Shown here piece after piece: positions 1-64,000 of a DNA stretch of 64,000 nt. Source of the stretch: Isoetes taiwanensis (Eukaryota > Streptophyta > Lycopodiopsida > Isoetales > Isoetaceae); the NCBI GenBank assembly GCA_021234155.1, contig JAJEKV010000398.1:173138-237137 (forward strand). The letters are read 5' to 3'. Within the stretch, counting starts at the first letter, position 1; every line of letters starts with the position of its first letter. Made by a program: the position numbers and the translations under genes. The notes under the pieces are model-generated. The model did not search any database. It worked only from the letters and a program-made list of their open reading frames with translations, and was not told the DNA's origin.

Positions 1-2718
1 TTGGTCCAACTATAGCAACAATAATAAACGGATGTCTTTTTCCAGCAAAAGCAGCTCTATCTGCACAACCAGATCACCGGGCCAATCAGAATAGATCTCC
101 CAAAGAACATCAGTAGTAGGCTTGTTACAAAACATGGCTTTCATGCCGTCAAAAATTGGGGCGGATACTGCCTTAAAATCGGCAAACAATCTGAGCCCTT
201 TTTTGCTCAGACAGACTTTGCATAGCTATCCTAATCCGGCCAGCATGCATCAGGCCTCCATTGCCACCTGCACAATCGTGCCTAATTTGATCAGCCTTCA
301 GCAGGCATTGCCAATATTAGAAAACGTAAATGAAATCATATTAAAAAAAAAAAATTTTTGCGCTTTTTGAAAATCGGATTTTTCTTTTTTTCAGGCTACA
401 AAAGTCCCCAAAACCTTAGGGAAATCATAAAAAACAGAAAATGTTTTTCTCCAGGCCGAAAAATTCAAATTTAAACAATAGATAATGAGATTATAGATAG
501 AGAGTTGGAACACTTTTCTGATCCGAGAAGTGATTTTTTCTTTTAAGATGCCATTGTTGGATCAAGAACTAGATCTTCCTGATATAATTAAAGAATATGA
601 GATGTGCGATAATTTGTTTGGTAATTTGTCATCTGATATACAAAAAAGCAGGTCTTTTTGAAGATATTTCTGATTCAATTCAATTAAAAAAGAGTTGTAA
701 AGCATCAAGCATTCTCAAGGTTATAATATAAAAATACCTGGAAATGGTTTTTGGCATGCCAATTGCTATCTGCTTACTCATTCTCATTGTACTGCACTGT
801 GGCTACTCCAAATCGATTCTACAGGCATTAATAGCGAATCCAGAGCCTGCCCAACCCACTGATGTGATTCGGCATTGGCTGCACAGGAGAAAGAACTAGG
901 TCGTAGACAGACGGAAAAATACGATGAAAGAAAAAGGCAAATTTCCTTTTTTTTTTTCATTTTCGCAAAACAGACGTTGGATTTGTTGGTCGGAGGGAAT
1001 TTTAATTGCCATGCCATTATGTTAAATGAAGATTCTATTCTATGATATATTATTCTTTAGTTTTTTCTTTAATGTTTTATTTCTATGTATATGGTACATG
1101 GTGATATGTATGGGATTGCCATATATATATTTTTTTCTTTAATATATATTTAAAACATTAAATTAATATAGGGGTATAAGTGCATAGCTAAGCAAAAGAT
1201 GGACTCTTTGTTGCATGCCTATTTTTTTCTTGACTTTCATTCTACAAGGCTATGTGAAATGTAGACTTGTTTTTGAATGTCTATTTTTTTTTATAACTTT
1301 ATTTTACATGGTAAAGGGGGTCTTACAAGGCTTGCAGCCTTCAATTTCCAACCCTGGCTGTGATTGTCTAGGATATAGTAGGATTTTCTATCCACCTACC
1401 CATACTATGGCAGGCACTGTATAGAAAGAAACAGCTTGGGTCATCTACTGATGCAACAATTGCCTGTGCTACAACTCTTGCAAGTGATGTTGTTGCATGT
1501 GCTACAACTGTTGCAAGCGATGTTGTGCAACCCTCGGGGTGTTGCTACTACTACTGCTACTTTTGCAACCCCTCAGGTTGTTGCTATGACAACTACTGCT
1601 TCTACAACCCTTCAAGATATTGTTACCATGCCTATTACTACTGCGACTGTGCATGTAACCACTTTTTAATAGGGATTGTGCCTGTGTCTGGTGTCTTGAA
1701 ATTGTAAAGGCTTTCCATGGCAAGAAGAGGACAATTTGAACTCCATAACTACCAAAGACATGGACTCCATTTTCCTTATGGAAACATGGGAACATGCTAG
1801 TCGAAGAATATAAGTGCAATTTCATTATTTATGGACTTGCCCTAACTCCATATGTATCTCATATGATGGCTATTGTCTAGAATACATGGTTTTTTTAATA
1901 AGAAAATGGAATAATTTGGGGCTTTTGCAATGGATCAGATTGCAAACTTTGGGTCAGGGGTCGCATCGAAAAATAAAACCCAAGTCATTAGATTCGAGAT
2001 ATGCCTATGAAACAATAAGCGCTCCTACTTAAGGTGAAGTTATGCAAATCGCCGACTCCTTGATTCATCTTGAAGCCTCAAAATGGAAATACAATGTCGA
2101 AAATGCAGTTCCAGATTTGTGAACCAATTCTGGCACATGCCAATCAGGGTGTGCAAAGAGTAATCAACCAGCATGGAAAGAAGAAGATCACAGCTAAGCT
2201 CAAAAAAAGAGAAGGCAGAGCTTAGCATGGTGCAGCTGACGGATTGCCTAGAATCTTTCAAATTCCATATTTATAGGGCTAAGGCACTCAAGATGCTACT
2301 GGAAAAGGAGGATGTCTGGCTGGAGGTCAAATAGATGCGAAAGTTGCTTATCAAAAATGATTCACAACTCTTTCAAACCGGTTTCCAGAAGGCTTTATCT
2401 TGGACAATACTACTTACTCTGTTCGTGATTTGAATAGTTGGCTGTTTTGCTATCTGTTTCAAGCTTTATATATGTTTAGCTTGAAACTATCTCTAGAAAA
2501 TTTTAAACTGTTAGAGAGAAATTTTGGTAATGGCGTGCATTTTGCCATAACTAAGTATTTCGATTCTAAATGAATACAACCAGCTGTCTTGATTCAGAAG
2601 AAAAAAGGGAATATAATAGCACTAATACACGAAAATTGTATTATGATTTCATGATTGGGGAAACTTCACACACATGGGTTACAAAAAAACACTTAAACTG
2701 CATATACATCAAGGGACC
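1..2718. other. AT-rich stretch without a recognisable gene
   Basis: I see no gene here. Short open frames exist on both strands but lack codon continuity or recognisable domains. A minus-strand frame across roughly 10-180 and a plus-strand frame around 2075-2330 read like decayed exons, but neither could be assigned to a family. Poly-A and poly-T runs are common. This is ordinary repeat-derived plant intergenic sequence as far as can be seen. Confidence 0.5.
1440..1665 (+). repeat. Degenerate GTTGCTACT-type low-complexity repeat
   Basis: A run of imperfect repeats built around GTTGC/GCTAC triplet-like words. In one frame it reads as a Thr/Ala/Val-rich peptide, in another as a Cys/Tyr-rich peptide with repeated CNPSGCCY-like words. 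Several frames stay open at once, which is expected of low-complexity DNA, so I do not call it a gene. Confidence 0.45.
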
Positions 2719-2746
2719 TTGAAATTGGGTGGGCACCCAATTTCAA
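2719..2746. repeat. 28-bp perfect inverted repeat (hairpin)
   Basis: Two 13-base arms, TTGAAATTGGGTG and CACCCAATTTCAA, flank a GG spacer. The palindrome lies about 75 bp outside the left LTR at 2822. Confidence 0.7.
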
Positions 2747-2821
2747 CTTGTCAACGAGTAGTGGAATGTATAACAAGCAGTTATCAAGCGACAGGTTGCA
2801 CTTCAAACGAATGAGTATTCA

Positions 2822-3505
2822 TGTATATTTGGGAAGTTGCAGCAACACAGAATCATAGAACCATAATGAAATATTAGAACACTGGCCTAAAGAAACTTTA
2901 TTCATGGACAAGTGATATGACAGCGCCATTAACCACCCAACCGGATCCACTGGGTTATGGCGAAACACAAGTGTCCTATGGCAAATACAAAGCTCTGGCA
3001 TCTGGCTTATTGGCCTTCCAGACTAATCTAGCTACTCCAAGTACCACACATCATCAAAACAATTGCAGATCTGTGAAGTCGCTATGGCAGTGATCTGTGA
3101 CCCATTGTCACGTTTTCGGCCATTACTCTCACCTCCGGATGAACTACGGAACGTGCCGCCCAATTCAGAAACTAGACTTCGAGTCGGTTTCAATGAAATA
3201 AGGATCGCTTCAATCGGAGCTCTGGTTGCCGAGATATGTCGAATTGAAGTTTCGGTTCTATTTATAGAGCTCTCTGCGACTTTAGCCTTTTTTAGCATGC
3301 AGTTGCCTTTTTCTCAAAATATCTCCTTCCCTTTAATTAGATTATATGACTTATCATATGGATATTATCTATGGTCTTTTTCTCAACCATTAATCATCCC
3401 AATGATAGTGTCTCGACCCCTTCCATAAAGTTCAATGGTTCTTCACACCCACATGCTATGTTATCCTATGCCCCTTTATATTATTAGGTGACCTTAGGAA
3501 TAACA
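2822..3505 (-). repeat. 3' LTR of the minus-strand element
   Basis: About 684 bp, closely similar to 10658-11362 over its whole length with scattered substitutions and small indels. The minus strand starts TGTTATTCC and ends ATACA. A TATA-like CTATAAATAG lies near 3260 and an AATAAA near 2900, both on the minus strand. Confidence 0.8.
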
Positions 3506-3506
3506 T

Positions 3507-3549
3507 TTCTAGAGCCTAGTCGAGCACACAAACCAGACAACCCTGCTGA
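3507..3549. repeat. Short module Y, copy 1
   Basis: A 43-bp block from TTCTAGAGCC to CCCTGCTGA, repeated at 4418-4459 with one base missing. It abuts the end of the LTR at 3505 here, but abuts a different repeat (module X) at its second location. Confidence 0.8.
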
Positions 3550-4286
3550 TAATGAATGAGCCAGGTGGCCCTCCCCTTTATTTCCAAATGAAAGTTACAA
3601 CATATACTTAAAATATATACAATATTTCCAATCGTCCCTCATGCACACGGCCTTTTTGGGCTCACAAAAAAACACTACACAAGGAAAACTCCTAGAACTT
3701 AATATGAAGCTTACAAAGAAGGATTATTCAACCAGCACTGCTATACTCCCAATACGAGACCGCTATATCAAGAGTCCAACAAAGCTTCCAGCAAATTCCT
3801 CTAACACGTTATCCATAAGCACGCCCCAACACCAGCAACATGAGTCCAATGTCATCCTCGAGAACCCGCAAAAGAACAAAGAAAACATCTGGCACAGGAA
3901 CTAAACATCCACTGGGCATGCAGGCCATCACATCTCTGGCACGAGGGCCACCACAATCAACACTCTATTACATCTCTAGCATAAAGCCACTAGAACATAA
4001 ATGGATCACCACTTTGGCACGATGGCCACCACCTCTCAAAAGCTTGAACTAGAATAGATCAACACAATAAAAAAGAACACATGAAAACACTAAAAGCCAT
4101 TGAAGCGCGATCATAACAAGAGCTCAAAACAACATTCCAAGGCGCAAAGCTACCCCTTAAAACAAGCTACATCTAAACACCATGAAAATTATTGAAAGGA
4201 TGACAGACAGAAGACAACTAATCAAAGACAAACTCGAAAAGGTCAATCAAAGGCGGACAAGGGTGGGAGGGTGGGACATGCGTCTA

Positions 4287-4417
4287 ACTGGGGAGAGGCT
4301 CAAACGGCTGATAAGGACACAACTGGACTAGATGGGATTAAATACTATGAGGGAAACCCTCAACTAGCCTCAAGAAGCGGATTTATCTGCTAATCTTGAA
4401 ACACAGATAAATCACAC
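4287..4417 (-). repeat. Module X, copy 1
   Basis: A ~131-bp block almost identical to 9258-9388. On the minus strand it begins TGTGATTTATC and carries a 10-bp inverted repeat (GATTTATCTG / CAGATAAATC) at its head. Copy 1 is followed on the plus strand by module Y, copy 2 by module Z. Confidence 0.8.
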
Positions 4418-4459
4418 TTCTAGAGCCTAGTGAGCACACAAACCAGACAACCCTGCTGA
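4418..4459. repeat. Short module Y, copy 2
   Basis: Second copy of the 3507-3549 block, joined directly to module X instead of to the LTR. Confidence 0.8.
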
Positions 4460-5668
4460 AAAAAAGAGGCAGAAAAAGGAACAAAAGACCTAACTTGAAA
4501 GGGTGAAATTAAACCTTACAAGTGAAATACGAGATTGATAATGTACATGGCTAATGGGGACCACTAGAAGACGGAAGGCAAAGAGCAATAAAGGAGGCCC
4601 TTGACAAAATAGTAGAGATATGATATGGTAAAAGACCTTATACAAAATATAAAAAAAACCATGACCCCAAGGCCTTAGCATCAACAACAAAACAAATAAA
4701 GCACGGCCTATAACCTATAACACAGTTAACACAAACAAAATGCTCTAAAACCTCCAACAGCCCTCAAAATAAACACCCCGAGCTCCAACAAATCAATCAA
4801 TCCATTCAATCAAAGCAAGCAACCAAACTCATATTATGGTCTTACACGAACGGAAGTAATAGCTGCGCACACCGAGATGAGATGCAACTATATAATAAAG
4901 CAACAAAGGAATTTAAAATCTCTTTTTCCATATACAGAACGACACAACTAAAGTCAATAACATCCATCGCAACATCGACAAAAATTTAAAACCTAAAGAA
5001 CAAACCTTAATACGTGAGTACAGAAAAATGCATAAACAAAGGCCCAAAAAACCATGAGGCTCATGCCCTACAGATATGTGGTAAAACAATACATGTGAAA
5101 GAGAGAAAATGGAAATCATGTGCCAATAGATCAATCAAACTTGAGGTATAGTTCCAAACGTCTAATTTTTGGAATGGAAAGAATGAATGAACAATCTTAA
5201 TTACTTGTAAAACGCTAGGAATACTTGTAAAAAGGATGCTAACGGAGCAAATTCCGAAACTAAAACTAGTTCCAAGAAGCACTATAGTCATTATTGTGCC
5301 TACTATTGTGGTTTTAGAAGGTGCATCTCAATTTAAATAAAGGTAACTCGATTTAAATAAACAAGGCAAAAGTTTTAAATGCGACTTTAACTATAAACTT
5401 CCCAGGGATCTATACACAGTATTGCAGGTGTCTTTCATAATAAGGAGCTATAAGCATGAGCCGAGTTTTGTTGTTTGCACAATTAAAAAACTACGCGTAG
5501 AGACGTAGATATAAAACAACTCAAAAGCTTCAAAATGTTATTGCACAATCACAACTCATGAACGCAAATCAAACCTAAGGCATCTATAAAAACTGCAAGA
5601 TAGGGTAGTGTTTTCAATACAAAAATCCAAAGACTTACATAATTCTCTCGTAGCCTCTGGTTGACCGC

Positions 5669-5868
5669 CACCTGTATAGTCCGTGCTTGGCTAGGCCAAA
5701 AGGCAAACTTCTCTTGCCAACACATACAAGCCATAAAAGAACCATAAGACACTTGTTGAAGCATCTCCACATGTATAGTCCGTGCTTGGCCCGTGCTTGG
5801 CTGGCAAACTTCTCTTGCCAACACATACAAGCCATAAAAGAAACGTACGACACTTGTTGAAGCATCTC
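5669..5868. repeat. Two-unit tandem duplication (~100-bp period)
   Basis: Units 5669-5767 and 5768-5868 share the word TGTATAGTCCGTGCTTGGC, a common middle (CAAACTTCTCTTGCCAACAC) and a common end. The second unit has a local doubling of CCGTGCTTGGC and lacks a short AGGCCAAAA segment. Confidence 0.85.
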
Positions 5869-8651
5869 CACCTAGATGAGTCAACATTCAAATCCTAGTT
5901 GCTCAACCCATAAGCAACAGCAAGAGAGGGTCAGAAATAGTATGTTGCCATCATTATCTACACGCAATCCTATTTTTGCAATGCCAAACAAGGAAAACCA
6001 ACCATAAAAAATAGCTTGAATGCTATAAAGAGAAAATACAAACAAATTAGAAATGAAAGTTTGGACCATATAGGGAAGGAAAGTTGTCTAGCTAAGAACT
6101 AAAAATACACTTTCCACCCATCAGAGTCTTAAGCCCATGCCACGTACATGACGCAGTATACTTGGGTACATGAAGAATTATACTTGGATGCACCTGTGTA
6201 ATCAATCTTGTTAACGGTTCCAAATAACAGTTTGACTCCTACTTACCTTGAATAAACTACTGATGACAGCTAATACCATGTACCTTGTATCTGTGACATA
6301 GGTGGGAATTCAAAATATTTTTAGCGAGATAGACATCTCCTGCTTGCAATGACAAACTCACGCCATTAAAATCAATACTACATATATTCAACAGAACTAG
6401 AAAGCACTTTGACCAAGCATATGACATCAAGCGAAACGCCCAACTCAAAGGCAGTATAGCATAAACTCTAAGGCCCTGAAATGTGCTTTATAGCACCCCG
6501 AAACATAGTGCAAAATGACAATAAAGCAATCAATTAGTATTAACCGTCAAAACATCACAAATGGGCTTGAATTCCCATCACTTTATAAAATAATCTTAAG
6601 ATCCGTATCCCAGTGATATTCCAGTGACTGCTTTAAACTTTCCAGCGAATATACCTGGACAAACTGTGGTCTACACAAATCTGCAGAAAACATGCACCAT
6701 ATTGAAAGAAATGGCCAGTTTGCGGCAAACTTCAAGCCTCTTGCATAGGCTATTGTGAAAAACATGCACTAGCACCACACAAAATATAAGCATGGCAAGC
6801 TTGAAGACTCTTGCATAGGCTACTGTACTGCAGCTCGTGGGGTTTGCAGGTCTGCTCATGCTGCCAGCACTACAACCATAAATCCAATCTAACACACAAA
6901 TCCATCTAAACGCAGTGCTATTGAATCTAGAGCAGAGGTCATGCCAAAATAACATCTAATGTAGCTACAACCGTCTTCAAACTGAATTCTAAACCTGCAT
7001 AACTTGTACTGTGCAAAAAACATGCTAGATATTATGCATAGTAAGTCCAAAGAAGCTAGACAGGACACGACTATCAAAACCAGCCCAATCTTGCAGCCTT
7101 TATCGCATTTGTAGCTTTTTAAGTTACCAAGATCACTCATCATAAAGCATTGCATCTTGGAGAGGACGTCTTGAAACAACAAGTCAAACAATCAAGAGAA
7201 ACCAACATCTGAGCAAGATAAAGATGAGCCCTGCAAGTAATAAAACGATTGGAACCAGCAAAAATAAGATGATGAAAGAGGTGATTAAATACTTTGCCCA
7301 AGGAACCAGAAATGCAAATAATGTATAGCCATTAAATCCGGCCCTTACCTAGCCACAATATTCAAACAAATGTCCACGCAACCTAAAAACCTCCAGACAG
7401 AAGATGGCTCACAAACTGAGACCTTAAGACTGCTCCACAAGTGATTCATAGGCAGTCCAGAAGAGCTAAATTGAATTGTAAGGAAACAGACTGTAGTACA
7501 AATATTAAAAACCAATATCTTTAAATTTGGGCCTAGTAAATTCTATAAAGTATCTGTATAATTTCTAGACGTTTCAATATATAGGATTATTGTAATACAT
7601 ACGGAAACACAAACAAAAAATACATTACCTTCCATTTCAGTCTGTGCAATCCAAAACTAACGCACTAATTTCCAGCTACAAAAGAACCTGTAAATGTTTA
7701 GTCCAGCAGGAATAAGGGTTCAAAGAATTAACAAGTATAGTGTATGCATGATGGCCCAGAAGCTACAATCTGGTGGAGTTTCAATAAACCTTATAAAACC
7801 ATACCTTGTAAAGTGCTACGCTATGCAACCTGGAGTATTAACAAGCATTGAGCTGTGATATGCACTTGCAGCTTGTTTCCAGAGAACACCATCGGCCTAA
7901 GTCGCTGCTGGACAGATCCAAAATTTTGGCCAAGGTCATAGGTACAGAAGCTTACACAAATTTAAGATCAAATGCCAATAAAGAAAAACCTGCCATACTG
8001 AAGAAAGTCGCTAAACAGGCTGGAAAACAGAGAAAACTAGAACTTCAAAGATAATGCAATGTTATAGTGATAGGCTATTTGGATACTTTCAAGCATAGCA
8101 ATTACTTAGAAAGGAAACATCCATCTGCATCCAATACAACTGTTGGTCGATTTTCCCCGGAAATAAGCATTGAATGCCAGTCCACATGACTCCGCAATGG
8201 CAAAAACATAGCTCCAATCAGTTGTACACTTTTGCTACGGTAGAAACGAAATAGCTCTGCCTAAAGACAAATTCTAAGATTAAATCAAGCTCAAATATGA
8301 AGCCACTTTTGCATAGTATACTCAAGAAGAAGACAAGGCAAAAGAAAAGCAAATAATAAAACACATGTCCTCCACATCAATTGAGCACTGCGACATGTTG
8401 GGAGCTATTAAACAAAAACTCCAAGAAAGAGTACAGGCCAATCAGTACTTTGGAACCAAAAGGAAACACCATGAATGACAATGTAGACTACTAAGCACAG
8501 CTTTAAGCATGCTGGAGAAATGTATTGGTGAGCTCAGGTACAAAAAATGCAACTGAAGAAGCAACTTCAAATTTTTCTCTGGAACGGAGATTGACAAGAA
8601 AGATACTCCCAAATATGCTCTAGCCGGATCACAGAATAGACCTGAAAAAAA

Positions 8652-8815
8652 ACCTGGAACCCATCCTGAAGAAAATTGTTGCCTGCTATGGAACCAGAAC
8701 TGAGTAAAACAATAAGGTAAAACCTGGAAAAATGACTTGAGCCCATCCAAAAAGAAATAAATTGTTGTTTGCTATATGGAACAAAAAACAGAGCAAACAA
8801 TAAGGTAATGCTGAA
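8652..8815. repeat. Imperfect tandem duplication (~80-90 bp)
   Basis: Two diverged units share CCTGGAA, CCCATCC, AAATTGTTG, TGCTAT and ACAATAAGGTAA in the same order. The second unit carries extra A-rich bases. Confidence 0.6.
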
Positions 8816-9257
8816 AAGCAAATGGAAGATAAAGGAGGATGCATCGCCCTGAAGTGCGTAGATTTGTCCCCCGGTCTATGAGCTCCATACGAATCCAAGC
8901 TTCCATTCGCAAATCCAACCAGGACTGGAAAAGAAAATCATGGAACGGAGGTTCTAACGACATTCGCTGTGACCATACTCCAACCTTCAAAGTCACTATT
9001 CACAAACAAAACCAGCCAGAGCAAACCTAAATTCACGGTAAAGACAAACACAGCCTAGACGACAAAGAAGTGCATGAAATCAGATGAGGCGAGATACAAT
9101 AATCAACAAGACCCAATCCTCCAGATACCAAAGGAGCATTCAACTAGCAAATAGGGTGAACTTGAACAAAATTTGATTGGACAAATCCGCTTAGAAAAGC
9201 TGATGGCTTTAACAAGAGGGGGCTCAAACAACCCACCACAAAATGAGCTAACATGCG

Positions 9258-9388
9258 ACTGGGGAGAGGCTCAAACGGCTGATAAGGACACAACTGGGCT
9301 AGATGGGATTAAATACTATGAGGGAAACCCTCAACTAGCCTCAAGAAGCGGATTTATCTGCTAATCTTGAAACGCAGATAAATCACAC
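9258..9388 (-). repeat. Module X, copy 2
   Basis: Nearly identical to 4287-4417, with the same head hairpin. Here it is joined to module Z instead of module Y. Confidence 0.8.
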
Positions 9389-9459
9389 TTACATAGTATT
9401 TGCCATAATTCCAATAACCCATTCGCCGTGGACCACTCCCCTGTGCTTGCTCCGTATCA
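9389..9459. repeat. Module Z, copy 1
   Basis: A 71-bp block, TTACATAGTATT to CTCCGTATCA, repeated almost exactly at 11364-11434. This copy abuts module X, the other abuts the LTR ending at 11362. On the minus strand it encodes a short open stretch (WNYGKYYV), but no family is recognised. Confidence 0.8.
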
Positions 9460-9461
9460 TT

Positions 9462-9610
9462 CCATCCTTTCTGAAGATAGATCATCCGCGATCGTCCAAG
9501 ATACGCTCAATTTCGGTCCATCCGTTCTCAAGAAGGTTCACCCCGCGATCATCCAAGATACGCTACATTCAATCCATCCCTTCTCAAGATGGATCTTCCA
9601 TGGTCATCAC
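9462..9610. repeat. Diverged ~60-bp tandem repeats
   Basis: Two to three units containing CGCGATCGTCCAAGATACGCT or CGCGATCATCCAAGATACGCT, followed by TCCATCC and TTCTCAAGA. Confidence 0.55.
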
Positions 9611-9796
9611 CAGTCTGAAAGTTTTTATAATCCCTGCAAAACTCCAGAAGGGTTACGGATATCCGCGTACTTCCACAATACGATATATCCATTGTACCTC
9701 CGTAGTATATTATTATCTTTTCATTACTCCACGCGGACTACTTGATTGTATCGCCACCACGATACAGTGTATCTCCAAGATACAGATGTAACTTTG

Positions 9797-10114
9797 TCAA
9801 GCCAATTGTGTTGCAATCACAATTACTAATCTTCCAAAAGTTTACATCTTATGCTCTCTTGTCAAGCCGATTGTGCTGCAGACACAACCACTAATCTATC
9901 AAGAGGCATTCCCTATCTAGTATACCATGTCAAGCCGGCTACGTTGCAACCGTAGTCACTAATCTACCATGGGTATACACAACAAAAATATCTACCCTTT
10001 ATTCCAAATAAAGAAATTCAACTTAGGAAGCAATCGTTGTCACTAATCTACCATGGGTATACACAACAAAAATATCTATCCTTTATTCCAAATAAAGAAA
10101 TTCAACTTAGGAAC
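9797..10114. repeat. Minisatellite-like units plus an 84-bp tandem duplication
   Basis: Three diverged units of ~65-70 bp start TGTCAAGCC and contain ACTAATCT. They are followed by an almost exact 84-bp duplication (starts at 9957 and 10041) whose units read CACTAATCTACCATGGGTAT and end in CAACTTAGGA. Confidence 0.75.
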
Positions 10115-10342
10115 TTTACCCATAAGCCTGTCCCATAGGAAACAATTTGAGATTCCGCATCCAAATTTTTAGTATCCATGTCTTCGACAGCTTATCCGTA
10201 AAGTTCCTTCACAACGCTTAACACCAAGCAAACCACGATCTGACTCTGCAATCCCAGACAGGATGCTTTTATTAATTCCACAATCCCCCAAAGGATCATA
10301 GAGGTTTCTCCAATAATCCGATCTCGTTCACAACAAGTCGGT

Positions 10343-10597
10343 CTATATACTTCGAGCATTCTCCATGAAAGCACCGAGTTTTCTTTTCTCTGCTACTGAT
10401 GCTCCAGCTTCTCTTGCAGCAATAGCCACCAAATCCATCTCAGTTCCACTAACTACTCTAATATTGAAACCACATGATTTCCCTTCATGCATAAGGGCTT
10501 TTACTCCATTAAGATAATCCAAATCTGTTCTTGTGAACCCCAAAATGATAGTCTCCTCTCACAGATTAGTGAGTCCAAATTCCACTAGTGATCCCAT
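10343..10597 (-). pseudogene. gag-start-like ORF remnant behind the primer site
   Basis: An ATG on the minus strand at 10597 opens MGSLVEFGLTNL. An in-frame TGA interrupts it after 12 codons, then the same frame continues as a 66-residue open stretch (10543-10343) containing VVSGTEMDLVAIAAREAG. Its position about 30 bp past the primer-binding site is where gag starts in LTR retrotransposons. No retroviral capsid motif is visible, so the assignment rests on position. The TGA may be a decayed CGA codon. No further coding continuity was found in the element. Confidence 0.4.
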
Positions 10598-10629
10598 TGC
10601 CCTTTGGTTCCCAAAAGAATCGCAAACCT

Positions 10630-10643
10630 CCGCTCTGATACCA
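10630..10643 (-). other. Primer-binding site (tRNA-iMet type)
   Basis: The minus strand reads TGGTATCAGAGCGG, matching the usual plant initiator tRNA-Met primer site. It lies about 14 bp inside the LTR boundary, farther than usual, so the LTR end may lie nearer 10644. Confidence 0.75.
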
Positions 10644-10657
10644 CTAGATACGATTCA

Positions 10658-11362
10658 TTTATATTTGGGAAGTTGCAGCAATACAGAATCATAGAACCAT
10701 AATGAAATATTAGAACACTGGCCTAAAGAAACTTTATTCATGGACAAGTGATATGGCAGCATCATTAACCACCCAACCGGATCCACTGGGTTATGGCAAA
10801 ATACAAGTGTCCTATAACAAATACAAAGCTCTGGCATCTGGCTTATTGGCCTTCCAGACTAATCTGGCTACTCCAAGTAGCCACACATCATCAGAACAAT
10901 TGCAGATCTGTGAAGTCGCTATGGCAGTGATCTGTGACCCCTTGTCACATTTTCGGCCATTACTCTCTCCTCTGGATGAACTACAGAATGTGTCCCCCAA
11001 TTCGGAAACTAGACTCTGATCCGGTTCCAATGAACTATGGATCGCTTCAATCGGAGCTCTGGTTGCCGAGATATGTTGAATTGAAGTTTCGGTTCTATTT
11101 ATAGAGCTCTCTGCAACTTTAGCCTTTTTTTAGCATGCAGTTGCCTTTTTCTCAAAATATCTCCTTCCCTTTAATTAGATTATATGACTTATCATATGGA
11201 TATTATCTATGGCCTTTTTCTCAACCATTAATCATCCCAATGATAGTGCCTTGACCCCTTCCATAAAGTTCAATGGTTCTTCACACCCACATGCTATGTT
11301 ATCCTATGTTATCCTATAGGACCTATGCCCCTTTATATTATTAGGTGACCTTAGGAATACCA
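10658..11362 (-). repeat. 5' LTR of the minus-strand element
   Basis: Matches 2822-3505. The minus strand begins TGGTATTCC. The expected terminal CA at the other end has mutated (CA to AA in this copy). Extra CTATGTTATC and CCTATAGGA bases near 11300 distinguish it from the 3' LTR. Confidence 0.8.
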
Positions 11363-11363
11363 T

Positions 11364-11434
11364 TTACATAGTATTTGCCATAATTCCAATAACCCATTCG
11401 CCGTGGACCACTCCCCCGTGCTTGCTCCGTATCA
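11364..11434. repeat. Module Z, copy 2
   Basis: Second copy of 9389-9459, lying immediately outside the 5' LTR. Confidence 0.8.
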
Positions 11435-11439
11435 GAGTT

Positions 11440-13265
11440 TCTACATGTTCTTCTGAAAGGGGTTGAGCTTGTTGTGCAACCTCTTTTATAATTTTCATCC
11501 TTTCCATAATTCTTCGGAACCCAGTGAAACATTCCTCTCCTCATCCAGCTCATCTGTAGGTGATATTTGAACCTCGGGTTCTCCATCTTTCTCATGTTCT
11601 GCGCCTTCATGTTCTTGAGTCTCCTTCAAAATTATGGAGTCCTGATCCTTGTTGTGCTGAGCTTGAAAATTGGAATTCCCCTCGACCATATCTTGAGTAG
11701 ATACCAAAGTGGTTCCTGCCAAAGCATTGATGCTTTTTTTCTTCTTCCTAAAGAGTTGCAGGTCCTTGGATCCAAATGCCGCTGGTTTTTTTAACTACTC
11801 TACTAGTGAGCTCTTTGTTTGTTGGATAATGGATTGCACTTCAACTATTGTTTTAGAAGAGAAGGAACAAGAAGTTTGAGGACAAAGAGGAGGAGGAGGC
11901 ATGGCCTTGGAGGTACCTGCCTTCTTTTTCTCTTCCTTCAGCTTTTGTATTATTCGAGCATTTGATTTCTTCTTGTCCAATATAATGTCGAGTTGATCGA
12001 ATAATTGGACAAGCTTCAATTGCAGCTTCTCATCCATCTTAAATGCCAAAGCTTTGTAGCCTTCGCATAATGCCGTCTGGCTGAATGCACCAGCAGAAAA
12101 GAAATTTAAGACAGTGCAACCTTCCATCATTGATCTTTGTATAAGACATGTGCACCTCCTTTACTCCAACTGATTCGGCACAAGAGCTCCACCACTGTCA
12201 ACTGCACCCTTATCGCACCAGGAACCAATACGTTGTAAGGATTATACATGTTAAAATCCAACATAAAATTCTTCATCAAATTCGACGGATGTCCAATTTG
12301 AGAACTACATACTTACTGGGCACTCGATGTCAGGTAAATTCGTTTTGATATCCTCTACTTTTCGCAAATGTTGTCGAAACTTCAAATACCATTGAGGATG
12401 GTCTGAACTCGTGAACCATTGGTTTTCATCTATGGTAGGTGAAGTCGTTTGGTCTCTAGCGATGTACATCACCAATACAAGACTTTGTAATTCCCTTACA
12501 TGAGAAGTGGAAGCAGACTGGAACAAGAGCTCCACCACTGTTAGCTGCACCCTTATCGCACCAGGGACGATAAAGTCAATACACTTCAAGAAATATACAT
12601 GTTAAAATCCAACATAAAATACTTCATCAATTTTGGCAGGCATCCAATTTGGGACTTACTGTGCACTCGGTGTCAGGTAAATTCTTCTCGATATCCTCTG
12701 CTTCTCGCAAATGTTGTGGAAACTTTAAATACTGTTGAGGATGGTGCGAGCTCGTGAAACATAGGTTGAGCTCATCTATGGTAGGTGAAACCACTTGGTC
12801 CCTAGCGAAATACATCACCAATACAAGACTTTGTAGCTCCCTTACACGAGAAGTGGAAGCAGACTTTGTGTTGAGGTCCTAGTATACACAGACCAAACAC
12901 GATTACCACAATCTATTGTCTTTATGACAGAGAAATACTCACTAAGACTGTCCGTAGCGATAAGTATTGTGATCCAGTAAAGTTGCTGGTCCATGTGCTA
13001 GCTTGATCCACGAATTTCTGATAGTCTTCTATTGCCCATTTCTTCGAGTTTTTGAAATCATAACTGATGAGACATGTAGATGTATTGACGAAGTCAATAC
13101 ACATACCCAAAGAACTCACATGGAAACACTTGAAACTCTCAGATCCCTCCTCCACAGGTCCAAGAAGACATTCGTTTACATTGGCAACGAGAGATTTCGG
13201 AAGGGTCTTCTTCTCCATTTCCTTGCGTCCTTTTGCCCATCCGCTAACATTTTTTTTTAGATATG
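11440..13265 (-). pseudogene. Unidentified spliced gene fragment, minus strand
   Basis: Several minus-strand open blocks look like exons of one gene. An upstream block (about 13262-12935) contains SLVANVNECLLGPVEEG and FVDQASTWTSNFTG. Two near-copies of an exon follow (about 12870-12656 and 12520-12311), sharing RELQSLVLVMY.ARDQ and YLKF.QHLR..EDI. Each copy ends at a good donor, CA|GTAAGT. A last block (about 12080-11440) includes a Lys-rich helix (IIQKLKEEKKKAG) and an acidic tail, with an in-frame stop near 11795. I do not recognise the protein. The upstream end is cut by chromovirus 1 at 13266, so the 5' part of the gene is lost or displaced. It could equally be an accessory reading frame of an older element. 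Confidence 0.45.
12183..12866 (-). repeat. ~342-bp tandem duplication covering one exon and its intron
   Basis: 12183-12521 and 12524-12866 align throughout, including the coding part and the intron with its GTAAGT donor. Shared anchors are GAGCTCCACCACTGT, ACATGTTAAAATCCAACATA and CATCACCAATACAAGACTTT. Divergence is moderate, so the duplication is not recent. Confidence 0.8.
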
Positions 13266-13786
13266 TGTGACGTTCCATGTATTTATACGATATACTATAT
13301 ATACTATGACACTTCTCCAGTGTATAAGTGGACCCTTAGGGTCCAATAGGGGATGACTTGGGTTAACCTAAAAGGGTTTTTATTAGCTATGCTAAAATAT
13401 TTGTGAGTAAATAATGTAACTAGTCTAATTAGGTTATTAATTAGTAAATTGCTTATGTTATCTTGTACATGTATTACCATGTAGATGATGATGATGGATG
13501 GACCACCCTTCGTGGTGGTATATTATTTGAGCATGATTGTTGTGTGCTAACATGTATGTACGCTTTCGCTGTATGTATGCTAACATGTATGTACGCTTTC
13601 GCTGTATAGGATTCACATAGAGGACGTGGGACGAATGACACCTCTGTATTCCTCACCCGGACACTTGGCCATCCCAAGTGGTCCGAGTTAAACGAAGAGC
13701 CTTTCCATGGTGATGTAGTTGCAATGGGAGCGGGAATTCCCCATATTTGTACGATTGGAGGATCGTATAGATTCTAGGAGAGTCAC
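13266..13786 (+). repeat. 5' LTR of chromovirus 1 (internally deleted)
   Basis: The first ~180 bp match 37172-37350. The remainder, from about 13446, has no counterpart in the 3' LTR. Its end region (GATGGACCACCCTTCG...) resembles the end of the chromovirus 2 LTR near 44420. It therefore seems to lack ~0.6-0.7 kb of the middle LTR that the 3' copy keeps. It contains an exact 33-bp tandem duplication at 13545-13610. Confidence 0.75.
13545..13610. repeat. 33-bp tandem duplication in the LTR
   Basis: Two units beginning TGCTAACATGTATGTACGC, starting at 13545 and 13578. Confidence 0.85.
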
Positions 13787-13788
13787 AA

Positions 13789-13800
13789 TGGTATCAGAAC
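13789..13800 (+). other. Primer-binding site of chromovirus 1
   Basis: TGGTATCAGAAC follows the 5' LTR end (AGAGTCACA) within a few bases, as expected for initiator tRNA-Met priming. Confidence 0.8.
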
Positions 13801-14194
13801 ATGATTTTGATAGACTAAACCATTGCACTGGCCATAGTCTAACTCGTTAGGTTGCTTGGTTGTAGGAGACTTTGTTTTAGATTAAACTACCCCAATTTTG
13901 TACTTTGTATGTGTATTGGAGTAGTTATGAGAGGATTAAACTAGATAGGTATGAAGGTAGTGGTGACTATGTTAAGTTTGTGGAAAAAGGAGGTCTCTTG
14001 TTTCCAAGGGCTATAACTTTTTCTAGATAACTCGGATGGAGGCGATTTTTTGTATCAACGTGTCGGGCACAGTCGAATTACCCTAGGGGCACCAGCATCT
14101 GGCGTCAAGACGACATCAAACAGGCGTGGGAGCACAGAGTGCGTGTCTAGCAAAACAACGTCTTAGACTTGCAAAAGAAACATGTATTTTTCCC

Positions 14195-14854
14195 CAGGGA
14201 TAGGTTCTATACGTACAAAATCAAAATTCCTGACGTATAAAGTCAAAAATCGTTATTTTTTAATAAAGGACGTATTTAGCGATAAAAACCTCATGGTAGG
14301 AAAAAAAAAAATTTGGTCTGTGAAAAGTGGTGGCGTCTGCGCGAACTTTTCCATGGTGAACCAAGATAAAACAGGGTCTGTGAAATTTTTTTTTTTTTCG
14401 GGAGTTGGCGTCTGTGAAACCTTAGGAGTTTAGCGTCACTGCGAAAAAAAGTTCAGCGTCTGATTTTGTTTAAACGATTTCACGTCGCCATGAAATTTGA
14501 ATTCAAATTCGTAAAAAAAAAATTTTTTTTTTTGAAATTCAAATTTAGCCCCAATTTGAAAACCTTGTATGTGTTTGGAATAGCTTGTCTGAAAATTTTT
14601 AAACAGAAAAAATAGAAGGTTTACAGCGTTCACAAACTTAAAAAAAAAAGGAGCGTCTGTGGTTTTACTATTTCGCGGGACGCGAAAAACTTTCAGCGTC
14701 TGATAATTAGAAGGTTTCAAGCGTGACGCAAAAATCTTCCGACGGCGGAATTTTTTTTGCCGTATTTTTTCGTTTTATCACGGCAAATATGTGCCGTATC
14801 ATACAATTCATACGTATTTCGTATAAAACGTACAACGTATTGAACCTATCCCTG
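14195..14854. mobile_element. hAT-like MITE with 8-bp TSD
   Basis: The 660-bp insertion begins CAGGGATAGGTTCTATACGT. The reverse complement of its other end begins CAGGGATAGGTTCAATACGT. It is flanked on both sides by the exact 8-bp duplication TTTTTCCC (14187-14194 and 14855-14862). An 8-bp TSD and CAGGG termini fit the hAT superfamily. The interior is T/A-rich and non-coding, so it is non-autonomous. It sits in the leader of chromovirus 1, upstream of the H3-type ORF. Confidence 0.9.
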
Positions 14855-15118
14855 TTTTTCCCGACACGCACTCGTATAAAAATGCATACTTCTGATGTAT
14901 AATTTTTTTTTGTAAAAAAAAAAAAAATTGAAATTTTTTTTGAATCTCAAAAAAAGTGACGGTTATTTTTTGTCCCATCTCGACGACTTGCGCTCTTCGT
15001 CTCGCCCGTCCGCCATGGCCGCCGGAGAAGAGCTCGCTTCCCCATAACCTCACGCTTGGTCGCTGCCACTGCCGCCCCACCAGCGCCTCCTTTCGAACCA
15101 TTTCCTACACCAATGAAC

Positions 15119-16333
15119 ATGGCTCGTATCCGAGGTTACATTAGTTACTGTAACCTCAGTGTTCATCAGGTATTTGCTAAGCTCGGCGAGCAGCTTGCCA
15201 GCGACTCTGACAAGGTTGAGCTTCTTTTAGTCACACTCGTTCAACGGTTTGTCGCCGGACATAGGGTCCCTTACCCTATTTTCCATCCGTCTGAGCACTT
15301 GTTACTGAAACTTAATGCCTTAGGGCAACCCTACACATTAGTAGAGCAGCCCAATCAAGTCCTGATGCTGGTCAAGTTTTACCCTCCCTCGTGTGTGGAG
15401 GTTGCTGAAGACGAGGCCATCCAGGCAGAGGCCGAAGGGATTATGGGGCTCGCCCAACGAGATGACACACGGGAGACGGAGAAGGGAGACCCGAAGGCCC
15501 GGGATAGCTAGTACGTCTATCTGGGAGACGGACAAGCCGTCATAGAGGGGAATTCATTTAATCTTCCCCCCACCACTACAATGAGGCAACCCAAAGTTTT
15601 ATTTGGGCAACGTCCATCATACCTCGCGGTGGACCACCTGATATCCATCGAGCTAGATATACAGACCAGGCCTGACAGGTAACCAGACAAAGCTACTGAG
15701 GAGAGTAAATGCCCGTCGCCTTGCTGAAATGGAAGGGCGTATGGCGGCTGCACACGCCGCGCAACAGGTGGCAGAACGGGTGGAGCAGCAATGACAGGCT
15801 GAGGAGCTTGCCAAGCAAAATGAGGATCAGCACCAGACTCAACAAAACCAAGAGCGAAACCCGCAGCTGGATCCCAACCAGACTGAAACCCATGTTGTTA
15901 AACAGGGGCGAAAGTCCATGGTCCATAAGTCGGGGAGCGCTTATAAGGAGAAGCTCAAGACAGTTGGGGGCATCGGGAAAGCCACGAGCTCTGCCCGTTG
16001 GCAGGACCGCATGGATGCCGTCCGACCTCGCCTGGTGTCAGGGGATAAGACCCTGCCAAAGAAGCCAACAGAGCGATCCGAAAGTATCAGAAGACAACCG
16101 AGCTTCTGCTATAGAAACTTCCCTTTCAGGGCCTGGTGCGAGAGATAGCGCAAGAGTATCGGACCGATCTTCGGTTCCAAACCTTTGCTATGCCCGCCCT
16201 ACAGGAGGCCGTCGAGGATGACCTGGTAGCTCTTTTTGGGGATGCTAACCTCTGTGCTATCCATGCCAAGAGGATTACCATCATGACAAAAGATTTGGCT
16301 CTCGCCAGGAGAATTCAGGGCGACCATAATTAG
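15119..16333 (+). pseudogene. Chromovirus 1 upstream ORF ending in a histone H3 fold
   Basis: The likely start is ATGGCTCG at 15119, the same start context as in chromovirus 2. The N-terminal part (MARIRGY onward) runs to an in-frame TAG at 15509 and continues in frame to 15681. It contains QRFVAGHRVPYPIFHPSEHL and belongs to no family I recognise. A Gln/Glu-rich helical segment follows (around 15700-15900, LAEMEGRMAAAHAAQQVAER), interrupted by one stop, then a basic Ser/Lys-rich stretch (GRKSMVHKSGSAYKEKLK). After a frameshift near 16045 comes a histone H3 fold to the stop at 16331. No capsid or zinc-knuckle motif is seen, and the ORF sits between primer site and gag like the extra upstream ORFs of some plant gypsy elements. 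Function is unknown; nuclear or chromatin targeting is inference. Confidence 0.75.
16049..16333 (+). pseudogene. Histone H3-like domain
   Basis: Reading from 16049 the frame gives IRKYQKTTELL, one TAG stop (16112), then [49 protein letters not shown] and KDLALARRI, ending with the ORF stop a few residues later. These match, in order and spacing, the alphaN, alpha1, loop 1, alpha2 and alpha3 segments of histone H3. Loop 1 has canonical H3 length, not the longer CENH3 loop. The C-terminus coincides with that of histone H3 (ARRI.G). Charged changes in alpha2 (AVEDD) and loss of the canonical 'P' before KD suggest divergence. Homology to H3 is, in my view, beyond doubt; whether the protein ever entered nucleosomes cannot be told. 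Confidence 0.92.
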
Positions 16334-16456
16334 CTTGCTTGTCAAGCATTTTGTACCAATTTTGTATAGAAATATAAAAATTTTGATTGTCTATTTTTTT
16401 TTTAAATAAGTATGCATTTATTTAATTATAAATAATAACTCACGCTGACATCAACA

Positions 16457-17830
16457 TAAATTTTAGGGCAATTTATAAAAATGCCCTTCTATTTTATTTA
16501 AATTATGAGAATACCAAAGTATTCTCATAAATTATAGAAATGCCCCTACGTCGAGCTCCTATCCCCGAAAATACAGTCAACCGCATAGCCAGGGATTTGT
16601 GATTCGTCGTAGAAGCTTGAGCTTGCTTTGCTTTGCTTATATAGGCTTAAGTATTTTCAAAGAGCATTGCCTTGCATCTTCCATATCCTTTAGCAGCGAA
16701 AGCTGCTGGTAAAAGCTCATTGTGCTTGAGAAAGATCTCATTTATCAGCCAGTTGAATTCCCTCTGCAAGCTTTCGTGTACAAGCTTCTCTATAGAAGCT
16801 GCGGCAGACCCACGATGCAATGCATCACTGGCAAATTGTGTAGCATTGAAGTCATCATACAAGCATAGATTCGGGCAGCATTTCTGTAGTTTCGATTGCA
16901 TTCTCACCACAATTTGGGGACTCTGTCATATCGATTTGAAGGGCTTCTATGGTTGGGCACAATCCAAATCACAATCCAAAGCATGAAATCTGAAAGAATA
17001 ACATTTCAGAATCCAAAGCATTCAATTCATATAAAACATGCAATTCTGTTCCATTCATATAAAAACGATTCATGGCTCGTTGCAGAAAGCCTGAACTTAA
17101 AAGAAAACGATCCATGGCTGCCAACGATTTTGGCAAAAGCTCCACAGAATTTGGGCTGGGTCTGGTACAGACCAAATGGCAGGCAAGGCCATTTCTATAA
17201 TTTATGAGAAGACAGGGGTATTTTTATAATTTAAGTAAAATACTAGCATTAGAGGTAATTTGAGATCTCCTTTTGTCCCCATAAGAATCCTCCAATAGAA
17301 TGACTACTCTACATCAAACTGCAATTAATGCAGCATTAACAACTTCATTGCTGTCATTTTTTCCCTATAACTTTTGATCTACTCATGAAAATGCTGCGGC
17401 GTTTGTTGCATTAGATGCAGAATGAAAAGATCTTTCAAGTGATATATGGTTATGATGTATTTCAATACAAGCCATATGTGTTAACCTTAAAAAATATGGT
17501 TTTTTGTTCTTTTCTTATATATTTACATCCCAAAAGATATAACAATGGATTGTCATTAGAAAGATCTTGAGGAGACGAATCCATTGCCACAAATAGTGTT
17601 CGAATCGGAGTTTTTGATCAAAAGTTATAGTAGAAAAATGACACTGCAAAAGCTAGTTAGAACTGCATTAATTACTGCTGCCACATAATACTGGAATAAA
17701 ATACACTGGAGCTCTTCTCTTATTGGACAGTTTAAAAAGCTGATGTGGCTTTTTAAGCATCCCTTAATGGGACAAAATGAGATCTCAAATTACCTCTAAT
17801 GGGCATTTTTATAATTTGCCCTAAATTTTA
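16457..17830. mobile_element. Nested TIR elements carrying gene-like sequence
   Basis: The left end (AAATTTTAGGGCAATTTATAAAAATGCCC-type, 16457-16486) is the inverted repeat of 17796-17830. Inside, 16485-16545 is inverted against 17187-17245 (shared ATTCTCATAAATTATAGAAATG), and 17243-17275 is inverted against 17770-17798 (ATTAGAGGTAATTTGAGATC). At least two TIR units are therefore nested or adjacent. The AT-rich termini and Mutator-like arrangement suggest a MULE-type unit, but no clear TSD could be fixed. It lies just downstream of the H3-type ORF. Confidence 0.7.
16647..16910 (-). pseudogene. Captured gene fragment inside the TIR element
   Basis: An 87-residue minus-strand open frame has the composition of a real protein exon. 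It contains LQKCCPNLCLYDDFNATQF and LVHESLQREFNWLINEIFL. It is flanked by inverted repeats, the arrangement seen when Mutator-like elements capture host gene pieces. I do not recognise the parent gene. It lacks a visible promoter or neighbouring exon, so it is probably a fragment. Confidence 0.4.
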
Positions 17831-17839
17831 AAATAAAGT

Positions 17840-18402
17840 GACACCCAAACATTAGTTAGGGTTTCATTTCTTTTTTGTTTTCCTTGCTTCTCGCTCCTCC
17901 TCCACCACTCGCCTGTGCAATGGAGACCCCTAGCCTCCTCGAATGGTACCAAGATGGAGAACATTGGGATCCTCGGGTCCCATTCGGCCTCCTTCAGCTT
18001 TTGGCGCGGGATCTAACTCCAGAGGCAGAGGCATCATGGTGGGCATTCCATGCATTATCCACCTTAGCCCGACATAAGAAGCTCCCACATTGCACGCTCA
18101 CATATGTGCTTATGCGACGGGACTTTGCTTTGGCCGCTCTAGGGCGGGATATCGCACCATGGATGAGCATGAAGCTCCTTGATTCCGCTTCTTTGGCCAC
18201 GGCTTATCCTCCGGAGATTGCTTCAGCTGCCATGGATGAGCATGAAACTCCTTGAGGCCGCTTCTTTGGCCACGGCTTATCCTCCGGAGATTGCTTCAGC
18301 TGCTGCCCGTACCATCAGCCTCGAAGTTACACTACTTCGACACTGCCAGCCACCTCCACCTCCTACGTCAATGGATGAGGATGCAGGACCTAGAATGTAG
18401 TT
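17840..18402 (+). pseudogene. Unidentified coding fragment with plant-like 5' leader
   Basis: A TTAGGGTTTC motif and a pyrimidine-rich leader (17855-17915) precede an ATG at 17920. The frame reads METPSLLEWYQDGEHWDP, then LLQLLARDLTPEAEASWWAF. A 73-bp tandem duplication (18159-18231 and 18232-18304) shifts the frame, and the original frame would continue through a proline-rich tail ending GPRM near 18400. The protein is not recognised. It may be a captured host gene or an element-specific gene. The continuation may lie beyond the LINE insertion, at 22772-23116. Confidence 0.4.
18159..18304. repeat. 73-bp tandem duplication causing a frameshift
   Basis: Two units beginning ATGGATGAGCATGAA at 18159 and 18232 differ at only a few positions. 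73 is not a multiple of three. Confidence 0.9.
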
Positions 18403-18502
18403 CTTTTGATTATAGTATATGGCCCCCAACCATTAAGATATATGTATTACTCAAACAGGCACTTGTATATCATTCGTAATATAAACTTCGATATTCTATA
18501 TT

Positions 18503-18504
<2 letters not shown>

Positions 18505-18558
<54 letters not shown>
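18505..18558. repeat. (CT)n microsatellite, left
   Basis: About 27 CT units directly upstream of the SINE. Confidence 0.95.
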
Positions 18559-18561
<3 letters not shown>

Positions 18562-18741
18562 CCTTGGTCGTGTGGTTAGTCCACTCGTCTACCACATTGA
18601 GGTCTCGTGTTCGAACCTCACTAGGATCTTGGCATCCTAGGACCTTTGGCCCCTGGTATCCTTGTAGGGGGGTGGTGCTCCTTGAAGAGGGAGCGTCGTA
18701 TGTCCTAAAGGATCTTTGGCTTGTGCTCTGACGTAAAAATA

Positions 18742-18745
<4 letters not shown>
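18559..18745 (+). mobile_element. tRNA-derived SINE
   Basis: The head reads CCTTGGTCGTGTGGTTAGTC and contains an A-box-like TGGTTAGTCCACTCG (18572-18586). About 22 bp further is a B box, GTTCGAACC (18609-18617). The spacing fits an internal pol III promoter from a tRNA gene. The body continues ~125 bp to ACGTAAAAATACAT and then a (CT)n tail. It is not a functional tRNA: no cloverleaf 3' half or acceptor stem is present. The LINE immediately downstream also ends in a CT run. Confidence 0.75.

Positions 18746-18804
<59 letters not shown>
18746..18804. repeat. (CT)n microsatellite, right
   Basis: About 29 CT units, forming the tail of the SINE and abutting the 5' end of the LINE. Confidence 0.95.
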
Positions 18805-18805
<1 letters not shown>

Positions 18806-18810
18806 AGGCT

Positions 18811-19323
18811 ATGAAGGAAGAAATCAGCGCTCTTCAAACTAAATTAGAGACAGAGAATGCCATAGACGAAGAGGAATCTGATGTAGAAGATGTGACTGAT
18901 AGCATTAATAAACTGAATGCACGTATGAATCAGGTTCTCGAACTGCAAGAAAGAGAGAAGAAAGCTTTGAATATTCGCATTGCAGGACTACCTGAAAAAG
19001 ACAATGAAGATGTGAAGCACGAGGTAAGTACCTTTTTTTCTGAGTCATTGGGCTTTGAGTCTATGATGTTTAACATCGCATATAGAATTGGGAAACCCAA
19101 CGGAAAACCAAGAAATATTATTGTCAAATTACTTAACAGAGATGATAAGCAAAAGATACTGAGCAAGAGAGGCATGTCGAAAGGACAGAAAATTTGGTTG
19201 AACGAGGACCTTACACAGGAGCAGTATGCACAGTGGAAAGGGGAAATGCAAAAAATGAAAGAAGCTAGGCAAGAAAATAAGAAAGCATATTGGAAAAGAG
19301 GGAAAGTAGTAGTCGATGAATAG
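18811..19323 (+). CDS. LINE ORF1 protein (L1 ORF1p-like), partial
   Basis: About 170 residues from ATG 18811. The first ~50 residues are a coiled-coil-like stretch (MKEEISALQTKLETENAIDE). An RRM-like core follows, with LNIRIAGLPEKDNED and RNIIVKLLNRDDKQKILSKR, then a C-terminal domain with IWLNEDLTQEQ. This order matches L1 ORF1p, an RNA-binding trimer that coats LINE RNA. The frame is intact but may lack the true N-terminus, because the CT repeat replaces upstream sequence. The stop at 19321 is followed within ~10 bp by ORF2. Confidence 0.75.
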   Translation: MKEEISALQTKLETENAIDEEESDVEDVTDSINKLNARMNQVLELQEREKKALNIRIAGLPEKDNEDVKHEVSTFFSESLGFESMMFNIAYRIGKPNGKPRNIIVKLLNRDDKQKILSKRGMSKGQKIWLNEDLTQEQYAQWKGEMQKMKEARQENKKAYWKRGKVVVDE

Positions 19324-19328
19324 GGAAC

Positions 19329-22300
19329 TGGGGCCATCAGGGTGTTAGTGTGGAACATGTGACAGTTATCACAAGAAAAAGTGTTAACAATGGGAGATGT
19401 TCTCAATTCTGTGGATGTACTATTTTTTCTAGAAACATGGGAACACGAGGAGGCAGGCTTACCAGAAATTCCAGGCTTTACTATTGTCAAATCTGTTTGG
19501 TATGAGAAGGGGTGGAGAAGGCGTGGTTATGGTGGCATTGCTTGTTATATTAGAACTGAACTTAAACAATCAGTGGTTGTGCTCGATCATAAATGTACTA
19601 TGCAATGTATTTGGATTGCTCTACCGGGCGTGCTTAGACCCATTTACATAGCAGGTTGCTATTTCCCACCCCATAAGAAAGAGACATATACACAATACAA
19701 GTTGGACATGGACGATCCTTTTCAGCAAGTTGAGAACGCTGCCATGGAGCTAATGCATACAGGGGATATTATCTTAGTTGGTGATTTCAATGCACGTACA
19801 GGAAATAAACAAGCCCCAATCCTTAAACCAGATAGAGACCCTTTGTGAGTGGATGAGTTGGATGATGCCGATTTAGCAAATGCTGGCTGGCTTCGAACAT
19901 CTGAGGACATTAATAAAATAGGTATAGGGCAGCATCTGTTGAATCTGTGTAGTGCTTTGAATTTATTAATATATAATGGGATGAAGGACTACCCTGGAAC
20001 AGGCAAATATACTTGCAAAGGCAAGAGTGTTGTTGATTATGTGCTTGCAGATGCATGCTTGAAAGAGTTTGTGCACTCCTTTCAGGTAGGTGATCTCCGT
20101 AGTGAATCGGATCATGCTCCTATCTTGTTGCAAATTCTTATAAAAAAGGTAACACATTTACATGGGATGAAGTCATCACAGGTGCCACGGAAGATCTATA
20201 TGTCTCATCGTAAAAGTGCTATTTATGAAAGGTTATGTGAGGAGAAATGTGAACAGGTAAGCTGGCCCACAGATGTATGTGACATGAATGCTATGATGGT
20301 GAATTTCATTTCTGACGTAGTAAAAGAGTGCTTTATCTCTACTAGGCGGTCCAAAAATCTTCCGTGTAACGGCTGGTTTGACCAGGAATGCAAGGAGAGT
20401 AGGAAGCGATATTTACATATGCATGGTCCGGAAAGAGTAAAACTGATGAAAGCATTTAAGAGCTTGGTAAAGACCAAAAAACGTGCTTTTCTTAGGCGAA
20501 AGCAAGAGGAATGGGTTACAGAGATGTTAAAAGAACCAAAGCGGTTCTGGCAAAAACTCAAACATACGCCTATGCAAGAAACACATCTTGATCCAGGAGT
20601 ATTGCTTGAACACTTACGTAAACTTTACTATGTAGAAGGGGTCGAAACTGAATTGCATTGTAGTGCAAGTAAGCTAACTTTTCAAGCTAGTGACATTCAG
20701 GAAGGCCTTAAAAAGCTAGCAAATGGCAAGGCGGTAGATCCAAATGGCATGGCAGCTGAGATGTTGAAGTGGGCTGGGCCCAAAGTGGTTGAAGTGCTGG
20801 TAAATTTATTGAATGCTGCTATTCAACAGGGCTTCCCGGCAGATTGGTATAAAAACAGAGTGATTCCACTCCATAAGGCAGGTGATGTTCAGAATCCAGG
20901 AAACTATAGGATGATAATGGTCAGCAATTTGTTTATTAAACTTTTTGCAACAATTGTGGAATCAAAAATATCGAAATGGGCTGAAAATAATGGGGTACGT
21001 GCACATGGGCAAGCGGGGTTTAGACCAAGGAAAAGTACCACTGATCACCTGGTCACGTTCAGGGCCATGTTAGACTCTGTAAAAGGTAAGCGTAAACCTC
21101 TTTTTGCAGCTTTTGTTGATTGCACAAAGGCATTTGATAAAGTACCAAGGGCTAGCCTATGGGAGAGGTTGGAAAAGTTAAATATTCCTATGGAATATAG
21201 GCATGCAGTCAAGCTGTTATATGATAAAGTCATCATGCACCTTTCCGTATGAGAAGAGTCGGGAACATATTGAAAATAACATTGGTGTAAAGCAAGGATG
21301 TCCCCTCTCGCCTACATTATTTGGCTTGTTTATAGATGAGTTGGAAGGCTGGATCTGAGATCATGGGGGAGGCGGAACGCCTATTGCAGGTTACATTGTT
21401 TTACTCTTATTGTATGCAGATGACATTGTGTTGCTGTCACGAAGCCAAGAGGGTTTGCAACATCATTTAGATGTTCTTGCTAAATTTTGTGATGCTAAGG
21501 GGTTGGAGGTAAATTTAAACAAGACCAAGATAGTTCTCTTTGGTACCAAGTTGGATCACCGCTATAGTTTTTCATATAAGGGGCAGCCAGTGGAGATCAC
21601 TAGTTCTTATAAGTATCTTGGCATTACAGTTGACAAGAATTTCAGATGGTTGCAAACAATAGATCGGCGTGTGACAGGGGGGTTAAAAGCATTATTTGCA
21701 CTTCATAGAAAGTGTAGACAGTTGAATATTTGGAAATTCAGCTTGAAGAGAACTTTGTATAAGACTCTTGTACAAACAGTGGTGCTTTATGGCAGTGAGG
21801 TTTGGGGACCCGGTTTGTCACTAGACTTATGGAATAAGTTGGAAAGGGTGCAAAAAAAAGTTTTTACACATGGAATTAGGGGTCAAGATGCAAACTCCCT
21901 ACGAAATTATGCTAGCAGAATGTGACATGATGCCCCTGGAATGTGAAGCTCTATATCACTTTCTGAATTATCTCTGTAAATTGAACACAATGGATGATGA
22001 GGCTCTTCCACGTTTGGCTCAAAAGGAAACATTTGAAAAAGGATGGTATGCTGATGGGTTGGTGTGGATGCGAAAGTGGGGTTTAGATATCTTGGATTTA
22101 AATGCTAACAAGAAGCGTCTCAGGGATTGGGTGAAGGAGGGTCTATTGGCTAAGTTTTGGACTAGGCCAGGGATAAAAGCTGAACTATACAGAAATACTT
22201 TTAATCCTGGATTGCAGCACACCAGGTACTTGGAAGAAAGTATTTCGATGAAAAAGCGGCATTGCATCAGTCGCTTCCGTATGCACTCACATCGTTTGAA

Positions 22301-22640
22301 TGTGGAGGTAGGGAGATGGTATAATACCACTCGGCAGTCACGTGTGTGCAGAATGTGTGGCATAGATGAGATTGAAGATGAGACTCATGTAGCCTTACAC
22401 TGCCCAGCGTACCATGCATTGCGTCGTAGGTTCAATGTGGTTGCTTCAGATATGCTTCACTTCTGTGCCTTGCCTGCAGGAAACGTCGGTAGTTATCTTA
22501 TTGAATGCTTGCAGTTGAGGGAGACAAGGATTAAAGAATTACGCAGAATTATATGTACTGATTCAGATTTTGATTCAGATTTGGAGAGAGACGAGGGTGA
22601 GATAGAAGACCTCCCTAAGAGGTCTCTAATTGATAGTTGA
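19329..22640 (+). pseudogene. LINE ORF2: endonuclease-reverse transcriptase
   Basis: The endonuclease starts near 19335 (IRVLVWNM). It has LETWEHE (catalytic Glu), GDFNARTG and SDHAPI motifs typical of L1-type AP endonucleases, which nick target DNA. Reverse transcriptase follows: NGKAVDPNGMAAEMLK, NYRMI, GQAGFRPRKSTTDHL, VDCTKAFD, QGCPLSPTLFGLF and the catalytic YADD at about 21414. A C-terminal CRMC...H....C knuckle ends the protein (about 22350-22403). Lesions: TGA at 19359, TGA at 19846, a frameshift near 21240, TGA near 21357 and a frameshift near 21890. Several TGAs could be deaminated CGA codons. The C-terminal ~250 residues are still open. It is inactive but not ancient. Confidence 0.92.
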
Positions 22641-22771
22641 TAATTGATGATTGTACTTGCTAAGTCTTATGGACCTGATGGTCCGACAGACAAAATATAA
22701 AACTTCACTTCACCTCTCTCTCTGATGAATGCCTTGTATGTAAATTATAAGTCATTGATTGTACATCTACT

Positions 22772-23116
22772 GTGGTGTCTACTGCAGGGACAAACATGCC
22801 ACGCTATCCCACTAATGGGTGGGAGCTTGTTACGCTTCTTCGAGATAAAGCCGCCCACGACTTACGACGACCATGCGACGGAGTTGGTCCTATTGGGATA
22901 ACACATACGAGGAGGCACTCTTCGATGTGGATAATCACCTTTGGGAACTATATCGAGCAATGAACAATTTATTCAATCTCCGCCCGACCATGGAGTACTA
23001 GGATATCATCCTCCGAGCTTCGCAGAAGTATAACCTATTGTGGTCAGTAAGGGATAGTACCCTTCATTCGATACTGAATCCACTCACGTCTCCAACTGAC
23101 TATGCTTATGTATAAC
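22772..23116 (+). pseudogene. Unidentified coding fragment downstream of the LINE
   Basis: Open stretches in successive frames look like one protein with small indels: MPRYPTNGWELVTLLRDKAA, then YEEALFDVDNHLWELYRAMN, and a final open run ending SPTDYAYV at 23114. It could be the continuation of the 17840-18402 fragment, interrupted by SINE and LINE insertion. No family is recognised. Confidence 0.35.
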
Positions 23117-23192
23117 GTCTTGTATAAATAAAATTCCACGTTTTATAACTTCCACTCTTACATAAAAGATTTTCTTTCCTAATCATGTTACT

Positions 23193-23480
23193 ATGACAAT
23201 GCTTGAATGTTGTGCTTATTTCTACCTTATCTATACTTTAGACAGTGCACGTCCCCCTCCATGGGCGACCCCCGTGCAACCTGGTCGTCTAACTCTAGAA
23301 CAAGAGCTCATACTTATGAAGCGTCAGCTTATTGAGCTCCAAGCTTATGTATTTCAGAACAATCCACCATCAATACCGCAGGAATATGGCCCTGAGATCC
23401 CTGCTTTAGCAAATCATCCACCACCACCACCTGCACCAGTACCTGCTCCAGCTATATCCACACGCTCAAAGCGTACATAG
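23193..23480 (+). pseudogene. Short gag-like or linker fragment of chromovirus 1
   Basis: Reads LTLEQELILMKRQLIELQAY, a short amphipathic helix, then a Pro-rich segment and STRSKRT before a stop. A Ser/Asp-rich tail follows past the stop. Position upstream of the integrase suggests gag, but no capsid motif or zinc knuckle is present. 23480-23900 shows no protease or reverse transcriptase, so those domains appear deleted. Confidence 0.35.
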
Positions 23481-23898
23481 AGCAGTTCATCTTCTGATGC
23501 CAGTTCTAAATCATCGAAGTCCTCTGAGTCAACAAGTTGTTGACCCTCAACCTGGCTTCAAAGGTCAACCACAATAAGCCAACTTGAGTATAAACCCAAA
23601 TTGGGGTTAGGACCTCCAGATCACTTAAGGTGATCAGTCTAGGGAAGATAAGTATATTGAAAGAACCAAAAACTCAAAGTTTTCATACCTTTCCCATTTC
23701 TAGAAAATGGAACCTTGACTCAAATTGATGTAGCAGCCGAAAATGAATTGAATCTTTGGGTCAGATGATTTAGACTGGCACAAAAAAGTTGTAGGAGGGT
23801 AAAGGTGAAGCCCCTGACCAAGTCAGATCATTATCCTGAGAGATATTCAAGCTTAAAGTGGAGTCAAGAATTGGTCAATGGCAGTCAAACTGTAAAAT

Positions 23899-24655
23899 AG
23901 TGATCGCTTTGTTGTTCATGAAGGAGGTCTTCGCCTTCATGGGATGCCCCGTATCATTATATCGGACTATGATCCTATGTTTGTTAGTGCATTTTGGAAG
24001 GATTTATTTTGGAAGCCTACCTGAAGGGTGATAATGAAATGAGCACGCACCATGTCATTCAGGTGCGTGGGATTTGACCTTCCAAAGGATTTAACTTAAA
24101 ATCCTTTCAACATAACATTCAGCGAACCATTCAAACTAAGCTTGCCATGAGCACAGCTTACCACCCGCAGACGGATGGCCAAACAGAGCGTATCAATCGC
24201 ATAATCGAAGATATGCTACCTAATTATGTCTGGAACAAGCAGTCCCAATGGGCAGATTATATCCATTTGGTGGAGCTTGCGTATAACAGTACTAAACAGG
24301 AGTCTTCAAGAATCTCTCCTTACTCCATCAACTATGGCTATCAATGCCTTACTCCATACACGTGGCATAATCCGATTTTCAAGGTGGAAGTGTCTCAACA
24401 ATTGCTTACAGATATGCAGGTCCTAGTCGAGGAAGTTCGAGGATATTTCTTAGCTGCCAGAGCCCGGCAAGAGAGCCTTGTCGACCGGCATCGGAAACCA
24501 TGGGAATTTCAAGTTGGTAAGTCTGTATGGCTAAAGATCAAGGTCAAGCAGGCCAAACTTAAAATTGGCAATTGCAAAGCTTGCACCTAGATGGGGGGAC
24601 CCTTTGAGATAACCGAGAGGATAGGTTCTCAAGCCTACAAGTTGAATCTACCCGC
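23899..24655 (+). pseudogene. Chromovirus 1 integrase (core and start of C-terminal domain)
   Basis: The frame from about 23903 reads HGMPRIIISDYDPMFVSAFW, giving the second catalytic Asp. STAYHPQTDGQTERINRIIE follows, giving the catalytic Glu, then NYGYQCLTPYTW and a GPFEITERIGSQAYKL segment typical of gypsy integrase C-termini. About 110 bp of unrelated, hairpin-forming DNA (about 24011-24120) interrupts the core between the two motifs. There is a stop at 24588. The open frame ends exactly at 24655, where the Tat-like element inserted. The next residues are found at 36437. The N-terminal zinc domain was not found. Confidence 0.9.
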
Positions 24656-25251
24656 TGTTTGGGGTCTGGGTTCGGGAACTCCTGCAAGACAGCCCTCTGT
24701 GAGGACCCGTGGGTCTAACAGGAGAATCCGGGGGCTATGTCACGCGGGATTTGCAAGAAAAGAACAAGAAAAAGAGAACAGAACAGAAAGAGAACAATGT
24801 AATCACAATAATGAGAAAAGCTTCCTTGATATCAATGGAAATACATGAGCTCTCGTAATCGAGAGAAAATGTATGAGACAAGACTCAAAACTCATCTAAA
24901 ACTCATGTGCTAGCTCTACTCATATATATAGTACAATGGCATTTTGGCCCAATATAGACACTCGACTGATTTCGTGCCGACTCTCGAAGGAGGCCTAATT
25001 TGTAGGAATGCCGGGCGGTGCCTCTTGAAGTGCTCGAATCACGCCGACGCCGACCTTGGCGGTGGGCGCCGTCATTACTTATCGAAGCGCCGCCTCTTGT
25101 TGACGCCAGCGTGGTCTTTGTCTAGCGTGGGTTCCTTTGGTCTTCTGGTGAGCCTTTGACGACCAATTCGTGCACCGATTGTGGACTCTTGGACTTGACT
25201 TGGTCCGTCGTATGCATGAATAGTCCTGTACCAGGAGGCACAGGACTAACA
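24656..25251 (-). repeat. 3' LTR of the Tat-like element
   Basis: Plus strand begins TGTTTGGGGTCTGGG and ends GGACTAACA. It matches 35868-36431 with small indels and substitutions. Differences from the other LTR show that the element is not brand new. Confidence 0.92.
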
Positions 25252-27298
25252 CTCCCCCCCACCAAACGACACTCAGTCTGAAGAAAAGGAGGAAGTGCTT
25301 CCGAGGGCGGAAAACCAGCAGTCTGAAAATGATCCTCACGGGAATGAGGACGGGCGCCATTATGGTAATGGGCAATGAGGTCCTGCCGTGTTTGAAGTGC
25401 ATCAGGAGTGTTTAGCCCAAGGGCAGGATTTGCATCAATGAGGAAGTGAGAGCGCACCATGTCTTCCAGGGCAGCATGGGCTTCCGAAGGAACGAACTGG
25501 CACTCCATGAGAAGGCAGGTCTGGAGGCCGAAGGCACTGACGCTGGCATTCGGGTTGCAATAAAAAATGGGACGCTGCCGATTTAAGGAGCTGACCAGTA
25601 TACATTTGAGAGCAGCACAGAAGCCAGCTTGACGGTGAACTGAGGGGTCTGGCGAGGTGGCGGCATTCTGCAAGAAGGTGTCAATACCATGAAGAGCATC
25701 AGCAGGCCGTTGCCAACCACGCTCATTAGCAATATAGATCCAATTCTCAGTAGTGTCCAAAGTGGCATTAGCTTCCCAATCGGAGCGTCTGACAAATCGG
25801 GGATCCCACCGGAGATCCGTTGAGATCTGAGGCGGAGTCGACCCAGCGTGGCCATCCATGACCTTCGTCCAGAAGGGAAGACGCCAGTCAGAAGAGAGGA
25901 ACCGTGGGCGTGGAGGGACTCCCAAGAAAGCATATGGAGAGGGAAGCATGCCCGTGTGCGTGGGTTGCAGGGCCATGTCCCTGAATGCTTGAACAAGATT
26001 CTGATCAAGAGCACGACACCAATGGTCCCACTCTGAAGTAGAGAGTAATTGATAGACAGGAGGATTTACCCAACCCGTTGGGATGGTCTTGCTTTCCAGA
26101 AGGCCACATAATTTATTGTAGCCTCCCAAGTGCTGCATATAAATTTGGGCGAACTCAAGATCGTCATGATGCGCCAAATTTTTGTTTATCTGTTCCAATG
26201 TTTCAGCCTGCCACAGAGGTAAGTGCTGAGCAAGTTCAGGCATGTACTCCTGTTCAAAAGTATGAGATTGAGCAGGATCTTTGAAATATGGGTTGGTTGG
26301 TGATAACAACCAAGCAGCATTGGAGTTGCCTCGAAAAACACAATGTGCCTCATCGCGGAATTTATCATGGAGATCCGCCAGGTAGAAGTCATGAAAAACA
26401 TAAGCCATTGGCTGAACAACATGGAAAATGATCAAGTCGGGGTCTTCAGAATTTAGCTGATCAAAGACTAAGAGTGCACAAAATAAACCCTTGTCTTCTA
26501 CAGAAAGATCCGGCCAGATCCGAAGGAAATCCGCACTTTTGAGTGGCTGTTGATGAACATTGACATTGGCCGCGTACCACTTCAAAAGGAAAAGGTGCCG
26601 TCGGGCCACCACATAGTCAAGATAGCTGGAAGGGGTAGAGAAATCCACAGGGATGTTGGTAGCAATGTCGATATATCCCTCCTGTTTGTTTTGAGCTTCT
26701 TCAGCAGATTGAACTGCTTGCTGGAGCTGATGTTCCAGGTCACGGATCCGGTTCTCCTTTTCTAACAGAAGACGTGACTGATCACGGACCCGTTTAGTAG
26801 GAAGCGTGGCATGTGAAGAGGATTGCCCGGGAGTGTTGAGGCGTAGCGTGGCAATCTCGGCGTCATCTACAATTTTCTGTTTCTGAGCCTCCTGAAGCTG
26901 ATCCTGGAGAGACGTCAATTGACTGGTCAGCGTGGAAAGCTGAGCTTCTAAGGAGGTGAGGCGAGCATCACGCTCGGTCAGATCATGAACTTGAGTGCGG
27001 TAAGTCTGAGAAAGCTCTGCATATAAGGTGTCGAGCTTAGCAATGTCTCTCTCCTTGTCACCCAGGAGGGTGTCTTTTGTTTTGTTCTGCTCCAACAATT
27101 CCTGAACGGTGGTTTGTAACTGAGCCTGCTGATCAGCAAGCAGGCTGTGCTGATCGTGGGCAGTCTTGAGATCCTCACGGGCCCGTAAAAAAGCCTCGTG
27201 CTTTTCTTGAAGCTGTGTCTCCAGTGTGTGAACATGCGTGGTAGCGGCTTGAAGGTCTCGGTGAACCGCATCTGAGGCCTCCAGGGACGCCTGAACAC
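25122..27298 (-). pseudogene. Extra ORF of the Tat-like element, C-terminal part
   Basis: About 725 residues are open on the minus strand from 27298. The first ~170 form a long coiled coil with heptads (LETQLQEKHEAFLRARED, LTSLEAQLSTLTSQL). An unfamiliar globular region follows, with SSYLDYVVARRHLFLLKWY, FHDFYLADLHDKF and WIYIANERGWQRPADALHG. The frame runs past the PPT into the LTR, so its last ~40 residues are LTR-encoded; the natural end is probably near 25250. The N-terminal part is at 28113-29168, separated by a TIR insertion. No transmembrane segment is evident, so it does not look like an envelope. Structural or nucleic-acid-associated roles are possible, but function is unknown. Confidence 0.7.
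25252..25265 (-). other. Polypurine tract of the Tat-like element
   Basis: The minus strand reads GGTGGGGGGGAG immediately before the 3' LTR, the plus-strand priming site. Confidence 0.85.
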
Positions 27299-28102
27299 TA
27301 GGGTAAATTTTAACGGCCCTAAATATTTTTCTATTCAAATTAAGATTGGCTAAACCTATGAAAAACAAAAGTTCTTGAGTTTTTTCTTGGCGAAATTTGA
27401 TAAAATAAAGCCCTTTACTTATCTTCCCACTTGGCTAAAATGTAAAATTTATATGACATGAAATTATGATGTTGGCGAATTTTTCTTGGTCCCCAGCTAA
27501 AGTGCAACTATTTAACTTCAAACTTTGAGCACTGATTAGTCCATGAATGACATTGATTCAATATGCTTCTTTTACAAAATGATAACAAAGTTGTTCAAAA
27601 TTACAATTCATAAGGAGCAAACAATATTGTTTGAAGTAACATGCATGTTTAAGTTGGGGTCAAATGCATCCAAATGGTGAATCTGGTGATGAAGCACTTT
27701 AGGGTCAACAATTGCAAGAAGAGATCACTACTATTTAAAGCTTAAAATGCGCATTATATAATATTCTTCATAGCATTTAACCTAAACAACTTATAGATAT
27801 AAATTCAAAATATGATTGAGGTAGCTAATGACAATTTCTAAATGAAAGAGGTCCCTGAATAGAATTGGTATGGCTATTTGAATTGATCAGGGTTCTCCTA
27901 ATCAACTTTAGAGAAGGCGATTCAGTACATCATGCAGCAAACAATCCCGGCTAAACTCTAAGCGTTCAGAATTTGCCCCCTTTTGGAGTGGCTAAATTAT
28001 ACCTTTTCTAAAAATTTTGCCTTTATAAACTTTAGCCATGAAATTTGACAAAAGGTCTAAAAAATCGCCATTTGGCGAATTTTAGCCACTCTTTATTACC
28101 CT
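27299..28102. mobile_element. AT-rich TIR element with 10-bp TSD in the extra ORF
   Basis: GCCTGAACAC occurs at 27289-27298 and again at 28103-28112, directly flanking an ~804-bp AT-rich block. The block starts (T)AGGGTAAATTTT and its far end reads, on the opposite strand, AGGGTAATAAAG, giving short imperfect inverted termini. Subterminal GGCTAAA-type words recur in inverted orientation. TSD length suggests a Mutator-like non-autonomous element. No coding capacity. The flanking coding frames are in register once one target copy and the insertion are disregarded. Confidence 0.85.
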
Positions 28103-28112
28103 GCCTGAACAC

Positions 28113-29168
28113 CATGCATGAGAACGTCCTGTGCTTCTTGTAACTTGAGGGCAGCAGCTTGAAGATATTTATACAGGAGCTGGCGAGGATGTGGAGGTGG
28201 AGGGCCCTGTTGTGGCCGCGTTTGGGATGTCTGAGAGACATGACGAGAAGTGGAGGGCGTGGCTTCAGAGGAGGAAGAGGAAACAGTGACATGCGTGGTC
28301 TGGTTTTGAACATTACCAGGAGAAGTTGGGCGTGAGGGTGCAGCCTGTTGAGTTTGACGTTGGGAATACAGAGACTGCTGAGTGGAGGCATGAGAAGCGG
28401 AAGGGGTCGTGGGAACAGGAAGATAATGACAGATAAGAGCCTGTAGATGGCCACCCACTGAAATTTCATGTGCAGAGGAGGGGGCGGCCCGTATGCGGTT
28501 GACTTCTTGAAGGAGGCGGTAGAATAACATTTGGGGCCAATCAAGATGGAGATTGGAGCGGATAGCAGTGATCACCAAATTATAGAAAGGCTTGTTTATA
28601 TGGGTGTTCTTGATAGAATACCCAAGAAACTTGCGCCACAAAAACTTCACAAAAGTGTCATGTGACTTTGCAATATTGGTGAGGCGATGCTGATTTGCTT
28701 GATAAGAAGGAGCACCGAACTGAGTGACGTCCAAGATACAGAAGGTTTTTGCAAGGGAATACGGAATACCTCAGAAATCAAAGGCTGTGTGAGCAAAATG
28801 GTGGTGCCATCGACCACCGTAGCAAATCCTTCTGGGCTGTTGCCGAGATGAGCGATAAACTGCTTCAATTGCTCCGGATTTGGGACCGGGAGCTCTTTTT
28901 GCGAGAATTCGTAAAGCTTATGGCGTTCCGCTACTTCCCGACTTGGACCAAGAAGAGCCTCGCGAAAGGTGGGCGTCGAGAAAGACACAGACTCAAAAAG
29001 AGTCGCATCCCGTGGAGCAGAAGCTTGAAGTGTAGGAAATTTGGGTGCAGCCATGGCGAAGAGCGTCGGAACAGAAGGCGGAGAGCAGAGAACAAAGGCG
29101 CAGATAGACGAAAAGGTTTTAGGGCGCGCAAGTGTAGGCGAAGGGGCATGATGAGGGCGAACCAGCAA
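28113..29168 (-). pseudogene. Extra ORF of the Tat-like element, N-terminal part
   Basis: A likely start is the Met of MAAPKFPTLQ at about 29054. The frame carries FSQKELPVPNPEQLKQFIAH and PLISEVFRIP, then shifts by one near 28748 in an AAAAACC run. It continues with FVKFLWRKFLGYSIKNTHIN and KPFYNLVITAIRSNLHLDWP. A Ser/Thr/Pro/Gln-rich linker follows, then LKLQEAQDVLM at the insertion. The general layout (globular N-terminus, Pro-rich linker, coiled coil) recalls the accessory proteins of plant Tat/Athila elements, but I cannot name a domain with confidence. Confidence 0.6.
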
Positions 29169-29432
29169 CCGTTGATGATGCCAGGTGGCGACAGATGTAA
29201 GGGAGTCGTTTGAGATGTAAAATTTTGGCTAAGTTCCCAAGTAGTAAAGGGAAAAACATTGAACGGCGGAGATGAATCGTAAGAGAATGATCAAATGTGA
29301 CAGCTGTCGAAAGGACGCACATTAATGATATGCGGCGGGAAAGAAGATTCCCCTTATAGAAAGAGCCTTGCATTGCAACCACGTTAGCAAATGTGCTGAT
29401 TGGTCCATGTCGACAGAGGGGTCCTCAGTTGG

Positions 29433-29440
29433 CTATATAA
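29433..29440 (+). promoter_or_regulatory. TATA box in antisense orientation
   Basis: CTATATAA lies ~30 bp upstream of an ATG at 29471 on the strand opposite to the retrotransposon genes. Spacing is typical of a plant core promoter. Confidence 0.4.
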
Positions 29441-29470
29441 GACGAACAGCGGTGGAAGCTGAGACACCCG

Positions 29471-29735
29471 ATGGCGTCTAACGTCTGCTGCTGGTTTGCA
29501 CGACAAGTGCACTATGCCGTCTAACTGCCTGGAGTGGATTACATGCAAGATGAACTGCTTGGACCTCTGGCGGTGCCACAACCGTGGCATTGCCATGGAC
29601 GGGTGGTGTGCCGGGATGGCTGAGCATCCCGATCCTCATACCAACGGGATGGAGGTGATTCTGCACCTGCGCTGGGATCCTGAACATAACTGGTACCACA
29701 TCCTGCGTATCACCTCTGCTCCAAACCCGGAGTAG
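29471..29735 (+). pseudogene. Antisense small ORF between pol and the extra ORF
   Basis: An ATG at 29471 opens MASNVCCW, but this frame stops after 17 codons. A +1 frame from about 29496 stays open to a TAG at 29733 and is Cys/Trp/His-rich: MPSNCLEWITCKMNCLDLW, then HLRWDPEHNWYHILRI. The two may once have been one ~85-residue frame. A TATA box sits upstream and a TATAAT/AATATAAA-type AT-rich region downstream (29836-29850). Antisense genes between pol and 3' LTR are known in some Tat-lineage elements such as Grande and Retand. Resemblance here is positional only. Confidence 0.35.
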
Positions 29736-29858
29736 AGGGGTTTTCTCATAGGGCTCTTAGCCCGTTTTTGTAATTAGGGCTCTGCCCATAGCGGAAATAG
29801 ATGGGCTCTGCTCACATTTTGTAAAAATTTCACCTCTATAATATAAATATGCCACTGT

Positions 29859-32598
29859 TTAGTCACTGTCTGTTGTGTCTGTGTCTGGAACTGCAGCTGT
29901 TTGATGATTTTCGCTGTCTGTTGTATGAAATTGTTTGAGGCGAAAGCCATTAACCAGTGTAGGTAATGGAGTGCCATCTAATTCAGCCAGCTTGAAAACA
30001 CTGGGTTGCACCACTTGAACAATTTGATAAGGACCCAGCCATCGAAACTTTAACTTGCCCGGAAAATTTTTGTAACGTGAATCATAAAGGAGAACTAAAT
30101 CGCCTTCGTTGAATGTTTTTGTCTTAAGTCTTTTGTCATGCAAAGATTTCTGCAACTGTTGTCCATGAAGGACACGAATGTAAGCATCGCGCCTAAGTTC
30201 ATCCAACTGTTCCAATTGATAAACCCGCTCCTTGAGTGCAGCAGGAGGATTATGTGCTGTAGCAAGTTGGAAACGGAGAGTTGGAAGAATAAACTCAAAA
30301 GGCATGAGAGCTTCCTGACCATAAACCAGTTTGAAGGGAGTGTGGCCAGTAGCGATTTTGAAACGTGTTGTAGGCCCAAAGAACAGTAGGCAGCTTTTCT
30401 TGCCAATCTGTGCGAGAAGCGTCACAAATTTTCTTGAGGATAGTGATGAGAGTTTTGTTGGTACTTTCAGCCAAGCCATTTCCTTGCGGATAATAAGGTG
30501 TACTCTTCCAATGTTGGATGTGAAGATAATCCGTCAGCTCCTTAATAGTATGGTTGACAAAATGCACACCACGATCACTAACAAGTTCCGTGGGACAACC
30601 AAAACGCGTGATGATGGGCATGTAGAGAACCTTTGCTGTGCTGGCAACAGTATTGTCGGGAAGGGCACAAGCTTCAGCCCATTTGGTAGCATAATCCGTG
30701 ATGACCAGAATGTAATGGGCACGGGTGTGCCGCGCCGGTGGGTCCATGGGCCCCACGAAATCCATTCTCCATTTACTGAAGGGATGTGGCGTGGCGACCG
30801 GCGTCAATGGAAGAGCGTCACGGGCCGTGGGTTTTCCCACACACTGACAGACGTCACACGTGCGAGCATAAGCGTGGGCATCTTTGAAGAGCGTGGGCCA
30901 GAAATATCCTGCCAAGAAAATTTTGTGTGCCGTGGCGTCACCACTAAAATGACCACCACCAAGCCCGTCATGGGCTTGTCGAACAATATTAGGCACCTCA
31001 TGAGGGAGGACACAACGACGAAGAACCATGTCTTTGCCGCGCTTGTAAAGATGGCCTGCGACCATGGTGTAGTCACGGACTTCTCGGAGGAACTGTCGGC
31101 GACGAGAACGAAGCTTTTCAGGAGAGAGCGTCGGATCTTCTGTAGGAAGAGCACCAGTGAGAAGATATTGCTGAAAATTGTGAAACCAATGGGGCGTGGC
31201 CGTGACCAGGAACAATTGAGCATCTGGAAAAGCATCAGAAACACCCGTGGAGGGATCATCCGTATGTATGCGTGAAAGATAATCAGGCACCACATGAGAC
31301 TTGCCTGCCTTATGAACAATTTCGAAGGGAGCGAATTCTTGCAGAAGAAGGACCCAACGAGCAATGCGTCCCGTGGGCGTGGCTTTGTTGATCAGATAAA
31401 GAAGAGCTTGATGATCAACAAAGAACTTGATCTGGCTATCCAACAAATAATGACGGAAGCGTTGGACACAGAAAACTAAACCCAAGGCTTCCCGTTCCGT
31501 GGCAGAATAGTTGCGCTCAGCAGGATTGAGTTTCCGGCTGGCATATCGGATGGGTTTATCCGTGGTTTCATCATGAGCTTGAGAAAGAACAGCACCAATG
31601 GCAAAAGCGGAGACATCAACATGAACATGAAAGGGTTTGTCCCATTGTGGAGGAACAAGAACCGGGGCCTGAGTAAGTAGCAGTTTCAACTTCTGAAAAG
31701 CAGCTTCCGCTTGGGAATTCCAAGCCCAAGTGGATTCATCCCTCGTGAGTTTATGAATGGGGTCAGCGATAGCTGCAAGTCCAGGAATGAAGGTGGAATA
31801 GTAATTGACCTTACCCAGGAAAGAGCGTGTCTCTTTGATATTGGACGGTGCATGAGCTTTCAGTACACAACTGATTTTGGCGGGATCCGTGGTGATGCCT
31901 TCTTTACTGACCACATGACCCAACAAAACGCCTGAGGTGACGCAGAAAGTGCACTTCTCAGGATTGAGACTAATGCCAGATTCATCACATTTTTGAAAGA
32001 CAAGCTCCAATTTGTCCAAGTGATCATCCATGGAGCTGTAGGCAAAAAAATCGTCTTGAAAAATTTGCAGAAAAGATTTATCCTTCATAAAGTCTTGAAA
32101 GACTGAAAGCATGATACGCTGAAAAGTTGAAGGAGAGTTTGACAAACCAAAAGGGACCACCTTGTAGGCAAAAGTGCCCCACGGGATGGTGAAAGTAGTT
32201 TTGAGTTGATCTTCTGGCTTGATAGAAATTTGATTGTACCCTGAAAAACCATCCATGAAAGAGTACATCTCATGACCAGCAACTTCTTCAAGAACTTGGT
32301 CAGTGAAGGGAAGCGGAAAGTGATCACGCTCCGTGGCTTGATTGAGTTTGCGGTAGTCCACACAAACGCGGATCTTACCGTTGTGTTTCAGAGCAATGAC
32401 GATGGGGCTCATCCATTCAGAATGTTTGACCTCATAAATTAGGCCAGCAGCCAAGAGTTTGTCAATTTCAGCCTTGACGCGGTCTCGGTAATTTGGGTTG
32501 AGCCGGTACTGTCGTTGCTAGATTGGGCGTGCATCAGGTTTGGTAGGAATGGTGAGTTCCCCCAATTCTTTTTTGATACCTCGAAGATCTTTGTAGCT
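29859..32598 (-). pseudogene. Tat-like pol: reverse transcriptase, RNase H, integrase
   Basis: Two in-frame TAG codons, at about 32596 and about 32518, separate protease from RT. RT has VCVDYRKLN, FPLPFTDQVLEE, PFGLSNSPSTFQRIM and the catalytic FQDD at about 31990. RNase H follows (VDVSAFAIGAVLSQ, REALGLVFCV, VDHQALLYL). Integrase has an HHCC-type zinc region (C..C in RTCDVCQCVGK), then WRMDFVGPMD, TELVSDRGVHF and NGLAESTNK as the D,D,E triad. A frameshift near 30380 moves the frame to FKLVYGQEALMPFEF and a C-terminal GDLVLLYDSRYKNFPGKLK. There is no chromodomain, unlike the two chromoviruses. About 860 codons overall, a normal length. Confidence 0.93.
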
Positions 32599-33905
32599 CT
32601 AAGCAAAAATGTGTTTGAATTTCTTGAACAGCGTTACTGCGCGTGCTTTATAGGTGGACGGCAGATGAGCAGCTAAGCGGACTGGTTGATTGTTTCCAAT
32701 GTCCACGATTTCCACGGCTGGAGTTTGGATGTGAGGAACAACCTCCGTGTCCTGAACCTTATGAGCAGGAGGCTGAAACATGACGGGAGGAGTAGCATTA
32801 TGCGTGGTGAAGAATAGAGGCTGCTGAGCGTCATCCAGCAAAGGTTGCTCCATGACGGTATGAACATCTACTGTCTCAGAAGAAGAAGGTGCTTCAGAAA
32901 AATGATCAAGACGTTGAATGCGATTGCAAGAGGCCAGGTATGGGTCCAAAAGAGCTGCCACAGCCTGGTCTTGATCGAGCGTCATGTCACCCCAAGGATC
33001 AGCATACTCAGGGTAAGATGAGAGAGGGAGACCTGCAGGAGGAGTTTGAACACTATAAATATTTTGGGCTTCTTCCGAGTCAGTGTCAGAGATGGAAGGT
33101 TCCGCATTCTCAACAGAAATTAATTGGCCAGTTTCTAGATCCATTGTGGCATTGAGATGGCCATCAGTGATAACAAGTTGGTCCGTGGCCCAGTAATGAA
33201 TACTTTTTGCCTGTCGGAGAAAAGGTCGTCCAACGAGCATTTCATAATCACCAGGATCCTCTCCTGCTTTCCAAACGCCAAACCCCAAAGGGAATTTGAG
33301 ATCACCAATGCTGATATGTAGAAGAGGAGTGATGCCTTGAGGTCGCGTGATATGGCCATTGGCCAACTTGATGTCATAAGGGGCACGATACAATTGTTTG
33401 ATGCCCAATTGCTTCCGGAGTTTATCAGTAATGAGATTGACGGCACTACCACCATCAATTTGAACATGATTGACTTTCTGATTGCCCACCGTGGCATGCA
33501 CCGTGGGTGTTGAAGTTGCAACAGCTCCAACCAGAACCGTGGGAAGAGGTAACTGATCTTTGAGAGCCGGACAGAGTTTCAAAATTGTGGCGAGGCTCAA
33601 AGGAATCTTGATCTTTGCGAGCTCTTCCTGAAGTTCCAAAGGAACATGTGAAAAAGGGTCCGCAGGGTCCAGTGGAGCTGGAGTCTGTGGTAAAGAAGCG
33701 GAGACTTCTTTGAGCAGCTCGACTTCAGCAGCAATATTGGGATACGTATGGGAGCGGCCACTAGTGGATGTGGATGGCTCCGCTTGATGCTGCTGAGCGC
33801 GAGTAGTGGCGTTAACATTTGCCAAGGTTCTGCCTTCGGCAGCCTGCATAAGTTTCAAAATGCTTTGTCTGACTTTAGGCATAACGTGAGACATAAGTTT
33901 GTCCA
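32599..33905 (-). pseudogene. Tat-like protease region
   Basis: Open frame containing KVRQSILKLMQAAEGRTLAN, then an aspartic protease: VQIDGGSAVNLIT (DGGSAVN in place of DSGAxxN), followed by GFGVWKAGEDPGDYEMLVGR and PFLRQAKSIHY. Residue DG is unusual at the active site, although a small residue after Asp is tolerated in some plant families. A long linker with acidic and proline-rich segments leads to RT. It is separated from gag by a frameshift in a poly-T run near 33905. Confidence 0.85.
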
Positions 33906-35832
33906 GATTTTTTTTCCTCGTCATGAGGGATGGTTTCCACTGCAAAATCAGGGTGCGTGTCATGAGCAATGATGGTCAAAGGGCGGGAAGCTCGAGCGTG
34001 ACGCACAACGAGACCAACCCAATTGGACTGCTGGACAGGAGGATTGAGTGCCTGATAAATCTCTTCTTGAGCTTGTTGGTCTATAGGATTGGATGTAGAG
34101 GCAGCCTGCTGAGGTCGCTGTTGTTGAGGTGCCCGTGGAGGCTTCCGCAAAACAGGACGGGGGCCTTGTTTGCCATTTGCGACCCACAGTTGGTAGGCCG
34201 TGAGACGTACAGAAGCAGGTTGATTGGAACCTGGAAGTTGGACCTGAACTTGAGGAAGTTGAGGACACGCCGTGGTGGTGTGACCCCATTCTTGACAATG
34301 ATAACATTGAGCTTTTGAAGGATCAAAGGGAGGACGGTTGCCTTGTCCCCGTGGTTGCTGAGGTTGCTGAGGCTGTTGATATTGCTGCTGTTGTTGGATG
34401 GGGTATTGCTGAGGCGGATAAGACTGTTGGGGTTGAGGCGTGGTCTAGACTTGAAAGACCATCTTTTGCCGAAAGGGTGTAGGATGAGAACGAGTGCATT
34501 CTTCCGTGGCATGATTGCACATATTGCAGCGTTTACAATGAGGAGGTCCATTTGAGGAATTGCATTCATTTGCCAGATGACCTTGATATTTACAAATAGT
34601 ACACCAGATGTGAGCAGTTGTGGATTTGCTTGTTGAGGCTGAACAAAGTTCTGAGGAACCATGACGGGCGGCATAAAAGGGAGTTCCGTGAGAGCAACTC
34701 CGCGGGAAGAAACATTGACCGAGTGATTGACCAGTTCAATGGCCTGCTCCAAAGACTTGGGACGCAGGTATTCTGTCATAAGTCTAATAGCAGGAGGAAG
34801 GCCCTGCAGAAACCAGACGAGGATCTGGCTTTGCATGGGGTACTCCTGAAGTTTGCTGACGAGAATGTGAAGACGGTCCGCAAAATCCCTGGCGGACTCC
34901 GTGGGCTCTTGTTGAAGATCATTGAGTTGCTTGAGGAGTAACTGGTCATCGTCCGTGGTGCCATAATGGGACAGAAAGGCAGTTTTCATTTCTTGCCAAC
35001 TCTGTTTCCAGTGGCTTTTATTGGCCATTAACCACTGATGAGGGGCGCCTCGTAGCGTGGTCGAAAAAATATGGAATTTAAGTTGTGGCTGCGCATGACC
35101 ATTCAGAATGGCCAAGGCTTCAAATTCTTCCATGTGGGCTTGAGCACTCTGATCCAAAGGTTTGCCCTTAGTGTTGCCGAAAGTGGGATAAGTCAGCTTC
35201 AAATTATGAGTGGGCGATGTAGGCTGAACTGGCGCGTAGATAGGTGGATTCGATGGAGGATATGCAGAAGCATAAAGAGGTGGAACAGTCTGAGACTGAG
35301 AACCAGGGGGTGGAACAGAAAAAACATGTGGTCCAGCAAAAGCAGCATCTGGTGGAGAAGGACCTTGAGAGCCATCCTCTTGTGGCTTGAGATCAGTGGT
35401 TTTATAAACGGGAAGTGCATGGTGGAAAGATGGAGAAGACTGGAAGTCGTGAACGTGGGTAGGGCCAAAAGAGACATGATGGTAGCCCATCCCACCCGGA
35501 GGGGAAGAAGGTTGTGATGGAAGAGGGGTATGCCCGGAAGGGATATTGATATAGGTACTCTCAGGAGTCTGGAAATAGTGAGGCGTGGGCTGAACAGGGG
35601 TATGCTGTGGAGATTGGGGCTGAGAACAATGCCTACACACAGGGGGAGACCCTGGTCGAGAATGAACACGAGGGGTAGGAGGGGCCGATTGAGCTCGGGA
35701 GCGGATACGACCACCCTCAATGTCATAGGCAGAATCATACATGTCCCTGACAGCCTCGCGTCGTTGATGGCGCTCCAGTCGAGCCGCCGTTTGGCAAAGA
35801 AGTTCTTCAGGGGTGAAACCTCTAGTCGACAT
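33875..35832 (-). pseudogene. Tat-like gag with three zinc knuckles
   Basis: Starts at MSTRGFTPEELL (ATG at 35832), ~35 bp inside the primer site. A long Pro/Gln/Ser-rich N-terminal region is followed by a retrotransposon capsid core: EEFEALAILNGHAQPQLKFH, LRGAPHQWLMANKSHWKQSW and QEPTESARDFADRLHILVSK. After a frameshift near 34620 come CTICKYQGHLANEC, CKRCNMCNHATEEC and CYHCQEWGHTTTAC, three CX2CX4HX4C knuckles that bind the genomic RNA. One in-frame TAG lies near 34443. A second shift near 33905 leads to protease. Gag forms the cytoplasmic virus-like particle. Confidence 0.9.
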
Positions 35833-35848
35833 GAGGAGAAAGAAAGCA

Positions 35849-35866
35849 GACCCGGCAGCGGCGACA
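35849..35866 (-). other. Primer-binding site of the Tat-like element
   Basis: Beside the 5' LTR the minus strand reads TGTCGCCGCTGCCGGGTC, close to the tRNA-Asp-type site TGGCGCCGTTGCCGGGG used by plant Athila/Tat elements. The third base is T instead of G. Confidence 0.65.
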
Positions 35867-35867
35867 G

Positions 35868-36431
35868 TGTTTGGGGTCTGGGTTCGGGAACTCCTGCAAG
35901 ACAGCCCTCTGTGAGGACCCGTGGGTCTAACAGGGTCTAACAGGATTTGCAAGAAAAGAACAAGAAAAAGAGAACAGAACAGAAAGAGAACAATGTAATC
36001 ACAATAATGAGAAAAGCTTCCTTGATATCAATGGAAATACATGAGCTCTCGTAATTGAGAGAAAACAGAAGTGAGACAAGACTCAAAACTCATCTAAAAA
36101 CTCATATATATAGTACAATGGCCTTTGGCCCAATATAGACACTCTGACTGATTTCGGTTCCGACTCCTGGAAGGAGGCCTAATTTGCAGGAATGCTGGCG
36201 GTGCCTCTTGAAGTGCCTGAAATCACGCTGACGCTGACGCGGGCGGTGACGGGCCGTCACTTGTCAGAGCGCCGCCTCTTGTTGATGCCAGGCGTGGTCT
36301 TTGTCTGCGTGGTCTGCTTGGTCTTCGGCTGAGCCTTTGACGACTGACCCGTGCCTGGTTGTGGACTCTTGGACTTGACTTGGTCCGTCGTATGCATGAA
36401 TAGTCCTGTACCAGGAGGCACAGGACTAACA
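35868..36431 (-). repeat. 5' LTR of the Tat-like element
   Basis: Pairs with 24656-25251. It begins TGTTTGGGGTC on the plus strand and ends GGACTAACA, followed by the target copy CCCGC. It has a short duplication of GGGTCTAACA near 35926. Confidence 0.92.
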
Positions 36432-36780
36432 CCCGCGCATTTGAAGGTCCATAAGGTCTTTCATGTGAGCCTTCTCAAGAAGCATAACCCTGATTCAGAC
36501 GAGATCCTTGACACGTCGACACTTCTGGAGATGACAGAAGATCAATTATAGATTGTGCCTCGTGCATATAAGCAAACCCACAGAACTCAAATCTTGTAGT
36601 ATTTAATTAAGTGGAAACACTTGCCGACAGAGGACGCAACCTGGATTCTTAAAGCGGATTTGCACAAGGCTAACCCAGACTTTATGCAAGAATGCCAGGG
36701 CCGAACCATTCACGATGCGATCGACTCCAACCCTAACGGTAAGCATTGCATTATGGATCCGACAGGGATCATATAAGAGT
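36432..36780 (+). pseudogene. Chromovirus 1 integrase end and chromodomain
   Basis: Resumes the integrase exactly after the target duplication: LKVHKVFHVSLLKKHNPD, the usual gypsy 'hVSxLK' end. A linker with LLEMTEDQ follows, then IVPRAYKQTHRTQIL and YLIKWKHLPTEDATW. The last string is a chromodomain signature (YLVKWxxxPxxxATWE). Two TAG codons (about 36548 and about 36596) interrupt the frame. Chromodomains of gypsy integrases recognise modified histone H3 or heterochromatin and steer integration. Aromatic-cage residues are only partly visible. Confidence 0.85.
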
Positions 36781-37160
36781 TGATTCGACAGGGATCATTT
36801 AAGGAGTCAGGTTATATGCATCCTAGATGGGGATTGGGCATATAGGCATTCATCATAGGACGCATTCGTCTACGGCTATAATGGGAACATTGTCATTCCT
36901 TACGCCGAGACAAAATGCAAACCCTAGGCATGATAGGGTTTCCTTCATTCATATTTCTTTTTCTTAAGGGGGTGGTCCCTTCAACCACACTATTTTAATT
37001 AGTTTATACGTCATTGATGTAATCAGAATTCTGCGAGGCTAGTAGCACATATTGACGCATTGTAGAAGATTCCGGGCCTCGATCACCGGGGCCATCTCTT
37101 GTTATAACTTAATTGTCTTTTTAGTAAACTAACCCCAATGCTGAGGACAACATTATTCCA

Positions 37161-37171
37161 AGGGGGGAGAA
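37161..37171 (+). other. Polypurine tract of chromovirus 1
   Basis: AGGGGGGAGAA directly precedes the 3' LTR; chromovirus 2 has the identical string. Confidence 0.88.
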
Positions 37172-37985
37172 TGTGATGTTCCATGTATTTATACGATATA
37201 TGTATACATACTATGACATGTTATCAGCGTATAAGTTGACCCTTAGGGGTCAATAGGGGATGACTTAGGTTAATCTAAAAGGGTTTTTATAGCTACGCTA
37301 AAATATTAGTGAGTAAATAACCTAATTAGGCTAATTAGATTATTAATTAGAAAAAATCAGCCAACTACAGAGTGCCACCTAGCCCAAACGATTGGCCAGG
37401 AGGAACTTGCTAAGTTTGAAGGGCAAATTGGGCCCCTACCCCAATTCTGCCCCAAATCGATTTGGGGAGAGTTGGAGGAAGGAGGAGCTACCAGTTGTTG
37501 TAGCCAGACCTGAAGAATGGAAGCCTTTCGAGACAATGGCTCTGGCGAAGAAACCGATTAGTCCCTAGATAGTCTATGCTTCAGCTAACCCTTCTCTGAT
37601 TAGATGGAATGGTTAATTTCTCTTTTATGAGTCACTAAGATGATGATGAATACTTTGCTTATGATTGTGTTCTCCCTTTCTGTTTCTCCTGTGTGTCTGG
37701 GGTTAAGGGAAGGTAGAGACCTGAAAGCTTCCTAGAAGTAGAGATGTGTCTAGCTAGAACCCTTAAGACCCAGTAAATGCCTGTGCACAAGAGCCCACCT
37801 GGCTGTGGATGCTCTGATATGATTCAGCACCAAACAATGGGTATGATCGTGAAACGGGGGTGGGGTCTTGCCTAGCGTGGCTACAGGACCCTACAGTGTG
37901 CAAGGCTTATAGTCGGTCACTAAGTGTGGCCGAGTATGAGTCTGATACTCTCTGAATCCCAGGTTGAGTGCCTATATGGACATCT
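37172..37985 (+). repeat. 3' LTR of chromovirus 1, truncated
   Basis: Starts TGTGATGTTCCATG. Its first ~180 bp match the 5' LTR. The middle (GGTAGAGACC, ATGATTCAGCAC, GTGGCTACAGGACCC, GGTCACT) is homologous to the chromovirus 2 LTR near 43720-43935. It ends abruptly near 37985 before the terminal region kept by the 5' LTR, so no TSD can be checked. Confidence 0.75.
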
Positions 37986-39100
37986 TGGGACCATAGTTAC
38001 CAAAAACGGCCGTATTTAACGTATAATACGAAAAATATGGATTTAAAAAAAAACCGTATAAAATACGGACAACGGTTTGTTCCAAAAACGGATGTTAAAA
38101 ACGCCTTTTTTTTGTAAAATACGCCATATTAACCATTTTGGTCGTCCGTTTTTTGTAAGAACACCTGACCAAGAATATACAGACGAACAAGAACTGATTT
38201 CATTCATCCCCTGCGCATAGAATGGAGCGAGTGCGGCTTTGTGAATCGGCGAGCAGAACCCAGTGGTTGAGCAAGGTTTAGTGTGGTGGTTGAGCAAGGA
38301 TTAGAGGAGAACCCAGACCAGACCTTTCTGCTGCCAGTTGAAAAGGATTTCGATTCTCTGACATTTGAAACTAGGCAACGCGATTTCGTTCTCTGACATT
38401 TTCGTTCTACCCTGTTTCTAGACCTTAGCATAGCTCTTGTTTCAGACCCTATTTCACAGCTATCTTTGGTAGACCTACATTTAGATTTGTTTCACGGTGC
38501 TTACGATATTAAAAACGTCTTCAATGCAAAATGCTGACTTCTAATATGGATATGAGAAGAACTAAAATCGGAATATGCACAAGATAGAAGGAAGACAAAA
38601 GGCGGAGCATAGATAGGCGAGACCAAAAAGGGCGAAAAGGTATTTGAAACAGAGGTCCATTCCTGTTATTAATGAACCTGCAACCCTAACAGTGCTCCAG
38701 GAGAGGAGGTTCTAAAATGCGTAGATGGAGAAGGCAAGGAATTGGTTGCAAAATTTTTAATGGTCCTAAAAGCATTTATGTCATCAACCTTGCCTCTTTG
38801 CTCTTACCGCCCGGGGGTAAAAGCACGTTAGGGTGTCATACATTAGGAGGCAATTCATGTAAACTTTTGAACGGGTTGCTGAATTTTAAAGTACTTATTT
38901 CATGTATAAATTTTGTCTTATATATTTAAAAAGGGGCAAAATTCCCGTTTGTTTGTAATTATGACGAGTAGAGGCCTACGTTGATAAACTCCCGGAGGAA
39001 ATTCCTCTCTCCAATTTCCTCCAGAAAAATTCCCTCCAGAAAAATTTCCTTCCAAGAAAATTCCCAAATCGAACCAAGAAAGTAGAACACAATTTGAATT
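37986..39100. other. AT-rich sequence without a clear gene
   Basis: Begins with repeated CGTATAAAATACGG-like palindromic words (37990-38160) that resemble the interior of the hAT-like MITE at 14195-14854, then unassigned sequence. No gene was recognised. Confidence 0.4.
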
Positions 39101-39110
39101 TTTTTTCCAG

Positions 39111-39317
39111 GATCAGGAAAACATGCAATCTGGTGATTTTGAAACTGAATGTGGCGATCAGGAAAACATGCAATCTGGTGATTTTGAAACTGAATGTGGC
39201 AAATATCAGATGGCATCTGGTGAATTCAAAATTGTGAAGAGTAAACAACAGGTGGCATGCAGTAATTTCGAAAGTGGGAGAGATGAGAAAGGGAAAAAAA
39301 GAAGATGGCGAGCATGA
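39111..39317 (+). pseudogene. Exon-like ORF with an exact 15-residue tandem repeat
   Basis: A TTTTTTTTCCAG acceptor-like tract precedes two identical 45-bp units (39111-39155 and 39156-39200), each coding DQENMQSGDFETECG. A third, diverged unit follows (KYQMASGEFKI), then a Lys-rich C-terminus ending KKRRWRA. The repeat is exact at the DNA level. Protein family unknown; the gene is otherwise not traceable upstream. Confidence 0.45.
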
Positions 39318-39401
39318 TAGCTTAAATTGAAAAGGTAGTACATCCTCAAGGTATGTTACCAAAAAATAAGGACCAAGTGTGCAAAATGTTTATTCTTTGT
39401 T

Positions 39402-39776
39402 ATGAGAAAAGAAGAATCAACGGCTCCTAATCAAAGGTACTTATTTGCTTCTAGATTCTTGCAAGATCACAGGCTATTGGAGCTTTTTGAACTTGTGATT
39501 GGGTTGCCTTCACAAGCAGTGGTCAAGCATGCAATTTTAGAAAACCTTAAAGATGGATTGGAAAAGGTAAAATGCTCTAATAGTGGTGATAAATTGGCTG
39601 CCAAGCACTCAGTTTTATCAATGGTTGTGGGGAAAAATGGTGATTTGAAGCAAAAGGGAATTGCTTGCAAGATGCTCAAATGCCATCCCGAAATCTTTCA
39701 TATGCTACTAAGCGGAAGAAAGAGAATGGCAATTGCCGGTTCAAACATTTGGGCATTAGCGCGTGGGGAAGGCTAG
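39402..39776 (+). pseudogene. Unidentified exon-like ORF
   Basis: A 124-residue open frame with protein-like composition: SRFLQDHRLLELFELVIGLP, then AILENLKDGLEKVKC and KGIACKMLKCHPEIFHMLL. Possibly part of the same gene as the preceding exon-like ORF, or a decayed transposase. I do not recognise it. Confidence 0.35.
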
Positions 39777-39989
39777 AATCGATCGTTTGGATGAAGAAAC
39801 CAAGCTAAAAGTCATCCCGATTACGGCTTAACAACACCAAGGTTTCACCAAAGTACGAGGATGTGAGGAAACAAAAAGCGAGGCAATCCATTATCTTGAC
39901 ATTCCTCAGGTATTATTAAAAGCTTTGTCAAAGGAACTATTACATTTCGGTTTCTTTTTAGTTTTCATGTACATTTTCATGCACATATG

Positions 39990-40350
39990 TGAACTCCTCT
40001 ACCAATCTTAGTTTACTTGCTTTGATGTAGCCTTTTTACATCTGTTTTGCTTCTTTGTATTATACATGTAAATGAGGTTTATGGGGTCATCTACTTGCTC
40101 TTGGAAGTATTTCATGTATATTATGTGATATATATGTACATAGTGTAAGGATATAAGATTAAATGTGCAGTGAACTCCTTTGCCAATCTTAGTTTACTTG
40201 CTTTGATGTAGCCTTTCTGGTCTGTTTTGCTTAATGTATTATACATGTAAATGAGGTTTATGGGGTCATCTACTTGCTCTTGGAAGTATTTCATGTATAT
40301 TATGTGATATATATGTACATAGTGTAAGGATGTACGATTAAATGTGCTAT
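39990..40350. repeat. 181-bp tandem duplication
   Basis: Two units starting TGAACTCCT at 39990 and 40171 share almost the whole length, including TTAGTTTACTTGCTTTGATG and GGAAGTATTTCATGTATATT. The sequence is AT-rich and non-coding. Confidence 0.9.
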
Positions 40351-40519
40351 AAATTGATATTATACATAATCTCTTTGTACATATGTCTTTGAATATGTAT
40401 AGATTCAATCAAATCTTTTACATGTACGACTGATATGTCTTTGGTATACATAGTATTTCTTACTTATGTCTTTGGATATGAAAGGTATTCAATGCACAAT
40501 CTTCTCCAACTTACCTATT

Positions 40520-42260
40520 TTCTTTTGCAATGTATATGCGGCCGAAATTGTATGAGCACTTTGTGGAGGAGAATCCAGATGCAGATGTTGGTATTAGATG
40601 TTCGAATACCTAAAACCAAGTTTCATAAGGAAATTGAAGGAGAGAAACACTTGCTGTTGTGTCAAGCATGAATAAGCAGAGAATTTCAGAAAAGCTTTCA
40701 ACTCTATGAAATTTGAAGTTTCACATAAATTGGGTTGCAATTGTAATGTATGTCTTTGTTGGTACACATGATGGGGTTTGTCGGGGCACAAAAGCTTACA
40801 TTTTGTAATGTTAGCACTCTTTGGAGAAATGGTTTGCCAAAAAGAGGAAAGAGAAGAGTGGCACAAGGGGGAGGTGCATAAGGGGGATTGAAAAATGTGG
40901 TAAGTAAAAGATTCCCTTATGTCCAAAAGAGACTTATCGAATAATGAAGATGATGTTAAATGGCGGGCTTCTTGTTATATGGACGAGAAGTCAAGGAATG
41001 GCACTTCTAGAAGACTAATTAAGATTGGTGGAGAAGCAAAAGATGCTCCTTTCATGCTATCTGCGCCATGTTTGATCACATGAAAAAGTTTGTGCATCAC
41101 AACTTTGCAGCTCATTGGCGAGCAAGGAATTTAGGAGAAGCATTGAGTCTAAGAGATGATTGTGATATCAATAGTAGACTTTGCAGAAAAATTACACATT
41201 GTAGCCCTTCAAAAAGTGCGGTTTGAACATTGGAATGCGAGAGACGGATCACTATTTTGGTACACATCACTCTTTTCAAGGTAAATGGTAAGTTGCGGAA
41301 GACTGTTCACTTATATGTTTACGATGATAGAAGTCATGACACACATTTGTACATCATGCATTTCAACTTCATCTTGATGGTTGAAAGAGAATGGAGGATC
41401 TCACATGCGGTATCATCTAGGTGGTGGATGGTTGTCTTTGCTTCAGTTCAAATCCGAGAAGATCATTCTACTTCATATCACGAGGTAACATTGTCGACAT
41501 GGCATTCGTGGTACAATGGAATTTCTTGGATCAGGGCATGGGAAGGGAACATGATGGAGAGGCTGCCAAGGCCAAGCAACTCTTGGCCGGTGAGGAAAAG
41601 AAGAGAGCATGGGATTGCAATAAAGGGTGCTCATGATGCATGGGTGTTGTTTTGAGAAACAAGAAATCTCAAGTTAAGTAGAGTGTATTGGGAAGTGAAG
41701 GAGGCTGAGATTGTGAGGTCAAAGCCATTTGATGTGCAACCTTCCTGGTGTCCAAAAGTCGGCTGTGTATCTTAAAGTAAGTCGGGAGGACCCAACCTTC
41801 TTGATGGTTAGACCACTATCTTGTTTTTGCGGTACCTGCATAAACTTTGAATAGCGAGCATGTGAGTCTATTCAACCTTGTGGAAAGTGGACATTGAAGA
41901 AGCTAGTCTCATGTGCACATCTTTCAAGGTACGTAATGGAATCGAACCGCAATGTTTGCAAATGAGGTAGAGGAGTTACATGATGTGATCAAGTTTGGTG
42001 ATAATTTTGCTTTTTTGCTCTTCACGGTAATGAGGAAGATGTGCCATACAATGTTCTTGCTTGCACTAGAGAAAAGCATGTATTGGATCAAGCGGTCATT
42101 GATGCTTACAATAATGAGCATCATGCGGGTGACACGGTCATATCAACTTACTATTATCGAAATTGCCAAGTTGCCATAACAAATATAAGCCGTTGGATGA
42201 TAGAGAAGTATTGGTACCGATTGAGTGCATTATTGGAGCTAAATTTCCCATGAAGAAGAT
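40520..42260 (+). other. Degenerate coding fragments, family unknown
   Basis: Several plus-strand open pieces in different frames: MYMRPKLYEHFVEENPDADV near 40530, IVDMAFVVQWNFLDQGMG with a following AAKAKQLLAGEEKKRAWD near 41490-41630, and REKHVLDQAVIDAYNNEHHA near 42060. They resemble exons of a decayed host gene or DNA-transposon protein. No motif allows a family call. Confidence 0.3.
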
Positions 42261-42539
42261 AAATCACGAGGGTTAAAGGTGCTAGTGCAGCTTTTGCATT
42301 GTCTCGATGATGTGCATGAGATGTTGCTAGGAAGTCTTCAAAATGGTGGATGCCTTGGATTAGGTGAAGGCTTTGAATTTGCGATGGTTTGTATTGTGTT
42401 ACTTTTTGAATTGAATTGAATTTGCAATGGTTTTGTCTTTGTGAACTACCGGGTTTTAAAATATAGCATGGAACATGTTGAAGTTCAAATTGTAGACAAG
42501 TGCAAAAGGTACACATAATTATATTTCTGAAGCAAATAG

Positions 42540-43027
42540 TACGGTGTACACACTTAATAACTTAAGAGGCGTGCCTAATCACTACGCCATTTGGAACATA
42601 ATATCCATTACTATTGCATCATGCAAGCCTTTCTTCCATGATTTTTGAGGATTTACATGTACTCGCGGTAGCACTTGCCATTGGACATTCTCTGGCTATT
42701 GGAAGGCCGGTCCACCCATATTGGCTGATCAACTACTTCTGCAAAGGATGGTCTCCCCCAAGGATTATGTAGTAAACCTTGGACTGCAAGTAGATTTAGC
42801 AAATTGTTTCGAGTATCTGAATCACTGATTCTCTCAACCATTTCCCAAAGCTCAGGAAGCATGGTATTCGACCTTGGATTAGTCCCCCGGCCAGCATATT
42901 GGGAACTTAGATTTGTTTCTTCTATATCAGTTGGTTGAAGATCTACTTCAACTGGTTGAAGAATTTGACATTTGTTTTGTAAATCATTCCTTACATCTAC
43001 AATGCATACAAAATTATTAGCATATCA
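42540..43027. other. Left flank of chromovirus 2
   Basis: Contains a minus-strand exon-like frame (42862-42653) reading LPELWEMVERISDSDTRNNL and LLNLLAVQGLLHNPWGRP. Unidentified. The flank ends at the LTR start, about 43028, and no clear target duplication with 56169 onward is visible. Confidence 0.35.
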
Positions 43028-44652
43028 TGTGAAAATTATCATCCAGGGGAATATACGCTATAGATACGTATATTCCTGGACCCGTCACCATACAAGTCTA
43101 CCTAGGTAGCCTTGTATGCCTTAGAAAGTGGCAAGGGGTGCACGTCTAAGTTAATTATTTAACTTAGATAACCTTAGGATAAGACCCATTTCCACATGGC
43201 CTTATCCTATTGGGCAACCGCCCACGGCCTCATCCTAGTGGTGTGCGTGGCATCCCATGTGCACCTATATTAACTCTAACCCTAACCCTAGACCTCTTTT
43301 TCCTTGACCTAGCACCTGAACCCTCATCTACGCGCCCGAAACCCCATTTCGAGCATCGTTCGTCATAGCCTAGCCTGGAGCAGCAGCCCCTAGACGGTGT
43401 GTATGATCGTAGAGGGAGCAAGTCTTCGAGCCACGTCAAGGAGCATGGAGACGCCAGGGATGGGAGGAAACGCTTCTGGAGGAGGTAGGTTGAGTAGAGT
43501 CCATGTTAGTTCATCCGGGAGTTAGCACTCGGATGGGTTAGTATTTCAGAGTTAGAGTAGAGCCACCCTAGATCCTTTGTTGAACATCTTGAACCCTAAT
43601 CAAGGAACCCTAAGCATTAGTTAGATATGTATAATTAGGGTAAGATGTTCATATGATATTGTTCATGATGATGATGTGATGATGGTTGATCAAGTTTGTT
43701 CCTCTTGTGTTGGGAAGGGGGTAGAGACCTAGGGCCATATAGTATGCTCCTAAGTAGATCCCTTAGTTCCTATTAGAAGGCGGCTTTGCACATAGGAACT
43801 CACCGGGCTATGGAGGCTATGATGTGACTCAGCACTACACAATGGGGCTAGAGGCAAGATGGAGGGAGGATCCCTGCCGAGCAGGGGCTACAGGGGATCC
43901 CATAGTGGGCTAGGCTTATGGTCTGGCCACTTCGTGTGGGCCTGCATGGGTCCCACACCTCCCGGGCGAAGGTGTTGCCCCGCCTCAAGAGTTGCAAGTA
44001 TCGGCTTGGCTCTTGTTTTGGGGGTTCTTGCCATTTCACAGTGCGGTGTCGCCACGATTCTCTAGCCACCCGTGGAGCCTCTAGACCCGGGAAGGGGAGA
44101 TGCAACCCTTCCTTCCCTCGGCCCGGACCGAGGGAGATGCAACCTGGAGTAGTCCCGGTGGGTGATGCCATGGGATTGCGTGATCCGGAAGGTTAGAGTC
44201 ATGTAGTCCGATCTAGCCCATCCGCAAAGCATGCACGGGGAGGGGGCGGATGGGTGGTCAACCCTAGCCATTGTCTTGTGCAGCCCCGCCATTGCCATGA
44301 CTCGGTGCTTCTATCTTGAGGCCCAGTCGGTCTGGTCACACCCTCCACGAAGTCCGAGCACAGGTAGGAGCTCTCTTTGTTTTTGGTTTGTGATTATCAT
44401 CCTTGCACTTGTGGATATGTGATGGACTACCCTTCGAGGTAGTATTTGTATTGTTGATGCTAGTTCTCGACATGTTTATCGCTCACAAGTTATAGGGAGC
44501 CCATAGGGAAGGGCGCTAAGACACCTTCAGGTCCCTCCCCACTAGGGTCACCTTTAAAGTGTGTGGTAGACTTAAGGGCCCGTAATGGCTGTTGAGCCGG
44601 ACGGGATTTTCGCCGAGTGTACACGGGCCGATGTTTAGCGGTGAGCGCCACA
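43028..44652 (+). repeat. 5' LTR of chromovirus 2
   Basis: Direct repeat of 54512-56168. Shared stretches include AAGTCTACCTAGGTAGCCTT, GGAGCAAGTCTTCGAGCCAC and GTTCATGATGATGATGTGAT. The first ~40 bp differ from the 3' LTR. It holds a short telomere-like CTAACCCTAACCCTAG at about 43276. Confidence 0.88.
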
Positions 44653-44653
44653 A

Positions 44654-44666
44654 TGGTATCGTGAGC
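44654..44666 (+). other. Primer-binding site of chromovirus 2
   Basis: TGGTATCGTGAGC follows the LTR end (GCGCCACAA). It resembles the initiator tRNA-Met site with mismatches after TGGTATC. Confidence 0.65.
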
Positions 44667-45228
44667 TGCATGTTCTTGGTTGACCAGAACTAGTAATCCA
44701 CTATAACCTTGAAAGTAGTCTAACAGTTTATAGGGGTGCTAAATAAAATTTCCACCATCGAACCTCTAAAAAATAAGGGAAAAATTTTTCTTAGGTAGTG
44801 GGTCCAAATTAGGTTAATGTTAGACTAAGAAATGAATGAGTCAAATTCATCCTCTAGTAAAATTGGAGTGGAAATTATGTATCTCCAGATCAAATTTCAC
44901 CTAAAATGGGTCGAAGAATCATGCCAATCTGAGACCCGAAGTGAAAAACGCTTAATCCATAATTAGCACTTCAAAACCATTAGGAAATTTGAAAATTTTA
45001 AAATGTAATACTTAATTAATACGTAAATAATACATACCTTAATAATTAAATAATTACTAAATATTGGGTAATTAATAAGGGAGGCTAATAAATAGGGGTA
45101 ATTATAGTGGGAGAATATTCCTAGGGACCTTTTTTTAAATATCCTCGACACCTCATTCTCTCCCCAACCTTTCCCCCCCACCTCTCTTGCCTCAGCCTTT
45201 TACGCCATCCATTTCTGAACCAAAAGAT

Positions 45229-46363
45229 ATGGCTCGAACTAAACAAACAAAGAAGGAAGTATAACGAAAGCGACCCACCCTTCCCTCAATGGCGCAAGCG
45301 GCTAGGACGCCACGCCAAGAAGGTTCCCGAAAGCACCTTTGACCTGCTTTGAGATGAGGAGCTTCCTCCTCCAGCGAGCAGCGCCGACACCTTCCACGAT
45401 GCCAAGAGGACGACCGAAAGCCCCAAGCTCTCCTCCGGGGTACCGGTGAGAACCTGGGGCGAATCCCGGGCCACTTTGGCCCCTTGTCTGGCACTCGAGG
45501 TAGAAGAGTGTTGAGGAGTTGTGGACGAAGGCAAAGAAGCAGCAGCCAAAGACAAACTCAAGAGGCGGGCCCTTCAAAGACCAAAGAAGAAGGGCAAGGA
45601 GAAGGTTGCAAGAGTGGTCTGAGGAGAAGGCCGCTAGGAAGAAGAGGGAGCGCGAGCGAGCCGAGGCAAAGCAGTGGAGAGAAGGATCTAAGAGAAGAAA
45701 CGAACCGCCTCCGGACCGCCTGCCATAGAAGAAGAGCCTCGCCAAGAGGAGGAGGTGGGAGGGAAGGAGGAGATGGAGGGGAGGGGAGGAGCAAGCAGGG
45801 CCGGGGGTCTTCCAACCCCGACGCCAGACCACCTACCCCTGCGGCTTGAGCCACCCAAGGTGGTCAAAAGCGTATGTGGAGAACGGAATTCACCGCCCGC
45901 CGTGATCGTGAAATTACGCGCGAAGATGAAGACGCATAAAGAGTACCCGGCCGCCGACAAGGTACAACGACGGGTAACCCCCGTCCGAATGTGCGAGATC
46001 CGCCGAGGCGGCAGAAGAAAAAATCACCGGGGCCACCCCACCTAGACCGAAAACCCAAAGGGTTCACCACAGGCCAAATAGTGTGCACGCCTCGGGTGTT
46101 TAGGGAGATCAAGCACTTCCAAATGTGCACAAATCTCCTCATAAAGGGAAGGCGCCCTTTGAGCCTCCTTGAGGAAATCATGCAGAGTTCGGACTGATTA
46201 TAGGGGTTACCCCTCTAATGACCCGGCCCCGCAAGAGGGGCCGCTGGTAGCAGCTGGTGCAGCTCTTTGAGGAAGGGAATCCTGTGCCATCCATGCTAAG
46301 AGGGTCACGCCATGCCAAAAAGACCTACACTTAGCATGGAGGATTAGCAGGAGGGGGCCCTAG
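45229..46363 (+). pseudogene. Chromovirus 2 upstream ORF: H3 tail, basic linker, H3 fold
   Basis: ATG at 45229, after a pyrimidine-rich leader, begins MARTKQTKKEV, whose first seven residues are exactly the start of histone H3. A TAA follows at codon 12. Beyond it, shifting frames give a Lys/Arg/Glu-rich region (KDKLKRRALQRPKKKGKEK; KRERERAEAKQWREGSKRR). Then at 46057-46197 comes GFTTGQIV and VFREIKHFQMCTNLLIKG, matching the RYRPGTVALREIRKYQ..TELLI segment of H3. After another shift are LVQLFEEGN and CAIHAKRVT with KDLHLA.RI, matching H3 alpha2-alpha3. The stop at 46361 lies where H3 would end. HFQ..TNLLI is CENH3-flavoured, but AKRVT..(M)PKDLHLA is canonical-H3-like. At least three frameshifts and two stops make this copy dead. 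Confidence 0.85.
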
Positions 46364-49300
46364 TTCCTCAATTTTGCAAATTTGTTAGAAAGTTAAATTT
46401 TCATGTAATTGTGTTTTACTTATTAATATAAAAGTTTGTTTCCCTCTCAGAAGAAATTTTTTAAAAATGCTTGAAATCTAGGAAATTAAACCCAATTGTA
46501 ATAGATTTTTTTTTGTAGCATGCTTGGGAATAGCCTAGAAACCATGCCTTACAACAAATTTTTTGATAAAAATGTCATCAAAAACAAAAGGGGGCAACCG
46601 GTGAGACCGCCAATGGCCTCTGCGTTCCAAGGGCGACGGAGCGATCCTTGTGGATTCACCCGGGCAATAAAAAAATCGCTTTTAGGTGTCGCTTTTGCTC
46701 AAAATAAGTTGCTAATTAGGTTAGAATTGATCCAATTAGTCATGTTAGCATCTTCAAACTCCCAAAAATGACCAAAAAATGGCTCAAAAATAGGCCAACG
46801 GGTGAGATCATGCTACCAAACGTCTGCGTTTAAGTGAAGGAGGGAGGCCATTCACATGATTCACCGGGTCAGCCCACTTTCGACCAAATTAGCCAAATTT
46901 GACCAAATAAAAGCGCCATGTAGCGTTTCTTGCTTTGTTTTGCTTAGGTTTGCACTTCATAGTAGCTCATTTGGACACCCATAGCCATAGAACAAAGGCC
47001 TTTCTCATCTAGATACCTTTTGCACTTAATCCAAGGGCCAACCATAGTCTATAAAAGGGGCCTCATTTGCCATTTTCCTTCAAGTAAGGCTGCCCAAAGC
47101 CCCTTAGGCGATTTTTTCGACTCCTCACTCATCCTTGCAAGCCATTTTTACGCATTCTTCCTTGCTCAATGGCGCCCAAAGAACTTTGAAAGATGGTACA
47201 ATGTCGCAAGCCATATCCATCAACTCCCTCTTGAAAGCAAGCTTTCTTGTGTTTGACCACTTATTTGATCTTCATGCAACTCTGTCTAGAACACCATACT
47301 ACACGGATATCATGTGCCAATACGACCAATGTCCTGGTGGGAAGTTAGACTACCTCCTAGGGAGGGAATTGGGTTTCTCTTGAGACACTCACCCAAGCCT
47401 TAGGCCGAGAGATGGGAGGATCTAAGGGCAAGAGTCGACTATGGGATAGGACTAGGACCATGCCCGACACATGACCTCTGAGACATAATAGGCATAGGTA
47501 CCTTTCATCTCGCAGACCCTTGCCCTCTTCATGCACTATAAGTCAATCAACAAAGTAGGAGAACCTTCCGTTTCAGCCCTTAGACTTAGCACCACTTGAT
47601 ACCCGTAGGGGCCCGTGAGCAAATCCTCAACATAGATTCCTCCGCCAGATGAATACCATGGCACGACGCCGGGGCAACCGGGGCCCCGCTGGATCGACGG
47701 AAGACTACGAGCGATTAGGGGAGCAAAACCCTGCAGGGGAGAGTAGGAGGCAACAAGGATGCGTAGATATATGTCGGCCACGACGACGACGACATCGGAA
47801 GAGCCACCGAGCCACCGGCCTGGCATCCACAATTGCCGCCGATAGTCATAAGCGGAGAGGAGTACATTTTAGCAAATGACATCCTCAACTTGTCATATTG
47901 CCGGGATCGTGGACTTCAATCGACGAAGCTCTTAGGTATGATAGCACATGGGAAAAGCAGCACCTGACCTCATCGACTATTCATACCGGGAGATCCCAAG
48001 GGAGCCTGGCAGAGAGACACTCTTATGCCGGGGAGACAATGTCGACATAGCAGCTCATCACAGATAAGGGAGATCTATCGACAGCCAGGAACCTATCATT
48101 TCGTGAGGAGGAGTTCCAAACAGACACAGAGCACATTGTACAAACCTGTGGAGGGGCCCAAGCTCAAAGGCGGGCGGCCGAGCCGGGAGCATGAGGGAAG
48201 GGTCCCAAAGAAGATCAACTTGGACAATGCAACCAAAGATGTGGAGAGATCATGAAGATCTTATGGCGGCGCAGATCGCCACGGTGGAGCGCGGCTCAAA
48301 GGAAGGGCACCGGATCGCGAGGCACGGGTAAAGGTAACGACTTCGGGCTACTATCTTCCAGCCCCTCACCAAGGGCAAATGGTAGTCTTCCACAAGGAGT
48401 TCAGTCAAGGGGGAAGAATCGGTGGCACTTCTCTCATAGCACTCTCGGGCAAAGATTCAAGATATCGCCCATGCAGATCACGTCATCCTTTTCAAGAGGT
48501 CCGTAGCACTCCATTGCCTCAACTTCGCTAGGGGCCACCTCAGGGACACATCACTTTCAGTAGTACCAGCAACTGCACCAGAACTCCCGGAACCGGAAAT
48601 GGCCCGAGCACTCGAAGGAAGGTCGACAAGGAACATCCTGCGCAACCTCGGCAAAGGCCTCCGATTCAGGGATGTGAAGAATTTCTTTAAGCTTTCAGGA
48701 GGCCATTGATCAGTTATAAGATTTCCTTTTAAGTTTTAAATTGTATTGAATAATACCTTTTTGATATTATCATGTAATTCATAAAATGTACTTCCATATA
48801 TTAATGACTTATTATGATTTTGACTTGTAAGTGGAATTTTCACATGATTTCTTTTGTATCTAACAATAAATTAATTGTAAACGGATATAATTGATGTGTA
48901 AAACAAATAACAAGTATTGATGATCAATCCTTGCAGCAAGGAACACCGGCTCAGGTTCCCAAGCCTGGTCGACAAAGATCGTACCAAACCAAGGAACCTT
49001 TTTGGACGTGATCAAGATGACAACAACGAGGAAATGACACCGAAAGCAATCAACGCAAGGCTCGTCCAGATGAGGAATCAGATGCATCAGCTGATCCATT
49101 GGGCCACCCCATTGATGAATGCCCAAGAATATGCACCGCACTCACCTCCACCTCCACCACTACCTCAAAGAAGGCATTGAGGAAGGTCCACGGCATGAGG
49201 GGCAAGACAACCCAGAAATGTCAAGGGACAGGAAGAGGGAAAAGGAGAAACGTAAGGACTCCAACACCACCTAGCTCATTCCATCGGACACCCTCGCACA

Positions 49301-49368
49301 CCCAAGACAGTTTCTAGCTCAGAAAGTGAGTCAGGACACTCCACGTAAGAGCCAGACAAGGAAGGCAG
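46364..49368. other. Spacer between the H3-type ORF and gag in chromovirus 2
   Basis: About 3 kb. A diverged duplication with GGTGAGA, TCTGCGTT and GATTCACC lies around 46590-46880. A plus-strand frame at 47180-47382 (SINSLLKASFLVFDHLFDLH) and several open frames at 47650-48500 rich in Arg/Ser look like decayed coding DNA, perhaps the counterpart of the 22772-23116 fragment of chromovirus 1. Nothing here can be named. Confidence 0.4.
47050..47057 (+). promoter_or_regulatory. TATA-like box inside chromovirus 2
   Basis: TATAAAAG followed by GGGCC, in a context like a plant core promoter, ~130 bp upstream of the 47180-47382 open frame. Function is speculative. Confidence 0.25.
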
Positions 49369-52300
49369 ATGACTATCGAAGAAGGTTGGTGCAATGAGCA
49401 ATGTGGAAGACTAGGAAGTTGGGTCATTTCTCGTGAAAGGACAAAGTCGTCGCATGGAGGCGGAAGCATGGCTTGGACTAAAATGGAGGAATTGGGCAAC
49501 TCTTATAGCATGAAGGACAAGGATATAGGGAAAGTTGCTACGCCAAACTTGATAGGAGCAGCTAGAATCTGGTGGAAAGGTTATGCCAAGTCTAACAAGC
49601 TCAAAAGAAACGATTCTGCATTCAAGACCTTGAAAGAAAGCTTTCATAAGCACTATGTGCCAAGATAGCACACTAGCAAAAGTGATCCGCCAGATTCTAT
49701 AGGTTGAACCGGTACATTGTCAAGAGCAAAGCATACAAGAGGAATTTATGCGCGCTCCTGCTCCATGTTCCCTGAGTATCAAAAGGCAAGCGGTTGATAC
49801 CTACATTGAAGGGTTGAGCAAAGAATATCAAGAGGCTTGTTAGGGCAATCAACCCAAGGTCGATTGCGAGGCCGAAGACAAAGCTATAAGTTTGGAGGAA
49901 GCACCATCAACTCCAGCGGAGAGAAGTCGGCCTACCGGGGCAAAGCTCGTGGCGCACCGTAGTAAGCAATCGCCAGCCTACGCCCATCGTGAGGCCAGCC
50001 AGCCAGGAAGAGCCTGTGGTAAGACCTTTGGGGACCGTAGTTTAATGCATCAGAGGCAAAGGTGCTAAAGCCGCATCCTAGACAGCTTGACGAAAAGAGA
50101 AGAGACAGTGTGTATCGAGAAGAAGCTATGCTTCAGTGCTTCCCCAAAAAAAATCAACACATGATTGCCCATTCGTCATGCAAACGCCTTTGGCAGAGCT
50201 TATGGATTGGGATTCACCAATGTATGATGAGGACGACGATCAGCACGAGGCCCGTGACTTCATAGATGGTGAGTGCCATATATGTGCAAACATTGAGTCG
50301 TGCGGATATTGAGGATCGGGCCTACAAGCCATCGCTGGCCGATGGGATCATAGATAGTAAAACCATATGTAGTCCCTTATAGACATTAATGTGTGTTCTC
50401 ATAACTTTGCCTCCTAGGTTGGCTGCCCTAATGAAGAACAAGGTATTGAAGTCTAAGCCAAGGCCGGTTGCTGCAAAAACGGCGCCATTCGACACACTAA
50501 GGGGAGGAGGATCACGTTCGACATAGACCTTAGTGGAAGTAAGTGGCCGATGGGAGCGAGGTCATGGAAATTAGAAGGTATGACCTTATAGTGGGCATGG
50601 AATTCTTGAAGCCAGCCAAAGCCATGATTGATTCAGGACTCAAGAACGAAGTCGCCATGACTAACACGGACGGCACCAAATTCATAGTGAAAGGTAAGAA
50701 GGCAGCTCCTTCTATGCTGTATTTCCTTGAAACACCTAAGGAAAAGTATAGAAAGAAATAAGGTGGATTACATTTTGAGGTTAGAGGCAATTGAGCCCAA
50801 GAAGCGTAATGGGCGACCAAAAGGGGAATCGATTGCCCAAGCCAGTAGCAAGGCTCATCTCAGAATTTAAGGATGTATTCCGGATGAAATCCGGCCAGCT
50901 ACCACCTTATAGGGGTGTGGAATGTGAGATCACATTAGCTCCAGATGCTAAGCCTATCATAAAGGCACCTTTACGGGATGAGCACCCTGCATTGATAGAG
51001 CTCAAGAAGTAGCTCCGTGAATTGTTTGAGCTTGGGTTTATTAGAGCAAGTGTGTTCTTTTGGAGCACCTATACTCTTTTCGTGAAGAAGAAAGATGGGA
51101 GCTTAAGAATGTGCATAGATTATCGCCACCAACAAGCGTACAGACCATTAAGAATAAGTATGCATTGCCAAGGGCCGATGATTTGATGGACCAGCTCCAA
51201 GGAGCAAGGGTATTCTCAAGGTCGGTACCATCGATAAGAATAAAGGAAGAGGATATCCATAAGACCGCCTTAGAAGCCAGTATGGTCATTTTGAGTTCAC
51301 AAGAATGCCCTTTGGATTGTCGAACAGCTCCAAAGAACCTTTTATGCGCCTCATGAACGACGCCTTCGGGATTTTTTCTAGATGAGTTTGTCATTGTCTT
51401 CTTTTCGACATTCTAGTCTCTGACAAGTCCATTGAAGATCATGATCGGCATTTGAGGAAAGTGTTGGAGAAGCTTCGACGCCATCGCCAGTATGGCAAGC
51501 TCTCCAAATGCCACTTTTGTTACCAAAAGAGTGGAGTATTTGGGCCATGTAATATCTCGCTGAAGGGATTTCCACCCACTCTCAAAGATTGAAGCAAGAG
51601 TCGATTGGCCACCAAGGAATGTAGCGAATAAGAAGCTTTCTCGGGTTGGCTTAGATATTCTGAGAAAAGTTCGTGGAAGGACTTTGCTAAGTGGGCCCCT
51701 TTGACGGACCTCACTAAGAGTGTTAAGGTGAAAGATTGAGAGCACATTGGTTGGAGAAAGTCCAAGCTTCCTTTGAGAAGCTCAAGGAGGCCTTAACTCC
51801 AAAGCCGGCTTGTCCTTCCGTGATCCAAAGTAAAGATAAGCTTTGGCTACCGGATGCAAGCAAGATAGCAACAGGCGCCTTTTGATGCAAGAAGAAAGGG
51901 TAGTCGCCTCATTTACTCAAGAAGATGAACGACGCCGAAAGCAACGCTACCCAACCCATGATCGGGAGCTCCTAGCCATTGTCGGGCATTAAGGATTTGG
52001 AGGCATTATTTGTGGGAAGGAGGAGTTTCTTAGTTAGATACCGATCACCGTGAGCCTCCAAGTCTTTTCACCCAACCACTCCTCAACCTAAGGCAAAGGA
52101 GGTGGATGGAACTGAGGAGTATGATTTTGATATAGTATATAAGCCCGCAAGCTTAATGTGGTGGCAGATGCTCTCCAGAGACCGTTTGAGACAAGAACGC
52201 ATTGTAATGCGATTTCCACTCTTCGAAAGTGAGTTTGGTAAGAAGATTGAGGAGACCCCGCCATTGGATGGAGATTTCAAGGAAGTATGGGAAAGCCTTT

Positions 52301-53656
52301 CTAGGGAGGCTAGAATGATAAGGAACGGAGGCCTTCAAGCATTATAAGAAGGAAGGCAACCCGTTGTATCATAAACATAAGTTGTGTGTGCCCGAATCAT
52401 CGTGGGTAAGGAAGCTAATTCTTCATGACACACACAAACAGCCCAATTCTTGAGCGCAGGGGTTTATGAAGACCTACTTCAAGATTCGAAGTAGTTATTT
52501 CGGGCCGTGGATGAAGAAGAAACAGATAGCCAAGTATATTCAGGAATGCCAGTTGTCACAGACCAAAAGAAAGCAACTTCGATCCGGTGCCTTAGAGCCA
52601 TTGGGGTGCCAAATGCTAAGTGGGGAGGTCATAAGTATGGATTTTATCACCGGCTCCCTAGAACTCTTCGAGGCAAGGATGCATTGATGGTTGTCGAGAC
52701 AAGTTATCTAAGATGGCACATTTGTGCCTTGCGACACCACGACACCGCCAAGCTATTTGTAAAGGAGATTTTAGACTCCATGGCATGCCTCGAGATAATT
52801 TCAGATAGGGATTCCAAATTTATGAGTGCCTTTTGGCAAGACCTCTTTAGCACGACATTCGAATTTTAAGCCTCCATGAGCAACGCATATCATCCCCAAA
52901 CAGGATGGTCGACGGAGAGGACTTAATCGCGATCATCGAGGATATGCTTAGAAGCTTTGTGTGGAATAAGCGGTCAAGTGGGATGAGTACATCCACTTGG
53001 TGGAGTTTGCCCACAAGTGCTGCCAAGGCAGAGTCTTCCCAGATGTCTCCTTTCATGGTAAATTACGGTACCAGTGCCTAACCCTGATACTTGGCACAAT
53101 CTCGTCAAAGGTAGAAGTATCCCAAACGGATGCTGGAGATATGCAGCAGCCTGGTGGAAGAAGCAAGGGGTTACCTCCCTAGCAGGCAAGAAGTCGGCAA
53201 AAGAGTGTAGCCATGCTGCTAATGTGACCGTAAGAGATTTCAAGGTAGGCGTATAGCTGCAGGTTGAAGATCAAGGTTAAGCAAGCTAAGCTTCTGGATT
53301 GGGAGTTGTAAGAAGCTTGCCCCTAGGTGGACTGGTCTGCTCAAGATTTTGGAGAGAGTGGGCTCCCAAGCCTACAAGTTGGATCTCCCGCCCATCTTAA
53401 GGTCTACAAGGTTTTTCAATGTAAGTTTATTAAAAGGCACAATCCTAACCCCAGGAGGTTTCGATACTCCAACCTTTTGTTGGAAATGACTAAGAGCAAG
53501 TGGAAATTGTGCCCGAAAGGTTTCTTTTTGATAAGTCATTCAAGAAGACGAGGGAGGTCTCGGGCCTTCCAATATTTGGTCAAGTGGAAGCACTGCCCGT
53601 GGAAGACGAACCGGGTATTGAAGGTGATTTGGAGAAGCAATAACCCGAGTTTATGA
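49369..53656 (+). pseudogene. Chromovirus 2 gag-pol with chromodomain
   Basis: Gag: IGAARIWWKGYAKSNKLK and FKTLKESFHKHYVPR (49540-49668). Protease end: YDLIVGMEFLKPAKAMIDSG (about 50581-50640). [34 protein letters not shown] (about 51080-51130), and a catalytic box decayed to FLDE near 51380. RNase H pieces: LPDASKIATGAF and YDFDIVYKPASL. Integrase: a zinc region with ECQLSQTKRKQL (52540 on), SDRDSKFMSAFWQDLF (about 52803), and a YHPQTGWSTER match (52890 on). C-terminus: HLKVYKVFQCKFIKRHNP, then the chromodomain core RAFQYLVKWKHCPWK (53560-53605). Many indels remove any long frame. Domain order gag-PR-RT-RH-IN-CHD is that of chromoviruses. Confidence 0.88.
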
Positions 53657-54500
53657 AGGAGTTTGATGGGCGTAGTCGCTCCCATTTGGTCGACTCGACT
53701 CGGGCCAGAGGTTAGCTTTAGTATGCTTCTTAGTTAGTTTTAAGGCCGCTCATGTCTTCTAGTTAGTAGAGCACATGCTTTAATCTTGGAACGGTGGCTG
53801 TATGATGGATAAGCCTTTAAGGCGCTTCTAGGCCAACATGCACCAGAGGTGCCGCATGACCGAGGGGTCAGAGAGAGAGAAGGAAAGGCATGGTGCCGAT
53901 GATGGGGATATCGGCCTGATACCCCTAAGTGCCACGCACGTGGGGGTCCTACACCGGGCCATAGGGGGGTCATGGTGAAGGTTAAAGTGATCATGTGCTA
54001 TGATGGGATCGTGGAGACATTCCCCAGCTTAAAACCCTTGGGGCATGATGTACTCAGGGGTTTTCGCACCGTAAATCGCAAAGTACAAGGTAGCACTTGA
54101 TCATGGGCAATGATGGGATCATCTTAAATGGTCTTTAAGCTCAAATTCAAAGGGCCATGATCGAAAGTGCAAGGTATTGGTAAGGGGGTGGTCCCCAAAA
54201 CCACAATTTATTAATTAGACTAACGTGAATGTGCTCCATGTGCAGTGCAAAGTGAGAAGGAGCATCGAGGTGGGAGCATTCTAGAAGATGGGGAAAACCA
54301 TAATTTAGATTATGAACCTAATAACTCTTATAATAATGTTTTGAATTATTGTAAAGAAGCTATATAACCTTATTACAAAAGGCTATATAATTTTGTATAA
54401 GTAGTTGATTGTTGAATTTAAGTATATATGCTTTTGTGTTGTTTTGGGGATCTAGTAGGGTCATTATCTTAGCTGCAATGCCGAGACAAAGATTGTCCTA
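53657..54500. other. 3' untranslated region of chromovirus 2
   Basis: No coding region seen between the chromodomain stop and the polypurine tract. Confidence 0.6.
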
Positions 54501-54511
54501 AGGGGGGAGAA
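54501..54511 (+). other. Polypurine tract of chromovirus 2
   Basis: AGGGGGGAGAA directly before the LTR start TGTGACG. Confidence 0.88.
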
Positions 54512-56168
54512 TGTGACGTCCTGTGAACATACGCCATAGATAATGATATATTCCTCGATCTGCCACCATACAAGTCTACCTAGGTAGCCTTGTATGCCTT
54601 AGAAAGTGGCAGTGCACATCTAAGTTAATTATTTAACTTAGATAACCTTTAGGATAAGACCCATTTCCATTATGGCCTTATCCTATTGGGCAACCGCCAC
54701 ACCTACCATCCTAGTGGTGCCAATGCGCGGGCATCCCATGTGGACCCACACCTATATTAACTCTAACCCCTAACCTAGACCTTTTTCCTTGGACTCAGCA
54801 CCCTCAATCCCTCATCTACGCCTCAAACCCATTTCCCGAGCATCGCTCGGCCATAGCCTAGCTCGGAGCAAGAGCCCCCTCGATTCGCGTGTAAGGATCG
54901 GGTAGAGGGAGCAAGTCTTCGAGCCACATCAAGGAGCATGGAGACTGTGGATGGAGGGAAGCGCCTGGAGGAGGTAGGTTGAGTGGGAGTCCATGTTAGT
55001 TCATCCGGGAGTTAGCACTCCGGATGGGTTAGTATTTCGTAGTTAGAGTAGAGCCACCCTAGATCCTTTTGTTGAACATCTTGAACCCTAATCAAGGAAC
55101 CCTAATCAGTTAGTTAGATATGTATAATTAGGGTAAGATATTCATATGATATTGTTCATGATGATGATGTGATGATGGTTGATCAAGTTTGTTCCTCTTG
55201 TGTTGGGAAGGGGGTAGAGACCTAGGGCCATATGTAGTATGCTCCTAGTGTAGATCCCTTAGTTCCTATTAGTTGCGGCTCAGGTGCATAGGAACCCATG
55301 TCGGGCTATGGGGCTATGATGTGACTCAAGACTACACAACAGGGCTAGAGGCAAGATGGAGGGATCCTCAGCCCGAGGCGGGGACTACGGGGATCCCATA
55401 GTGGGCTAGGGCTTATGGTCGGTCACTTAGGTATGGGCCGGGCATGGGTCCGACACCTCCCAGGCGAAGGTGTTGCCCCTGCCTCTCAAGAGTTGCAAGT
55501 GTCGGCTTGGCTCTTGTTTGGGGGGGTTCAAATGGGTTCTGAAGTCGTGTGTATACGATTCTCTAGCCGCCCGTGGAGCCTCTAGACCCGGGAAGGGGAG
55601 ATGCAACCCTTCCTACCTCGGCGGACCGAGGGAGATGCAACTCCGGAGTAGTCCCGATGGGTGATGCCATGGGATTGCGTATCGGAAGGTTAGAGTCATA
55701 CCGAGTCCGATCTAGCCCCGACCGCAAAGTATGCACTGTGAGGGGCGGATGGAGTGGTCAACCCTAGCCATTAGCCCGAGTGCCGACCCTCGCCATTGCC
55801 ATGACTCCGGCCCCGGCTCTATCTTGAGGGCCCTGGCCCTACGGTCCACCCTCCTTACGAAGTCCGAGCACAAGGTAGGAGCTCTCTTTGTTTTCACCAG
55901 TTTGTGATTATCATCCTTGCACTTGTGGATATATGTGATGGACTACCCCGAGGTAGTATTTTGTATTATTTGATGCTAGTTCTCGACATGTTTATCGCTC
56001 ATATAGAAGCCCATAGGAAGGTCACAAGAAGACACCAGAACCTCTCCCCTACACTAGGTCACCTAAAGCGCGGGTAGACGCATGGGCATGTAATGGGATT
56101 GTTGAGCTGACGGGATTTCCTCAAGGGAGGTACTACGGGGGTACCAGATGTTTAGTGTGGAGCGTCCA
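54512..56168 (+). repeat. 3' LTR of chromovirus 2
   Basis: Begins TGTGACGTCC, like the LTR start of chromovirus 1 (TGTGACGTTCC). It matches the 5' LTR with numerous small indels, consistent with an old insertion, and ends near GCGTCCA. Confidence 0.88.
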
Positions 56169-56370
56169 ATTACCTAAGTTATGTGTACATACAAAGATGT
56201 ATTGCAAAAGCTCTTACAACATACAACATCTAAGCATAATTGTATTACCTTAAGTTAGATACATACACCTAAGATGTGCCGGGTCCTTGACTTGTTTACT
56301 ATCTCATGTACCAAAGACACTCATCTTGTAACCTAACCTTCTACAAACTTCTCTAATGTTTACTATCCAG

Positions 56371-58478
56371 GATAAATTTCAAGACAATCATCATCTTCAC
56401 TAGATTCTTCTATTATTGTGAATTCTTCATTGTGATGTGGAGGCTGCTTAATTAGCAAGCAACCTCTATTGCAAAAGCTCCATAAACTATCAATGTCTTC
56501 ACCATATTGAGTTTTATGCATTGAACTATCAAAAATATTGTATGTGCAGAAGTATCAAATTGATGCTCTTGGACATAAGTGGTAAAAGCTATTTGCATTC
56601 TTCAAGCCTACAAACCGGTCAAATAGCCAACACAAATCTTTGTCTTCACCCGGTTAAGGCCCCTCGGGATGCCATAATCGGGCATGCGACCAAAACAACC
56701 TCATTGAAGATACATTTTGAAAGGAAGGTTAATCATAACACATCTATATTTCCTCGTATTATGGATACTTGAGGAGTGGAATATCCAAAGGGAAAGAAAT
56801 ATGTATGTCCCATCATTGACCTCCTAAGAGATCTGCCACCATAAAATGAATTTAAATCTTGGTATGCCTTGCTCCTTTAACTTGTCTATAATGGATGTCA
56901 GAACATCCAAAGAATCGACCAAAGCGGCCAAATCAATGGTTGGAACACGATGCAACAATGATTTCGACAATGGGCGACAAAAGAAGACTCCATCGGGTAA
57001 TTGGATTGGCGCGCCAGGTGCCATTATAATCCTTGGAGTAACGTTGACAATAGTAACTTTAAATGCCTTAGAGATCAAATATAATAAGCCATGTAAGTAA
57101 TCGGTTAGGTTAGCCATATACCTCTAATAGGACCAAGCCTAAGGATAAAGAGCCCGAAATATAAACTAATTCTAGTTTGCAGCATGATAGAAATTAGCTT
57201 TGGAAGCTTGATTTCTTATTCGAATAAATTTCAAAGTACAATAGTCAATTAGCTTTAAATTCTATAAGTTGGAATAGGTTTAACTGCACTCTTACGCGTT
57301 GACAACTTGTTTTGTCTCTCTTCTTCCCCAAACCATATTCAATCATATTTTAATGTTTTCTTACATGAACAACATTCTTGCTTGTCGAACCGGAGTTGAT
57401 AAAAGCGCAACAAACACAAAATTAAGATCCACATACAATAAAACATCCCAAAGTTTATATGAAATATAAATAACTCACTTGCTTTTGTTCCTTAGGCACC
57501 CACAAAAGCTGCATCCTTGACTTACTACCGGTTGCTTGGCCGGGCCTGGGAATGATTTTATTTGCTATGAACCCGGCTCTCACATTGAGCTAGAGTTGGT
57601 TAGATATCTTGAATGACATCGTTATGAAGCACACACAAATGAGAACATGCAACTAAAGATTTAAGCAAGCACGGTACATATCTTTGAAAGAACTTGTGCT
57701 CACATATTTACAGGGTTGTTGTCCCTTTGTGATATATCGAGTCATGGAGTTCAACACAACTAGTGCGGGAGAAGCCATTGAGGTGGTCTTGCACTGCAAT
57801 TTTTGGACCCTAAAACAAAAATCACCAAAACATGATGGGCCGGGGTCCTCAACTTGAATTGGAACCATAATATGCTAGCATTTACTAACAACAATGCATA
57901 TGGCCCTTTCTCGAAATTTGCACTCCTGCTTTGTGTCCCCATACTATTAGCATCCGGGGCTAATCTTTTAAATCTTTGCCCGATAAGTCAAAAAGCACTA
58001 CGAAGGGGAAGAAGACATCTAAGCCATTTAGATGTCAATACTACTCACACCTTCCAGATATGTCTAAATATACATTAGACATGTGCCATGTCTCCACACG
58101 TATTTCGTGATCTTAATAAGAGGGAGTTCGGCTTGGAGCGGATAGAATGGAACGTTGTGAAGGTTATCCGTATCCGCACCAAACTGAAAGCATCAATGGT
58201 AACTAGCATAAAACACATATTTACTAATCCAGTACACTTCTGAGTTGCTCAAGCGATATACAGCTTCTAGTTCTCTTAGGCGGCGACACCTTTTGTATCT
58301 TTTCTTTTTCTTGATTCTTTCGTTCACACCACTATACATGTCTACATTTCTATCCTCGATTCCTCCTTCTCTTGCTTCACCACAACCACCTTCATATGCA
58401 GCAGCCACATTATCCACTAAAATTTCTTGGGGTGCAGGTTGTATGTGTTCTGCCTTACATAGTTCTTCCAATCTTTAG
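56371..58478 (-). pseudogene. Exon-like fragments of an unidentified minus-strand gene
   Basis: Minus-strand blocks look like exons: 58478-58193 (LEELCKAEHIQPAPQEILVD, then RIKKKKRYKRCRRLREL); 57860-57655 (MASPALVVLNSMTRYITKG); 57117-56824 (LHGLLYLISKAFKVTIVNVT and VPTIDLAALVDSLDVLTSII); and a last block ending with an acidic tail EESSEDDDCLEIYPG and a TAG near 56371. Splice sites were not established. The acidic tail and basic patch suggest a nuclear or transposon protein, but this is not evidence enough to name it. Confidence 0.35.
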
Positions 58479-61400
58479 ATTGTAGTTCCAACTAAGGGCC
58501 ATAGATCCACTAGTTTCCTCTGTTGCGAATAATAAAATGTATGAACATGCAATAAATAAATGCAATAATAAGTGGTTTTGACTTACCATTTGAAAGCTTG
58601 ACATTCAAGTTCGGTCACGATGATGTGGCATTTGGCTTTAGAATTGGTACCTTTTGCACTTGTCTACAATTGTTTTTTCTTTGGGTGTCGAAGACCTCTA
58701 CAATAATATCTTTTTCTTTAGAGTGTCGAGGCAACCATTATTCTCCTAAGCTCATTGTAGTTTTGATGCTAAGATAACTCATTGTCAGCAATAGGCATAA
58801 ACATCAAGGAAAATGTAGAAATTAAACTAATATGGACACACACATTGTTGCCACATTCGATATACTTGAGGAGCTCCAGCTTTGTTTGTGCATATGAGGC
58901 TACAATTATATTTGCTTTGTGACAAATGTATCAATATTGAAATAATGAAACAATTTACTTCTTATAAAATCAGCAAATTCATTTTAAACTTAATTACTTA
59001 TGATGTTCCTTTTCCTCCTCTCATGCTACGCACAAATGTATTGTTCAATGTGTTGAGAGGTGACCTAGATGGTGGGGGTTGACTTATGTGCTTCCTCCAT
59101 AATAAAATCATCTACACAACCGAGAAAATCAAGTATCTTTGCGGGGAGGGATCTACTACTGTTCTTGTAGAGCATGCATCTGATTGAGAATTGAAATACA
59201 CTGGAAGAGACCATAACCACATATCACATACCTTGCTCTGCAGAAGCTGCTTTATACTATCCATGTATGCAGGATGAGAAGCGTACCAATAGTAACTATG
59301 GTAATTTGGAAGGAGATATTAAAGGTGCCCACTATAAACCAAAACCAGGAAAAGCAGTATACGATCCAATTCCAAATGTACTCCATGTGCACATGTTGAA
59401 GATATATGCGATTTTAATAATACCCACATCAAATGTAGAAAGCTTCCTAGGAAAAGAATTCATAAATGCATTCCAGCTAGGCATATTAGATATATTAGAT
59501 ATACGTGTTATTTGGAGCCAAGTGGCGAAAAGCTTCTTGAAAATTATAGTGCATTAAAATGTATCATAAGTCTGACGGTGTCAAAATGTCCCCAATAGAA
59601 GACCACAAGTTATCTGAGGATGTATTACCTACAAGTTACCTACTTATCCTAATTTCTTAGTACATAAAGTAATTCCTCAATAATGTCGCTTAACAACACA
59701 TACTCATGCACATTAATAATAATATGCATGTACTAACACCAGTGTTTACACATTTCAGAAAACCAAGAAAGCAATTCAATGACTACTACAAATCTTTACT
59801 TCTTCCCCATTTAAAACCCAAATGTAATTAATACATACTCTGGAACAATTAATGCACGATCATGCAAACTGCTATCTATCACTGAAAATGTTTACACGAT
59901 GACCAAGAAAGACATGAAAATGATTATGTATGCTTTACCTTTTTGTCCAGCCCCAATGCGGGGTAGATTCATCATATGACTGATACCAAGGCGAGTTGTT
60001 TCACTTGTGCTAGCAAGATAGGAGACCATAATAAGCGGTAAGATATACGCAAGATACTTAATAACAACTTTGGGAAGGAACCAAAACATTACATTTTGTA
60101 CACAAGATTCAGAAAATCAACATTTGGCTGCTCTGCAAGCTGAGCCCAAGAAAGGAGGGCTACAAGCTAGGGACCGAGGAGTGATCACAGGAGAACTCCT
60201 AAACTCAAAAATCTTTTGTGCCCCCTCCTCCCGATTACTTTCTTTTTAGAAGCCCTAAATTAGTTCGAATCAACTGCCTCAACTCGAGATGCTTTTAGCT
60301 GCCACTTCCTTGCTAAAACTCAGTACCAGATCCCTTCATACCGCGCAATTGCATCTATACTTCCATTTATGTGCTCCAAACTTCATAGCACTCGAGTCAC
60401 GTTCATCCATCTGCTTTGTTGAAATTCACTGGCTACGACATCAGTTCGATGGTGGTCTTGGCCTCTATGGACTAGCTTAGAATATCTGCCACTTCCTATA
60501 TGGCACCAAAGTCTCATATATAAAACATGAGTCTTGTCTCCTGAGTCCCACATACCACACACACATGCTTTCCTTCCAGGATCGCTCTCAGAAATGGTAA
60601 AGTAGCCGGATCTTCTTTTTGTAAGAATTATCATGGGACTTGCCTTGTGGCCTTGGCATTTACTTTCGACTTCATTTTTAATGATCAAAACCTCGGTTCT
60701 TTGGGCACTTTGCTTTTAAACTGGCTGTTTTTCACGTCATCCCAATCAAGGATTCACCCCTTTAGAATGTAAGTGGAAACTCAAAGGAAAAATACAATGG
60801 AACATAGTGATTTTGTACATCTTTCCTACTCGAATCTGGCTAGTACCACTTAAGTGCTGGTCTTCCTTCCACCAGCTCTCCGCCCATGCGATACACTGGT
60901 AGGTTCACCTTAGAGCCCCAAGGCAGCCACTAAAGTTGCTAATTACGCAAATTTTCCTTCGAATTTCATATTTGCGGATCCCTTAAGAAGAAATCATGTC
61001 CTCATTTGGTTTATACTTTTCCATTTGAGGACTTCAGACTTCAAATGTATACTTTTGACCACAGGAAGTTTCAGGTAATCTTGAGGCGGCACTCTTCTTT
61101 GAAGTGTCTGCCCATCCACCACCACGCAGTAGCAACAAATATCTTTTAATTGTCCTAAAGGGTGCAACAATCGGTTTACATAAACAAAAACACAAATGCA
61201 AAAATTAGAGCGAGAAAGGAAAAACTAGGGGAAGAAAGCGATTGTACCCTTTGATTTATTGTTGAAATATTAGCGACTTGGGAAGGCGTCTAACGGTAAA
61301 CACGAGAGATCAAGTCTTTGGATCAGGTAAAACACAAAGGGATCAAAGGACCGAAACAAGAATGGGGAAGAAAGAATTGGAGGAATTTCCTTTGCCTGAC

Positions 61401-64000
61401 ACCCCGATTGAAAAAAACCAAAATTCAGGTAATTATTCATAACTAAAAATGACCCAATATTTTTTATACTAACGTGCTTTTACCCCGATATGCAGGCTTC
61501 AACTTTGGCTTGAACGTGGAGATGAAGCCCTTGTTAATGTGACACTTGTAGATCAGAACAAGATAATAGATGATGTTGAAAACTTCATAGCATGTATTAA
61601 TCAATGGGTACATAAGTTTTACACGATAAAAGGTCTTAGGTGAATTGTGAACTCCAAGAGCTGCATCACTTGAAATTTAAGCATGACATCTCTTTATAAT
61701 CGTCTTGTTAAACTGCAATAATAAAAGCGAGAGAACACGAAGAGAATATTATACAAAAAAGATTATGAATTTGCAATGGCACACATGGGAATGAGTTTAA
61801 CAAAAGAATCTGGTGGGCCGGTTTAATTTCTTATTTATTATCCACATTTGATGGGTGTCCTAAAATTTACTTTCGTTTTAAAACTTTCATTTGCTATATT
61901 CGTTCTCAAATATATGGAAGCGGAGGAGTATCTACAAGTCGAGATATATCTAGTATTTGTAAATGTAGTTATGACCTTACGACTATGCGAGGTCTACTCA
62001 TTAGTTCTACAAAGTTTCCTACATGTTTTCTTTATGTGTTCCTAAAAACTTCGATGATATTTTCATATAACCAAACTTGTGTTTCTTTATGTGTTCACAA
62101 AAGTAAAAACTCTTATCATATTTTCATATAACCAAACATGTGTTTATTTGAACATTTCTATATGGTACAAAGCCCTAATCTATAATATATTTGGATCTCA
62201 CATACCGGAAATATGTTGTTCATTCTAACTTAGAAACCTGATTGTTAGGTTTTAGTGCTTTATTTTGTATCAGGCATTTAGGTAAAGTAGTTGTTTTGCA
62301 TGTAAATTATCATTATTAAAGTATCGTGTTGGTAACTATGCTTGGGACTCCAGCAGTGTTGTAAATTCTGCGGTAACCTCCACCAATTATGTGCACTATT
62401 AATGTGCATTCATCTACTTTTTAGCACCATTTCCCCTCGTGATCAAAAGTTTTATTTATACATATTTCAAGATTTACGGGCCGAAATACATTAAAAAGTA
62501 GCCCTTCCGCGTTATTAAGGCTCGAGAATAACCTACCTCTTTGAAGCTTCTCGAGAATAATCACATACTTTTAGGGCTTCCCTTTTCTTCTCATATTCTT
62601 GAATATCTGACTCCTTCCTACAAAACCAACACCTTGTAAAAGCTCCACCACATCCTATATATTCAAAAGGGGTTAAAGCTTTCCTTGACTTTCAGGTGAA
62701 AATGATTTTGGAAACATTTCTTCATTCCAATATTAAATTACTTTGTATGATCACGAGGATTTTCTTGAGATACATTTTGAGCTTTTGGCCTTCTTGATCG
62801 TCTATTTTGAGAGCTGGCGGGAAAAATCACGGTGATGGAGTGTGGATTGAACATGGATGAAGAAAAGATGCAAGTTTTCTCTAGATTTGGGAAAAGATGG
62901 GCGAGGATCTTTGGAATGGAGGAGCATTGGAGAAATGGAGGTATTTGATATATGCACATTCAAGCGATGCCACTCCTTTGACCTTTACGCCTCTTCTCAT
63001 GCAAATCTGTCACGAATGATGGAGTAAATTTCCCTCGCTCTTGTCTTTACTCCAGAGCCGATTTCTACTAAAACTTCAAAAGCAGTGTCTATCAATGCGA
63101 TTTTGGGGTTGGAGATGGAAGAAATCGGCGATACATGTAAACTCTGTTGGCACGGTAAACACGTTCATGATATTATTTACAGTACCATAATGACAATCTC
63201 TTTATTTGAGAAAGGAGTTCTTGAAAGGAGGAGGTTGCCCATGCCATGAGAATCGACAAGAAGAGTTCAAGCATGGCGTCATGGTGCTAACCTGTGGCAA
63301 GAGGCACGGAGAGTGGCTAAAGATCCGATGCTGCAGTGGGCGGCCGTCGAGGTGCTTGAGAGGAAGAAGGGGAGGACGTGCAAGGAATTTTTGGGACTTT
63401 TTAATTTTTATTTTCGCCCCATGCCGCGTGTTGTGCTCTGGTTTTTTTTGAGACGGAATATTAGCCGCCAAACAAAAATGAAATTGCTTTATATATGTTG
63501 TGTTGTTAATACCTAGCGTTGTTGCTTAAAATTCTCAAATTAGTTGTGTTTATAAATTTAATAGTGCAGCCTATTAAATACAATAACGTCCATCAACCAC
63601 CTTGGACACCATGCAACATGCCAACTTCATGCCATATTATGCCAACAATATCTCCTTCAATCTCAAAGCAACATGTTGTTGGTTATGTCCCCATATGAGT
63701 GGTAACTTATCAATAAGAGTATTTTGGCCGATATATTAAGCTCTAACGAGGTCATTTATCTACTAAAACCAAGTGTGAATACTAAATCCCTTTTATATAT
63801 ATAACCGAAGGTTGCATGAGCGACAACAACACTTCAACTATCTTGGCATTTGTGTGACCTGTTATATGAAGTTTGGCATGGATGAACTTAGTGTGGTGAG
63901 TCATAAATTGAGATGGTTTGAATGTTTGTCTGGTTGCAAGGGGTCTGCGCAATCTTCTCACATATTCCATGTAAAATATTTTAGATCTCTTTTGTTAATA
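58479..64000. other. AT-rich terminal stretch without a recognisable gene
   Basis: Short frames only. None shows a domain or plausible exon chain. A 25-bp word at 58647-58671 is the inverted copy of 42488-42512. No LTR, TIR or RNA gene was recognised. Confidence 0.45.

What the first reader, a model, noticed from the sequence alone, without database searches (positions are those of the whole stretch)
45229..46363. Second chromovirus has an ORF starting with the exact H3 tail MARTKQT and ending in an H3 fold
In chromovirus 2 the ORF begins ATGGCTCG and codes MARTKQT, identical to the start of histone H3. About 280 codons later come VFREIKHFQ..TNLLI, LVQLF and CAIHAKRVT with KDLHLA, in the same order as H3. 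Tail and core are separated by a Lys/Arg/Glu-rich insert absent from histones. A tail that mimics H3 residues 1-6 would be the natural ligand of H3K4 writers and readers, so this looks like histone mimicry by a mobile element.
Basis: partly seen in the sequence, partly recalled or inferred. Interest (0 to 1): 0.95.

Follow-up and report, generated by a model that had tools for sequence, protein, structure and literature searches.

The report
Retrotransposons that encode histone H3
A lineage of jumping genes in a plant genome carries its own long version of histone H3, the protein that packages DNA; most copies read of the closest family keep the exact H3 tip that chromatin enzymes read, which suggests the elements use a home-made histone to deal with host chromatin.

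Summary
The sequence is real, but this copy is dead. MARTKQT lies at 45229, with a stop at codon 12; a frameshifted H3 core lies at 46102-46345 (score 129, shuffles 27). It sits between PBS and gag of an LTR chromovirus (LTRs 85% identical). A second element in the window has an H3 core at 16052-16324, also behind its PBS.

The host genome decides. The 1.1-kb module matches 39 other scored places (75-81% DNA identity). Of 12 starts read, 10 encode MARTKQT, 9 MARTKQTARK. The sister family, to which the second window element belongs, has open frames (404-420 aa in 13 of 20 stretches) ending in H3, inside LTR elements. There the H3 core has dN/dS 0.03 and the rest 0.12, so it is selected, not a passenger; but its start is MA[NIH]TKS. 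MARTKQT starts number 2,727 in the genome, only 19 of canonical MARTKQTARKS type; whether the rest precede H3 cores was not shown.

Verdict: retrotransposon-encoded H3 is well supported; use of the tail as a host-reader mimic is plausible but untested. Closest precedent: H3 captured by hAT DNA transposons in fungi.

The parts
43049..44609 (+). Element B 5' LTR (aligned part; the LTR probably runs ~43037-44653)
   Evidence: blastn self match 43049-44609 vs 54525-56118, 84.5%; 84.8% over 1,544 columns, K 0.171
44654..44660 (+). Element B primer-binding-site remnant TGGTATC directly after CACAA; element A has TGGTATCAGAAC after CACAA
   Evidence: 15 of 20 sister stretches have TGGTATCAGAGCC
45229..45249 (+). 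MARTKQT start, identical to the H3 N-terminus; a frame shift and then a stop at 45262-45264 end this copy's frame
   Evidence: 10 of 12 other copies read keep it
45250..46101 (+). GC-rich insert between tail and core (basic/acidic, coiled-coil-like), broken into several frames
   Evidence: lies within the match of the 21 other copies that match from query position 1
46102..46345 (+). H3 core remnant (alpha-N, alpha1, alpha2, CAIHAKRVT, KDLHLA), frameshifted
   Evidence: Pfam Histone 20.2 bits for 46271-46360
49330..49665 (+). Element B gag remnant
   Evidence: Retrotrans_gag E 3.3e-4, 21.3 bits, below cut-off 24.1
51257..51544 (+). Element B reverse-transcriptase remnant
   Evidence: tblastn 4.3e-5 to the RT of the other Ty3 element
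53268..53650 (+). Element B integrase C-terminus (SH3_Tf2-1) and chromodomain-like YLVKWKH..
   Evidence: SH3_Tf2-1 E 3.6e-13 for 53268-53486; the chromodomain was recognised by eye
54512..56118 (+). Element B 3' LTR, preceded by polypurine tract AAGGGGGGAGAA (54500-54511)
13266..13788 (+). Element A 5' LTR, followed by PBS TGGTATCAGAAC (13789-13800)
   Evidence: its first 183 bases 87% to 37172-37354
15095..16051 (+). Element A ORF1 remnant: N-terminal part and coiled coil of the gamma family (VPYPIFHPSEHLLLKLNALGQPYTLVEQP...)
   Evidence: searches compared by eye
16052..16324 (+). Element A H3 core, 63/91 identical to H3, one in-frame stop
   Evidence: score 304 vs shuffles 26.5; Pfam Histone 83.2 bits for 16115-16330; groups with gamma (support 94/97), 77% identical to L044
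17837..18126 (+). Element A ORF2 remnant, cut off by a LINE (~18.8-22.6 kb)
   Evidence: searches compared by eye with ORF2
23905..24655 (+). Element A integrase remnant; element A is cut here by a minus-strand Ty3 element (24656-36432) and goes on at 36433
   Evidence: similar to element B 52746-53391
37172..37354 (+). Element A 3' LTR start (aligned part), after PPT AAGGGGGGAGAA

Best explanation
The feature is a dead copy of an extra 5' gene (ORF1) of a chromovirus-type Ty3 LTR retrotransposon lineage. ORF1 encodes a histone H3 with a long insert: an H3 tip at the N-terminus (MARTKQTARK in this subfamily), roughly 280-320 residues of basic/acidic and coiled-coil sequence, then a complete H3 histone-fold core ending like H3 (..LARRIRGE..). 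SHOWN: position between PBS and gag, multi-copy amplification with the element, long open frames in the sister family, strong purifying selection on the sister family's core, conservation of the tip among the copies read of this subfamily. INFERRED: the core pairs with host H4 and is deposited as a retroelement-specific H3 variant on element DNA or on target chromatin; the insert recruits element proteins (for example the integrase, whose chromodomain-like end is of the type that reads H3 tails) or host factors; and where the true H3 1-9 sequence is kept, host K4/K9 writers and readers treat it as H3, so the element can shape its own chromatin state or integration site.
For: Two elements of one lineage in the window both carry it, with shared PPT (AAGGGGGGAGAA), LTR start (TGTGACG), CACAA|TGGTATC junction and integrase similarity. 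Host genome: the module at 40 scored places of 1,220 candidates (window included), 22 of them matching from position 1. 12 of the other 21 starts were read: 10 MARTKQT, 9 MARTKQTARK; the A1, R2 and K4 codons are unchanged in 12 of 12, and intact copies vary only silently at T3, Q5 and A7. Sister family gamma: the H3 core ends the frame in 15 of 15 loci translated (L017-L031) and was found in an open frame in 20 of 20 ten-kb stretches chosen for long frames or matches; PBS upstream in 15 of 20; gag, protease, RT and RNase H behind it by Pfam in the one copy searched, and gag-pol-like frames in the 5 examined. dN/dS over 13 copies with an open frame and a recognised start, of 15 tried: core 0.03, rest 0.12. 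2,727 MARTKQT starts genome-wide, control 0, against 19 canonical-type MARTKQTARKS (AGY form 0); 40 spellings among the 100 listed; among sites with the other six residues intact, position 4 is Lys in 2,727 of 2,775 (9 control hits).
Against: This copy is broken. The gamma family, with the best evidence of selection, does not keep MARTKQT (MA[NIH]TKS), so exact tip mimicry is not essential to the lineage. Of 7 further MARTKQT sites sampled, all differ after residue 7 and 2 stop within 16 codons; it was not shown that such sites are followed by an H3 core or lie in LTR elements. No expression, protein or binding data. The dN/dS used only copies with open frames, which lowers the value. B-type copies were read only at their starts, so whether any is open throughout is unknown.
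Confidence: 0.6

Rival explanations
1. Passenger capture: a host H3 transcript was picked up once and carried along without function, as in transduplication.
For: H3 capture by hAT transposons with many dead copies is known in fungi (PMC6710886: abstract and passages). Both window copies are broken.
Against: dN/dS 0.03 in the core and 0.12 in the rest across 13 gamma copies at dS 0.45-0.75; silent-only codon variation in the tip of B-type copies without indels there; window A and B cores differ at pS 0.77 but pN 0.35 over 78 codons.
Confidence: 0.07
2. Soluble decoy: the protein is not deposited in nucleosomes but titrates H3 chaperones or H3K4/K9 enzymes away from element chromatin (anti-silencing mimicry).
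For: The long insert between tip and core is unlike any deposited H3 known to me (recalled); the tip keeps R2, T3, K4 and, in 9 of 12 B-type copies, K9.
Against: A decoy needs only the tail; a core with dN/dS 0.03 points to true H3-H4 pairing. Gamma lacks the exact tip.
Confidence: 0.2
3. Packaging factor: the histone core compacts element DNA or RNA inside the particle or pre-integration complex rather than acting on host chromatin.
For: Lies directly 5' of ORF2, ORF3 and gag in the same orientation; viral histones with packaging roles are known (recalled).
Against: Retention of the H3 tip at so many sites is not needed for packaging; no H4-like partner was recognised in the element (ORF2 and ORF3 of the one copy searched have no Pfam match).
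Confidence: 0.13
4. A host H3 or CENH3 gene or processed pseudogene that happens to lie in the element by nested insertion.
For: HFQ..TNLLI resembles plant CENH3 (recalled).
Against: The same module lies at the same place in both window elements and recurs genome-wide. The core fits canonical H3 better than Arabidopsis CENH3: 129 vs 85 for B, 304 vs 171 for A.
Confidence: 0.02

Closest known systems
Histone H3 captured by hAT DNA transposons in fungi (Pyrenophora tritici-repentis; Pseudocercospora fijiensis and relatives; PMC6710886, abstract and passages read)
   Same: A mobile element carries and amplifies an intron-less histone H3 sequence to many copies.
   Different: There: a DNA transposon, plain H3, copies either RIP-inactivated or simply extra H3. 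Here: an LTR retrotransposon, H3 with a long insert and its own C-terminal variations, under purifying selection inside the element (shown for the gamma family).
Chromoviruses (Ty3/Metaviridae with integrase chromodomain)
   Same: LTRs, initiator-Met-type PBS, gag-protease-RT-RNase H-integrase, chromodomain-like end.
   Different: Three extra ORFs before gag in the gamma family, the first a histone H3.
Canonical plant H3 and CENH3
   Same: Tip MARTKQTARK and the full histone-fold core; like CENH3 an altered, longer N-terminal part.
   Different: Encoded by repeats; an insert of about 280-320 residues after the tip; core closer to canonical H3 than to Arabidopsis CENH3.
Long H3-containing proteins in databases (P0024-P0142; P0003 gag+H3 in a pseudoscorpion)
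   Same: Proteins longer than H3 that contain H3.
   Different: Judged by names and precomputed domains only, most look like tandem or fused histone gene models; they were not inspected one by one.

Membership tests
LTR retrotransposon, Ty3 type | Paired LTRs with PBS and PPT at the inner edges | tested here: met
   Elements A and B; PBS in 15 of 20 gamma stretches
LTR retrotransposon, Ty3 type | gag, protease, RT, RNase H, then integrase | tested here: met
   Pfam on one gamma copy: Retrotrans_gag, RVP_2, RVT_1, RT_RNaseH above cut-off, zinc knuckle below it; integrase part only as remnants in A and B: mutual similarity and SH3_Tf2-1 in B
Chromovirus | Chromodomain at the end of integrase | tested here: inconclusive
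   YLIKWKHLPTEDATW in A and YLVKWKHCP in B recognised by eye; no profile search of that piece
Histone H3 | Pfam Histone above the curated cut-off | tested here: met
   139.1 bits in gamma L039, 83.2 in window A; window B piece only 20.2 bits, below 26.4
Histone H3 | Closest family is H3, not another histone | tested here: met
   Window A core: PDB histone H3 chains, best E 3.3e-35
Histone H3 | N-terminal tip ARTKQTARK | tested here: inconclusive
   9 of 12 B-type copies have it; gamma has MA[NIH]TKS, so met in one subfamily and not met in the other
CENH3 | Core nearer to CENH3 than to canonical H3 | tested here: not met
   Scores 129 vs 85 (B) and 304 vs 171 (A) against H3 and Arabidopsis CENH3; in the tree gamma (with window A) and alpha lie on the side of canonical H3, beta beside the two CENH3 rows, but that split has only 85/85 support
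H3-carrying hAT transposon | hAT transposase and terminal inverted repeats around H3 | tested here: not met
   The surrounding element has LTRs, PBS and gag-RT; no separate hAT search was made
Functional H3 variant | Pairs with H4 and is deposited in nucleosomes | not testable with these tools
   Needs protein work

The most novel reading that the evidence does not exclude
A whole lineage of plant retrotransposons builds its own H3 variant and uses it as a chromatin tool: a selfish histone whose true H3 1-9 tip is written and read by host enzymes, while the element's own integrase chromodomain may read the marks, so that the element makes its own landing or expression chromatin. In this genome more sites encode the H3 tip MARTKQT outside canonical-type H3 genes (about 2,700) than inside them (19).
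Probability: 0.35. Interest if true: 0.97.

Novelty: categorically new. Interest (0 to 1): 0.92.

Why it matters
No retrotransposon that encodes a selected histone turned up in the literature searches. If the product enters nucleosomes, a selfish element supplies a core chromatin component in very high copy number, which bears on how transposons escape silencing, how they choose sites, and on histone-variant evolution. It can be tested directly: open ORF1 frames exist in the genome, the tip peptide can be synthesised, and H3 1-9 antibodies used on this plant may partly read element protein (inference).

Tried and rejected

Considered and rejected: intron instead of insert (GC-rich, and open through in gamma copies); CENH3 origin; window copies as members of alpha or beta: shared diagnostic residues only 1 of 16 and 2 of 20 for A, 2 of 15 and 4 of 18 for B, which withdrew my own first idea noted.

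Not obtained: a Pfam Histone search of the genome; genome-wide counts of MARTKQTARK, of the CAIHAKR core and of any residue at Q5.

Full report
WHAT IS IN THE WINDOW. The tip MARTKQT is at 45229, unique in the window's six frames. The frame then reads KKEV and stops (TAA, 45262-45264). The H3 core lies at 46102-46345 in pieces of three frames. A frameshift-aware local alignment scores 129 to H3, with 42 of 78 residues identical; 60 shuffles of the same DNA give 27.2 +- 3.6 (largest 40), the reversed protein 24. The intact part 46271-46360 alone reaches only 20.2 bits in Pfam Histone, below the 26.4 cut-off.

SETTING. Two LTRs, 43.05-44.61 and 54.53-56.12 kb by blastn, are 84.8% identical over 1,544 columns, K = 0.171. 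Behind the 5' LTR stands CACAA|TGGTATC; before the 3' LTR AAGGGGGGAGAA|TGTGACG. Gag (49330-49665, below Pfam's cut-off), RT (51257-51544) and integrase SH3 (53268-53486) remnants lie on the same strand, and a chromodomain-like YLVKWKH follows (by eye). The H3-like stretch sits about 575 bases behind the PBS remnant, before gag.

A SECOND ELEMENT. A better core lies at 16052-16324: 63 of 91 residues identical to H3, one stop, score 304, 83.2 bits in Pfam Histone for 16115-16330, best PDB match histone H3 at E 3.3e-35. It belongs to element A, which shares LTR start, PPT, PBS junction and integrase similarity with element B (67% DNA identity in 24137-24655 vs 52867-53391), has its PBS at 13789, and is interrupted by a LINE and by a minus-strand Ty3 element. 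Both elements therefore carry H3 behind the PBS. Between the two cores 77% of synonymous and 35% of nonsynonymous sites differ over 78 codons, the mark of past constraint, although two separate captures from host H3 would look alike on that measure.

PUBLIC PROTEINS. A search with the X-joined read-through of copy A gave 23 hits, among them unnamed ENA proteins with an H3-like tip, a long insert and an H3 core. An insert-only profile found 1,692 protein clusters at E <= 0.01; the best 120 are listed, all from ENA contigs without a name. Of these 120, 58 have the core motif [LC]CAIH[AG][KR]R, and 26 of the 58 begin MARTKQT, 6 MAKTKQT, 5 MVKTKQT, 5 MVRTKQT, 7 a near variant, 9 something else. 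I call the two groups alpha (32 with a core) and beta (36 with a core, by a looser pattern). In beta the core is more uniform than the insert (mean majority fraction 0.94 vs 0.78 over 24 sequences); in alpha the two are alike (0.946 vs 0.949 over 32), so alpha gives no such sign of constraint. Whether alpha and beta lie in LTR elements is unknown, because their contigs could not be fetched, and neither window copy groups clearly with them.

THE HOST GENOME. The window lies in a 1,658,258,908-base assembly of 1,110 contigs. The size divided by 11 is 150.75 Mb, against the average chromosome of 150.9 Mb given for Isoetes taiwanensis in PMC10541799 (passages); the chromosome number 11 is recalled, so the species is an inference. 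The PBS TGGTATCAGAGC is of plant initiator-Met type (recalled).

Query P0208 gave 105 scored matches of 9,921 candidates. The first 15 loci (L002-L016) are canonical host H3, 15 of 15. The next 15 (L017-L031) all end in an H3 core of another family, gamma; in 5 of these 15 the open frame reaches the start MA[N/I/H]TKSAPD. The protein runs MA[NIH]TKS..., FENNDRIPYPIYHFSEPFLIRLNLRQLSYTIVEQ, a coiled coil, and KPHRYRPGTVALREIRKFQKSTQLLIRKLPFQRL...LFGDANLCAIHAKRVTIMPKDLALARRIRGE[RHQ]P. Window element A is a decayed gamma: a similar N-terminal stretch (VPYPIFHPSEHLLLKLNALGQPYTLVEQP; by eye), and its core groups with gamma (support 94/97, 77% to L044, long branch).

I fetched 20 stretches of 9.9 kb, chosen for long open frames or long matches and so not at random. 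A core-bearing open frame was found in 20 of 20 (144-508 codons, stop to stop), with the MA[NIH]TKS start in 13 of 20; a PBS TGGTATCAGAGCC lies upstream in 15 of 20. In 5 stretches examined for further frames, an ORF2 (open over ~480-500 codons in 2, broken or shorter in 3), an ORF3 (~165 codons, open in 5) and gag-pol frames follow. Pfam on one copy gives Histone 139.1 bits, no match for ORF2 and ORF3, then gag, protease, RT and RNase H, with a zinc knuckle below cut-off. Over the 13 of 15 copies tried in which an open frame with a recognised start was found (404-420 aa), pooled dN/dS is 0.03 for the core (dS 0.45) and 0.12 for the rest (dS 0.75). Using open frames only lowers such values, but not to this level by itself (inference).

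THE MARTKQT FAMILY. Window 45229-46360 as a DNA query has 40 scored matches (window included) of 1,220 candidates, 75-81% identical; 22 match from position 1. Reading 12 of the 21 other starts: 10 MARTKQT, 9 of them MARTKQTARKY[HN]ERPTLSM, one with the same shift as the window (MARTKQTKKEV), and two with indels inside the tip. The A1, R2 and K4 codons are unchanged in 12 of 12; T3 uses ACT, ACC and ACA and Q5 uses CAA and CAG in intact copies, all silent. So the subfamily's tip is at least MARTKQTARK, with both K4 and K9 of H3. The rest of these copies was not read.

THE TIP GENOME-WIDE. MARTKQT occurs 2,727 times (1,333 + 1,394), the reversed-pattern control 0. Canonical-type MARTKQTARKS with TCN occurs 19 times and with AGY never; an H3 gene with an intron inside these codons would be missed. 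The 100 listed sites use 40 spellings and all six Arg codons. With any codon at position 4 the count is 2,775 (9 in the control), so Lys is kept in 98% of sites whose other six residues are intact. Seven sampled sites all differ after residue 7 (PQEIG, YRKPG, ARKRR, ARKPY, ARIHP, ARVPG, AQEAK), two with a stop within 16 codons. This suggests many families with the H3 tip, but I did not show that these sites have an H3 core or lie in elements.

MECHANISM. The core's constraint in gamma argues for genuine H3-H4 pairing. The tip's conservation in the B subfamily and its recurrence at thousands of sites argue that host H3-tail enzymes matter there; its change in gamma argues that the core is the common denominator. 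I commit to an element-encoded H3 variant deposited on chromatin (0.6 for the whole statement, about 0.95 for 'a retrotransposon encodes an H3'), with decoy and packaging roles as rivals.

LITERATURE. The nearest precedent is H3 transduplicated by hAT transposons in fungi (PMC6710886, abstract and passages). Searches for retrotransposons with H3 listed nothing of this kind by title and abstract (listings only; the passages of PMC12085086 shown speak of histone marks, not of an element-encoded histone). Subscription papers and bioRxiv are not in that library, so this is not proof of absence.

Noticed in passing
L039 4138-5634 and 3460-3957 (minus strand); similar frames in L032, L033, L036, L044: Two further ORFs of ~480-500 and ~165 codons between the H3 ORF and gag; those of L039 have no Pfam match. 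The family carries three extra genes.
   Followed up: partly
24656-36432: Minus-strand Ty3 element inside element A (LTRs 91% identical) with a long open pol frame and an extra ORF of 428 aa (25122-26408).
   Followed up: partly
18811-22640: LINE-like element (by eye: endonuclease- and RT-like ORFs) inside element A's ORF2/ORF3 region.
   Followed up: no
2817-11365: Another LTR pair (2817-3508 and 10653-11365, 92%) with an exact plant initiator-Met PBS on the minus strand at 10632.
   Followed up: no
P0003: A pseudoscorpion gene model joins retrotransposon gag with an H3 (H3F3C); possibly an independent H3 capture in an animal, or a gene-model fusion.
   Followed up: no
P0013 residues ~81-140: The beta-family insert holds a small helical domain predicted with pLDDT 85-93; its sequence is shared with the alpha family. 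Identity unknown.
   Followed up: partly
P0021, P0022: A third kind of long H3 protein, with MARTKLT or MARTKLM inside and an H3 core with a changed C-terminus, P0021 on a 371-kb contig.
   Followed up: no
alpha/beta proteins: Arg to His/Gln/Trp/Cys changes are frequent among copies (27 of 150 core changes in alpha, at least 24 of 253 in beta), as expected from decay of methylated CpG.
   Followed up: partly
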